Source: Antitrichia curtipendula (Eukaryota > Streptophyta > Bryopsida > Hypnales > Leucodontaceae). Taken from it: 64,000 bases of DNA. A program made the translations under genes and the position numbers. The notes under the pieces were generated by a model, which did not search any database, was not told where the DNA came from, and was given only the letters and a program-made list of their open reading frames with translations. Below are positions 1-64,000 of this stretch, one piece after another; position 1 is the stretch's first letter; the number at the start of each line of letters is the position of its first letter. Location: positions 5,022,001 through 5,086,000 of the forward strand of contig OX579642.1 in the NCBI GenBank assembly GCA_951230915.1, written 5' to 3'.

Positions 1-1862
1 TGGGGCAATTTCGCAAGTCGGTGGCAACAAGTCATCCGTTTTACAAGACGGGTGGGGATGCTCTAAATGTCGAGGCGGATGTTTTGCGGCTGATGAATGA
101 CAAGAGAATCTCATGTGTAGGACAAAAGTGCAACTATTCATCTTCCAAATTTTGTGGAAAAAGGGAAGATCATCTATAGTAGTTTGACTTCCAATGAGTG
201 CCTTTGTATTATTTTAATCCAACAATCCACATTGCGTCAAAACAGATGATTTCCACGGTTATAAGTCCATCATTCAAGGATTAATCTTGCAATGCAAGAC
301 CCTTGGCCATGTGGGAAACATGAGCGGTGGTCCATGGCCGTAGGTGCTTACCTTAGATTCCATTTAGATGGCTTCATCTAGGAATATAGGATGGAAATAA
401 ACATTTTTTCATTCATTTAAAAAGAATCAGTTTGAGTAAATTTTCAAAGAATAGTATTGCAAATTCCTTCATCATGGTATTATTGACTTTCTAAAGAAGA
501 GGATGAATCACCCTTGTAGTGTATTTTGGCCATTTCTTGCTATTTGCTCTTTATGTGTATTTTTGTAGTAAAATTGATGTGTTTTAAATTTAAGTCCAAC
601 TAAGGAAATGAAGTTCATCAAGTGTTGTTTCTATTATAATTGGAAAATTTGGAAAATTTCATAAAAATTTTCATTAATTTATAGCATTATGAACTTTGGG
701 CCTATAACCATGGTTAGTTGATTTTCTAATTTTAGAGTGTAATGATAAATTTGATTTATGTCTTGATTTTATACACTATAATATATATCTCTGGTGAAAA
801 TTTTAAATTTTACAAATATATTTTGTATTTGATATGAATTTTCTTCATTTAAAAAAAAATCACAAAAATTTCAAAATTTTCCGAAAAACATTCAAAATAT
901 TTTATGGCTAGTAATAGACACGTGATTTCATCTCTATAAATAAATATAAATATTTTCATTCATATCTAGTTGCAAAATGGCAGCAAGCGCAATGATAGAT
1001 AGTGAGGCTTAAAAACAATGGTTATGGGCCTATCCTTTTAGGGTTAAATCACGAATCGTGCAAGGCTCAAAGAACCTCCAAATGAAATGAGTTTTTTTGA
1101 AAATGGTAGTTGAGGGTGTTAAGGTGGGTACATTCAAAATTGCACCCTTTTAAAAATTTCCATCATCAATCAATGTATATCTCCAAAATTAATATGTGCT
1201 TATGTTGAAGAAACGATTTTAGAATATCTACCAAAAAACTTTGTCCCTTCAAACTTTTGCATACAATATCCAAATGTCATATTCTTTAGTGCATTAGAAC
1301 CTCTTTCCACTTGCCAATAAGAAAATATGAAAATTTGACCAATCTAATAATAATAACTAGGCACAACTATAGCAAAGTGTAGCGATTTGGGAGTACTACC
1401 TTAGCTAAATCAAGCATACCTTGTGCAAAAAGAGTGAAGCCATTTAATCCCTTAAACCCAAAACCCTAAGCTCTTCTAATTTATTGCCAGAAGATGAAGT
1501 ACTTTGATGCTTGGGCTCCTCTAATTTGCTCCTTGACTTTATTGTCGTAGTTTGTAGCACCACATTCTAGTTGGCTACCAATGCTTCTTGTCAATACTTG
1601 ATCGATAAGCAATAGAAATGGGCATGACATCAAATAAGTGACATGTCCTTCCTTCCTTCTTTTCTAGCTTGGTACACTACAAACTTTGTAAATTTGGGGG
1701 ACATCACCCATCTTCATTCACAAATTTCTTGCAAGAAGACAAATCCCTTGAATCCACTTTAATTTGATTGTAGAACTATGTGGCACATTTGCAAGCGCTT
1801 GTTGTATAAAATTCCCACCTTATAAAGACGTATTCTAGAATTACAAAATGGTGATTATACAA
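1..1862. other. AT-rich non-coding DNA, no gene seen
   Basis: This flank of the nested retrotransposon is AT-rich with stops in all frames and no recognisable domain. I see no terminal repeats or RNA gene in it. Its last five bases (1863-1867, CAATA) are the left target-site duplication of the element that follows. Confidence 0.6.
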
Positions 1863-1867
1863 CAATA

Positions 1868-2327
1868 TGTTACGACTGCGTCATCTCATCTGGACGTGGA
1901 CACTGAACGACCCAGAGGAAGAGGTTACGATGGCAGTTCCTTGAAGGCAATTACGAAAAACTTTGAGACAGTTAGGAATAGTCAGGATAATGTCTAGTAA
2001 GGGGGGCATTGTCCCTCACGCGACATTCTTTCAATACGAATGTTGGATCTCGACGTCTGCTCTGATGATTCTAATCTTAGCATTCATGGTTCATGATCTT
2101 GTGTTTGTTCGTCCTGTCTGAAGAGAGTCTCGATAAGCGTAGACATGCAAATGGATCGTATAGGAGAAGTGAGATTGCCTGATCATATATCCACAACAAG
2201 GTTAAGATCACAAACTTTGTGAATGGTGATGTCACATGGTTGAATTCCCCAGGAGATTAGGACAATGAAAGTCCCGTTTGTATTGGAGCATCGACAGTGT
2301 CCCGTGTTTTGAGCTCGAGTCATGACA
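1868..2327 (+). repeat. 5' LTR of the chromovirus (460 bp)
   Basis: It begins TG and ends CATGACA, and matches 19619-20077 over its full length with scattered, mostly C/T and A/G differences. The 3' copy ends CATGATA, so its terminal CA is mutated. No canonical TGGTATCAGAGC primer-binding site follows directly; the next bases are TTATGTCACGTCC. Confidence 0.9.
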
Positions 2328-2526
2328 TTATGTCACGTCCATGAGTGTCCATGCTTCGGAGGCAAATGATACGATGCTGGGATGATGGTGGATCGAGTCC
2401 CACCCAGAGTTCGAGAATAATTGGTTCCCTATCGAGGGGGTTGCTGTAGTTCGGCACCGACTAGTCTGGGAGAACAATGGATCGGGAGGGGCCTGGGAAG
2501 GCGCTATTCAGCCGTTGCCAGAGGGA

Positions 2527-3376
2527 ATGGAATCCGATTTGGCGGCCTTCATTCAGCAGCAAGTCCAGGCGGTGTTTCAAACAGCCATTCTTCATATCGT
2601 TCAACAAATTTCGGATAGATCTGGGGTGCAAGTAAATCGGTTATCTCCATCTGCAACCAGAAGAACAAAGGACCAACACTGAAGGACCCGGTGGTGAGGA
2701 GTTTGAGAGCAAAGATTCAAAAGTAGCAGCGCTCGAGAAATTTGCAGGCAAGAAAGGCGGGGAGGTGTATAAATGGTTCGCTCAGCTCCGGTTGGTATTC
2801 CGAGATAAGCCTTGTGCATATTATCATGACGAAGATAAAATTGCTTACGCCCTCTCATACATGACGGGTGCAGCCCAAAATTGGACCATGCCGATTCTCC
2901 AAGCCCTCGATGAAGATCGACCCCATGAATTATTGAGTGATTATAATGTTTTCTAAGAAGCAGTAATTGTTGTGTATGGAGAGATGGATCGTAAAAGCAC
3001 AGCAGAGGACCGTCTTGGGAGAATACGGCAAACGGGATCGGCCGCCACTTACATCTCCATGTTCAATGAGCACGCTACCCAAGTTGACTAGAATGAATCT
3101 AGTCTAGTGGCACGATTTTGCGGGGGACTTAAGGAGGAAATCTTAGATTCAATTGCCACAGCGGAAGCTCAACCGAGACGACTCTAGGAGTGGATGGCCA
3201 TGGCATCTCGGGTCGATGAACGCTTATGGGCACAACGTCATGGATGACGGCCGTTTGCTCCGTTTGTCCACCCCAGAGATCATAACAGGCGAGTCCAAAA
3301 TACTTCGGGGAGTTCGGGACCAGTACTGATGGAGTGTTGGGGTTGCGGATTACCTGGGCATGTTCAAGCCCAATGC
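2527..3376 (+). pseudogene. Chromovirus gag with CCHC zinc knuckle, broken
   Basis: Gag forms the particle and packages element RNA. The likely start is ATG 2527 (MESDLAAFIQQQ), in a different frame from the rest, so an indel lies near 2640-2690. The core from 2699 has the gag-type patch with YKWFAQLRLVF and MTGAAQNW. One CCHC knuckle (CWGCGLPGHVQAQC) lies at 3335-3376. In-frame stops occur at 2954-2956 (TAA) and at several points between 3080 and 3250. From 2699 on, all parts share the frame used by pol, so the original was a single gag-pol reading frame. Nucleocapsid and core are recognisable; the copy cannot make full-length gag. Confidence 0.8.
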
Positions 3377-4111
3377 CCAACCAACCCTTCCAAGCCATTA
3401 TCCCTTGCGGTTTTAGGAGGAGAGGAGAGGAGATGGAAGTCAATGAATCGGGAAAAGGCAAAGCCCGAGACTGAAGGACCAGTACCTGGGTGTGCCTCAG
3501 ACCGCAGCAAGCGTGACCATGAGAGGGGGCTAATTGATGGCAATACCATATTCCATCATGATCGAGTACTAGACGAGGTTACAACTCCACATTATCCGAG
3601 AACAACTATCGAGCCAACCGCGCACGTAACTTTGGATGCTTGGATTAATTCAATGTCAGCCTTGACTCTTGTGGACTCAGGTGCCACCAGTGTTTTTATG
3701 CACCAAAATTTTGCTCGGGACTGTAGAGCAAAGGTGAGGCTGAAAAAGGTTCCTCATGAGGTTCGAGTCATCGACAACAGGGTTATCAACTCGGTACTTA
3801 TTACTCACGAGGCGATGGTGCAATTAGAGGTGGGAAATCACCGAGAGGTAGTAGTGGTTGATATAACCAATACCGGATGTTACCCTTGCATCTTAGGGAC
3901 GCCATGGTTGGTTTGCCACGATCCAACCATACGGTGGTCACAAAAGAAAGTAATTTTTGAATCGGAGTATTGTCGGGGAAATTGCTTGCAACCGACGGTG
4001 AAGGTTCAAGGGCCAATCAGGGTCAATGCCATGGTGATTCCTCATGTTCCCCGAGGTCGGGAATCCGGTGCTGCTGTGAGTCCACGGACTGGGAGCTTTG
4101 TGGAGTCATAG
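3377..4111 (+). pseudogene. Chromovirus aspartic protease region
   Basis: This region follows the zinc knuckle in the same frame and carries the retropepsin active-site motif LVDSGATS, with DSG at 3674-3682, and the downstream ILGTPWL segment that often marks the end of the protease fold. The family cleaves the gag-pol polyprotein inside the particle. The frame stays open from 3329 to a TAG at 4109-4111, then continues in frame into RT, so this stop is a lesion rather than a natural end. Confidence 0.8.
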
Positions 4112-5827
4112 GGATCGGGGACTGGTGGGGTCCCCGAGAGGAGGTCAAAGAAAGCGACTGGCAGTTCCCCGACGTTGCCGGGCTCGGTTGCAATTGAACC
4201 AGACAAGTTGATGGAGACTTTGAGCAAAAGATCTTCCCGATTACAAGCGCCAAAACATGCCTTCATACCCATCGCAGCTTTTCGGTTGTCCCAGAAAGGG
4301 GTTGAATTATATACCTTGGAGATATCCGAATTGGATGGGGCCATTGAGCCACTTTCGGAACATATTCCGGTAGAATACCAAGATCTACATGAAGTATTCA
4401 ACGAGAAGGCCTCCAATGATTTACCAAATCACAGCTCTTCCGATATGAAAATCGAATTTAAAGAGGGTCAAGAACCACGCAATACGGGATTGCGGCCTAT
4501 GTCTCCTTTAGAACTAGAAGAACTCCGGCGGTATCTTGAGGAGAATTTGGGCAAGGGTTGGATTCGACGCTCCAAATCACCGGTTTCTACATCAATAGTA
4601 TTTGCTTGAAAAAAAGATGGATCTATTAGGGTTTGTATTGACTACAGGAATTTAAATAAAGTAACGATAAAAAATCGGTATCCCCTTCCGTTAATCCCTG
4701 AGCTAACGGATCAATTGGCAAAGGCAAAAATATTCACAAAGCTGGACATCAGACAAGCATATCATAGATTACAAATGGCAATGGGTCATGAATTTAAGAC
4801 GGCCTTCAAAATGCGCTATGGGTTGTTTGAATATTTGGTGATGCCTTTTGGTTTAATAAATGCTCCTGCTCAATTCCAAGCGCATATGTAGTGCATTTTC
4901 CATGACCTCTTAGATATTTTGATTGTCATTTACTTGGATGACATTCTTATTTTTTCAAAGAACATGGAGGAGCACCAATCAATTGTACGGGATGTTCTTT
5001 AACGATTGCATAAGCATGGCCTTTATGCCAAAGCCTCAAAGTGCCAGTTCCATCAGAATTATGTTGAGTTTTTGAGAATGATTGTGTCAGAAAAGGGGCT
5101 CAAGATGTGTCAAGACAAGGTTAAAGCTATCCAAGAGTGGCCCAAGCCAACTACAATCAAGGAAGTTCAATCATTTTTGAGATTCGCCAATTTTTACCGT
5201 CGATTTATTCCTGATTACTCAAGAATCACCGTCTCCCTTACGGCTGTGACGCGCAAGGACAAAAAATTTGAATGGCCCCCGCTCACGGATGAAGCATTCG
5301 AGGAATTATGGTCTCGATTCACTAAGGCACCGGTGCTTATTCATCCTAATTTCCATTGACCTTTCATAGTGGAAACCAATGCCTCAGATTATGCAACAGG
5401 GGGTATCTTATCACAACGCGGAGATGATGGGCACTTACACCCATATGCATATCAAAGTTCCAAAATGCAACCCGCGGAGCAGAACTATGACATCTACGAC
5501 AAAGAATTGTTGAGTATTGTGTTGGCTTTTCAAGAATGGCGGATGTATCTTGAAGGCTTACCTTATCAAGTACGGGTAATCTCTGACCATAAGAATCTGG
5601 AACATTTTTTAACAACTAAACAGCTTAATAGGCGACAAGCTCGATGGTCCGAGCAACTCTTGGCATTCAACTTTGAAATTCAACACCGATCAAGGGCTTT
5701 GAATGGACGAGCCAATATGCTTTCACGATGTATGGATGTCCTACATGACGCCCATGAGAGTTCAAAACCATTATTACGCCTAGCAGCATTGGAAGCATGT
5801 GAACCGGTATGAAGTGACGCCCACATT
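4112..5827 (+). pseudogene. Chromovirus reverse transcriptase and RNase H
   Basis: The RT copies element RNA into cDNA and RNase H removes the RNA strand. Visible motifs in order are [24 protein letters not shown] and the catalytic YLDD (4931-4942), then the connection with FYRRFI. RNase H follows with VETNASDYATGG, YDKELLSIV and SDHKNLEHF (5369 to about 5720). The frame is the same as gag and protease but is interrupted by stops including TGA 4607-4609, a TAG near 4890, a TAA near 5000 and TGA 5357-5359. Catalytic aspartates of RT are present, so the damage is nonsense mutations rather than deletion. Confidence 0.85.
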
Positions 5828-7303
5828 ATGGAATGCATTAAAATTGCCCTAGCCGAGGATACCTCCCTTAAGCCAATATTGGCATTTTTTTCGAATGATT
5901 TCAACCGCTCTCCGGCGGACATCCGCCGGCAATTTCAACACTATAATATGAAAGAAAGAGTGCTTTATTTCCAAGATACAATCTTCGTGCCAAATGATGA
6001 CGAGTTACAACGACAGATACTGCGGTCTCGACACGACGCCTCAAGTGCAGGGCACCAAGGTCGGGCGAAGACTGTGGATTTAGTAGCGAGGACATTTTAT
6101 TGGCCTACTTTGCGAAGGTATGTCCACCGTTATGTCGGCAGATGTGATATATGTCAAAGATCGAAACCCACGCACCATAGCCGCTACGGTTTGTTGCAAC
6201 CAATTCTAGCAGATGCGGCACCATGGAAGCGGGTGACAGTTGATTTCATTGTTAAGCTACCCGATAGCAATGGATTTGACTCCATCATGATGGTCGTCGA
6301 CAAAAATACCAAACTCGTGCATTTCATATCAACAAATGAAACTATTGATTCTTTTTAAATAGCTACTTTATACCTGCATCATATATGGAAACACCATGGT
6401 ACACCCGACGAAATTATATCGGACCGCGGCCTGGTTTTTGTTTCCAAATTTATGAAACAAATGAATCAGCTTCTTCGCATTCAAACTTCGACAAGCACAA
6501 CATTCCATCCATAGTCAAACGGGCAGACAAAACGGGTGAATCAAGTCCTCGAGCAATTTCTAAGGATGTTTACAACTACATGCTAGGATGATTGGTCAGA
6601 CTTGCTTCCAATAGCAGAGTTTGCATATAATAATTCAACCCATTCCGCTACAGTTTTCTCACCATTTTACGCGACCTACGGCTATCACCCGGCAATATCA
6701 TTTACGGTCCCTTCCACATCGACGGTGCCTGCCGCAGAAGACAGAATTAAGCATTTACAGTATATACATAATGAGGTTAAAGATATGATTAAAATTGCAG
6801 CGAATCAAGCCAAACGGCAGTATGACTGCGGAGTGCAGCTGCAACCGTCTTTCCAACTAGGGGAGAAAGTATTGTTACAACATGACCATATTAGCACAAC
6901 AGCCCTGACCAAAAAGTTGGCTGCTAAGTTCTTGGGCCTGTTTCCCATCATTGCCGAAGTATCAAACTTAGTTTATCAACTAGGACTATCCAAAGCTCTC
7001 CAAATTCATAATATTTTTCACGTATATTTCTTGGAGAAATACAGACAAGACACAATTACCGGCCGCAAACAAAGACAACCACCACTGATTTTAACCCCCG
7101 AAGGTGATTTAGAGTGGAAGGTACATAAAATTCTCAATTCATGGCTAAGTAGCCGATGGAAAAAGTTACAATATCTCGTTGCATGGGAGGAATATGGGCT
7201 CGCAGAGAACTCTTGGGAACTGGCTGACTACTTACGCAAAGCTCTTGAACTGGTCAAAGAATTCCATTGTGGGAGCCTGGAAAGTAAGATAAGTCTTGAT
7301 TAG
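5828..7303 (+). pseudogene. Chromovirus integrase with C-terminal chromodomain
   Basis: The integrase inserts cDNA. The HHCC zinc domain is visible (H...GHQGRAKT, then CDICQRSK), followed by the catalytic core: VDFIVKLPDS (Asp 6242-6244) and the second Asp in SDRGLVF (6422-6424). At the position of the usual catalytic Glu, in the GQTxRVN motif, this copy has Lys (AAA, 6530-6532). Stops lie near 6356 and 6512. The C-terminus (about 7104-7265) reads as a chromodomain (WKVHKILNSW, LQYLVAWEEYG, ENSWE), which in chromoviruses targets integration to modified chromatin. Nonsense codons plus the Glu-to-Lys change indicate a dead integrase. Confidence 0.85.
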
Positions 7304-8576
7304 TGAGGAAAGTAGAGGAAGGAGTTAATAGGAGTACAATTTTTTGGTTTATCCAAGGATAATCTAAACACCTTACCACAATTAACGTTCCATACTAATA
7401 GAATAATGGTAGATAGATAATTAGGTTAAGACCAGTAGTTAAAGTTTCTTGTTTTTATTGAGAACCAGAATCGGATTGAGAACCAGAATCGGATTGAGAA
7501 CTGGAACCGGATTGAGATCCGGGATTGTTCCAAATACCAGGGCCGGGTTTCAAAATATAACGGGAGGTATCTTTTGGGGAGTTACCATTCGGGAGAAGAG
7601 AAGTTGCCCAGTCAGTCAGCAAAGGAGGAGAGCGAATCCGAATCCAAGTTTCAACTCAACTTGGAAGAGGAAGAGGAAGAGGAATTTGACTTGGCCTTGA
7701 TTTCTCCGTCCAACTTTAAGGAGAAGACTTCAGCTAAGGATAAGACAACTAAGCCTTCAACCAGTAGAAAACAGTCATCAAGAAAGGGCGTCTCAAAAAT
7801 CGAGGGACCTTCTCCAAAGAAAGGTAGAAAGTAGAAGTAGAAGTATGAGTTCTTAGGATAAGCCTAGGAATAATAGGCGGAAAGTACAATAAAGTAGAGT
7901 AGAGTTCAATTAACTTAATTTTAGGAAAGTCAAAGATAAGTTTAGTTCAGTTAAGTGAAGGAAAGTTAAAGCTTTTGAGTGTTAGAAAGTTAGTTGATAG
8001 CTACTTTTTGAGATGCATGCACCTAGACGTGAGTTTCTATCTGAAGATCCACATTTTGTGGATTGTCTTGTAGTTAGATAGTTAGTTTGGAAGGATAAAG
8101 AATGACACGTGTCATTCCCTGGTCCTCTCCTTTTTGATCCTTGGGCCTTTTAGGATTCCTTGGGGTTAGTATTTAGGGGTTGGAAATTAGTTTCAATTCC
8201 GGGCGTTTTCCTATTCTTGTTTTCCTATTCAATTTCTGCAAAGAAAGCTTGGATTTCATCTTCATGAGTACTGGTCTGAAAAGTCTTGGTCTTGTGTTGA
8301 GGAGTTAGGCAATGTTTCGACCATTGCTAGTTCAAGTAGTTTGGTGGTGAAAGCTTAAAGAAGAGGAGAATTAGTCCCCGGATTCTTTCCGGATCCGCGT
8401 CCGAGAGTATTGAGGATTGGTTCTGTAAACCCTTGTGTACTCGAGGGGAATTCCATCTGTTGATGTTTTTTTTTGGAGAGTCTACTGAGCGAGATAGCCA
8501 TTCTTAGGTTAGGTGAGTCCTTGAGAGGAAGGGCAAATGCTAGCTGACGTCTGAGAGGTCTTGTTGCAACCGGAAG
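7304..8576 (+). other. Retrotransposon-derived filler, not assigned
   Basis: No full domain is recognisable. The stretch holds short direct repeats of GAACCAGAATCGGATTGA (about 7460-7520), a small open frame at 7574-7834 encoding an acidic and Lys/Ser-rich peptide, and an LTR-like block (about 8100-8300) with TGACACGTGTCATTCC and pyrimidine-rich text. It lies between the chromovirus pol end and the second gypsy element. It may be what remains of an upstream unit of that element, because the next 100 bp repeat the element's 3' internal end. The small ORF has no recognised function and I do not call it a gene. Confidence 0.4.
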
Positions 8577-8678
8577 AGAGGAACTGGAAGGTAGAAGGAA
8601 TCTCCTAGTTAGTAAAGTGCCACATCCCACTGTTCAAATTGCATCCAGATGAGTCTGTCATTGTAGTAATGTGGGGAT
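8577..8678 (+). repeat. Partial upstream copy of element-2 pol end and polypurine tract
   Basis: This 102-bp block nearly matches 18811-18912, which is the end of RNase-H-linked coding (EELEGRRNLLVSKVP) and the purine run just before the 3' LTR. A 5' LTR should not be preceded by 3' internal sequence. The simplest reading is that element 2 was a tandem LTR-internal-LTR-internal-LTR array whose first unit was mostly deleted. Confidence 0.7.
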
Positions 8679-9822
8679 TGTAGGGGCTTCTTGAGTGACT
8701 TGCTGGCGTGGATTAGTTTCCGGGTTAGTTGTGAGGAAGAACTTGCGTCCCATCCTTTTCTGTCCTTTTGTTATTTTCCTTTTTAGTGAAATCTTTAGTC
8801 ACTCTAATCATCTAGAGGGTAGGATTTACGCATCCTTCCTTAACCTCTAAGCGCTCAAACGACCATTTTATGGTCGCTACCCGACTTCGGGCAGATTTTT
8901 CGGGCAGAAAAAAACTTTTTTCAATTTTTTTTTTTTTTTTTTTTTTAAGAGATTGGATTGTCTTTCAATATTTACATTCAAAACTAAGATCACTACGGTC
9001 AAACAAAAACTATAAGAGAAATAGCACAAAGAGTCTAGTATTGCCTAGTGTTGAAAAATTTACTATTTGGGGAAAGTGTTGGTGTTTTCATTACTGGATC
9101 TTATGCATTTTTTCACAAATCAATAGAAACCACAATTTTGACCAATCAAAAAAAAATTCAATTGCTAAAGATAGAAATTGTATTTTTGGTGAATTTTTGA
9201 AGTTATATCTTCAAAATTCATTTGAAGAGAATCTAAGAATAATTTTATAATTTTGACCGTACGGATATTTTCTTCTTTTTGTGCTTCACATTATTTATTT
9301 TAATGCAAACTTCAGAAAAGTTGTAGAACTTATATTTTATAACACATTTGTGTTTTGTCCAAACCCCTTGGGCTTTTAGGGGTTAACATAAGAGCGGACC
9401 CCTCCGTATACGAGGCTAAACTTCTACTTTCAGTTACTAATAGTTTAGGGTATAGATCCGGATCTAGAAGAAGAACAGGGTTTGGACACGCCTTCCGGTT
9501 CCACATCCACATCCCTGAGTGATAAGTTGTTGCTCTAGACAAAGAGAGGCACAGGATGATGACACTCCTCCATGTCTGGTGAAGTGGTGTGAAATTGTAT
9601 GGGTCTGAAGAAAGAGTATTTTAGAAGTACGAGTATTCAAGAGGGAGTTTCCGGTTTTCAGTTCCGGATTCCTTTGCCTTGGATTTGGTTTTCCGGATCC
9701 CATTTCGGTAATTTTGAGGAATCTACAGTTAAAGTCCTTTGGGAACAATACACGGGTCATCTTGGGTGTTTTGTCATTTAGAACACCTAAAGGTAGGATT
9801 TGTGCTTCCTTGTGCTACGACA
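8679..9822 (+). repeat. 5' LTR of element 2, split by a TTAA element
   Basis: Without the 538-bp insertion and the duplicated TTAA it is about 602 bp, matching the 601-bp 3' LTR at 18913-19513 closely. The LTR ends at ACGACA, eight bases before the primer-binding site. Confidence 0.88.
8844..9381. mobile_element. TTAA-flanked piggyBac-like non-autonomous element (538 bp)
   Basis: It begins CCTCTAAGCGCTC and ends GGGCTTTTAGGGG, so the ends are imperfect inverted repeats of the form CCYCTAARNGC. TTAA sits directly on both sides (8840-8843 and 9382-9385). The other LTR of the host retroelement holds the uninterrupted site TCCTTAACATAAG (about 19072-19084), so this is a true insertion with a TTAA duplication. 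No transposase is encoded. TTAA targets with CCC/CCY termini are the signature of piggyBac; the assignment rests on that signature only. Confidence 0.8.
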
Positions 9823-9830
9823 TGACGAAG

Positions 9831-9848
9831 TGGCGCCACTGCCAGGGA
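9831..9848 (+). promoter_or_regulatory. tRNA primer-binding site of element 2
   Basis: TGGCGCCACTGCCAGGGA begins eight bases after the 5' LTR. Plant Tat/Athila elements have very similar primer-binding sites starting TGGCGCC. It supports the LTR end at 9822. Confidence 0.75.
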
Positions 9849-9969
9849 TTTTTAGTATAGCATCCTTGAGATTCCAGGTTTGTGTTAGGATCCACCACAA
9901 TAGTTCGTTCGTTGTGGATAAATGTTGAGTAATACTCCTGGATAGACAAACTTTTAGAGTTCTTTTATT

Positions 9970-11520
9970 TTGGAGGGAAGTCTTGGAGTTGATGAGGATT
10001 CCTTCCTCATGAAAAGAAAAGAAAAAGTAGGAACTGCTGAAAGGAAGTCTACCCGTCTTAGGAGAGAGGAAGATATTGTTTCTAATCTTCCTGGGATTAG
10101 TCCAGAGCCAAGGGAACGTCCTAGTTTTGAATCAGAAGAGGAGTTGGTAGAGGGAATACGTACTAGTCCTTTATCGAATCCTAATCTGGTTATTGCTAAG
10201 AGGGTTCCAGTTTCATCTGATGAGGAAGAGGGGCGTGTCGATCTTGAGCTTAGGAATCCCAATGTCATCGGTTCCACCCGCTTGAAGTACAATAGTTTTA
10301 AGGGAAATGGAAGTCAGGATGTGGATGATTGGTTTTGTAAATTTGAGTCCACTGCTGTAGCAAACCAAGAAAACTTAGAAGCTAAGCAGTGGATTTTCCA
10401 GGGTCTTCTCAAGGGAGAGGCTCTGAAATGGTACCAAGATGTTCCGGAAATTACCCGGAATGACTGGGAACAACTTACCAACGTCTTTGTTAGGACGTTT
10501 AGGGAAGCCGGAGGTGAAGCCCGAGCTTTAGGAAGGTTGAGTAGAATGACTATGAAGTCATCCGAGTCAGTTTGCAAATATGGGCAGAGAGTGAAGGCCC
10601 TTATCCAGAAACTGACCACGGAAATTGCCCCAAGCGTGCAAGTTGAATGGTATGTTGTAGGATTTTCTGAAGAGGTGGGATTCCAGATCCGCCAGAGTCG
10701 CCCAGCCACACTACGACAAGCTATGGAGGCTGCCCAGAATTACGAGGATTCTGCCCAATCACTTCGGAACGCTTTGAAGAGGAGCGAGAGGAAGAGCAAA
10801 AAGCATGAAAAGAAGGCCAAAAGGAGGAAGAAGTACTCTGACAGCTGGAGTTCAAGCAGTGCATCTTCCATGTCTTCATCTTCATTAGAGAGTTCGGAGA
10901 CCGATCATGGAGCTACATCCGGATCCGGAACCGGATCCAGACGTCATCAACTCAGGAGCTCAAAGGCAGACAAGGGCAAAGCCATCGTCAAGGTCAAGAT
11001 AGAAGAAGACGACTCTAAGAAGATGATGAAGAGCATCCAAGAATCGCTTGAGGCCATCAAAGTCAACATGGCCGGGAACCGGATTCCAAGGCGGATTGTC
11101 CCCACAAGCAGAGCAAATGTTTGGTGCCCAAGATGTGGAGAGGCAGGACATTTTTCGAGCGAGTGTAATAGACCCTATGCAAGACGGGTCCATTACGTGA
11201 ATCCAGAAGAAGAAGTCTACATCACCATGCCGGAGGATGAGGAAGAAGAGGATTTGAATCCTGTTTTTCAGATCCAACCGACTTATGGACGAGGAAGACC
11301 TCCACAGCAGTTGATGAGAGCCAACGTCATTCCAAGATCTATTCCAATAGGAATGAACCCAGGTATGATGTCTCAGCCAAAACCTTACGGATTTTGCTTT
11401 AATTGCGGAAGTTCGGGTCATTACGCAAATAATTGTATGTTCAAGGGTGGACAAAGAGCTCCTATGATTTTACCATGTCAGAATTGCCATAAGTATGGTC
11501 ATAATGCTTCTGAGTGTTAG
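9970..11520 (+). pseudogene. Element-2 gag with three CCHC zinc knuckles
   Basis: This 516-codon open frame has a basic/acidic N-terminus, a Retrotrans_gag-type core at about residues 100-260 (YNSFKGNGSQDVDDWF, LLKGEALKWYQDV, FVRTFREAG), a Lys/Ser-rich linker, then three CCHC knuckles: CPRCGEAGHFSSEC (11125-11166), CFNCGSSGHYANNC (11395-11436) and CQNCHKYGHNASEC (11476-11517). It ends in TAG at 11518-11520 right after the third knuckle. The same frame continues through two more stops to the protease, so the TAG may be a lesion or a natural gag end. Listed as pseudogene because the element is defective; gag itself is open from 9970. Confidence 0.85.
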
Positions 11521-11637
11521 AAGCCACAGCAGAATAGGGTTATCTATAAACAAGTAGAGGCTCCTCCTAGAGATTAGACAACACTCAACTACGGATCTAA
11601 AACCAAAATTGAGAATCCAGATAAATGACCCATAGGG

Positions 11638-12948
11638 GTGGGGCTATTGGATAGAGTAGGAGAGTCAATTTATAGAGTAGGAACCCATAGCTCCACCAAG
11701 AATCAAAGAGAAGCTAGGAATAGAGGTAGAATCAACACGAGAAGTAGAAAAGGTAGAAGAGAGGAAGCAAATTCAAGTGATTCTAATCACTCCGATGAAT
11801 CTGCTCAATCTCAATCCGTAGCAACCTCGGAAAATGGGGTACATCCCAGGGGTATTCGCAAGGATATCAGTGAGGAAGTTAGACAAGAACTTAGAAATTC
11901 CGCATCCGCTCCGCAAGATAGACAAGTTCCGGTTTCCGGTTTACCAACTTCACAGCCGAGAGTCGGGTTTAATGACACCCAAATTTTCATTGAACCAGAG
12001 AAGAGGGAAAATAATTATGACATTTTGCAGGACATCAAGGATCAGAAGGCTAATGTTACCATTGGGCAACTTCTACATGACAATGCCAACTATCAAAAGC
12101 TGATCCGGGATGCCTGGACCAAGAGAAGGAAACGGAGATTTCAGCTTTCGACTGTAGCAGTTAACTTTGCCCAAGTTGAAGACTACGGACCACCGGAGCT
12201 TGCCGTGGAGATTGAAGGATGTTCCATTCCTAAAGTTTTGGTAGATGGAGGATCGGGAGTGAATCTGATGTTGGAGGATAAGGCTTTCGACTTAGGATTT
12301 ACCTCTTTCGAGGCCATAGACCAAGTACTGAGGATGGCAGATCAATCGAGGGTCGTCCCGGTGGGAAGACTTTCTCAAGTACCAATCCGGATTGGGAAGG
12401 TAACCTATCTCCTTAACTTTGTTATTATCCGAGTAGACAAATTAAGACCATTTCCTTTGTTGCTTGGAAGACCTTGGTTATATTCTGCAAGAGTGATTGT
12501 AGATTGGAGACACAAAGAATTTGTTATTGATAAATCCAATATCCGGATTCCTTGGAAGAATGAAGAATACCAAGGGGAGACAAGTGAATCGGATGGATAT
12601 ACCATGGATTGGTCAGATCTAGAAGATTCTTCTGCCACATCTGTCAATTTAGTTGGAGAGTTTGGCGGGATGACTGAGGCAGATTTCGATTTTCCAAAAC
12701 CTATAGTGGAACTGGGAGAGCCAAAGGAAGGAGACTTTTCTGATCCGGTTTTGAAATCCGCATTTGGTCAAACGGAAGATCAATCACTTGGAGAAGCCAA
12801 TGTTCCACTGACAACTGATTGGATAAGAAGACAGATTCAGGAGGGCAGTTTATCTAGTGTGAGTTTGAATGGAGGAAAGACCGATGTTCCATGGAGTGAG
12901 TTCCAAGTCCAATCGGAGGAATTGGAATCAGATCAAATCAAGATATAG
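11638..12948 (+). pseudogene. Element-2 protease region
   Basis: It is in frame with gag (stops at 11518, about 11576 and about 11628 separate them). After a low-complexity Arg/Ser segment it carries the plant retropepsin-like motif VDGGSGVNLML (Asp 12244-12246) and LLLGRPWL further on. The unusual GG in place of the DTG/DSG triplet is common in Tat/Athila-type proteases. The frame closes with TAG 12946-12948, where the RT frame begins in another phase. Confidence 0.75.
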
Positions 12949-14363
12949 TGAATCCCTCGGACTATGAGAAAGTGGAGATAGAACTAGGAAAGTCCTTTTT
13001 CCTAGGAAAATCCTTGAGCAGATGTGAGAAAAGGGACTATGTTAGGTTACTGAGGAAATACCTAAAGGTATTTGCTTGGACTCCATCGGACCTTAGCGGA
13101 ATTCCACCGGATCTAGGAGAACATCGGATTGATCTAGTTGATGGAGCTGTTCCGATCAGACAGCGTCAGTACAGACTCAATCCGAAGTACTCGCTCATGG
13201 TAAAGGAGGAAATTGACAGATTGTTGGAAGCTGGATTTATCTATCCGGTGAACAACTCGGAATGGGTTTCACCTATTGTGGTTGTTCCTAAAAAGGTGGG
13301 AGCAGATGGGAAGGTGAAGATCCGGGTTTGTCAGGATTTCAGGAAACTGAATGCTTCAACAAAGAAAGATTATTTTCCGTTACCTTTTACAGATATAATC
13401 CTGGATCAAGTATCTGGTTAGGAGTGTTATAGTTTCCTAGATGGATTTTCCGGGTACAACCAAGTGTCAATCTGCTTGGTAGACTAGCTGAAGACTACTT
13501 TCACTACGGAATGGGGAACATTTGCCTTCAACCGGATGCCATTCGGATTATGTAATGCTCCTGGAACATTTCAAAGGCTAATGATGGATATCTTTCAAGA
13601 ATTCCTCAGACACTTCTTAGAGGTGTTCATTGATGATTTTGCGGTGTTCAGCAAACAAGACAACCACCTGGAGCTGTTGGAGAAGACCTTCATCAAATGT
13701 CAAGAAACCGGATTGAAGTTACATCCGGGTAAGTGCTTCATGGAAATGCAATCTGGGATTTTGCTGGGGCAGGTTGTTAGTAAACGCGGATTGGAAGTTG
13801 ATGTGAATAAGGTCAAGGCCATTCTAGCCTTGGTACCTGCCACTTGTGTAAGGGAAATCCGCGGATTTCTAGGATGTGTTGGTTACTATAGAAGGTTCAT
13901 TGAGGGTTATGCCAAACTAGCTAGTCCTTTGACTGAACTCTTGAAAAAAGAAGTAGAATTCACTTGGACTGAGGAGAGACAGAGAGCTTTTGAAGACTTG
14001 AAGAGTAGATTGGTAAAAGCTCCTATCCTCTCTCCACCGGATTGGATCCGGGAGTTCCATGTAACCATAGACGCATCTGAATGGTGTCTAGGAGCTATTC
14101 TTTGGCAGTATGAGGAAAAGAAGGAGTGTCCTATCTATTATGCTAGTAGACATATGAGTCTAGCTGAGAAGAAGTATACCACAACTGAAAGGGAAGCCCT
14201 TGCTATGGTTTACGCTTGCAAGAAGTTCCGGCATTATCTACTAGGATACAAGATCATTTTCCATACGGATCATGATTCACTAAAGTATCTAGTAAATAAA
14301 TCGGATCTATTTAGTAGGATTGCTAGATGGATACTATTGCTGCAGAAGTTCAACTATGAGGTG
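12948..14363 (+). pseudogene. Element-2 reverse transcriptase and N-terminal RNase H
   Basis: RT motifs are in order: RQRQYRLNP, SPIVVVPKKVGADGKVKIR, FLDGFSGYNQV, MPFGLCNAPGTFQR and the catalytic FIDD (13626-13637), a usual variant of YxDD in this lineage. RNase H follows with VTIDASEWCLGA, TEREALAMVYA and FHTDHDSLKYL. The phase differs from gag-protease, so either a frameshift site or an indel lies near 12948. Stops at 13419-13421 and near 13485 break it. The reading frame is cut at 14363 by the 4.3-kb insertion and resumes at 18704. Confidence 0.85.
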
Positions 14364-16439
14364 TGTGAGCTCCCAATTTGTCACTTGGGACTCGTAGAAT
14401 TATTTTTTTGGAAATTTGCAATTTAAAGTTAAGAATAAGATGCAAAAAGCCATAAAAAGAGTGTAGAACCAAAATAGGGTTGTCACATATCCATTGTAGT
14501 ATTTGGTCTAGATTTGTATTTAAACTTAGAATCCCACCAAACCTGGCCCAAAAATAGGTAAAAAGAATAAAACGGTTAGAGTTGGAGGATTTGAGTCACA
14601 TAGGCCCAAAAGGGCTAAATCCCACCATGAATGTGGCAATTCATGGCTAAGTCGGTCCGAGGGATCCACAACGAGGCCACTAGGTCGGGTCCTAGAGTTA
14701 GGTTTAGAATTCCCCAAACCCCGATTGTTAGCATGCAGGAGCCACTTACGCAAGACCGGGCCCGTGGAAGAATCTACAGCCCAAGGATGGTGTCCTAGGG
14801 TAAATTCCATGCCAGGAGTCCAACAACGAAATTGATTCGCCAAGATTCCTCTATCTGCAAAAGATTCCCGCACCGTCGCTAATCCGAGGAGATGGCCAAT
14901 TCATCTCCACTGACCAATTGTGCCAGGTACGGAAATGCACCTGCACATCTTTCATGTGACCCCCTGAGAGGTCATGTGAAAAATCCCGTCATCTTCCGAC
15001 GTGCAAAAGAATCTTTTGCGGGTGGTCAACCCTAGTAACTTCCAACGGGAATTTCATGGAAATTACCCAGGTTATCGGAAAATCTCACAAAAAATTAGAC
15101 TAGCTTGTTTTATGTTAATAATACGCTCCGTGAAGTTTCACAACATTCCGATAACAGCAAGTACCCGAACCGGCGAGATTCCTCGAGAATTAATCACGTG
15201 GCGGGGTCCCCGCCGTGTTGATCGGCATTCCGGGACCATACGATGGCGAAATGAAGTCAACCACGAGTCTTTTTTGACTTCCTCACACCTACCGGAGACC
15301 CTAGGCTATTTACATTTCTCAAAATAGGATACCCCCAAGATCTAGGATTTTACCACGATTTAGTTTTTAAACTAAATTAGCCTACGATGGTTTTTTGTCC
15401 TCGGTACAGGGGGTAGGGAGGTCTTGGACTATACACGGCGATCTGGAGCCAATGGTGCATTCCGTTTGACAATTGGAGTAAATCTCCAAAAGTTAAGAGG
15501 TTGGTTCAGCGTAGATAGGTAAAAGTAGTTTTTTAGGGATTAGGATGAAAATCTTTGAAGATGAGGATGAAAATCCAAGTTGATAAGGTTACCTTAGAAC
15601 TCTTGAGGGAGGGGTGGGGCCTTAGAAACCTATTTCAAGTCCCCATTTTTCTCTCAAGAACACCCCCAAATCTTGTTTTGGGTCCGTGGGTTCAACTTAT
15701 GTTGGAAGATTTTGGCGTTTTAGCCAAGAAACCTCTACGGTGTTTTGGGAGCACTTTTGGCTTCCGTTGTTGGTTCATTTCAAGCTTTTTGAAGGTCCTT
15801 TGAGGTCCCTCTATCTTACCTTGTATCTTGTTGTGAGTGAGCGGGTTTTATTTACACTTGTGTGTCTTTCTTGTGTCTTGTACTAATCCTAAAGCCCCCC
15901 CCACCGTACCTTGGCGATGCCGCTTTGGGGGGCCTTTAGTATGTGAGTGTTGCCCATGATTATTCTTGCTTTGTGGGAACGGTTGCCTTGTATGTGAGTC
16001 CTAATCATAGTCACCTTTTCCGTGTTGCTTGTGAGTGGGCCCCACCGCCTTGAGGCGGCGAAGCTTTGAACCTGTAACTTACCCTAGTCTTAGATTGTGT
16101 GTCAAAACCGACCCGATACGACGGAGCTTTGAATCGGGGAAACTCGCAAGTCCTAGAGTTGGTGTCAAAACCAAACTACGGCGAAGCTTTGAACCCCCGT
16201 GTAGTTGAAACTCCAAAGTTTAGTTCCCAAGACCTTCTTGGGAAAGTCCAAAGTTTAGCCCCCAAGAATCGCCTTAGATTGTAGAGAAGTGAAGCAAACA
16301 ACCTCGTCGCGAGATAGTTTCGTTATTATTTGTTGTTAAAAGGTCTAGCTCACCTCCCCGCTACGGCAAAGCTTTAACCTTGAACATCCGGTTTAAGATT
16401 GTGTTAAGTGGGTTCCCATACGGGAACCCGAGGAGAAAA

Positions 16440-16790
16440 TATTGTAGTAAAAATCGAGTCCAGCCCAGAGGACCATTCAAGGGACCAGCCATAAGGCTCC
16501 AGTGAGCAAGGTCGCCCGTCCAGTCAGCAAGGTAGCCCGTCCAGTCAAGTCGGGGGGAGTTGGGGCTCCAGTGAGCAAGGTCACCCGTCCAGTAAGGTCG
16601 GGGGGGAGAATCAGGGCTCCAGTGAGCAAGGTCCCGTCCAGTCAAGTCGGGGGGGAGTCGGGGCTCCAGTGAGCAAGGTCGCCCGTCCAATCAGGTCGGA
16701 AGGGGAGTCGGAGTCCAGTTCGGGGGTTTGTCCAGGCAGTTCGGGGAGTTTTGTCCAGGCAGTTCGAGGAGTTGTCCAGGCAGTTCGGGA
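16440..16790. repeat. GC-rich tandem repeats
   Basis: Units of the type GGGCTCCAGTGAGCAAGGTC followed by CCCGTCCAGTCAGGTCGG recur about five times, and a shorter unit (TTGTCCAGGCAGTTCGGG) recurs three times at the right end. The minus-strand open frame across this block (16361-16690) is a product of the repeat and is not called as a gene. The text resembles, but is not the same as, the arrays in the giant hAT. Confidence 0.75.
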
Positions 16791-17629
16791 ATCACTGAAA
16801 AAAAAGAAAACTAAAAGAAGGGGGGAACTCCTACAAGAAAAAAATTGAACCTCTACACTACTTAAGGTTCAGAGTCCGGATGGGGAGTCGGATCCATCGT
16901 GCGCACGTGAAGTTAATCGAGAGCAATTTGAGAGTAGAGGGGAAAAGAGAGTAGAAAAAATGGGGTGGAGCCCAAGATAAGCTCCACGTGGGACATACGC
17001 CATCCAAAACCTGCAAAGCCACGAAAAGATACAAGGAGAAGTAGAGTAGAAGATGACTATGTAGAAAAGGGAGCGAGAGAGACAATAAATAGTGACCTAG
17101 GCCTAGGATTAAGGACAATTAGAAAGGAAAATCTTGAGGATTCATAGCAACCATTAGAAGGGGGATTAGGATGACACCAAGATAAAATGGTGTAAGAGAG
17201 TAGGAGGGACATTAAAACCTTCTTGGGGTTTGAATCTATAGTTGTAAGACATCCATAAAGGTTTAGGTAGAATAGTGTTAGGGTAGAAAGAGAAGAAGGG
17301 AAAGAAAAAGAGGAAGAAGGAAAGGAGAAAGAAGGAGGAAGGGCAGGAGAAAGGTTTAGATCGCACGGGGTCATAATTTTTTCCAAAAATAAGCGGTGAG
17401 CTTGAAGAAATTCAACCAAAATCAAGGACCACCATGGAGCACGAAAATGTGCCTACGGACATGGACGAACTTCTCTCCAAAACCGGCAGTGAAGGGGTGA
17501 GTTTTTGATTTAATCTTTGGTCTATTGTTCCCAATTAGCTTTTGGTTCTTCCCTTAAATTTAGCCCTCTTCACGTGAATAGTAAACCGTGATAGGTAAAG
17601 TAAAAATTAGGAATAGAAGCTAAATTGTA

Positions 17630-18125
17630 GAGTTAGTTTTAGGAGTAAAAACTTAGAGTTAGTTTTAGGAGTAAAAAGCTAGAGTTAAATTTAAGAGTAA
17701 AAATTTAGAGTTAGTTTTAGGAGTAAGAAACTAAAGTTAAATTTAGGAGTAAGAAACTAGAGTTAAATTTAGGAATAAAAACTTAGAGTTAGTTTTAGGA
17801 GTAAAAAGCTAGAGTTAAATTGAGGAGTAAAAACTTAGAGTTAGTTTTAGGAGTAAAAAGCTAGAGTTAATTTTAGGAGTAAAAAGCTAGAGTTAAATTT
17901 AAGAGTAAAAACTTAGAGTTAGTTTTAGGAGTAAAAAACTAGAGTTAAATTGAGGAGTAAAAACTTAGAGTTAGTTTTAGGAGTAAAAACCTAGAGTTAA
18001 TTTTAGGAGTAAAAAGCTAGAGTTAAATTTAAGAGTAAAAACTTAGAGTTAGTTTTAGGAGTAAAAAGCTAGAGTTAGTTTTAGGAGTAAAAATTTAGAG
18101 TTAGTTTTAGGAGTAAAGGATTAGA
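17630..18125. repeat. AT-rich tandem array, unit about 30-36 bp
   Basis: A repeated phrase of the form TTAGAGTTAGTTTTAGGAG followed by TAAAAAGCTAGAG recurs roughly fifteen times with small changes. No coding content. The decay gradient at both edges (to about 18300) is typical of local slippage or unequal exchange. Confidence 0.85.
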
Positions 18126-18698
18126 GATAAGTCTTACGAGTAAACATCTAAAGTTAAATTAGGAGTAAAAATCTAGGATTAATTTAGGAGTCAACCGCGA
18201 GGGTAAAAGTCAAAACATAGAGTCAAAATTGGAGTTAAAAATTAGAGTTAGCATTTGAGAGTAAAAATTCATAGTTACATTTAGAGGTTAGGGATTCGAG
18301 CAAAAACTAAGCTCAAGATTAGCTGGTAGAATTGGAACTTCCAAAAAGAAGTAGTCTTAGAGGTTCGAAGAAGGAACGTGAGGGTTCCCCTTTCACGTAG
18401 TTAGGGACGTTAGAAATGACGCCAACTACCCAGCCAACCCTAGACATAGGGTAGAGAGTTAAAAGTTAGGATTTACTATCACCTTGGTCATTGCAGTTAA
18501 CCTGTTAGTTACCTGTGCATTTCTAGTAGTTTCGCTGCCATCCACAACACTTAGGAGATGTTAGCAAAAAAAATGCATTGCTTGGAAGGCACAGTGGACC
18601 GTGCTTACAACACCCCCATATGTTAAAAAGGTGGATAAAGGCATAGAACCTGGTCGGTGTTCGCCTGATTATCAAGGGTGGGTAATCTTGCGCCCACA

Positions 18699-18886
18699 AG
18701 GTGGTGGTGAAGTCTGGCAAGTCAAACGCCAATGCGGATTTCCTGTCCAGACAGAGAGGACCGGAAGCAGTGGTGGGGATTTTAGACTACTTTCCGGATG
18801 AATTTTCGAAAGAGGAACTGGAAGGTAGGAGGAATCTCCTAGTTAGTAAAGTGCCACATCCCACTGTTCAAATTGCATCCAGATGA
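18699..18886 (+). pseudogene. Element-2 RNase H C-terminal tail
   Basis: Read from the duplicated AGGTG, it continues the RNase H interrupted at 14363: VVKSGKSNANADFLSRQRG is the usual end of RNase H in this family. About 40 residues follow before a TGA at 18884-18886. The next 26 bases are the purine-rich tract and then the 3' LTR, so there is no room for an integrase. The same C-terminal text occurs at 8577-8650. Confidence 0.75.
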
Positions 18887-18912
18887 GTCTGTCATTGTAG
18901 TAATTTGGGGAT

Positions 18913-19513
18913 TGTAGGGGCTTCTTGAGTGACTTGCTGGCGTAGATTAGTTTCCAGGTTAGTTGTGAAGAAGAACTTGCGTCCCATCCTTTTCTGTCCT
19001 TTTGTTATTTTCCTTTTTAGTGAAATCTTTAGTCACTCTAATCATCTGGAGGGTAGGATTTACGCATCCTTCCTTAACATAAGAGCGGACCCCTCCGTAT
19101 ACGAGGCTAAACTTCTACTTTCAGTTACTAATAGTTTAGGGTATAGATCCAGATCTAGAAGAAGAACAGGGTTTGGACACGCCTTCCGGTTCCACATCCA
19201 CATCCTTGAGTGATAAGTTGTTGCTCTAGACAAGGAGAGGCACATGATGATGACACTCTTCCATGTCTGGTGAAGTGGTGTGAAATTGTATGGGTCTGAA
19301 GAAAGAGTCTTTTAGAAGTACGGGTGTTCAAGAGGGAGTTTCCGGTTTTCAATTCCGGATTCTTTTGCCTTGGGTTTGGTTTTCCGGATCCCATTCCGGT
19401 AATTTTGAGGAATCTGCAGTTAAAGTCCTTTGGGAACAATACACGGGTCATCTTGGATGTTTTGTCATTTAAAACATCTAAAGGTAGGATTTGTACTTCC
19501 TTGTGCTACGACA
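18913..19513 (+). repeat. 3' LTR of element 2 (601 bp)
   Basis: It starts TGTAGGGGCTTC after the purine-rich GGGGAT and ends CTACGACA. It is the uninterrupted partner of 8679-9822 and supplies the empty TTAA site. Confidence 0.88.
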
Positions 19514-19618
19514 TCCACCTACTTCATCCTCACGCACCAAGACAAGATAATCAACGCCGTTCTCAAGGTACGGTTCATCATAAGTTGTATGAAATTCACA
19601 TCGTGCAAGGGGGGGTAA
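19514..19618 (+). other. 3' internal tail and polypurine tract of the chromovirus
   Basis: This short piece resumes the outer chromovirus after element 2. It ends in CAAGGGGGGGTAA directly before the 3' LTR TG, a typical polypurine tract that primes plus-strand synthesis. Confidence 0.65.
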
Positions 19619-20077
19619 TGTTACGACTGCGTCATCTCATCTGGACGTGGACATTGAATGACCTAGAGGAAGAGGTTATGGTGGCAGTTCCTTGAAGGCA
19701 GTTACGGAAAACTTCGAGACAGTTAAGAACAGTCGGGATAAAGTCTAGTGAGGGGGGCGTTGTCCCTCACGCAACATTCTTTCAATATGAATGTTGGATC
19801 TCGACGTCTACTTTGATGATTCCAATCTTAGCATTCATGGTTCATGATCTCGTGTTTGTCCATCATGTATGAAGAGAGTCTTGATAAGCGTAGACATGCA
19901 GATGGATCGTATATGAGAAGTGAGATTGTCTGATCATATATCCATAGCAAGGTTAAGATCACAGACTTTGTGAATGGTGATGTCACATGGTTGGATTCCC
20001 AGAAGATTAGGACGATGAAAGTCCCATTTGTGTTGGAGCATCGACAGTGTCCCGTGTTTTGAGCTTGAGTCATGATA
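19619..20077 (+). repeat. 3' LTR of the chromovirus (459 bp)
   Basis: Direct-repeat partner of 1868-2327. Its final CA has become TA. It is followed at once by CAATA, the right target-site duplication. Confidence 0.9.
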
Positions 20078-20082
20078 CAATA

Positions 20083-20339
20083 TCTCTTAAAATAGGATGG
20101 AATGATTCTTGTATGTTATTCTCATAACATCCTAAAGGGATTAACTATCAAATTGCTAGCCTTTAAGACCCCACATGGAAAGTAATTAAGTTGGTAGATG
20201 TGCCCAACCTACCCTTTTGCTAATAGAAATAGAAGAAGCTGGAAGGAAATAGATTTTATTTTAATGAAGTGACTTAAATACCTTGAAAGTTCTAGTTATG
20301 GAATTAGTTAGATTAACTAATCTCCTTGCCCTCACTACT
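20083..20339. other. Short non-coding flank
   Basis: Host-side sequence to the right of the chromovirus. Nothing recognisable is seen in it. Confidence 0.5.
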
Positions 20340-21697
20340 TTAGAGCATCGCCACCGTGGCTTAGTACACTATGCTCCAAGATCAAGAGCCAAAACGGCAC
20401 CTATCGTGGCTTCAAGCATTGTTTCCAAAGCACCAAGCATGCCAAGTTTTGTGTTTTTTCTTCAACTTCCAATGCACAGTGAAATTTAGCAAGGCTTGGA
20501 ATTCACTATTTCAGCATTACTTTTCATGTTTTTAGTCATCAAAGCTCTTGACACATAGGTCGTACGAAGTCCCACTTGTTGACACCGCCTCAAATCTCCT
20601 CCTCCAACCAAATGTTCATTTCTTGTTTCTTTTTTTGAGAGTGAATCGTCAAATTGTCAAAATGCACCTTGACTCTTATAGTTCTTCACAAATGAATCTA
20701 GCTAAGGTAGCGAACCTCATTCTGACCATTTAAGCAATTACACATATTTGGAACACAAGTTTACTGAACAGAGAAATTTTCCCATGTATAGAAATAGAGT
20801 TTAGAAGGATTCCATATTTTTTCAGAATTTTATTTCTCAAAACATAATTACTACAAAATTTTAGTTAAGGATTTTGTTTGGCCTATTCTTGTCATATAGG
20901 TCTTCCTATTTCCAACCACAGGTTGGTTGCAAAATCAACCAAGACTGCAACCAATCGTAATGCGCCACGACTACATTAGAAATTGTGCCATAATTAATCA
21001 TTGTTTTTCTCCTGCTAATTGGAAAGAGAATAATTTATATAACAAGAATAGATCCTTGGTCGGAATGAGGTCGACTACCTTAAATGTTGACTGCTCTAAT
21101 TCCCTAATGCTGAGTTTATTGATCAGATGATATGCATGTAAACTAATTATAATAGATCCACCCATTGTGGACCACTTAAACAATTCCGCATATGTTCTGG
21201 AACAATTGAAGGCAATGTGAATTTACAGTCCTGTAGGAAGATAGAAATGATGGGCATTGCCAAAATTTTGTGATTTTTTTCCTTGCATTGAATTTACTAT
21301 GAATTTCTGAAGCCAAAAGTTGGCCTCAACCCATCTCCACTCTGTAGAGTCATGCATAACTGATGACTATGAGAGTAACTGCTACTCACTTGAACACCCA
21401 AAGTTAAGGACATATGGCATCATGACTTTGGAGCATTGATATAACCATCCCAAAAATTGATCATGGAATTGAATCCTAGCATGTACTGAAATTGATATCC
21501 CCTAGTGGTTGGCAACCGGGTATTGGTTGGTGATGGTTGGTTCTACCATAGTGAGCACAGGGATCGTGAAACTTCAAATTCATCACTTGAGTTGAGCTGC
21601 TGCAAGTCATTATTGATCTACAATTATATTTTTTGATGCCATTGCAGATTGATTCATAGAGCTAGTGGGTGTGCAAGTCTTCCGTACTCCTTTCTCA

Positions 21698-22649
21698 CCC
21701 CTAGAGGACATTGTCCCCTTTGGGGACAAAATGGATTTTGGACAAGTTCATGTGACCTCAAATTTTAATGAAACTTTTTGAAACTTTCTCATAAGATAGA
21801 CAAACTTCTTAGCTTCGTGGGAATATAATTTTTATTTCAATTAGTAACCAAGAGCAAAAGTTATGCCATCTGAAACATAATTTTCACTTCACAGGGCAGA
21901 AAAAAATATCCACAAAAACATGAAATTAATTTTTAAAATTTGTCCCCTTATAGGTCATATTTTTGTCTACATGTGAAGCTTTGATTCGTTCCATTTGGAT
22001 TAGTGATGTGAAAGTTATGAACAATCTAGGCATCTTCTTGAAAAAAAATAACTTATAGGATTCATTTCTAAATGCAATTTTTCAAATTTTTCAAATTTTT
22101 CAAATTTTTTTTTGAAAAGGTTAAGTTTGATTGCTAGAACAATCTCGTCATTGGATTTAATGTGTTTCAATCCCATCTTAGAGCTATTAATAATTTAGTT
22201 TTTCTTTCAATCTTGGACCTACTTCTACTTAAAACGTTTTTAAAGAATGAAAAACAAGCATTTTCTTTTGAATTTTTTTCCCTAGACTTTCAACTCAATT
22301 CTTCAATACTAATTTTTTTAATTCAAAGTCTATAGTGCAAAAAAATTCCTCAAAGGGCGGTCAAAGTCATCTGAAATTGCATGCTAGTGTTCAAATTGTT
22401 TTTCTTCTTTCAGCTTTGAATGCTAATATCTTCCAATTTGTATAGTCAAACTCCATGAAAAATTTACCACATGGTCTTAAACAAGTAAAGTACAAGATCC
22501 TACAATTATATTCTTATATACATATATAAGTTTTTTTTGTTTTTGCTTTTTTTTATTTTTTTATTTTATTTTTATTTTGCGTGAACGCAACAGAAATGGC
22601 AGTTTTGAGTGGTTTTTGACAGAAAAAATGACCTTGGCCCTTTAGAATT
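21698..22649 (-). mobile_element. Decayed TTAA-type element, reverse copy (about 950 bp)
   Basis: It begins CCCCTAGAGGACATTGTCCC and ends TGACCTTGGCCCTTTAGA, which match in inverted order the ends of the clean copy at 28423-29095. Internal text also matches on the opposite strand. The left TTAA is lost (CTCA); a TTAA remains near 22650-22653. No ORF of note. Confidence 0.65.
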
Positions 22650-23238
22650 TTAAAACAATAGTGTCAATCAAACAATTTTTTTATGAAACTAGCCACTAAA
22701 ATTGACAATTTCACCACATCATGGCAAAATGAGTGTTAGGTTTAAGATTGAATTCTTACTTTGGTTTCTAACTTGAAATTGAAATTAATAACTGTTGTTG
22801 GCATAACATTTAGTAGCCTTCACAGAGGTTGCCTTTCCCTTTGTGGAGGCCTCATTCACAAAAAAACATCCATATGTGGAATTAAAGTGGCTTCAGTACC
22901 GGGTACCAAGATCATGGTAGTAAATTTATGGTGTACACAAATCTTTTTGCTAAATCTCAGAGAAGCCAAACAAATCAACAAAGAAATGTTAAGATATAAG
23001 TTATATGTCAAAAATCTCCATAATAATACTTTGAACCAAATACCAATGTCATTTAGCCCTTGGCCATCAAAAAATAATTTTGATAGCCAATGAAAGAACT
23101 ACTTCAATGGCATTAGTGGGAATGAAGGTTGGATATGTCATTTTTATATTGAAATCAATTTTCCACCATGAATCCTTAAAGGATATGGGATAATTTAAAA
23201 ATGAAAGCTTGACCGCTCATTGTTAAAATGTTAAAATT

Positions 23239-23604
23239 ATATTTGATGTAGAATTCCAGACCTCATTTAGACATAGTAAAATAACTTTTTTTCAAAAATT
23301 TTGAACTAAAAAAAGTTGGTAAATCTATCTCAATTTCATCTCCATAAACCCATTTGAAATATTAAGTCTCCAATCAAAAGTTCTGGACAAAATTCAAAGA
23401 AGATGTTTGAAAATGACATAGAAAATATTCCTTCCAACCCCTCTCTAAAATTTGTTTATAACTTTTGATTGGAGTCTAGAAATATCAAACGAGTTTATGG
23501 AGATGAAATTTAACTTGATTTTTCAACTTTTTTTAGTCCGGAGGTTTTGGAAAAAAGTTATTTTATTATGCCTAAATGAGGTCCAGAATTCTACTTTAAA
23601 TATA
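23239..23604. repeat. Long imperfect inverted repeat (hairpin), arms about 150 bp
   Basis: The left arm (about 23239-23392) contains GAATTCCAGACCTCATTTAG and TTTCATCTCCATAAAC; the right arm (about 23453-23604) is its reverse complement with scattered mismatches, separated by a loop of about 60 bp. The structure could form a stem and resembles a fold-back MITE or a small-RNA-producing hairpin. No clear TSD was found. Confidence 0.75.
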
Positions 23605-24800
23605 GTTCTTGCTTTAATTTAACTAAACTATGATTGATTGAACTCCTACTAATTCCAATTTATATATCCCACATTTTATGTTTACCTCCTACCACCCTAT
23701 ATGTATATAAAAATTTCTCTTCTCCTTTCTACAATACAATTATGAATGGCTTTCAAAATGTAGTAAAGAAATTCAAGTTTTGAAACTTTGAATTCAATGA
23801 GTTGAATGCCTTTTTGTTGAAAGTTTTATTTGAAAGTATATATTTTGTTTCTAACCTAGCGAAGTGAACTGTTTGTTACTAACCCATTTTATTTTTGTTT
23901 TTTGATAAAACACAATGGTGATAAATTAAAAAGTAGAAAGAACCCAAACAAACTAATCCATTTTCTTATTAAGTGTAGTTGTGGCCTAGGTACCTAGGCT
24001 AGTGAGCTTCAATTTCTTGACAATGTGCGACATGTGGATAATTATCTACTGATGGATGTGGAATATTCCACATCATTCCGTCTAAGGGAAGGCAATCATT
24101 CTCTCTACTACTAAATGTAATGGGGGCTGAAAATTCAAGTAAATTTTTATATTAATGGTTCCCGTGCTGACCAATAGAAAGCTTGCAAACCGGGTTGGGA
24201 TGGCATGACACACTTGGGAGGCTGCAAGTCCCCATGCTTGCTTGGTGAATTCCCAGGTGAACTACATAACATTGTTACATCCGTTAATTCATCCTCCCTC
24301 ACATGAGGGATAATTCCCCTTGAATGCCTAGAGCAAATTGAGTTATATTAGGAGGCATTTGATTGGTCAGTGCACATAACTTGTGCCTACATCACATTGG
24401 TTCTCAATTGGATAGGTCTACACCTTTTTGAGCTGTCTCAATTCTTGTTCTAGGGGAACTCAAAATCAATAGTCTTTGCAATTAGGCTTCTGCTTTTATA
24501 GAGAGCAAAAGATCCCCCAGTGAAGGTTAACAATGTTATATAAACACATCAACACCCCTTCGCCGTGGGGATTTGGCCGCCCCACGATGGCGATGCTCTT
24601 AGGGACATTGAGAGGGACATAAGACTCACCAATTAACTGAATATCCACCATAGTGTTGTCCCACTACCTTGTGCAAGACAATCACACTCTTTAACATAAA
24701 AGTCAAAATGAATGAAAAATGAATGTTTTCAACTTACTAGAGCATTTCCATTCTTCAAAAGGACATTTCTTTTTTGTCCCCATCAACGTTGCAAAGTTAA

Positions 24801-25690
24801 CCCACACAGGACCACAACCCTTTTTTTTTGACAAAAGACACTCAAAATTGTCATTTCTATTGCAACACCAATAAATAAATAAGTTTTATTTTTTGTTTTT
24901 TTATTTTTTCATACCTAATTTTAAGATGTTGCACTAGACTAGTGTAAGATTGTGTAGAAGATATTGCAAAAATATGAGTCTTATAGATTGCAAGATATTT
25001 GCATTTAAAGAAAAGAAAATAAATTTTTTTACACTTGGCGTGACTAGGTTGCAAGACTTTGAATCTTCTTCACTATAAATTTTTGTAAATATGTAGAGCT
25101 TGAATTAAAAAAAAATTTATCATGAAGGATTGAATTGAGAATCTAGGAAAAATTCAAAAAAGAAGAAGGTGATTTTTATTCTTTAAAAATTTATTAAATA
25201 GAAGTAGGTATGAATGAGAGGATTAAATTGTTAATAGCTCAATGATGGAACTGATACATTCTTATCCAAATGGTGAGATTGTTCAAACATTCAAAATAAA
25301 TCCTATAGAACTTCTTCTTTTTGAAAAATGTGAAAATTGAGATAAAAAAACAAATCATGCTCTAATTGCCTATAAAATAAGATGATCTATAACTTTCATC
25401 ACTCATCTAGATAAAACAAAACAAACCTTCCATATGGACAAAAATATTATCTACTAAATTGTCTATTAAATTTATTTCACATTTTTGTAGGGTTTTTTTT
25501 TATGTCCAGGAAACTAAAAAAATAGAGTCTATAGTGGCATACATTCAATCATGGGTCCTAATTGAAATGCAAACTATATTCCAATAAAACTTATGCATTT
25601 TCTATCCTTGAAATATATATAAAACAAATATAGTAGATAATTGCACTTATAGGAATTACCCAAACTTCCATTTGTCTTTTGAGGAGGGTT
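24801..25690 (+). mobile_element. Decayed TTAA-type element
   Basis: It follows TTAA (24797-24800) and its start, CCCACACAGGACCAC, and the following GACAAAAGACACTCAAAA text match the clean copies at 28423 and 55281. The internal phrase on clustered TTGCCTATAAAATAAGATGATC also aligns. The right terminus is degraded around 25680-25690. Confidence 0.55.
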
Positions 25691-28418
25691 GCTAGCATGT
25701 GGGTCATTGCAAGACACATTGTGCAATTCTATAGCATTTCTAACAATACTTGTTGTATTATTACCTTTTGAAAAAATTACTTAAAAATAAAATAAAACAT
25801 GAATAATTAATATTACACTAGAAATAACACATTACCAAAATTTCAAACCAAAAAAATACAGGTCAAAAGTTATTCATGAAATAGAGTGACAAAAAATTTG
25901 AAGAAACATTAGGAAAACTTCAGGCCTCAAATAGGCTACAACTCTACAAGTTTTGAATGGCAGCAGTGCAATTAGAGAAAAAATGACAATTTTTTTTAAT
26001 AAATTTTTTTGAGACTGATGTAGAACCACCACCTAGTGCTATGTGCATGCCACATCAGATCAGCTATTTTTTCAATTTCATTTGTACTTTTTAAATATTT
26101 TTTATTTTTTCTATATTTGCACTATGGGAGAGCCAAAAATGAACAGTCAGCAGCCCTTTGAAGGGGTCACATTTTTCCTAATAATAGATACTTTGATGTT
26201 TTAATTTGTAAGAACTAGGAAAAAAACATTTACAAAGAAACAAAAATTATCCATTGAGGAGGATTTAATGCTAATTAGATTTCACAAAAAAATGATCTTG
26301 AAACCATCTTCAATCTTCAAAGATGCTCGTGCAAGAAAAAACTATTTGCATGGACATGGAGGACATAAAATAATATTTTACTGATGCCCTTTTGTAAGCT
26401 AAATATGCCTATCTAGTGTGTGAATGGACCAAAAAAACTTCAACTCTAGATCATTCAATTTGGGTATTTTTAACATAGTTAAAAAAACTAAATCTCAAAT
26501 TGTGGCAAACAATTGAAATTCACTTTTTAATTTTTATTATTTTTAATTTTTTTGAAAAATAAGGTATTCAACTACCATCGAGGTAGACATCTCTAGTCAA
26601 ATTTTCATATTCATTGGACTTGTGTTTCAAAAGTTAACGGGTAACTACACACTACAATCGTCCCTTTTCAGAATATACAATCCAGCAAAAACTAGTACAA
26701 ACTGTACCAAAATTGGTACAAAATGTGTGCAATTTGGTACTAAATGGAGTCATTATGCCATTTATACCAAAATTTAGTATTGGCCCATCTGATTCAAATT
26801 TCTTTTTTTTATAGATTCTCAAATTTTAATTAAAAAAAATCAAATTTAAAGTTAAAATTTGGCTCTTATACTAAAATTATACATTTGCTGGGATATTTTC
26901 TTATATAGGTCTTAAAACACCAATTTAGTGCCTAGTCTAAATACCCAAACATTAGAGCATTGGAATTAGCTCTTTGAATTGTAAGAATGAAACTCAAATT
27001 AGGCAAAAAAAGTACAACATGCTAAACATGAATTTGTGACAGTACAAATATTTATTGTTTGTACTCCATACATTTCAATAAGTAGATGAAATTCACTTTT
27101 GGTTATGCAATTATTAATGTATGCAAAATATAAGACTCTAATCCATTTATTTATTTATTAAGTCACAAAAACCATAGGAAAATTGACTCTAAACTTTTAT
27201 CTTGTTCATAAATTTTGCCGTGACTATGATTATGGACAACCGCAGTGTGCTTTTATCCTAAAGCAGATGATAATAACATCATTCCAACTGTAAATTAGGA
27301 TTGATGTTTTTTGCAACCACCTATGTGAGTTTAGGATCATGAGCCATGAAGTCAGAAGCCTAGGTACCTATATTACAAACACCTTCCATGGTTATAAGAT
27401 ACCTATATTGTAGGTGCCTAGGTGATGAACACTTTCCACGGTTATTGAACACTTAAGTTATAGGTATGTATGTTATTGGCACCTTCAATGAATCATTAGA
27501 GGAAATTCAGACCATGTAAAATTGTACAATTACAGGAAAAAAAATTGGCCCATGTAACCTCTTAGTGTGCCATGCAAGATTGGGGATTAAATTTATTTTT
27601 TCCAAAAATAAAAACAAGATGAACAATGCTTTCATATCCCCTCCAAATTTCTTCATTGAAATCTAAAGAAAGTTTATCATTTTTTAGTTTAAAAAAAATG
27701 AGAAATAAAAAATTCCCTCAAATTTGTACACATTTTCAAATAGGAGTAGAAAGCCAAAACTGACCAAATTGGATTCTACAAAATTAGAAAATTTATATAT
27801 GCATCAATTTCTTAAATTTGACAACTAATATTATTAGTATATTGTTTGGAACATCTTTAAAAGAAAAGGAATCATTTTGATTGTTTTGTGTTCTCAATTA
27901 CACCAAATTGAACCTTGTATTTTTAAAATTGCAAAAATATAAGTTTGACAAAATTCTCTAGACCTAGTTTACTTCTGTAGAGTAAAGACTGGAAATGTCC
28001 AAGAAAATATTTTTTTCCATCTTACTAGTCCTTTCATTTGAAGAAAATTTAGTTTGCTCACTTTTTCTATTAAACCATATTTTATGAAATTCTTCTTTAC
28101 AAAATATTGAGACTTATTTCACCCTACCAAAAATTTGCCATTGAAAATTTGAAGAGGACACATTATGTGCTCTTAGTCTTCGAGGGATTAAATACTCCAT
28201 GAATTCATGTAAAACTTTCCACCAATCATAGGCTCTCTGTACATTTGACAGAGTTTCAAATCTGACACCTTTTTTGTTTAGATATTGCTCCTAAATATTT
28301 GAAATTTGGAATTTGTGTTTAAGAACTAGAACATGTTGCATTGTACAACCACAAAAGAGTGTATTTTTCAAAACTAGGCTCTATATATTAATCAACATAA
28401 ATATATCATACCTAAATA
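25691..28418. other. AT-rich non-coding DNA
   Basis: Long AT-rich stretch with no credible coding frame. A short motif TTATACC/GGTGCCTAGGT with AGGTACCTA recurs around 27355-27480. I see no terminal repeats that define an element. Confidence 0.5.
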
Positions 28419-28422
28419 TTAA

Positions 28423-29095
28423 CCCCTAAAGGACCAAGGTCTTTTTTCTGCCAAAAGACACTCAAAACTATCATTTCTATAGCAAAAAGTTTTAAAAATT
28501 GAAAATTATTTTTTATGCACATTTTACTGTAGAATATTAACTTCTTGAGTTCCACAACAAAATCGCAATGTGTTGAAAAACTTGTTTTTTTTCACTTTAA
28601 AAGCACATATCTTGCAATTTGTGCGGTCAAAATTTAAGAATTTTTTTCCACACATCCTCATACTAGTTAGGTGTATCTTTAAGATGGAATTAAAATGTAT
28701 TCAAAAATGAATCCTACAAGTTATTTTTTTCAAGAAGATACTCTAATTGCCCAAAAAACAAGATTGTCCATAATTTTTTCATAACAAATCCAAATGAAAT
28801 GAATCAAAGCTTACTAGTTAGATAGACAAAAATATAATCTATGAGAAAAAAATTCTAAGAAAAAAATTCAAATTTTTGCAAATATTTTTTTGTTGCCCAC
28901 TTTCCCTTGTTTTGAGCTTATTTGGGTATAAATTTTGTTCCTGGGCACCGATTGAAGAAAAAAACTATATTCCCAGAAAGTTGATCAATTTTCTATCTTC
29001 TAAAAAAGTTTCAAAAAATCAGGACAAAAATTCAGGCTGTAGGTACCTGCCCAAAATCTCATTTGTCTCCCGAAGGGACAATGGTCCTTTAGGGG
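28423..29095 (+). mobile_element. TTAA-flanked piggyBac-like non-autonomous element (673 bp)
   Basis: The termini are a perfect 14-bp inverted repeat, CCCCTAAAGGACCA at the left and its complement at the right, and TTAA flanks both (28419-28422 and 29096-29099). The interior is AT-rich and non-coding; the 79-codon frame at 28876-29115 runs past the end and is not called. It is one of the two cleanest copies in the window and defines the family. Confidence 0.8.
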
Positions 29096-29099
29096 TTAA

Positions 29100-30218
29100 G
29101 GTTGGCAAAATTTAACTGAAAAAAGAAAGAGATGGTAAGCAAATAAATAAATGTTGCAGATGACAAAATTATTAGAAAATGGACCACATTCATTTTGAAC
29201 ACTTCCAAAAATATGACAAATGGAAAGTTTGGTGAAGTGCTATTAGTGTATTGTTTCACAACACCAAAAAAGGACATGAGGTTGACAAAATTAATAATAA
29301 AAGAGAAAGCCTACAAACATTCACAAATTAATAAGTAAGAGGAAAATTGTTGATTGGAGCCCCTTGTATCCAAGTTTGCCACATGTAAATTCCATAATTA
29401 CAAGTTTTCTATCCTCTCCATGTTTGTATAATTAAAGTGCACAACTCTTGAAATAAATATAAAATAAAAATGTTAGAAATTTTTATTATTTCTAATAGCT
29501 ATTGCCAAACTACTTTCATGAACTTCAATTCATTATTTAGTATTAAAACGGTGACCATGATAGCTGGGTAATGTAATGCCAATGAACCTCAATGATGAGA
29601 GAAATAACTTTGAGCCTTCTAGAAATAAGTTTAACTGTAAAATCTGTTCATTTAAGGTTCCATAACACTGCCCATTGTGCAATGGACGTCACTCAAAAAG
29701 TACATTCCGGTGTTAGAGGGTAGACTCTATGTTATCTCACACAATACTTTTAATTGGTATATTGGGATTTTAGATGTGTATGGTGTGAGGGTATTAAATT
29801 AGCATGAGTGTGTGTTAAAACTGTGATATTGTGTTTTGATTAGCAATGGGGAAGTTAGAATCCACAATCACACACCTCTTTCCAAGTACTGCAGAAGCAA
29901 AACTTGAAACGATCAGTTTCCAAATGTATATTGGAAAGATGTGTATGACTGTGGATCATAACACAGCAACTTTTTCAAATTTTGATCACATTGAAGTGCC
30001 ATAGCTAGGGACTTCTAAATATGATATTATGTATGCAATACCATTGTATTTGAGTTGAGTACTGGTGAAAAACTATTTTGCTAGTGAATAATTGAATTGC
30101 CTCTCCATTTCTCCTATTAGTGAACATAACCTGATTTTGAGTAGAAGAGTCTCATTCCAGTCCCATGTTCACAGTTCCTAAAATAAAATTCAAGAGGATT
30201 TACTGGAATGCCAGTATT
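29100..30218. other. Non-coding flank left of the giant hAT element
   Basis: AT-rich sequence without recognisable genes. Its last eight bases before the junction region (30219-30226, GGTATTGC) are the left copy of the target duplication of the next element. Confidence 0.5.
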
Positions 30219-30249
30219 GGTATTGCCATGGTTGTCATACTGTACGGAC

Positions 30250-30279
30250 GTCCGGTTCGCCCGTCCGTCCGGGACGTCC
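30250..30279 (+). repeat. 30-bp subterminal direct repeat, left copy
   Basis: GTCCGGTTCGCCCGTCC followed by GTCCGGGACGTCC recurs with one mismatch at 48088-48117 near the right end, in the same orientation. It contains the quasi-palindrome GGACGTCC-like core. It lies about 23 bp inside the left terminus. A transposase-binding or host-factor site is possible; function is not known. Confidence 0.7.
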
Positions 30280-30387
30280 GTTAGAGGTCTCACCCGCCCG
30301 ATACAGTCAACACAAAGTTGACTTTATGAAACCAAAAAAGTAGGCCACGTGGACGCCACGGGGACGCCACGTGGATTTAGGAACATG

Positions 30388-30655
30388 CAGGGCGGGGACT
30401 CCAGAGTCAGGGCGGGGACTCCATTGAGTGGGGGCAGGGACTCCATCCAGTAGGGGCGGGGACTCCAGACAGTGGGGGTGGGGACTCCAGTGAGTGGGGG
30501 CGGGGACTCCAGTGAGAGGGGGCGGGGACTCCAAAGAGTGGGGCGGGGACTCCTGTGTGGGGGCAGGGACTCCAGCGACTGGGGCGGGAACTCCAGCAAC
30601 TGGGGCGGGAACGTGAGGAGGACGGGGCGTGGACGACACGTGTCGGGGCGGGTAC
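30388..30655 (-). repeat. Left GC-rich array of the giant hAT
   Basis: About eleven units of GGGCGGGGACTCCAGTGAG type (roughly 20-24 bp). The orientation is the reverse complement of the arrays at 34498, 42376, 42837 and 47318, so the two terminal arrays face each other. Open frames across it on either strand are Pro/Ser or Gly-rich artefacts of the repeat. It also sits directly upstream of the first gene's TATA box. Confidence 0.85.
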
Positions 30656-30672
30656 TTGAGGAGCGGGGGAAC

Positions 30673-30680
30673 TATATAAA
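30673..30680 (+). promoter_or_regulatory. TATA box of the kinase-like gene
   Basis: TATATAAA follows the GC-rich array directly and precedes the first ATG by about 190 bp. A GTGAGT at 30755 and CTTGCAG at 30831-30837 would define an 83-bp 5' leader intron. Matching boxes occur at 34667 and 43107 before the other two genes. Confidence 0.65.
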
Positions 30681-30864
30681 GCGAGTCCCCGCCCTCATTT
30701 CTTTGCCAAGTCCGCGCCCTACGCCTCACACACTAGTTCGTCCCCACGGCCTATGTGAGTGAGTTTGGTGGGTGGTGGGCTTGGCCCTCATATGTGACCC
30801 GGTTTTTTTCAAATTTTCGGGGCTTTTGTGCTTGCAGAGGCCCATTGAACAATTTCTTTTCGTT

Positions 30865-32445
30865 ATGGCGGGGGAAGGGAGTGCATCGGTGGAGAAACGT
30901 CCTATGTTTGTAGATTTAGATGATGTCGGTGAGATGGTAATTCCATCCACGGACAACTTGATGGCCTCAGGTTCATCGAATCCTTCTTCATCAAGCCAAA
31001 AGAAACGCAAGAAAGCACTCAATCCCCATATGCCTCCACATGAATTCATAGTTGAAGGGAGAGCAATAGTTGTGGTGTTCTACACTCGTCGCAGTACGAC
31101 TATGTTGACCAGGGAGTATGTGGCGCTCAACGAAGAAGGGTACCACAAACTCACGAGGGACCTGCGAACGGAGCTGGAGTCAAAGTTTGAAGCATCTGAG
31201 AAATTCAACAATTTCTCCGATTATTGGTTGCACCAAGACTGGCTGGATAAACAGGTGGTTGCCTTCACAACCAATATAGTGTCAAATTGGTGTTACCACA
31301 TGGGGAAGAAAGAAGATGGTAGCGATTGGGACACACAAAATAAAGAGGTGGTTGCAAAGTTGAAAATCATTCAAAACTTTGCTCAACAATTTTCTTCATC
31401 ACGTAAGAAAAAGCAAGCACCTTGGAAAGCGACAATTGAAGACACCATAACAGCTCATTGTGTTAGTGGAACATTCAAGTGGCTTAAAAGTTCAGTAAAA
31501 GTCATCCCCATGCCGGAACAGAGTGCCGTTGGTTCATATGGGACCGTGAGGAAGGTGATGCTTACAAAACTTCAGAGCATTCCTAGTTGGATATTTTTTG
31601 CTGGGAAGAGCTTGAAAACCACAAATGAAAAGGAGAAGCGCCAAGGAATCATCAATGAGGCGGGCGGGTGTCCAGTGAGACATCCTGGCATCATTCGAAT
31701 TGCGTACCTCCACCCTAAAACGATGGAAGGCTACACGTTATAGTGGAATGGAGGCTCTCTAATTTCTTTCTTATCCAAATACAATTCGAAAGTAAGCGAA
31801 ACATTGGATGTCGATGAGATTAAGCATGAACAAGGTACAGGGTTGACAAAAGAGGAGCTTACATGGGTTGCAACTTACCGACGGAACCGAGTGAACTTGG
31901 CACTCTCTTTGCTTGTCATTGTGGGGAAATGCCACGATGCGCAGTACATGCACAACGACATCACTCCATCCAATATTTTGCTCCATTTTGATGATTATAA
32001 AGAGCACACGGTGTATATAGGGATATGTGATTGGGGACTTTCTAGCCGAGCTGTAGAGAAGGAGCCGTCAAGGTATGGCTTTCCCAACAAGGACATCCTA
32101 GTGAAGGAGAAGAGAATGCGAAGGTTTGCAGCCCCTGAATTGTTTTATATATACGGAGAGCAAGGTTCGGCAAATTCAATTGAGGCCATGCAAAAAATGC
32201 ATTTGTATTCCATGGCAGCTGATGCATATGCGGCCGGATGGATAGCAGCACAAATTTGGAAGGAAGAGTGGGACTCCAAATATTTTACAACGAAGAATCC
32301 AGAGCAGTATCAGAACCTCAGGATCAAATTGGAAAGCCTCGTAAAAGAGGATGTGAGTGAAAGGGCGTCAGTGCCAGATGTTCTCGACGCATTGAAGAAG
32401 GCCCCCCACTGTTGGACTATGCCAGAATGTTGTTATCGTATATAG
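30865..32445 (+). pseudogene. Protein-kinase-like cargo gene with one in-frame stop
   Basis: The frame runs 527 codons from ATG 30865 (MAGEGSASVEKRP) with one TAG at 31741-31743. Residues 1-190 are of unknown type, with a Lys-rich patch (KKRKKA). The rest has kinase landmarks: VGSYGTVRKV (glycine loop), FFAGKSLK (candidate ATP Lys, about residue 248), HNDITPSNILL (catalytic loop, about 363-373, HND for HRD), CDWGLS (about 388, DWG for DFG) and FAAPEL (APE). Asp and Asn of the catalytic loop and the DxG Asp are kept, so activity is possible if the stop were absent. I do not recognise the subfamily. An upstream GTG-start extension is less likely than this ATG. Capture from a host gene or a long-term cargo role are both possible. 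Confidence 0.7.
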
Positions 32446-34034
32446 TATTTAGTTTTTTTACTTTTTGTAGCTTAGCATATAGTTCAAGCATAGAAGGTAA
32501 ATCATCCTCATAGAGGACCATGTGTATGTACTTCGCAATTGCCGAACACCTCAAATATATATGAAATCGGATGCATTGTACATTCAAAATCTCATGTGAA
32601 TATATTAACCTGCTATGTCATTGTTCTTTCTCATTGCATGTTTATGAGTTCCATGAATTGATGATAAAACTTTTATAAAAATAGTGAATGCAATAGTTTG
32701 GTATAAAAATACATACACTTTATCTTTTCACTATGTCTATGTTTTACAGTTTTAGAAGTTAATGAAGCCCCCCCAAAATAAAATAAATGATCCAACAAAA
32801 AAAAGAATAACATTGAAGTACATTGGGATAATTTTAATCATGAACACAAAAAAAGGTTCAAAAAAATTAAAAATTATAAAACGAAAAAAAGAAAAGGAAA
32901 GGGAATGATGGAACCCAAAAATAAGATTAATGGCTTTGAGTTGAGGTGGAAGAACTTTAGTAAATTAGAAAAAAATAAAGTAGGGAAAGGAAAGATTGAA
33001 CGAATAAAGCTAAACTATGAATTCAAATAAAATAGTCTTCTCACTTAATGAACGAAAACAAAATAGAAAATGGAATGTTTGAACAAAAAAAAAAAAAATA
33101 ACTATGAGTTGGGATGGGAGAGTTTTAGGAATGAAGCGAACAAAAAAAGATAATCATCCAAGCCAAAAGGAATGGCATAGAGTTGGCATGGGAATTCCTT
33201 TGTTCATTAATGGAAAAAAAAATAGGAAAGGAAATCATGGAACAAATCCGAAATGGCTTGGGGTTGGTATGGAATAATTTTGTGAGAGACATAGACCCAC
33301 AAAAAATAGTGTGTCAAAGTGATTTCAACTAACACCCCAAAAAATTTACCATTTAGTTCGGATAGATTTGCGTTACCACAAAAAGTAAATGGAATTTCCT
33401 TTAGATGAAAGAGCTTGGCTAATAAAAGCAAAAAATGAAATTAATAGGAATGATCATTCAAAAATAAATGGCCTCGAGTTGGGATGGAACAATTTTGCTA
33501 ATAGCGGGAAAAAAAAATCATTCCACCTTACACAAGTGGCATTGAATTCAAATAATTTTTTTTGGTAATGATGCCCACAAAATAGGGAAGAGAATGAAAA
33601 CACCAGAAAAATTATGGCAATCACTTGAAATGGAAGTGTGCTTTAAAAATCAATGTCTAAAAGGGGAGATGGAGTGACCAAAGCTTTAGAAAAGCATACC
33701 AATTTATTTTAGGATTTTTAGTGGGGGGAATTATTTTTACGGACTTAAATAATCTAACATTAAAAGAAATGTGAATGGTGGAGTGCTTTCTTATATGGAA
33801 ATGATTTGGGTGTCACTATAAAATAATGTAACATCCAAAAAATCTATGGAATAGTGGAGTGATTTGGACATGGAAGTGGTTTGGGGGTTACAAACTTATA
33901 ATGAAGCAATTTAACACCCAAAATAAATATGGAATGGTGGATTGATTAGGATATGGAAATTATTGGGGTGTTAGAGTGATATGATCTAACATTAAATCTC
34001 AATATGGACTGCTAGAGTCACTTAGAACATGGAG
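32446..34034. repeat. AT-rich spacer with degenerate repeated phrases
   Basis: No gene is seen. Phrases such as GGAAAGGGAATGATGGAAC and GGGATGGGAGAGTTTTAGGA recur irregularly from about 32880 to 33640, and a related phrase (GAATGGTGGAGTG, ATGGAAGTGGTTTGGG) from 33770 to 33990. The same phrases fill 37480-39060 and 41190-42170, so the spacers of this element are built from one old, diverged tandem repeat. Confidence 0.6.
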
Positions 34035-34438
34035 TAATGTAGAAGGCTCAGAAATCACTCATCTAAGGGCTGGTTCGCATTTCTACAGTATTTCTTTACA
34101 TGGGAATATTTTTAAGCTCATCCTTGAAACCAAGAAAAATTGATGAGGAATGTAGCCCAATCGGTTTCATATTTTTTTAAACATTATTGAATTAATTATA
34201 AATTTTCAAAGGAGATGTGTCCTAGGTCCCTATTTATATTCTTACGTCCTTCATATTGCAATTCTAAAGAAAAATGGGGATAACAAAGACAATGATTGGC
34301 TCTTGTGATAAAGAATGTTTTTTTCCTTCCTTCCTTTTTGTCTTTTGAGGTCAATTTGAAAACTGCATCATGTCCATTCTACAACCACTTATAGGGGCAG
34401 TTCTTAATGCCAAAACTCTTTTCGAGCCTTCTACCTTA
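34035..34438. mobile_element. MITE-like repeat, copy 1 (about 404 bp)
   Basis: The ends are TAATGTAGAAGGCTC and the complement of TAAGGTAGAAGGCTC, a 15-bp inverted repeat with one mismatch. The whole unit is homologous to 48489-48901 outside the giant hAT. The boundary is compatible with a TA duplication but this is not certain. No ORF. Confidence 0.6.
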
Positions 34439-34497
34439 GGAAATGGAAATATGTCTAAACACATTAACTTCGTATATTTAAATCATGTCCGTGCCCA

Positions 34498-34660
34498 CTC
34501 TCTGGAGTCCTCGCTCCACTCTCTGGAGTCCCAGTCCCACTCTCTGGAGTCCCCGCCCCCACTGTCTGGAGTCCCCGCCCCCTCTCGGTGGAGTCCCCGC
34601 CTCCACTCGGAGGAGTCCCCGCCCCAACTCGATGGAGTCCCCGCCCTGGCGTCCCCCAAC
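34498..34660 (+). repeat. GC-rich promoter array of the RING gene
   Basis: About eight units of CTCTGGAGTCCCCGCCCCCA type. It ends a few bases before TATATAAG (34667-34674), and the RING gene ATG is 136 bp beyond the TATA. The layout copies that of the other two genes. Confidence 0.8.
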
Positions 34661-34666
34661 TGCAAC

Positions 34667-34674
34667 TATATAAG
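34667..34674 (+). promoter_or_regulatory. TATA box of the RING gene
   Basis: TATATAAG, directly after the GC-rich array. The leader downstream (CCTCATTTGTCC, then TTGTGAGCG near 34739) resembles that of the transposase gene (ATTTGTCACC, then TTGTGAGTC near 43190). Confidence 0.65.
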
Positions 34675-34802
34675 GCCGTCCCCGCCTCATTTGTCCCTGC
34701 CCTGCATACTCTCAGCCTTCCATCTCTTTATTGAGCTGGTTGTGAGCGTTGTGCGGGGTCTACTTGATTGCCACGTGGAGGATTTCGCTTTTTTCTACAA
34801 AA

Positions 34803-37100
34803 ATGGATACACCACCAAGAATGACCAAGGAAGAACGAGATAGGACCCGACCACGAGCCGGAAACAAACATCGCAAGCGACTACATGTTCTACGAAACCC
34901 TGACAAGCTTGCATTCAGGGGGTGGGAGGGCGTGCTTGAACCATGGACATATGATGACTGCGCCAATTACATTGAGTGGTGCCACATAGACAAGTTGTTC
35001 CCGGAAGAGCGACACAACTGTCACAGACGCTTCCACAAGGCAAATTTAAAATACTGCCTGGACGAAGAGTTTACAAACCGATGCATTGAGGTGTACCAAG
35101 TGTTGTATGCTCTCTCAAACGTCATACGCAATGAAGTGCAACTTTTCCTTGCACGAGGGGTCTATGCGGAGCTGAAGTTGAACAAGAGAGTGGATTGGTC
35201 AACTTTGAAGCAAATGGGAGAAAATGTCAATATTCCTACTCCAGCAAATGGATTCATTCCAAGGGGGGTAAAAAGATACCCGGAAGGTGGTCTAGGGAAA
35301 ACAAATACGCAGGTTCAAGCACCACGAAGATATGACACTGAAGACTCATCTACGGACGACGACTCAGATGGATCTCGTGTACCAGTTGTAGTCAGCCATA
35401 GAACTCAATTACTACGAGCTAAAAAGAAGAGGGCTTCGCGTCAAACTGCTGAGGTTTTACACGAAAATGTTGTGGAGGAACAGGTGCCACCTATTGACGA
35501 ACCAGTGGTAGGAATTGTGGATGTTACAGCTGCTACAAACCGAATCCAGGGTTTGTTGATTGAAGTGAATGAGAAGAATGAGGAATTGCATTCTTTGTAT
35601 AATGATGTTAACAAAATGAGAGAAGACATGCAAGAGAAGGACAACATTATCAATCAACAACAACGTGAGATGGAGGTACTTCGGCACGCTCTTGAGGCAG
35701 CAACATTGGCCAATCGTGGTCAAGATCCACGAGGGGAAGCGCAAGGGCCTTCAAATAATTCTCAAATTCCATTGGAACCTACAGAAGTTGGTGCAACAAT
35801 GGATACTCAGGATGATTCTTTGTCCTTTGGAGAATTACCCGCAAATGTAGGTGCAGCAGGGCCAGTGGACCAAAGCATCCAACTGACGGACGCGCTTGCA
35901 ATGAATTTGACATTGAAAAATCAATTGCATGCATTGATGGAGCAGTATTACCAATGGAAGCTGGCATGTGTCTTCAGTGTTGACAGGACTAGGCAAATGG
36001 TGGAGGAATTCAAAAAAATTGACCACAATTACGGCGCACACAATCAAGAGAGGGTTTTTGGTTTGACATCGTGGGCCCTGGTGGATGATCATTTCAACAT
36101 GGATGAAATGGCAACCATTGACATTGCTGGTGGACAAACAACCATCGACTGGTCCAAACATGATTGGGATTTCAAGAATGAAGTTGGCTCTGCCGTGGAC
36201 TATGAAGGCAATCCATTACTACTGTGGCCAAACCCTTCAACCTTCGTACACGATGGAACTACATGTCCCATTTGCCTTAATCCATTTGGCCCGGAAGGTG
36301 GAATGCACTTAGGCACGTGTGAACATTTGTACCACCCATTCTGCCTAATTAGCTTGATGATTGTCCGCCGACGTTGTTCACTATGCAAGGCTCCTTTCCA
36401 TAAGCGCTTGTATGAGTTGTTTGGATTAGTTCCCTACATGCCACCGCATTGGGAATTCAATGCTGAAAATGCCCCTGATCATTTTCAGAAGTGGGGAACA
36501 GACTTGGTGTGGAGTTGAAAATTGAACATCCATTCGTTGGGCAAACAACAACTTTGTACCGAATGGGGTTGGAAAAAAAATCCGGCTCAAATTGTGGAGG
36601 TGTGCCACCACTTGGTTCCATTGAAGGACAACTTTAGCCAAGGACGACGGAATTTCTTCTTCCAATGCTTCAATGGGCATTGGAATGAGGCACAAGAATA
36701 CTTCCAATTTGGACCTCATCCTCTTGGATGGTTGTGGGGCGTTGATGGAGTTCGCATTACTGACGACCAGGGGATGCGGAGGGGGGAAGACATTGACATG
36801 CCAGACCCTGCTGAACTTGCACAACTATCGGAGTCAGAGTGGCGAGAAACCTTTCGAAATGATGGGATGGACTTCTTGTTGGAACAACATAGCCCGGGAA
36901 CTCTCCAATGTCCTCAAAGCCTCAAGCAATCACAAATATTGAAGGCTCTTTTAGAGGAAGACGAACCAGCGAGGAGAACTCGATCCGCAGTTCGTAGACT
37001 TCGTTTGGGAACAGATGAAGACCTTCCAATTCGCGCCGGGACACATGACAATGAGGCTGGACCAAGTGGCAGTGCAAGTAGTCCAATGAACATGGACTAA
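34803..37100 (+). pseudogene. Coiled-coil RING-finger cargo gene with one in-frame TGA
   Basis: From ATG 34803 (MDTPPRMTKEERDRTR) the frame is open for 766 codons except for TGA 36516-36518 (codon 572), after which it continues in frame to TAA at 37098-37100. A basic N-terminus leads to a region of unknown fold, an acidic patch (DTEDSSTDDDSD), a coiled coil at about residues 246-300, and a RING-type zinc motif at about 488-530: CPICL, then CEHLYHPFC and CSLC, giving a C3H2C3-like ligand set. RING proteins of this kind are usually E3 ubiquitin ligases; that is family knowledge, not shown here. The C-terminus is Arg-rich and acidic (RRTRSAVRRLRLG). I do not recognise a named family. The 36522-37100 piece is the same reading frame and not a separate gene. 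Confidence 0.7.
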
Positions 37101-39299
37101 GTATAATTTTGAGTATAGTTTTGAGTGTTTTAGCTAGTGAGCTTAGGTTTTCTTAGAAGACTTATTTTCCTAGCACTATAATATTATATAGGCTTATATA
37201 CTTTCCTACTTTGTATTACACTATGCATATGAAATATATTTGATTTTATTTTGAATGGTTTTGCCCAAAGTGACTTCATTTATTTTTTGCACGTACTCAT
37301 TTGAAATTTGAATGGACTTGTGGACTTCATACATATTAAAATTATTTATACCATGAAATGAAATGTCATTGAATTGGAGTACAATTCATTCCCAATTTCC
37401 ACTCAATGAATAGAAGTAGGGAAGGTTGGACGGACCACGAAGGCACGAAGTGGCCCGAACTTGAAATTAAGGGAAAAAACGCTTTTCAAATGTCATTAAT
37501 GCCTTGATGGAAATATATATATGCAAAGGAATGATGGAACTCCCCCCCAAAAGGGATTGAAATAGGTAAAAATTCACTTGCAAAATAGGCAAAGGAATGA
37601 TAGAGAAAAGCAAAAAATAGGGAAGTAATTACCTACTTAAAAATGAATGGCATTTAGTTGGGATAGAATAACGTGACAAATGAAGCCCAAAAAAATTAGA
37701 ATGGGTTTAGAGAATACAAAATTTAAATGGCCTTTGATTGAGAATTTTAGATGGAGCAATTTTGCTAATGAAGCACAAAAAAAGTAGGAAGGTAAACTGA
37801 ATGCCAAAAATTGGCATTGAGTTGGAGAAAAATTAGGAAGAGAATAATAATGCCATTTAGTTTTTATATAACTTGGGATGTAACAATTTTGCTAATCAAT
37901 CTAAAAAAAATTGGAAAAGAAATGAATCCAAAAAATTAGGAAAGGGAAAGAATCCCCCCCAAAAAGGAAAGGGAATGAATCCCAAGAAACATTTGATAAG
38001 GGAATGAATCCCAAAGAAATAGGAAAGGGAATGATATACAAAAAATAAAGGGCATTGGCCATTGGGATGGCATGGGATAATGTTGCAAATGAAGTTCAAA
38101 TAAAATTAGGAAGTAAATGATATACCCAAAAAAAAGGCATCTATTTGGGATACAATAATCTTGCAAATCACTAACAAAAAATAAGAAGGGCTTAGGTAAT
38201 ACAAAAATTAAATTATTTAAATGGCCTTCGGGCTCATGATGGAATGGAGCCATTTTGGCATTTTGCTAATGAATTTTACAAAGATTAGGAAGGGAAAGAA
38301 ATGTAAGTGCATTTTAAATGTTGCTAATAAAAACAAACAAATGTGAAAGAAATATGAAACAAATATTGTTTCACATTACCTCTTATGTCATATGAAAAAT
38401 GGGAAGTGAATGGATAGACTTCAATTTCGTACCATAAAGAAAAAAATTTAGGGAATCCCTTAGGATGGAATAATTGTGCTAATAAATAAAACAAATAGGA
38501 AAGGAAATAAGCAAAAAAAAAATGCTTACTGTTGGATTAAACAATTTTAGGAATTAATGAAGAAAAAAAATAGGAAAGGAAGTGAGTTGGATGAATAAAT
38601 ATTGGCATGAAGTTCACATAAAAGAGTTCTATGAATTAATGAAGAAAAAAATGGTGTCTTTGAGTTGGGGACTTGGGGTAGGAGAACTTCAGGAAATAAG
38701 CAAAAACAAAATAGAGATGGAAATGATTCAACAAAAAAAGATGAATTGAAAATTGGGATGGAAGATTGTTAGGAACAAAATAGAAAAAGGAATGATTCAA
38801 CTAAACCAAAAAAATTAAATATAATTTGGGATGGGAGAGTCTTACGAATGAAGCATCTACAGAAAAAGAAGACAAAATGATCCAACCCAAAAAGAATGCC
38901 ATACAATTGACAAGTTGGGATGGGAGACCTGTGCTAATTCCTGGAAAAAAATAGGAAAGGGAATGATGCCCCCCAAAAAAGGACAGTGACTTAGAATGGA
39001 AGACTTTTAGGAATGAAGCCCGAAAAATTAGGAAAGGAAATGATGGAATTAAAAATTGCAGTTGCATATTGAAGGCCTAGAATTTTAAATAACTCCCCTA
39101 CTATTTCTTTCATTTCAAATACAATGCAGTTTTATCCTTTTATATAGTACACTACATTTCAAAAATATTGATTAAACATTTACTAAATATTTCCTCAAAG
39201 TGTCCTAAACATTTCCTAAATCAAAGAATTTACATTGTTTTTTACAACCTAAATGATATGTTTGTTCAAAGTAGTTTGAAGTGTTAGAAGAAGTAAGGA
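37101..39299. repeat. AT-rich spacer, degenerate tandem repeat
   Basis: No gene is seen. From about 37480 to 39060 irregular units of roughly 60-90 bp recur, with ATTGGGATGGAATAATTTTGC, AGGAAAGGGAATGAATCC and GAAGCCCAAAAAAA phrases. They are the same phrases as at 32880-33640 and 41190-42170. Confidence 0.6.
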
Positions 39300-39845
39300 A
39301 AAACATTTCTCACCACAACAAAGGAGACATCCTCTTCCATGGATTTTCTTCCAAATCTTAGGCCATGGACCTCTTTATTCGGCATCTTGCTTTCATTGTC
39401 TTGTCAGAATCCAAAATAAGTTGTTGAGGCTAAATTAATGCTTCCCACTCTCCAAGGAAAAGGGCGGTTCAAGGATGTCGCATTTCAAAGTCTTGCTTCC
39501 TGTGCTGGACCAGTGTTTTTTTTTTCATTTTCCATAAAGTGGCGAAGTGGCGATATTAAATGTTACGGTGGTGCTCCAAGTTTCAACATTCATCCAAGTA
39601 CTGTATAGAAAATGTGATACTACGTATCTATAATTCTATTTTCATTCACAATGTGGCGATTTCATCCAAGATTTTTCTTGAACTTGAAGTTTTTTGGCGA
39701 TTTCATCCAAAAATTTACTAAAAATTTCCTATAGGCTTGGTGCTAGGTCAAAAATTTTGGTGCAATTTTGCACCAAATCGCCAGAAAAAAAAACACTGTG
39801 CTGGACGAGTTAGTCCCCGCCCTGGAGTCCCCGCCCTATTGTACA
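39300..39845 (+). repeat. Duplicated promoter-like module, upstream copy
   Basis: About 39300-39510 plus 39799-39840 is a copy of 42165-42415: both run from CATGGACCTCTTTATTCGGC-like text through GCTTCCTG(T/G)GCTGGAC to a GTCCCCGCCCTGGAGTCCCC array, which here has only two units. It is split by the 288-bp hAT MITE. No gene follows it, so it may be a defunct promoter or a duplicated segment. Confidence 0.65.
39511..39798. mobile_element. hAT-type MITE (288 bp)
   Basis: It begins CAGTGTTTTTTTTTTC and ends GAAAAAAAAACACTG. TGCTGGAC flanks it exactly on both sides (39503-39510 and 39799-39806). The paralogous segment at about 42362-42370 has the uninterrupted text GGGCTGGACGAG, an empty site. 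The 8-bp duplication and CAGTG ends define a hAT MITE. Confidence 0.88.
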
Positions 39846-40318
39846 ATACCCTCCCAAAAGTCTTGCAACCCCATTATGAAGTCCTTCAAATTTTCCTTTT
39901 TAACTCCATTTTAAGAACATACTATGAAAAGTATCCTATTAAATCTATTGCTTTATGGAACCTTCACCAACATATGAAATTTCAATGTCTAAAAATAGAA
40001 ACTCCATTTTTGGTGAATTATTTTATTTATTTTTCACGATATTACATAATAATTAATTAGAAAATGTGTATGATGATTTTTTAAGATCTGATTGCATATA
40101 TATTTAGGAAACATCATTGTTCACATCTTTCATATTACAAAGATGCACACTATGTAGGTAAATTTTTTGTCTATTTGGCTTTAATGTATTTTGCAATTTC
40201 CTTTCATACATGTTCAAGGCAAAGGTCATGTATTCAAAAACATTTGAATAAATATTGTCAAATAGGATATCATTAGGAAGCTATGGTATTGTAGAAGCCT
40301 ACTATATCATGAATTTTA

Positions 40319-41078
40319 CAGTATGTCTCGCTGACTAGCAACGACTTTGCAACAAAGTGTTACACCTACTACCATCAAGTACTACCACCTTGAGCTGCTA
40401 TCTTAGCTTTGATTTGGTTTGGCATCGTAGAAATTGACTTTTGAATACTTTCTTGAGGTATATCCTTGCATGCCATATTCACTAATGTCCACATTTAGTC
40501 ATTGTTGTAGGATCTACATCTTTTTTGTACTCGATCTTTGACTTGCTTCTATAAATTCTCTATAGGATTAAGGTCAAAAGAATTTGGTGGCCACTCAATG
40601 AATTTTACATTATGTCATGGTGCAAAGTTGACCAACATTGCTTAGAACTTCACAAGTTTGCTTATAGAACTTCTAGCAACATCATATATACAATATTTTA
40701 GACAAACATTAATTTTTTCTCACAAAACTTCTAGGCTATGTCTACAAGCAACAATCACTAGAAGCATGCATGCACTAATGTTGATCCTCTCAACCGCAAA
40801 ACCGGTTGAAATCCACTACCTATGATCTTCTACAATGAAATTTTCAAATTAGCATTGTCCCTTTAAATTTAGCTTAGTGTTTTCAAAATCAACCACCTTT
40901 CACAAAGAAAGATTTTTCTAAGAAGTGGAATGAGTTACAACAAGGTGCATGACTCACCTAGTTTGGAGCAAAAAATCTCAATCAAATATCTAAATTTACC
41001 TACCATGAGTTTGATTTGTAATCAAACTACTCGGATGAGAACTAGACATGGGGTTGCAAGAGTTCTTGGAGGGTACTG
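40319..41078 (-). mobile_element. Decayed Tc1/mariner element
   Basis: The region encodes on the minus strand a Tc1-type transposase remnant and is bounded by TA-CAGTA at the left and TACTG-TA at the right. The inverted ends are weakly matched beyond CAGTA, so exact limits are uncertain. Confidence 0.5.
40365..40640 (-). pseudogene. Tc1-like transposase C-terminal remnant
   Basis: Reading the minus strand, WPPNSFDLNPIENL is the conserved block around the third catalytic residue, and the last residues resemble the end of the intact copy (AAQGGST, compare AQGGNTRW at 51170-51193). Several stops occur. It is related to the Tc1-like element at 49700-51405. Confidence 0.65.
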
Positions 41079-41189
41079 TACATTCAATTAAAAAAGAGTC
41101 CCTTGTGCCAAGTATTCCAAAAAATGAATCCCTTTACATGAAGAACAAACTATAACTTGTAACTTCTCATTGTTCTAAGACAAGAATGA

Positions 41190-42164
41190 AATAAAAAATC
41201 AATAGGAATATGAATAATGGATTAAAAAACAAATGGCATTGAGTTCGGAACTTCGGATGGAAGAATTTGTTTATGGATGAAGCAAAAGTGATAAGAAAGG
41301 GAATGATTCAACAAATCAAGAATGGCAATGATTTAGGATGGAAGAGTTTTTGGAACGAAGCAAAGAACAAATATAGAAAAGGGAATGACTAAATAAAAAA
41401 AGATTGGCATAGACTTGGAATAAAAGAGTTTAGGAATTAAAGAAGGAAAAAAATAGGAACATATATAAAAATAGAGAATCGAATGATTCTACATATAACT
41501 ATTGGCATGCAATTGGAATTAAAGAGTTTTAGGAATTAATGAAGCTAAACAAAATAGGAAAGGGAATGGTGGAACAAAAATAAAATGGCATTGAGTTGAA
41601 AACAAAGTGCTTAAGGAGTTCATGTAGCCAAAAAAACTAAGGGGCATTGAGGTGGAATGGAAGAATTTTAGAAATGAAGCAGAAACAAAAACAAAAAAAA
41701 AGAGAATGATGGAACAAATAAATTATGGCTTTGAATTGAGGTGGTAGAACTTCAAGAAATAAGCAAAAATGAAGTAGGAAAGGGCATGATTCAACAAACA
41801 AAGATCGGCATGGTGTTGGAAGAATACTACAAAAGAGACTTGCTAAGTTTTGAAGCAAAACAAATTAGAAAAGGAGATCATTCAACAAAACAACCCAAAA
41901 AATATGAATTGGGATGGGAGAGTTTTAGGAATGATCCAAATAAATAGGGAAAGGAATGATGGAACCAAAAATGAACATTTGGCTTTGATTTGAGATGGAA
42001 GAGTTTTAGGAACAAAATAGAAAAAAGAATGATTCAACCAAAAGAAAAAAAATTAGAATAAGTTGGAATGGGAGAGTTCTAGGAATGAAGCCCAAAAAAA
42101 AGGAGAGAGAAAGATCCGACCTCGAATGAATGGCACAAACTTGGGATAGGAGAGTTTTCCTAAT
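41190..42164. repeat. Degenerate tandem repeat spacer
   Basis: GGGAATGATTCAAC, GGATGGAAGAGTTTTAGGA and AGAAAAGGGAATGA recur irregularly, as at 32880 and 37480. Small open frames here follow the repeat and are not called. Confidence 0.6.
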
Positions 42165-42375
42165 ACCTTTCATCACAACGAAGGGGACATGCTCTTCCAT
42201 GGAGTTTCTTCCAAATCTTAGGCCGTGGAGCTCTTTATTCGGCATCTTGCTTTCATTGTCTTGTCAGAATTTGTTGAGGCTAAAATTAATGCTTCCCCCG
42301 CTCTAAGGAAAAGGCGGTTGAAGGATGTCAAGCACAAGCGCATTTCAAAGTCATGCTTCCTGGGCTGGACGAGTA

Positions 42376-42640
42376 CGTCCCCGCCCTGGAGTCCCCGCCC
42401 TGCCTTCGAGTCCCTGCCCTGGAGTCCCCGCCCTGCCTTCGAGTCCCCGCCCTGGAGTCCGCGCCCTGCCTTCGAGTCCCCGCCCTAGAGTCCCCGCCCT
42501 GCCTTCAAGTCCGCGCCCTGACTTCGAGTTCGCGCCCTGACTTTGAGTCCATTCCATGGAGTCTGAGATTGAGCTGCGCTCTCTCAAGTTCCTCCATTTG
42601 TGTGAATTGTCCGCCCCGGAGTCCGCGCCCTGCGTCCGCG
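42376..42640 (+). repeat. GC-rich array upstream of the transposase, copy 1
   Basis: About twelve units of CCCTGGAGTCCCCGCCCTGCCTTCGAGT type with drift to GTCCGCGCCC at the right. It follows the duplicated 42165-42375 module. Frames through it encode repeated SPRPGVPALPSS-type peptides and are artefacts. Confidence 0.85.
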
Positions 42641-42836
42641 CCCTAGCACAATCCATTCAGCGAAAACATTGGGGAGTGAAAGCCATTTTCTTTGCCCACG
42701 AATTTGGGGGCGTGACGACATTTAATGTTCCCCTTTTTCCATGAAAAGGAGGGACACAATCTTCCCAGACCATTAAGGATGGCGAAGGTCAACGTACTTT
42801 TCGATGCATCCCCGTGAGCACACCTGCATTTCTGTA

Positions 42837-43092
42837 CTGGAGTCGCGCCCTGGAGTCCGCGCGTTCGAGTCCCCGCCCTGGAGTCTCCGCCCTGTCTTCG
42901 AGTCCCCGCCCTGGAGTCCCCGCCCTGTCTTCGAGTCCCCGCCCTGGAGTCCCCGCCCTGCCTTCGAGTCCCCGCCCTGGAGTCCCCGCCCTGCCTTCGA
43001 GTCCCCGCCCTAGAGTCCCCGCCCTGACTTAGAGTCCCTGCCCTGACTTCAAGTCCGCGCCCTATACTTTGGTGACGAAGACGTCCGCGCCC
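42837..43092 (+). repeat. GC-rich array upstream of the transposase, copy 2
   Basis: About a dozen units of GAGTCCCCGCCCTGGAGTCC type, ending in GTCCGCGCCCCCTAAACC, then the TATA box at 43107. It is the nearest array to the hAT gene. Confidence 0.85.
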
Positions 43093-43106
43093 CCTAAACC
43101 GCTAAG

Positions 43107-43115
43107 TATATAAAG
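43107..43115 (+). promoter_or_regulatory. TATA box of the hAT transposase
   Basis: TATATAAAG, placed 15 bp after the array and about 260 bp before ATG 43375. It has the same arrangement as 30673 and 34667. Confidence 0.65.
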
Positions 43116-43374
43116 GAAAGGAAGACCCAGCATTCCCCACATTTGTCACCTGGCCTCTATTTCTTGGACTTCAATTCATTTTGAGCTCCTTGTGAGTCTA
43201 CTTGGGTGGCAGATGGCCCTAGTTTGCTGCTGAGGTGATGTCAAAATCAGTTCAAGCAATGGAGTAGCGCTAACTGCTGTTACTGATACTGTGTTTGGTA
43301 TATCTTGGATCCTTTTAACTTCAATATAAAGGAGGAGGAAGACGGAAGAAAATATCCTTGGATCGTTGAACGCA

Positions 43375-46300
43375 ATGGCAAGTCAAAGGAAGCAGACCAA
43401 GGAATGGGAGCCGTGGCTTCAGTTTACGGAGAATGGGGTTAAAGTGACTTGTGTTTTCTGTGCTGGGACCTTCAGTTACAAACGTGAGCGTGCTTTTGCA
43501 CACTTTGGATATGGCTCCAAATCGGAGAGGTCAATTTGTCGAAGTATGCCTCGTCCAGTGCGACATAGATTTGCCAATTGTGCAGGATTTGTCCCGCTAC
43601 GAATCGATGTCGGGGACATGTATGAAGGAGAACCAATTCAAAGTGCGCCATCTAGAGCAACTCCTCTTGCAAGTTCAAGTGAAGCCACTAAAAATGAGGT
43701 GACGGGTGGGATCAATGGTGGAAGAGCGGAAGAAGGGGCAAACGTTTCAGAAGGAATTGATATTCTACAAATGTCAAATAGTCTTGCTGGATCCAATTCT
43801 ACGAGATCTGGATCATTACGTCAACAACGCATGGCGGACGCATTCAACATTGCAAAGAGGAAGGAGTTGGATGAGAAGTGGGCAAGTTTTTTCTATGAAG
43901 CGAATGTGCCATTTAATGTGGCAAGGCATCCAGCCTTCATTGAAGCGGTGAGGGCAACCTCAGTGGCGAAGTTTGAATACAGTCCACCTTCTTACCATCA
44001 ATTTAGGACTAATTTGATTGAACCGAGGAGGTTGCAAATTGAGAAGCAGATTCAAGAGAAGGTTGGATTTGCTGTCAAGCACTACGGGGTGTCGATATGC
44101 ACCGATGGTTGGGATGATGTCAATCGGAGACCCCTCATGAATGTGATGATGTCATGCCCCACAGGTGATGTATTTTTGGAGTCAATTGATACTACCTTGC
44201 AAAAGAAAACCATGCGCTACATATCGGACCAAATGAACGTGTACATTGAGAAGGTGGGTCCCAAATATGTAACACAAGTGTGCACAGATAATGCAGCAAA
44301 CATGCTTGGCGCATTGAAGGACATCACTAACACATACCCGCATATTTTTGCGCAAGGCTGCATGGCACATGCACTAGATCTCATGTTGGAAGACTGGGCC
44401 AAAGTCCAAGAATTTTCCGATTTAATTGCCAGGGCAAAAAGATTGTGCCAATACATTCGAAACCATCATGCGACCATGTCGGTTTTCCGCGAGTTGAGTC
44501 CGAATTTGCAACTCGTAGTGCCTAGCGAAACCCGCTTTGCTTGTAATTTCCTCATGTTGCAGCGATTGGTGAAACTCAGAGGAGTCTTGGAGCGGTTGAA
44601 TAACCACCCACGTGTTCTAAATTTCTTTGATACCCTAAGGAATGAACAAAATGGACCGCAAGCAGCTACCGCTTCACGTAATGTCAAAAGAACCATTGAA
44701 GATGTGGCTTTCTGGCAACGGTGTGTGAATTACGTGTACATGACTGAAGACGTATTGAAGGCTTTGCGTGTGTTTGATGGACGAGAACCAGCCATGGGTC
44801 GGGCATGGCTCGTAATGCACAATTTGCGAGGGCATGTGTTTTCTTTAAGAGAACCACCTTTCAGCTTACGTGATGACATAGTAGTCATTTTGGAAGAATC
44901 TTTCAGTGCAAGATGGCACATGGTTTTTGAAGATACACACTACGCAGCGGCCCTTTTGAATCCATACCTCTTGGATAACGTGGCGCTCAGGGAAGATCGA
45001 ACTGCCCTACGTGCATTGTACAGAGTCATCCGCAACATGATGGGGAACCTGGGTGTCAATTTTGATGATGTGATGGCGGAATTAACATAATTCGAGGAGG
45101 GTATTGGACCCTACAGTCCAGCTGAGACACCCAACATCCGTGCGACACAAATGCTTCCCCACCAATGGTGGCACAGGGTTGGAGATCGGGCTCTTTCGAA
45201 AATTGCCGTGCGTATTTTATCCCTCACGTGTTCCGCCAGCTCCTGTGAAAGGAATTGGAGTATGTATTCCTTTGTTCACAATAAGATCCGAAATCGATTG
45301 GCCCCTGAAAAGGCAGAGTCCCTGGTATATATTTATACCAATAGCCGTGTACTTCGCCAACGACCAAGAGCCGATCCAGTTCGTTGGTATGATGCGAATA
45401 TGTACTCAGAGGATTCTGATCCAGATGCCCTTGGACCGATCCTGGTGAATGAACGCAATCGGGAATTTGACGCACTGCAATCAGAGGAAGAAGAAGAGGT
45501 TGATGGGGAAGCCAACCGAGGAGCTCAAGAGTATCCGGCAAACCCAGATCTTTGGAGGCAAGGAGCCGATCACCTCGAAGAAGCGTGGAACTACTATGGA
45601 GATGCTGATGATGGAGAGGAGGAACTCCTTCGTGGTCGTAGGGGACCACCACCACCAAATCCTTGTCGTAGTCTTTCACCTCCACTTCTTCAAAATGAAG
45701 GGGTTGTAGAAGTACCAGCTTTGTCGTCTTCTTTGGAGACCGACAATCCAAATGACGATAACGTTGATGATGGTATTTCCCACAACAACAACGACGATGA
45801 TGACAACCTCCCTCCAGGAAATGGCGGCGGAAATGGCGGCGGAAATGGCGGTGGAAATGGAAATGGTGGTGGACATGAAAATGGCGAGAGAAACAGGGGG
45901 AGGAATGCGAATCCAAATCATGGAGGATCTTCTCACAATCGAGATGGCAATACACGCCCTACGGGAGTGGAACCAGCAACTCGTAACATTAGAGCTCTAG
46001 AAAGATAGCATGATAGAAACGTTAGAAATGCAAGAGTGCCACGCCCTTTTGCAAGAAATCAACCGGCTGGTAACATGAGAAGGCCTTTTGATCCAGAGCA
46101 TGTGGACCATGATGATGTTTTTGCTTTTGTAGAACCACCCGAAGACATTGCCCCTGTACCGGCTCCAGTTGCGGGCCATCCTGCTATTTCTGAACATGGT
46201 ACACAAGTGCCACATTCCCTAGATCCATCTTCAGAAACAATTTCCAATGCCATCCAAAGACCTTCTCAAGAAGGATTAGGCTCAGTGGGAAATGTTGATT

Positions 46301-46899
46301 TGACTCTGCAAAGAGTTTCACGTGGTAGACCACCTGTGGCCCCTCGGCCCTCCGTTCATCATGAAGTAGGTCAATATCAACAAGCCCGTGGACGGACAAG
46401 AGGCCATGGTAGAGCTGTAGGCCGTGGAGGGAGTACAGGCCGAGGACGAACAGAAGATCTGCATATTGGAGAAGCATCATCGCCAAGGCATGTTAATCGT
46501 TCACCCCTCAGAATTGGAGCAAGAGATCCAAATAGGGTGATAGAACCGTTCCTAAGTACATACGTACCAGGACCTAGCCTGTCAACTCCGGCATTTGTTG
46601 TTCGAACAATTCCAGGTGGGCCTACTATAAATTCTGATGCAGAAGACCCCAACACACAACGACACAAGAGGTTGAAGCGCAAACGTACTCATGGCCAAAC
46701 AACTATAGAGCTTCGAAATGAAAACTCGGAAGTTGAGGAACATTGGACCACCGACAGTGGTGAAGCAGAAGATGAATATGACAGCAATGAAGATGCCAAT
46801 GACGAGGCACCAGAGGATGATGATGTTGTTGTTCGAGATGCTAATGCAGCGAATCCAAGTGCCCAAGAAGTTCGTAGGTCGAGTCGTTTGAATAATTGA
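43375..46899 (+). pseudogene. hAT transposase with long low-complexity tail, two in-frame stops
   Basis: The frame from ATG 43375 (MASQRKQTKEWEPW) spans 1,175 codons with only TAA 45088-45090 and TAG 46006-46008 inside. Near the N-terminus CVFC...H may be a BED-like zinc finger. The core (about residues 200-560) has ICTDGWDDVNRRP (DUF659-type, first catalytic Asp) and VCTDNAANM (second Asp). Downstream, RILSLTCSASSCERNWS is the hAT C-terminal block with the catalytic Glu. Family transposases excise and reinsert elements with 8-bp TSDs, fitting the flanks. The tail is Gly/Asn-rich (GGGNGGGNGGGN), then RG-rich, then acidic, and ends RRSSRLNN; it is long for this family. The stops make the present copy probably inactive. 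Confidence 0.85.
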
Positions 46900-47317
46900 G
46901 GTTATTGAGTTGCATCGATGGTAGATCTCGGATCTTTAAGAGTTGAGGACAATTGTAGCAATTGGAAGAAATATAGACGAGAAGCCAAAAAAATGTTTTG
47001 GATAACCTATGAGAAACAGAGAAAGTGAGCGTATTTTGGAAGTATAGATTCATTGTATTGATATTGTACTTTGCAATGCATGAATTTTATAAACTATTTT
47101 GGTTATCACAAACATTGCAGCCTACCTGTATTTTTTTTGTGTATTTTGTATTTGATGGGCCTCCTGGAAACCTTGGTGGGGAAATCATGTAAAATACATT
47201 CCAGTTACTGGTTCTTTTTAATGCAGTGGGGTCTCCTATTTGTTCCAAATTTTTTTTATACATACATATATATATATATATATTGTAGAACACATAAATT
47301 TAATCCACCATTGCCCG
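46900..47317. other. Transposase 3' region and spacer
   Basis: AT-rich 3' sequence after the transposase gene with no further gene. A short AT microsatellite (about 47266-47284) and a run of T near 47130 are seen. Confidence 0.45.
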
Positions 47318-47995
47318 TCCGCGCCCTCCCACTCACGTTCAGGTCCGCGCCGTACCTGAAGGAGTCCGCGCCCTAACGCGCTGAAGTCCGCGCCCTGCCT
47401 GTCACAGTGAAGTCCCCGCCCTACTTGAAGGAGTCCGCGCCCTGACGCGCTGAAGTCTGCGCCCTGACTGAAGGAGTCCGCGCCCTGACTGAAGGAGTCC
47501 GCACCCTGACTGTCACAGTGAAGTCCCTGCCCTTCTTGAAGGAGTCCGCGCCCTGACGCGCTGAAGTCCGCGCCCTGACTGAAGGAGTCCGCGCCTTGAC
47601 TGTCACACAGAAGTCCCCGCCCTGCTTCGAGGAGTCCGCGCCCTGCTTGAAGGAGTCCGCGCCCTGCTTGAAGGAGTCCGCGCCCTGACGCTCACACTGA
47701 AGTCCCCGCCTTGATTCGATGAGTCCGCGCCCTGAAGCGCTGAAGTCCGCGCCCTGAATGAAGGAGTCCGCGCCCTGACGCTCACACTGATGTCCCCGCC
47801 CTGATTCGATGAGTCCGCGCCCTGAAGCGCTGAAGTCCGCGCCCTGAATGAAGGAGTCCGCGCCCTGACGCTCACACTGATGTCCCCGCCTTGCTTGAAG
47901 GAGTCCGCGCCCTCACGCGCCGAAGTCCGCGCCCTGACTGAAGAAGTCCCCGCCCTAACGTCCGTGCCCTGACTGAAGAAGTCCTCGCCCCTGGA
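47318..47995 (+). repeat. Right GC-rich array of the giant hAT
   Basis: Roughly thirty units of GAAGGAGTCCGCGCCCTGACT type, about 20-21 bp each, with GTCCCCGCCC interspersed. It is the longest of the arrays and lies just inside the right terminus. Minus-strand open frames with repeated VRARTPS peptides come from the repeat. Confidence 0.88.
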
Positions 47996-48087
47996 TCCAG
48001 CTGTCCAAGCTGACGTGTCATTGAAAAAAATTCCACAACTTTGAGAAATTGAGGCCGTCCAGTTGGTCCGGACCGTCCGTCCGTCCG

Positions 48088-48117
48088 GTCCGGTTTGCCC
48101 GTCCGTCCGGGACGTCC
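48088..48117 (+). repeat. 30-bp subterminal direct repeat, right copy
   Basis: Matches 30250-30279 with one difference in the same orientation, about 33 bp inside the right terminus. Confidence 0.7.
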
Positions 48118-48158
48118 AATGACCCTAACTCGCCCGTTATGACAACCCTGAGTATTGC

Positions 48159-48488
48159 CCATGACCATCAGACTGATCTCCATTTTCAACAAAGCCATTG
48201 AACAGTGAGAAAGGGGTGATGGGATAAATTGGTATATATGCTTATCCTACATGGATTTGTTGTGCTTTTAGAAATTCTCATCTACATGTTGGAACTATGT
48301 GAACCAAAACTGAGTGAACAACAGTAGACGCTGAAAACTGAACATGAATGTTCAATCTCTCAACAAATGAAGAGAACTGCTTCTTGCTATGCTGAGAGTT
48401 TGAAATTGTTGCATGACTCAATGAATCAAGAGGATTGTTTCCTGCCGCGCTGATGTGCAAATAATACAATTGAATCTATCCCAACTGC
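48159..48488. other. Non-coding flank
   Basis: Host-side sequence after the right target duplication; no gene seen. Confidence 0.5.
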
Positions 48489-48901
48489 TAAGGTAAGAGG
48501 CTCAAAAATGGCACATCTAAGGGCTGTTCCGCCTTTTTCGTGTATTTCAATGGAAGGAAATAATTTTAGCTCAATTTTCAGACAAAGAGAAATAGATGAG
48601 GAATCTAACCCAAGTGGTTTCATATTTTTCCAAGCGTTTTTGAATTACTTATGAATTTTCAAACGAGTTGGGTCATAGGTCCCTATATATGACCCTAGGT
48701 CTTTTATAAACGGTTCACTTGCAATTCTAAAGGAAGATGGGGAAAGCAAAGGAAATGATTGACTCTTGCAATTGATAATGCTTTTTTTCTTGATTATTCA
48801 ATAACTATACATGTCAATTTCAGAACCAACTCATGTCCATTTTACAGCCATTTATAAGGTCTGTTCTTAATGCTCGTTCCATTTTAGAGCCTCTTACCTT
48901 A
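48489..48901. mobile_element. MITE-like repeat, copy 2 (413 bp)
   Basis: The ends TAAGGTAAGAGGCTC and its near complement form an inverted repeat. It is homologous throughout to 34035-34438. The longest shared text includes TCAGAGGAA-like AATAGATGAGGAATCTAACCC and GGTTTCATATTTTT. No ORF of significance. Confidence 0.6.
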
Positions 48902-49027
48902 TAGTTGCCCAAATCTCCTTGCATTATTAAAGACTGGTTATAGTACTCAAGAACCTACGAAATTGGAAGATTCCAATTCACCTAATAACAACCTGCAATG
49001 TCAGAGAGTTATGAAGAAGTCTTGTAA

Positions 49028-49284
49028 ACACCGCTCTAGTCACTACAAGAGAAAGGGGTGTTTTAAGTAGTGTCCTAGACATCACGTCTTTTAAGTAACA
49101 TCTTTTAAGTAACGTCTTTTAAGTAACGTCTTTTAAGTAAGGTTTTAAGTAAAAATTTACTAAAAAGACTGTCTTTTTAGTAAATTTTTACTTAAAACCT
49201 TACTTAAAAGACGTTACTTAAAAGACGTGATGTCTAGGACACTACTTAAAACACCCCTTTCTCTTGTAGTGACTAGAGCGGTGT
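49028..49284. mobile_element. CACTA-type fold-back MITE in an extended palindrome
   Basis: The core 49041-49271 begins CACTACAAGAGAAAGGGG and ends with its complement (...CTCTTGTAGTG), the CACTA signature; most of it is a near-perfect inverted repeat built from TTTTAAGTAACGTC units. The palindrome goes on outside the core for 13 bp (ACACCGCTCTAGT at 49028-49040, ACTAGAGCGGTGT at 49272-49284), so no ordinary 3-bp duplication is visible. Confidence 0.8.
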
Positions 49285-49699
49285 CAGCTCTGCAGCCACA
49301 TAGGTTCGGCAATTATGAAAGAATTATAGTTTGAACGCCTACACATACTATCACTGCAGAGAACGCTAGCTAAGTTCAATTGTGTGCATACCTTAAGATT
49401 GAGAATGACATACTACAATCCAACTAGAAATGAGGTGGGTTTGCACATGCTTAATTAAAATCGCTCAACTAAGCACAATTTCCAAAGACATTTGAAAAAT
49501 GAGGATAGTCGCTTCCATCATAAATTGAGCTACTGTAGGAATTCTTTGCCCTAGATAATGTTGTTATAGCATGCAAATGTTGATAACAAATGGAAAAATG
49601 TAAAAGAGAAAATGGAAAAATATGGTATGAGAGGACAAAGACAAAGACAAACCAATTCTAATCAAATTATCATATTGTTGCACATTGGCTTTTATAGTA

Positions 49700-51405
49700 C
49701 AGTGGGGTCCAAAAATAAATCGAATTTTTGTTGCGGGAGCTTCTGGTTTCACTTAAAGCCTCCTGTTCTCAAAAATCTAGCTCCCTAAATTGGACACCTT
49801 TCTTCACCAAACAAATTGCAACATGTTAAGAAGTGAGTGGTTACTAATGTCCACCAATGAATCACAGAAAGTTGTCACAAATTAGAGAATATGGATAGAT
49901 TTAGTAAATTTTGTTGTCAAGAGCTTAGAAAAGGATCATTGACTTTTGAGCTCCTTGAGCCACTTGTGATGCTTCCATGGCAATTGTTCATTGCTCTTGA
50001 TAGTCTTTAAAGATGTAGACATAGACTAGAACACCAAACTGAACTACTACTGAGGCATTGTGACCATAGTTGCCTCTTGGAGTTGACGGTACGAAATTGT
50101 GAAGCTGCTGGAGCCGTGAAGTTGTTGGAGTTGTACTCAGGTTTGCATACTTCAATTTATGTGAGGATTGAGCATTATGAAGTATTGGATTCTTGATACT
50201 GAAGAGAAGAATCGGATTGTAGGGATGCATGAGGGTGGGATGAAATGTAAGGATATTGGAGAAGAATTGAATGTTCCATGTTCAACCATTTCCACTATTT
50301 TGACAAATTGGAAGGTCCGTGGAAGTGTAGAGTCCTTGAAAAGTCAATGTGATAGGCATCAAAAAATATATGAGCATGGGGTTCGTATATTGGTACGTTC
50401 AGTTCTAGATGATAGAAAACAATCACTTTCAGAAATATCAGACTACTTGAATGTATGTCGTAATACAACACGGACGTACTTGTGTGAAATGGACTTTAGG
50501 AGTTGCATAGCACCAAAGAAGCCCTACCTTAGTAATAAGCACAAAGCAGATAGGCTTGCATTCGCCCGAGCTCATGCAAGCTAGGATTTTGAGGATTGGT
50601 GTAAAGTAATTTGGTTAGATGAGTCGTCATTTGAACTAGGTAAGAATTCAAGGCAAATTAGAGTATGGCGGAAGTCACACAAAAAAAATGCACGGGATTG
50701 CATTGCTCCATCTTTCAAATCAGGGCATACTTTAGTGATGGTTTGGGGGGCATTTAGTGGCTTCGATACATGCCCACTAGTTCCTATACCTTCAAATATG
50801 AGAACAACAAGCGATTTTGTGAATCTTGTTTATGAAGGAACATTCAGTGGATTCTATTTTATGCATGATGACCGCGAGCAAATGATACTTATGGAAGACG
50901 GTGCTCCAGTCCACCCCAGCTTACTTCCATTACAATGGAGACAAGCTCATGGGGTGAAGAAGCTAAATTGGCCTGCAAACTCTCCAGACTTGAACCCCAT
51001 AGAGAATGTATGGAAGATTGTCAAAGATTTGTTACGCCATCATGGTAGACCTAGAAATAAGGAAGAAATGGTGCAAAACATTCAATCTGTGTGGGATACA
51101 ATACCTTTAGAGCAACTCCATACCTTCATTAGAAGTATGCCTGATAGAATGCAAGCTGTTATTTTAGCACAAGGTGGTAACACTAGATGGTAGCTACTTT
51201 GTTATGATATTTTAAACTATTGTATTGTACTGTAATTTTGTAATGTCAAATTAGTTTATTGTAAAGTACATTCTACCACCTTTCCAACGCACTTTACGGC
51301 TTCTAAATTGATGAATTTTTGAGCACACAGGAGCTCTTCAAAGTTGCAGCATTTCTTTTGATTCACCCTCCCAGCAAAAATTCGATTTATTTTTGGACCC
51401 CACTG
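49700..51405 (+). mobile_element. Tc1-like DD34E transposon, nearly intact (1.7 kb)
   Basis: The element starts CAGTGGGGTCCAAAAATAAA and ends with the exact complement; the inverted repeat runs perfectly through CGAATTTTTG (about 31 bp). TA flanks it on both sides (49698-49699 and 51406-51407). It carries one transposase gene on the + strand. Identical termini and one nonsense codon suggest a young copy. Tc1-like DD34E elements are typical of animals and fungi; the plant members of this superfamily that I know are DD39D. Confidence 0.9.
50168..51193 (+). pseudogene. Tc1-like transposase with a single in-frame TAG
   Basis: The frame of 342 codons is open apart from TAG 50582-50584 (codon 139). 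Residues 1-110 form the paired helix-turn-helix DNA-binding part (IVGMHEGGMKCKDIGEEL; SEISDYLNVCRNTTRTYL). The catalytic core has WLDESSF (first Asp), LMEDGAPVH (second Asp) and WPANSPDLNPIENVW (Glu), with 34 residues between the second Asp and the Glu, hence DD34E. All three catalytic residues are present. The family cuts and pastes at TA. The end AQGGNTRW is followed by TAG. A related decayed copy lies at 40319-41078. Confidence 0.88.
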
Positions 51406-51407
51406 TA

Positions 51408-51713
51408 CTTGACCAAACTTCTCCTCAGCTAGAATAATTTCAAAGGGTAAATGACCACCTTAATTGAATGGATGCACGGGGGTCTGTTATCAGGGCTCGA
51501 GAGGTGAAGCAGTTGCCGGGAAAGTAAACACCCCACCCACCCTCGGCACTAAGGGCTCCCCAGAATGGGGGGAGCGCCTCAACTGCCCGCCACCTCCCTG
51601 CTTGGGCAGGGCCAACCTCCGACGGCCCTCCCCATACCCGCCCTGATGCACGGCCTTCCAGCTAGGGTCTCAACTTCGGCGGTGCCGCAGTAGGGGTGGC
51701 AGGCTCCTCCAGG
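51408..51713. other. GC-rich non-coding island
   Basis: From about 51470 to 51705 the base composition is much more GC-rich than its surroundings, with CGGGAAAGTAAACACCCC and GGGGGGAGCGCCTCAACTG. A 60-codon frame exists but shows no recognisable motif. I cannot say what it is; a captured gene fragment is possible. The last eight bases (51706-51713, CCTCCAGG) are the target duplication of the next element. Confidence 0.4.
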
Positions 51714-51884
51714 CAAGGTTGTCTTATCGGACGGGTTTTGGTGACGTATTGGACGTGTCACGTCGCATGTCGTATATGACAAGTGTCAAGTATGGGCGAC
51801 AAATACGTTGCAAAAAAATTTAGGGTTTTGAAATTTTTTACCCCATGGTAAATGAATTTGTCCTATGTGTCGCAGTGACATGGA

Positions 51885-52150
51885 AAGACAGAACCACGTC
51901 ACCTTGGACGATTGCGGGTTGGGGCGTGTGCAGGTCGAAAAAGGGCGACCGCGGGTGAAGGGGCAACCGCAGGTAGGTGAAGGAACGACTTCAGGTAAAT
52001 GAAGACTGCGGGTGAAGGCGCGGATAGGTGAAAGGAGGCGACTTTGGGTGCACAGGGACCGCGGGTAGGTGAAGGGGCAACTGTAGGAAGTAATTAAAGA
52101 GGCGACCGTAGGAAGTAAAAAATGAAGAGGCGTCCAAGGATAGGTGAAGG
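51885..52150 (+). repeat. Left GC-rich subterminal array
   Basis: Units like GGCGACCGCGGGTGAAGGGG and GCAACCGCAGGTAGGTGAAGG recur about nine times with drift. The right array at 61345-61560 holds the reverse-complement sense (CCCGCAGTCGCCCCTT). Confidence 0.8.
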
Positions 52151-52179
52151 GCCAACTATAGGAAGTAATTAAGCAAAGA

Positions 52180-55100
52180 ATCTAATCTTTTTCAAATCCA
52201 ATCTCTTTCAATCCAATCTTTTTTAAATCCAATTTCTTAAAAAAAGGCAAAAATTCTAAAAATTAGGTATGAACATGATTAAGATGAATCTTTGCAAATT
52301 GCAAAAAATATTAAGGAAAAAAATTAGTTATATCTCTGTTTTTTATTATTTTATTTTAAATATTAATGTGACAAATAATAAATGATTCTTTGAAAATTGC
52401 AAAATACAAAGGTGATGTCCTTATTTAAATTTTTAATTTAAATTAAAAAAATTTAAATCAACATGACAAATAAATTGTAATTAGAAAGAGTCTTGGAGAA
52501 TTGCAAAAATTATAAGGCAAAGTTTTTTTTTAATTCTCCACCTATTATTTTTAAATCTTTAAATCAATATGACAAATAATATTTAAGTACAATGAGTCAT
52601 TGAGTATTGCAAAAAATAAATGACAAAGTTATAATTTAAATCTCAACCCATTAGTTTTTATTTATAAAGTCAAATTGACAAATAATTTATGATTAGAAGG
52701 AGTTTAGGAAAATTGAAAGAAAGAAATAGCGAAGTTTTTCTTTAAATATTCATGTTTTATTTTTTATTTTTAAATCAATGTTTCAAATTATACATTAAAA
52801 GGATGATTCTTTGTGAATTGCAAAATATAATTGGCCCCATTCTTACTTCAATCTCCCGCATGCATATTTTATTTTTAAATTAAAGTGACAAATAATACGT
52901 GAATAGGATTATTCACGTAGAATTACAAAAAATAAATAGAAAAATTCTTACTTAATCTCTATATTTTATATTTTATTTTTAAAATCAATACGACAAACTA
53001 TTCAAAATTAACTTGACTCTTTAAGAATTGCAAAAATGATATGGAAAAGTTCTTAATTAATTTGCCACCATTTATTTTTATTTTTAATTCTACATGATCA
53101 ATAATACATGAATAGGATGAAGAGGATGATTTTAAGATTTCAAAAAATAAATACAAGAGATCTTATTTAAGACTTCCACCCATTATTTTTTACTTGTAAA
53201 ATCAAACTAACAAGTAATTCATTATTAGAAGTGGAGAACTATCAAAAAATAAAATAAAAAGCTCTTATTTTAATCATTATCTTTTATTTTTAATATTAGA
53301 GCAATGTGACAAATAATACATGAGTAGGATGATTCTTTGAAAATTACAAAATGTAAATAGATATGTTCTTACTTCAATCTCCACCCTTATTTTTTTATTT
53401 TCAAAATCAACATGACGAGTAATTCATGATTAGAAGGAGTCTTTGAAAATTGCAAAAGTTAAAAAGAAAAGTTCTTATTTAAATCATCATTATTTTCTTT
53501 GTGTTTTTAAATCAAAGTGACAAGCAATTCATGCTTTCAAGAAGCTTTGAAGAATTGCAAAAATTAAGTAGAGTACTTCTTACATAAATGTGCACCTTTT
53601 GTTTTTCATTTTTATAATCAAAGTGACAAATCGTAATTAAGAAGAGTCTTAGAGAATTGCAAAAAATAAATAGGGAAGTTCTTACTTAAATCTCCACTCT
53701 TTCTTTTTTATTTATATTATCAATACAACAAATGATTTATGATTATGAAGGTTCTTAGAGAATATTCAAAAATTAAAAAAGGAGAGTTTCTTATATAAAT
53801 CACCACCATTTAATTTTTAACTCTTAAAAAATATAACAATTTATTCGTGAATCATGATTAGAAGGATCTTTTGAAAAGTACAAATTTTAAAAGAAGAAGG
53901 CCATACTTAAGTCTCCACCTTCTATTTTTTATTCTTAGATTAACTTCACAAACGATTCACTAGTACAATGATTCTTTGAAAATTACAAATCTAAAAATAA
54001 TGGATAAGTTCTTACTTAAATCTCCACGTTAAATTTTAAAATCAACATGATAAATGATTTATAATTAGGACAACTCATTCATAATTGCCAAAAGTAAATA
54101 GGAAAGTTTGTACTTAAATCTCTATCCAATATTTTTAGATATTAAGTGACAATATGAAAAATAATACTTAAGTTAAGTAGGACACTACAAGAGAAAGGGG
54201 TGTTTTAAGTATAGTCCTAGAGATAAGATTTTAAGTAATGACCTTTATAGGAGACTTTTAGTAAGAATTTATTCGAAATACGTGTCTTTTTAGTGAAATT
54301 TTACTAAAAAGACACGTGTTTTGAATAAATTCTTACTAAAAGTCCCCTATAAAAGCCATTACTTAAAATCTTATCTCTAGGACTATACTTAAAACACCTC
54401 TTTCTCTTGTAGTGGGATGAATTAGAGAATGGAGGAAAAAAATTCTTAATTAAATCTTGATCTTTTATTTTTTTTATTTAGATCAATATGAAAAATAATT
54501 CAAGGTTAGAAGGACTCTTTGAAAATTGCAAACTAAAATAAAATAAAAAAATTCTTACTTAAATCTCACCTTTCATTTTTATTTGTATAATCAAAATGGC
54601 AAAAAATTCATAATTATGAGGAGTCTTGGAGAATTATAACAAACAAATAGGGATTTTACTATTTTAAATTTTTATCCTAAGTTATTTTTAATTATTAAAT
54701 CAACATGACAAATAATACTTCAATAGGATGATTCTTTGAGAATTTTTAAAAGTAGATGGAAAAGTTCTTACTTATTTCCACCCTTTATTTTTATCAATTA
54801 TAAAATCAAAGTAAAAAATAATTCTTAACTAAATGAAGTCCTAAAGAATTGCAAAAAATAAATAGGGAAATTCATACCTAAACGTCTATCCTTTGTGATT
54901 TATTATTAAAATCATTATGTCAAACAATATATAGGTAGCAAAATTCTTTGAGAATTACAAAAATAAATAGTTATGTTCTTATTTCGATCTCTACCCATTA
55001 TTTTTTATTTTTAGATCTATAATTTCCATCTTTTATTTTTAATTTTCAAAATCAACAAGGACAAATAAATTATGAAAGGACTGCAAAATTTAAAAGGAGA

Positions 55101-55276
55101 AGTTCTTATCTAAATCACCACCTTTATTTTGAATTTATTTAAAGTGACAAATCATTCATGATTAGAAAGAATCTTAGAGAGATGCAAAGAACAAATTAGA
55201 AAAATTCTAATTAAATACCTAACATGAATTGCTAGATTCTTTGAAAATTGCAAAAAACAAACGGGTGGCTTTTTAT
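52180..55276. repeat. Left AT-rich arm, degenerate tandem repeat of about 85-110 bp
   Basis: Phrases such as GAATTGCAAAAAATAAATAG, TTCTTACTTAAATCTCCACC and ATGACAAATAATTCATGATT recur more than twenty times in a fixed order. The right arm (57290-60480) holds the same order on the opposite strand (GGTGGAGATTTAAGTAAGAA, AATTATTTGTCACTTTGATT). A CACTA MITE interrupts it at 54183-54414. No coding frame. Confidence 0.8.
54183..54414. mobile_element. CACTA-type MITE (232 bp)
   Basis: It starts CACTACAAGAGAAAGGGGTG and ends CTCTTGTAGTG, and is almost a full inverted repeat. GGA flanks it on both sides (54180-54182 and 54415-54417), the 3-bp duplication of CACTA elements. It is the same family as the palindrome at 49041-49271. 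Confidence 0.88.
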
Positions 55277-55280
55277 TTAA

Positions 55281-56192
55281 CCCCTAAAGCCCCGAGGCCT
55301 TTTCTCCATCAAAACACACTCAAAACTGCCACTTCTATTGCAAAGAGCAAAAAACTATAAAATTTTTTTTTTTTGCATATTTAACCGTAGGATCTTATAC
55401 TAGACTAGTATGAGAATGTGTTCAAGAAATTTCAGAAACTTTGACCAAACAGATTGCAAGATATTTGCATTCAAAGTGAAGAAAACAAGTTTTTTTGCAC
55501 CTTGCTTGACTAGATTTTTGGGCTTTGAACCTATTTAACTTAAATTTTTTGTGTTGTTGATTTTGATTTTCTAAGTTTATATGTTGAATACTTCAGTTGA
55601 GAATCTAGGAAAAAAAATTCAAGAAAAAAACACTAAATTTTCACTCATTAAAAAATTGTTAAGTAGAAGTAGGTTCAAGATTGAAGGAATAACTAAATCG
55701 TTAATAGCTCTAAAACAAAATTGAAATACCATAATCCCAACGGTGAGATTGTTCTAGCAAGCAAATTCAACCTTGTCTAACAATTTTTTTCTGAAAATTG
55801 TAAAAATTGCATTCAAAAATGAATCCTAAAAGTTATTTTTTCAAGAAGATGTTTAGATTGCCCAAAAAACTAAGATTGTCCATAACTTTTTCATTATTAG
55901 TCCAAATAATGAATCAAAGCTTCAAATGTACACAAAAAGACATAGATTTTGGAAAAAATATTTAAAAAATTTATTTTGACTTTTTGTGATTTTTTTGTGT
56001 TGCCCACCGAACTCTATTTTTGACATAACTTTTTCTCCCGGGCACCATTTGAAATAAAAATTATATATCCACAAAGCTCTCGCAGAACCGCACAACCTCA
56101 AAAAATCCCAAAAAAATTCTCTACAAATTGAGGTTGCAGGAACCTATCTAGACCCAAATTGTCCCCCGAGGGGACAAACGGGGCTTTAGGGG
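55281..56192 (+). mobile_element. TTAA-flanked piggyBac-like non-autonomous element (912 bp)
   Basis: The ends are a perfect 14-bp inverted repeat (CCCCTAAAGCCCCG and its complement), with TTAA on each side (55277-55280 and 56193-56196). Just inside the ends GTCCCCCGAGGGGAC forms a further small palindrome. Interior text matches the copies at 28423 and 24801. No transposase. Confidence 0.8.
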
Positions 56193-56369
56193 TTAAATCT
56201 TTATCCATTATGTTTGAAATTATTGGCCTTTTTATTTGTTTTGGTTTGCCCCTTTTGCGGTCGCTGCACATATAGTCGCCCCACCTCCTAATCTGCATGC
56301 ATCCATGAAGAAAGAAAAAATATCTCTTGAAGGGTATTTACCTTTTACTTTACCTTTGGTCACCACATA

Positions 56370-57190
56370 TGCATATGCCCCTTGAGGGAAATAAATTCCT
56401 TCAAAGACATTGTAGTTTTCAACTTTATGCAATCGACCTACCACCCGCAATTATCCCTTCTTTATGAATCCTTTGATAGAAGTAATGTCTTTACAAAGAC
56501 ATTGCAATTTTTACCTATACGGGGTCTTCCTATCACCTTCGGTCGCCCTTCCACCCGTAGTCGCCCCATCCGCATGTGCCCCTTGAGAGAAAAAATGTCT
56601 TTCCAAGGACAATGTGCATTTCTTCTATGTGCGGTCGCCCCTCTACCCCCGGTCGCCCCATCCACATGCGCCCCTTGAGAGGAAAAATGTCTTTCCAAGG
56701 ACAATGTGCATTTCTCCTATGTGCAGTCGCCCCACTATGTGCAGTTGCCCCTACACCCACGGTCGCCCCATCCGCATGCGCCCCTTGAGTGAAAAAATGT
56801 CTTTCCAAAGACAATGTGTGTTTCTCCTATGCGCGGTCGCCCCACCTCCTGCGGTTATCCCTACACCCGCGGTCGCCCCATCCGCATGTGCCCTTTGAGA
56901 GGAAAAATGTTCTACCAAGGACAACGTGTATTTTTCCTATGTGCGGTTGCCCCACCACCCGCGGTCGCCCCATCTGCATGCGTACTTTGAGAAGAAAAAT
57001 GTCCTTCGAAGGACATTGTAGTTTTCTGCTATGTGCGGTCACTCCACCACCCGCGGTTGCCCCATCCGCATGCGCCCTTTGAGAGAAAAAATGTCCTTTC
57101 TAGGAAATTGTGATTTTCTCCTATGCGCGGTTGCCCCACCACTTGCTATTCCCCCATCTACGTGCGCCCTTTGAGGAAAAAAAATGTCTT
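56370..57190. repeat. Central tandem array, unit about 90-115 bp
   Basis: About nine units contain GTCGCCCCATCCGCATGCGC, CTTTGAGAG and AAAAATGTCTTTCCAAGGAC, then a CACTATGTGCGGTCGCCCC link. Open frames on both strands through it share the repeated peptide and are not genes. It sits near the middle of the 10-kb element. Confidence 0.85.
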
Positions 57191-57239
57191 TAAAAGAGAT
57201 TATCTTTTTGTATTATTAATGTTTGTGCTCTTGAGCTCC

Positions 57240-57270
57240 CCCCCCCCCACACACACACACACACACACAA
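57240..57270. repeat. C run and CA microsatellite
   Basis: A run of C followed by about twelve CA units. Confidence 0.9.
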
Positions 57271-57289
57271 GTCCCTTGAAGGGGCTGTA

Positions 57290-60200
57290 ATTTCTTTCAA
57301 AGAATAAAGAACCAATCCTCTATAGGAATTAATTATGAGTTATTTGTCACTTTGATTTTAAATATAATAAATAAAGGGTGGTGATTCAAGAAAGATCTTT
57401 TCCTATTATTTGTAGCAATTCACAAAAATTCATTCTACTCATGTACTATCTGTGCCAACAGTTTAAAAAAATTAACTAATAGATGGAGGTTAAAGAGATA
57501 ATTTTTTTTTAAAATTTTTTTTGCAATTTTTAAAGACTCTTTGTAATCAAGAATTATTTGTGACTTTGATTTAAACATAAAAGTATTAGATGGAACTGAA
57601 ATCAAGACTTCTCTATTTATGTTTTGCAATTTTAAATAGTCCTCTTAATCATGAATTATTGATTGGTTTTGGATTTTTTTAAAGTAGAGATTTAAGTAAG
57701 AATTTATCTGTTTATTTTTTTACAATTTTCAAAAACTCTTTATCAAGAATTATTTGTCACTTTGAGTTTGTAAATAGAAAATAATGTTTGGATATTTAAG
57801 TAAAAGCTTCCTCATTTATTTTTTGGAATTTTCAACTCATTCTACTCAAGGATTATTTGTCACATTGATTTAATAATGAAATGTAAAGGATAGAGATTTT
57901 AGTAATAACTTTCTTGTGTTTTTTTTTGCAATTCTCTAAGCTATTTTTTTTTCTTAAATAATTTGTTATCTTGATTCAATAAACAAAAAATGAAGGGTGG
58001 AGATTTAATTAAGAATTAATTCTCCACTTATTTTTTGAAATTCTCAAAGATATATTCTACTCAAGTATTACTTATCACACTTCTTTAATAATAATAAATA
58101 AAAGTCGGAAATTTAAGTAAGAACTTCCTTATTGATTTTTTGCATTTCTCCAAGATTCTTTTTCATCATGAATTATTTTTTACTCTGATTTTATAAATAA
58201 AAATAAAGGGTGGAGATTTAAATAAGAATTTTTTTAATTATTTTTAGAAAATATCAAAGGTTTATCATTCTTGAGTATTATTTCATTGTTATTTTGACTT
58301 AATAACTAAAAAAAAAGCATAAAGAATCTTCTATACCTTAAATGAGGTATAGAAGATTTATTAATGAGGTTTGTTTGGTTTGTTTAATTCTTAAGGTGAG
58401 ATCTTTGGAACCATGCTCTCCCGATTACATTCTTAACACTAGTAGAAAACCTTGTTGCAGCCAATAAAAGCTAGCTAACATTTTTTGTTTTTTGTGACAA
58501 AAAATAGAAAATTCGCATTCACTGTAACACAATTTTCAAAAAATGTCAGCTAGCTTTTGTTGAGTGTGATATAATTTTCTTTTAGTGTTATACCATTGGA
58601 AAGCTCTTTGTAAAGAAGGGTGCACAAACTTTGTTTCATGGCATTTGGACTTGCAACAAAAAGACTATTGAATTTGAAAGTTTTTATAAATTATAAAATT
58701 ATAAAAACACTTTTACTTTTATTTTGGCTATAGCAATGGCATAAGGCACACTACTAGAGATTGAATTAAGAAACACTCTATTTATTTTTTGAAATTTTCA
58801 AAGATTCATTCTTCTTAAATTTTATTTGTCACATGGGTTTAATAATTAAAAATAAAGCATGGAATTTTATTTTTTAAACTCCTGTTTATTTCTTGTAATT
58901 CCCTAGGATATTTTTTTTCTTGAATAATTTATCACTTTGATTCTATAAATAAAAATAAAAATTAAAGATTTAAATAAAAACTTCATTATTTATTTTTTGG
59001 AAATTTCACAGATTCATCCTATTTAAGTATAATTTGCAACATTGATTCAATAATAAATTAATAATAGATGACAAGTAGATTTAAGTAAGAATTTTTCCAT
59101 TTATTTTTTTTCAAATTTCAAATAACAATCCTATTCATGTAGTATTTGTCATGTTGATTTAAAATTAAAAAATAAAGGATGGACAATTATTATAAGTATG
59201 AGCTTTTCCATTTTAAAAAAAAAATTCTCCAAGGCTCTTCAATTATTTTTTACTTTGATTTTATAGAAATAAAATTAAATGAAGATTTAAATAATAAAAA
59301 TTCCTATTTAGTTTTTGCATTTCTCAAGAAGTCCTCCTAATTTTGAATTATTTATCACATTGATCTTTTTTTTGCATATCTAACCATTGGATCTTATACT
59401 AGACTAGTATAAAATATGTGGAAGAAATTTCAAAATTTTGACCACGTAGATTGCATGATATTTGCATTTAAAGTGAAGAAAACAAGATTTTTTGCACCTT
59501 GCTCAACTAGATGTTTTGGCTTTGACTTATCTTAACTTTTGCACTAAGGATTTTGTTTTTTTAATTATTTATATTGAATAATTGAGCAAGAAATCTGGAA
59601 AAAAAATCCATAAAAAAAAAACTTAATTTTCATTCATTAAAAAATTGTTAAGTAGAAGTAGGTTCAAGATTGAAGAAAAAACTAAACCATTAATAGCTCA
59701 AAGATGGAATTGAAACACAATAATAATCAATAGTGAGATTGTTTTAGTAAGCGAACTTAACCTTGTCTAGCAATTTTTTTGGAAAGATTGTAAAAACTGC
59801 ATTCAAAAATGAATTATATATGTTATATTCTTAAAAAGATGCTTAGATTACCTAAAAAACAAGATTGTCCATAACTTTCTCATCACTAGTCCAAAGAGAA
59901 TAAATCAAAACTTTTAATATAAACAAAAATATAATCTTTGAAAAAAATTTAAAAAATTAAAAATTCAAGTTTTTTTAATTTCTTTGTACTGCTTCTTGAA
60001 TAGTTGAATTGCTTTTTGGACTTAGAATGGCATAAACTCTGCTCCCAGGCATTAACTAAAATAAAAATTATATTTACAAAAAACTAAGGTGATAACCTAT
60101 CTTCAAAAAAAAATTCAAAAAATCATGTAAGAAATGGAGGTCACAAAAGCCTATCCAAAGTTCCAAAAGTCCCCCGTAGGGACTTTGGGACTTTATAGGT

Positions 60201-60491
60201 TAAATAAGAACTTCCCTTTTTATTTATTTAATCTTTAAAAATTCTCCTAGACTCCAACTAATCATGAATTATTTGTTAGTTTGATTTTACAAATAAAAAG
60301 ATAAAAGGTAGAATTTTAAATAAGAACTTTTTCATTTTTATTTTTTAAGAATTATCCTATTTATGTATTATTTGTCATTCTAACCAAAGATTATAAAACA
60401 AAGGGTGGAGATTTAATAAACTTTCCTATTTATTTTGATGATTCTCAAAGACTTGTCCAAAGAATGTATTATTTGTCAATCATGTTGATAT
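57290..60491. repeat. Right AT-rich arm, inverted counterpart of the left arm
   Basis: The same degenerate repeat as 52180-55276, read on the opposite strand (AATTATTTGTCACTTTGATT then GGTGGAGATTTAAG). Interrupted by the truncated TTAA element at about 59366-60199. The 57435-57629 minus frame is accidental. Confidence 0.75.
59366..60199 (+). mobile_element. 5'-truncated TTAA-type element
   Basis: Internal text from TTTTTTGCATATCTAACC to the right end GGGACTTTATAGG matches 55281-56192. It is followed by TTAA at 60200-60203. The first about 80 bp are missing, so the left terminus and its TTAA are gone. Confidence 0.65.
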
Positions 60492-60495
60492 TTAA

Positions 60496-60717
60496 CCCTT
60501 GAAGGACGGACCGGTAGCCATGAAAATCATGTATTTTGATTCCGTATGACATCATCTACTTTGAAAAAGCCTAATATATTCTTTGGAAGTTAAAGAACTG
60601 TTAAAGATCTTTCCTTTCCACTCCTAATACCGAGGATGAAAAGTTGCACTTCTGTCTTGCACGGAAAGATTCTTTGTCATTCAAAGGACGCAGAACGTCC
60701 TCGTCGACGTTCAAGGG
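60496..60717. mobile_element. Short TTAA-flanked element, different ends (222 bp)
   Basis: It starts CCCTTGAAGGACGGACC and ends GTCGACGTTCAAGGG, giving an 8-bp exact inverted repeat with partial match beyond. TTAA flanks it on each side (60492-60495 and 60718-60721). The body is unrelated to the CCCCTAAAG family, so this may be a second family with the same target. Confidence 0.65.
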
Positions 60718-60721
60718 TTAA

Positions 60722-61344
60722 AATAAAATGTAAAGAATAGAAATTTATGTAAATACATTTTTTATATTCTTTGTAATTTGCAATTTGCAAAGATTCATTC
60801 TAATTATTTAAAATTTGTCATGCTGATTTTAAAATAAGAATAAAAGGTGGAAGTCTATTATTTTTCACAATCATTGCTTTTTTAAAAGAGATTGGCTCTC
60901 TTCTTTCTGGAATTGTCCTTTTGCATGCACCCCTACAAGCATAGGCTTTATCCGCACACACTCTTTCGCCTACCCAGAATTGCCCTTTGCACCCTAAAGT
61001 TGCCTTTTGCACCCCCCCCAAAAAAAATTATTCTTTGTCTATTTGCACCCTAAAAAATGTTTTATACTATGGTAGAGAAGTGCACCGGTTGAGAATTGTA
61101 GGAAAAAGGAATATTTATATGATTGGAGGATATTTCATTCTTTACCAGATTGGATTTACACTATGGCCAAGACTTGTTGGATGGAGAACTTCAAGCAAGG
61201 ATGAGAAAATGATAGATGCCTATGTGGTAGCATTTTATGGAAGGGGAGTTCTCATTGGTTAAGTTTCTTAGGTGGCCTCAACCCTAGACAAGAAATTTGA
61301 CCTTAGAAAAACTCCAACTTCATTTATTATTAATTCATTGTCCT
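60722..61344. other. Non-coding part of the 10-kb element
   Basis: Nothing recognised. Small open frames on both strands lack motifs. A run of C and A at 61011-61026 is noted. Confidence 0.4.
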
Positions 61345-61560
61345 TTGGACTCCTTGCACGCGCCCCTTGCACCACCCGCAGTCGCCCCTTGGCCTCCCGC
61401 AGTTGCCCCTTGTCCTACTCGTAGTCACCCTACATGCAGTCGCCCCTTGACCTTCCTTCACGCGCTTGTTGCCCTACCCGCAGTTACCCTACCTGTGGTC
61501 GCCCTTAAACGTAGTCGCCCCTATCCGTGGTTGCCCTCTACCCGCAATTGCCCATCCCTG
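61345..61560 (-). repeat. Right GC-rich subterminal array
   Basis: Units like CCACCCGCAGTCGCCCCTT recur about ten times. It is the reverse-complement sense of the left array (51885-52150), about 190 bp from the right terminus. Confidence 0.8.
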
Positions 61561-61758
61561 TCACACCCGTATGCACCTCTAAATGTGCCACGTAGACGTC
61601 ACATGGCATCCACATGGCTTAGGTGAAAGGGGGATAATTTTTTAAAAAGTTAAAAGTAAATTTGACTTTATTGGACATTGCGGAGGGTCTACTAGACGTC
61701 GCGCAACGTCTGTCTATCGCAATGTCGCCAGGTTCGACAGAACAACCCTACCTCCAAG

Positions 61759-62259
61759 CAGCGCAGAACTCTGGCGCAGGCTCCAAACTTCAGTACGGGC
61801 TGCACTCACCAAGTATGTACCTCCGCTCCTTCACCAAGTATGTGTATCTTCACTTAAGCTTAGTTGAGTTTGAAGTTGTTTGTTTGTTTGATGAGGAATG
61901 TGAGTTTCAATGAGTGTTAATACTTCTTTTGGTGCATCTTTCATTGCATTTTTTAGAAACTTAAGTGTTAGTCTTCATATAAATACAAAGACTTTATAAG
62001 AAGTGCATGATTTATTATGAAAATGTTTTGTAGTTGTAGTGTGCATAATAAATGCTTCAACTAAAGACATGGAGGTTGGTGTATATAAAAGTTTTACATT
62101 TCAATATGCAACAACATTTTAGGGTTTTGTTTTAGGATTTAGGAAGTCGAGATTAAGATTGTTTAGGGTTTTGGATAATTCTTGCATATATATCCTAAAT
62201 TGTGTAAAGGTATGTATGTATGCTATTATAGATCTCTTCATGGGCATGCAATTTCAAGT
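61759..62259. other. Upstream region of the transposase-like gene
   Basis: AT-rich sequence with no other gene. A possible 5' intron has GTATGT near 62210 and TTTCAAG near 62253-62259, just before ATG 62260. Confidence 0.4.
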
Positions 62260-64000
62260 ATGGGGAATAGTAAAGAGTTCTTGGATGGAGACTTATTTTA
62301 TCCTTTTGATTTTGAAGATGGTGTTGAAAATTTGGTTGGAGTAGAGGAATTCCTTTTTGGTGTACATGGGGATGGTGGTGCATCCGCTTCTACTTCAAGA
62401 TTTCAAGACACTTATGTGCAACTTCTAGATTACGTTGAAACTGAAATGCATGAGGGGATACGGGAGGAATGGAATAGTGATGAGATATATGAACATGAGA
62501 GGGATGAGCATGAGAAGACATGGGTGGAATGGAATGATTATGAGAGAGAAGGGCATGAGGAGGAAGGGGAAGAATGGGAGGATATTGGTGATAGACAAGA
62601 TATTTCTTCAACCATAGATTTTATGGATTTTTTTCCGGATCCATCGCTACCTATATTTGACCATGTTTCTATTGACACTTTTCCAAAGTACGTACATTTC
62701 ACACATGCTAGCTACGAGCTTATGACCGAATGTTTGCAAAGGGGATATTTGCCTACTTATACTCAAATTCATGAAGCAGATGCAAAATTCATGCCACTAC
62801 TGAGTGTTCATGGGAGATCGACAACTACCAATATTCCCTTTCATACTACCGAGCGCTGGAAACAACTTCAAGGGAGGTTGAGGGTAGTAGAAACTGTTGA
62901 TGGTATGGCATTATCTCCAAGAATTGATGCAAAAAATAGAGTGATTCCACTTGTTGAATTATGGTACTCCATTGTACAAAAGGCGCATGTCAATAATAGC
63001 GGCAAACATGTATTGGTAACTCCAATATTGAATGCAATACGCTCGCAATGGAGTACGGATATTTATGTAGGGGGGATTCATTCTTCATTTGTTCAGAACT
63101 GTCTGCAATCTTGTCAACGTTGCCAAGGGTTGAAATGGTGGAATGAAATTATTCTAGTTCCATTGATTGGAAGATTTGAATGCTACTCTTGATGCATTAT
63201 GTTTGAAACATATTGTATTGAGAAAGGTTTGGAAGCGCGTAAACCTAAAATGTCACACGGTGGTACTTTATCGTTGTCATAGAGGTGACAACAAATCATG
63301 CACATAGAAAGAAAAACGATGAGGAAGCATTGGAAGTTAAAAACTCTAGATGTGATCAAATGTCCAGATTATGCAATTGCACTTTTCAGATGAAAGTAGT
63401 GGATTCTCAAACAATATTGGAATCAGATGAAAAGCTCACGGGAAAAAGCACAAGCTACAATATACGTACACACTGGACATAGTGGACATCAACCTACATT
63501 AGATGCTGATAGTTTTTTTTTACCCGTTCATCCTTATGTTATATCATGGGCAAAAGAAAATTTGAAGTTTATATATTCTACAGCAGTAGTAGCATCGGTA
63601 TCTAAACGAGATCAAGAACTTTTTCGACAGAGTGTTGGAAAATTAGAGCGTATCACCTATCGATTCCATATTATCAAAACTGAAGTTCAAGCACTTGCAT
63701 ATTCTATGAGAATTAATGATAAATATCCAAATTCATCTTGTTTTTTTAAAATTGATAGTCACTTTATAATTGACAATTCTTTCACATTACTCATTACGTT
63801 TGAACTATGTGTGATGTCCGTTTGAATTACAAATTCTCATCGCAAGAACAATTGGAATGCTGCTCAAATTGAAATTACAATGTTACAAGATCTAGGAAAG
63901 GTTATTTATTATCAGCCTTATACGCCAAAGGCAACTGATCCAAGAAAGAGACCTTTTGTAGTTGTTATTCAGAATGATTTCATGAAGGATATGGTACAAA
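62260..64000 (+). pseudogene. Decayed MULE/FAR1-like transposase, 5' part, truncated by window
   Basis: From ATG 62260 (MGNSKEFLDGDLF) an open frame runs to TGA 63190-63192; it has a His/Glu-rich repeat (YEHERDEHEKTW) and an N-terminal block without a named fold. The next block is readable only after frame changes near 63190, 63285 and 63427. Landmarks are VVLYRCHRGD, then CDQMSRLCNCTF, then HSGHQPTLDADSFFLPVHP, the order of Cys/His found in FAR1/WRKY-GCM1-like zinc domains of Mutator-like transposases. The end of the window reads GKVIYYQPY and RKRPFVVVIQND, like the start of a MULE catalytic core. Unspliced introns rather than frameshifts could explain some changes. The assignment is moderate; the catalytic Asp/Glu residues lie beyond the window. 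Confidence 0.5.

Follow-up and report, generated by a model that had tools for sequence, protein, structure and literature searches.

Ordinary hAT transposons are a few kilobases long and have one gene, that of the transposase, between two ends. Subterminal repeats are common to the superfamily and occur also in the element that we describe here, found in a 64-kb stretch of the Antitrichia curtipendula genome (hereafter, the window). With Ac, Tam3 and their relatives, this element shares an 8-bp target-site duplication (TSD), a short terminal inverted repeat (TIR) and the hAT dimerization region. Unlike ordinary hATs, it has three genes, is 15 to 18 kb long, and carries a kinase gene and a RING-H2 gene with promoters of their own.

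VANDAL elements have a transposase of the MULE superfamily, Starships are large cargo transposons with a tyrosine recombinase as captain, and Pack-TYPE elements capture fragments of host genes. The transposase of our element instead matches hAT and DUF659 models. The frames of its three genes gave no Pfam match to the DUF3435 tyrosine recombinase, the first gene being the kinase, and, rather than gene fragments, we found open frames in many copies and dN/dS ratios of 0.10 to 0.20. Starships, whose captain is a DUF3435 protein located at one end, resemble it in being large and gene-carrying (PMC12506042). A 14-kb gene-carrying element of fungi was once called a hAT (ToxhAT), but was renamed ToxTA and reassigned to Tc1/mariner for its TA duplication; it is single copy and likely non-autonomous (PMC12506042). 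The VANDAL elements of Arabidopsis have an accessory gene, VANC, whose targets often form tandem repeats, and, as in our element, tandem arrays of a short motif lie in their non-coding parts and differ between related elements (PMC5735166, PMC10398659). VANC, however, is a sequence-specific anti-silencing protein (PMC5735166, PMC10398659). Judged by the names of their Pfam matches, among which VANC does not occur, the kinase, RING and transposase genes here include no recognized protein of this kind.

Comparable too are fungal DNA transposons, including hAT7, that carry a TET/JBP dioxygenase gene thought to act against silencing (PMC12730594). As here, one group of these is hAT by its transposase and has a gene for an accessory enzyme, but this enzyme is a dioxygenase instead of a kinase and a RING protein, and the TSDs of hAT7 are 7 bp long (PMC12730594). 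In IS3EU of rust fungi a kinase gene lies near the transposase gene, as in our element, but the transposase is of another superfamily and the kinase is an alpha-kinase, not of the Pkinase family matched here (PMC12730594). The word 'ubiquitin' is absent from the available text of that paper, as are the words hAT and kinase from the available text of a review (PMC6431247). Within the literature searched, which consisted of titles and the beginnings of abstracts, mostly outside subscription papers, we met no report of a hAT that bears both a kinase and a RING gene. The present element is a hAT by its ends, its duplications and its transposase, and, as far as this literature shows, is new in its size, its number of genes and its constrained kinase and RING.

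Results

Ends and target-site duplication of the window copy

The copy in the window spans 17,924 bp on the plus strand (30,227 to 48,150) and belongs to the long class of what we call family A. It is bounded by a left TIR, CATGGTTGTCATA (30,227 to 30,239, plus strand), and a right TIR, TATGACAACCCTG (48,138 to 48,150, minus strand; CAGGGTTGTCATA when read inward). These 13-bp repeats differ by one mismatch and lie within the range of 5 to 27 bp given for hAT elements (PMC12506042). The flanking TSD consists of GGTATTGC on the left (30,219 to 30,226) and its partner AGTATTGC on the right (48,151 to 48,158), which agree at seven of eight positions. A subterminal 28-bp repeat at 30,252 to 30,279 (plus strand) recurs with one mismatch at 48,090 to 48,117.

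The inverted termini and the 8-bp duplication with one mismatch were already claimed in the initial annotation of this locus, and they are there, far above chance. We scanned for 13-bp inverted ends that begin with CA and differ at no more than one position, accompanied by an 8-bp repeat for which one mismatch was likewise allowed. Thirty sequences simulated with a first-order Markov model contain 0.03 such pairs on average, whereas the window has three: the 17,924-bp element itself, a nested 288-bp element (39,511 to 39,798) and a pair within AT-rich tandem repeats.

For the most part, the T/G mismatch of the TIRs belongs to the family and does not reflect decay of the window copy. The left terminus reads CAT in all 27 kinase loci where the left end was found (30 examined), while the right terminus, in 16 loci fetched by position, reads CAGGG in 13 and CACGG in one, the end not being found in two; all these loci were picked by gene or position, not by the T/G base. 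The single mismatch in the TSD is, on the other hand, peculiar to the window copy. A second candidate terminus, at 51,714, was dropped, as it has three matches in the genome including that in the window.

A multicopy family with collinear genes

We searched the genome to which the window belongs (400 Mb, 303 contigs) for exact matches to 16-mers from the two ends. The left one, starting at 30,230, occurs 93 times and the right one 91 times. In 68 cases a left end is followed within 60 kb by a right end on the same strand, with a median spacing of 17,721 bp; 12 of these pairs are 14.5 to 15.3 kb apart, 43 are 17.3 to 18.5 kb apart, and 63 fall between 14 and 23 kb, with extremes of 795 bp and 35.2 kb. 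Under exact matching, 25 left and 23 right ends remain unpaired. At distances of up to 25 kb, no left end in the genome is combined with a right end on the opposite strand or in reversed order.

Both junctions were read in 36 of the 68 pairs. Perfect 8-bp TSDs flank 29 of them and three more, the window copy included, have one mismatch; the remaining four show no duplication, their flanks differing at four to six bases. When flanks were swapped among 16 copies, only 1.2% agreed at two or fewer mismatches. The ends, the 8-bp duplications and the many sites show that this family has been mobile in the past.

In protein searches of the genome we scored the best candidates only (82 of 1442 for the kinase, 76 of 2410 for RING and 76 of 1613 for the transposase). 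At 97 to 100% identity, and counting those in the window, there are at least 82 kinase, at least 76 RING and at least 76 transposase copies. Of these, at least 51, 46 and 45, respectively, fall between the ends of the 68 pairs, and every one of them is on the strand of the element. Among the matches listed, the median distances from the left end are 642 bp for the kinase, 4,623 bp for RING and 12,945 bp for the transposase; 25 of the 68 pairs have all three genes and two have none, although, since only the best candidates were scored, a gene missing from a pair is not evidence of its absence. Also among the matches listed, the spacing between RING and transposase mostly belongs to one of two classes, of around 5.6 and 8.3 kb, which match the two lengths of the element.

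The check proposed with the initial annotation, namely whether other copies share both ends, the gene order and 8-bp TSDs, thus came out in its favor. The nested insertions, the duplicated spacer and the damage to the window copy described below would suit a chance composite, in which hAT ends and a transposase enclose an unrelated kinase and RING gene caught between two partial elements. That reading is refuted by multicopy collinearity, that is, by 68 pairs of near-constant length with the same gene order and strand and with 8-bp duplications, and we regard it as vanishingly improbable. The 17.9-kb unit is real, and very probably represents a cut-and-paste hAT family, of about 15 or 17.7 kb, with its own transposase, kinase and RING-H2 genes.

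The distribution of the family over the contigs is uneven in one respect. None of the 93 left ends and none of the 91 right ends lies on contig C5 (approximately 35 to 47 Mb, from the size order of contigs), nor does any family-A gene among the matches listed. The same contig does hold, among the matches listed, RING genes of two diverged families described below (four of 28 in family B and 10 of 19 in family C). If C5 were a sex chromosome, or isolated in some other way, this would explain the absence of family A.

Three genes, each interrupted in the window copy

All three genes of the window copy lie on the plus strand, each as one long frame whose coding part has no apparent intron. The kinase gene (30,865 to 32,442; 526 codons) follows a TATATAA box at 30,673. 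With stops read through, its frame matches the Pfam model Pkinase (2.2e-9). Thirty copies aligned within family A are 98.3 to 100% identical in pairs, and in 41 of the 82 matches listed the matched part is free of stops.

The RING-H2 gene (34,803 to 37,097, plus strand; 765 codons) has its TATATAA box at 34,667. Its best Pfam matches (7.4e-5 and 1.2e-4) fall under Pfam's own cut-offs, and its best match among solved structures is RING finger protein 24 (1e-5). Pairwise identity within the family is 98.3 to 99.3% (13 aligned copies), and 25 of the 76 matches listed combine a frame of 784 amino acids or more with a matched part that is free of stops. Structures predicted without alignments for the kinase and RING proteins were too poor for use (pLDDT 39 and 33).

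The transposase gene (43,375 to 46,896, plus strand; 1,174 codons; TATATAA box at 43,107) encodes a DUF659 region, a hAT dimerization region and a long low-complexity tail. With stops read through, its frame matches DUF659 (1e-36) and Dimer_Tnp_hAT (PF05699; 1.6e-8), both above the Pfam cut-offs. Motifs that may hold the DDE catalytic residues (D, D, C..H and E) were picked out by eye in this frame, and no relative with a solved structure was found. Ten aligned copies are 98.3 to 99.2% identical, and 30 of the 76 matches listed reach at least 1,000 amino acids with no stop in the matched part. We found no relative of the transposase among plasmid sequences and no confirmed relative of RING or transposase in viral contigs; Rfam and tRNA scans found nothing.

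The initial annotation had described a full-length hAT transposase frame and two further long frames. All three are present, but each is interrupted in the window copy: the kinase by one stop (31,741), RING by one (36,516) and the transposase by two (45,088 and 46,006). With stops in all three genes, the window copy is a damaged member of the family and is unlikely to be autonomous. Such stops in all three frames also raised the idea of a recoded genetic code, which we rejected because TAG, TGA and TAA are all present and many other copies have no stops.

GC-rich arrays and promoters

Four stretches of the element consist of GC-rich tandem repeats. The left array (30,390 to 30,596, plus strand; 22-bp unit with GGGCGGGGACTCC) lies upstream of the TATA box of the kinase. 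A second one (34,494 to 34,646, minus strand), inverted as compared to the first, precedes the TATA box of RING, and further arrays (42,377 to 43,063, minus strand) precede that of the transposase. The fourth is subterminal on the right (47,317 to 47,957, minus strand). The repeated unit (GTCCCCGCCC/GGGCGGGGAC), together with its variant GTCCGCGCCC, occurs 57 times in the element, counting both strands, and is absent from the remaining 46 kb of the window. Arrays of this unit are found near both ends and before the TATATAA box of each of the three genes.

We surveyed other family-A copies at left-end, right-end and transposase loci, the array upstream of RING being known from the window copy. 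Of 30 kinase loci, 27 had a left end that could be found; their left arrays have two to 11 exact GGGCGGGGAC motifs, and TATATAAA is present in 26 of these 27 loci. Of 24 right-end loci, the end was found in 20 (18 different copies), and these have 11 to 29 motifs. Upstream of the transposase there are six to 12 motifs in nine of 10 loci, with no result for the tenth, and TATATAAA recurs at -267/-268 in eight of nine.

The core promoters of RING and transposase align beyond the TATA box, with a score of 30.5 (mean 9.5), which only four of 1,000 random segments of the window reach. The core promoter of the kinase resembles the other two weakly (22 and 29 of 1,000 random segments). These data show a single promoter design, a GC-rich array followed by a TATA box, for all three genes.

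Spacer and nested insertions

A purine-rich non-coding spacer (37,101 to 42,376) separates RING from the transposase arrays. Within it, the segment from 39,310 to 39,514 recurs at 42,170 to 42,374, 2.86 kb apart and 83% alike. Given the two length classes of the element, this repeat suggests that the long class arose by local duplication, which probably separates the 14.9-kb from the 17.7-kb class.

The spacer also hosts two nested insertions. One is the 288-bp hAT-like MITE at 39,511 to 39,798, with TIR CAGTGTTTTTTTT and the perfect TSD TGCTGGAC. The other is a decayed Tc1-like insertion on the minus strand (39,843 to 41,077, limits set by eye), recognized by a tblastn match of 43% identity at 40,614 to 40,372. 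A third insertion, a MITE-like repeat at 34,035 to 34,438, lies upstream of RING and has a relative outside the element, at 48,489 to 48,901, with 73% identity. We considered this similarity as possible evidence against the unit and rejected it, as the repeat is MITE-like and has inverted ends of its own, seen by eye.

Diverged families and selection on the three genes

The left flank of the family-A copy at 32.354 Mb of contig C3 is itself a diverged element, with 79% protein identity in a piece of the transposase, 64% in RING and 66% in the kinase. Used as a query, its RING gene gave 74 listed matches: 28 at 92% or more, which form family B; one fragment at 87% and one match at 83%; 19 at 72 to 77%, all with stops in the matched part, which form family C; and 25 family-A matches at 64 to 66%.

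In one family-B copy (L126), a terminus starting CAGGGTTGTTATACTGGAC aligns with the left end of the window element (71% over 133 bp). It is accompanied by a GC-rich array, a kinase on the minus strand and RING on the plus strand, the latter preceded by a TATATAAGGCC promoter that resembles its family-A counterpart. The related left end, kinase and RING of this copy lie within 5.6 kb. Kinase and RING stand head to head in both family-B copies read, with a run of 200 Ns between them, so that the kinase is inverted relative to family A. Frame breaks and stops occur in the L126 kinase, and the one piece of family-B transposase has a stop. The linkage between transposase and RING in family B comes from one locus, with 4.8 kb of unread sequence between the pieces. 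By eye, family B keeps all eight cysteines and histidines of RING, the HND catalytic loop of the kinase and the D of its DWG-like motif, the DWG of the window kinase reading DWR.

We compared the window copy with family B codon by codon. For the kinase, dN/dS is 0.13 (bootstrap 0.07 to 0.22; codons 1 to 248, copy L125) and 0.10 (0.06 to 0.15; 370 codons of 151 to 525, L126). It is 0.20 (0.14 to 0.26; 576 codons) and 0.18 (0.09 to 0.27; 212 codons) for RING, and 0.17 (0.11 to 0.26; 246 codons) for the transposase. Since dS is high (0.8 to 1.8), the exact ratios are rough, though all are far below 1. These codon comparisons of families A and B show that each of the three genes is under purifying selection. 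Within family A, N/S ratios at singletons are 1.55 for the kinase, 2.04 for RING and 2.32 for the transposase, against a rough neutral guess of 2.6 to 2.7, but they prove little because the copies were picked by score or open frame and not at random.

The giant hAT with accessory genes proposed in the initial annotation is supported by these data, with the refinement that kinase and RING, instead of being recent cargo, are conserved genes of the element under purifying selection. Both have domains of types found in ordinary cell proteins, as would fit passengers, that is, a host kinase and RING carried along, perhaps for the benefit of the host as in Starships, and dispensable to the element. 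We consider this improbable, because RING is multicopy also in family B (at least 28 matches at 92% or more), an array of the element lies upstream of both genes, and both are constrained as the transposase is. The purifying selection, the related terminus of family B and the array and TATA box before each gene argue that kinase and RING are core genes of the element, with a constraint like that on the transposase, and not passengers.

Discussion

If kinase and RING are core genes, they may contribute to transposition. The hAT transposase would bind the terminal arrays and then cut at the TIRs, and the GC-rich unit GGGCGGGGAC is likely bound by the transposase or by another protein of the element. 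Because this unit is found close to either end and ahead of each gene, it could act as one signal for excision and for co-expression, and the arrays would make the three genes a regulon.

We judge it about as likely as not that the kinase and RING proteins favor transposition in trans, as accessory factors. Most likely, such factors would either mark a host silencing factor, by phosphorylation and then ubiquitylation, or control the level of the transposase. Precedents for an accessory step would be VANC in VANDAL elements, TET/JBP in fungal DNA transposons and the alpha-kinase in IS3EU. A more specific version is tentative and, as a whole, rather doubtful: the kinase and an E3 ligase would jointly tag a host silencing protein for degradation, would be turned on along with the transposase through the arrays, and would have been kept in at least two diverged families, as a counter-defense by phosphorylation and ubiquitylation that the transposon carries. 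We hold a similarly guarded view of action on the element only, where the kinase would phosphorylate the transposase and RING would limit its amount, as a form of copy-number control with no host target. The common upstream array would allow such joint control.

Under the reading that we prefer, a cut-and-paste family with three core genes, a high-copy hAT of 15 to 18 kb keeps two signaling-type genes under selection as strong as that on its transposase. This would show that a hAT can carry a stable multi-gene program at such a length, and would offer a natural system in which to test how large a cut-and-paste transposon can be. It would also give a direct handle on how transposons meet host control. 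Finally, kinase and RING genes that are annotated as host families in such genomes may be transposon genes.

Repeats and transposon traces flanking the hAT element

Two Ty3/gypsy elements lie in the window on the left side of the hAT copy (30227-48150). The first is a remnant that bears a chromodomain and is itself spread over several frames (3329-7303), and the second is an element of about 11 kb (8577-19514), in which the LTR pieces at 8577-8844 and 9383-9823 are 96-98% alike to the one at 18811-19514. Part of this longer element (16498-16789) contains tandem units with CTCCAGTGAGC, which are similar to the unit of the GC-rich tandem array near the left end of the hAT (30390-30596).

On the right side, a long inverted repeat spanning about 230 bp (49041-49271) is likely a MITE and has a relative at 54183-54414. 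It is followed by a broken Tc1-like transposase (50168-51193), a decayed relative of which is nested inside the hAT at 40372-40614. A hAT-like terminus at 51714 reads CAAGGTTGTCTTATCGGACGG, and GGGCGACCGCGGGT units come after it; the 17-mer of this terminus has three matches in the genome, its own site included. Between 52273 and 60850, stretches of AT-rich tandem repeats, degenerate and about 105 bp in size, occur in both orientations. Two frames of 336 and 132 amino acids occupy 62182-63825, and the Pfam scan of the first returned no match.

Genomic distribution of the hAT families

In the same genome assembly, element copies are found paired in opposite orientation, 20-90 kb apart and with equal or nearly equal scores (contigs C1, 21.57/21.59 Mb; C4, 12.78/12.80 Mb; C8, 3.91/4.00 Mb). 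These pairs are either inverted segmental duplications or assembly artefacts. Both copies that we read of family B, a diverged relative of the three-gene family A to which the window copy belongs, bear a run of 200 Ns in the GC-rich interval between kinase and RING genes (L125, 8199-8398; L126, 4975-5174), representing either an assembly gap or a masked stretch.

None of the genome-wide matches to the family-A ends (0 out of 93 left and 0 out of 91 right) lies on contig C5, and the same holds for the family-A genes among the matches listed (0 out of 82 kinase, 76 RING and 76 transposase copies). Unlike family A, families B and C, the latter also a diverged relative, are present on C5. This contig may possibly be a sex chromosome, or a chromosome that was isolated while family A burst.
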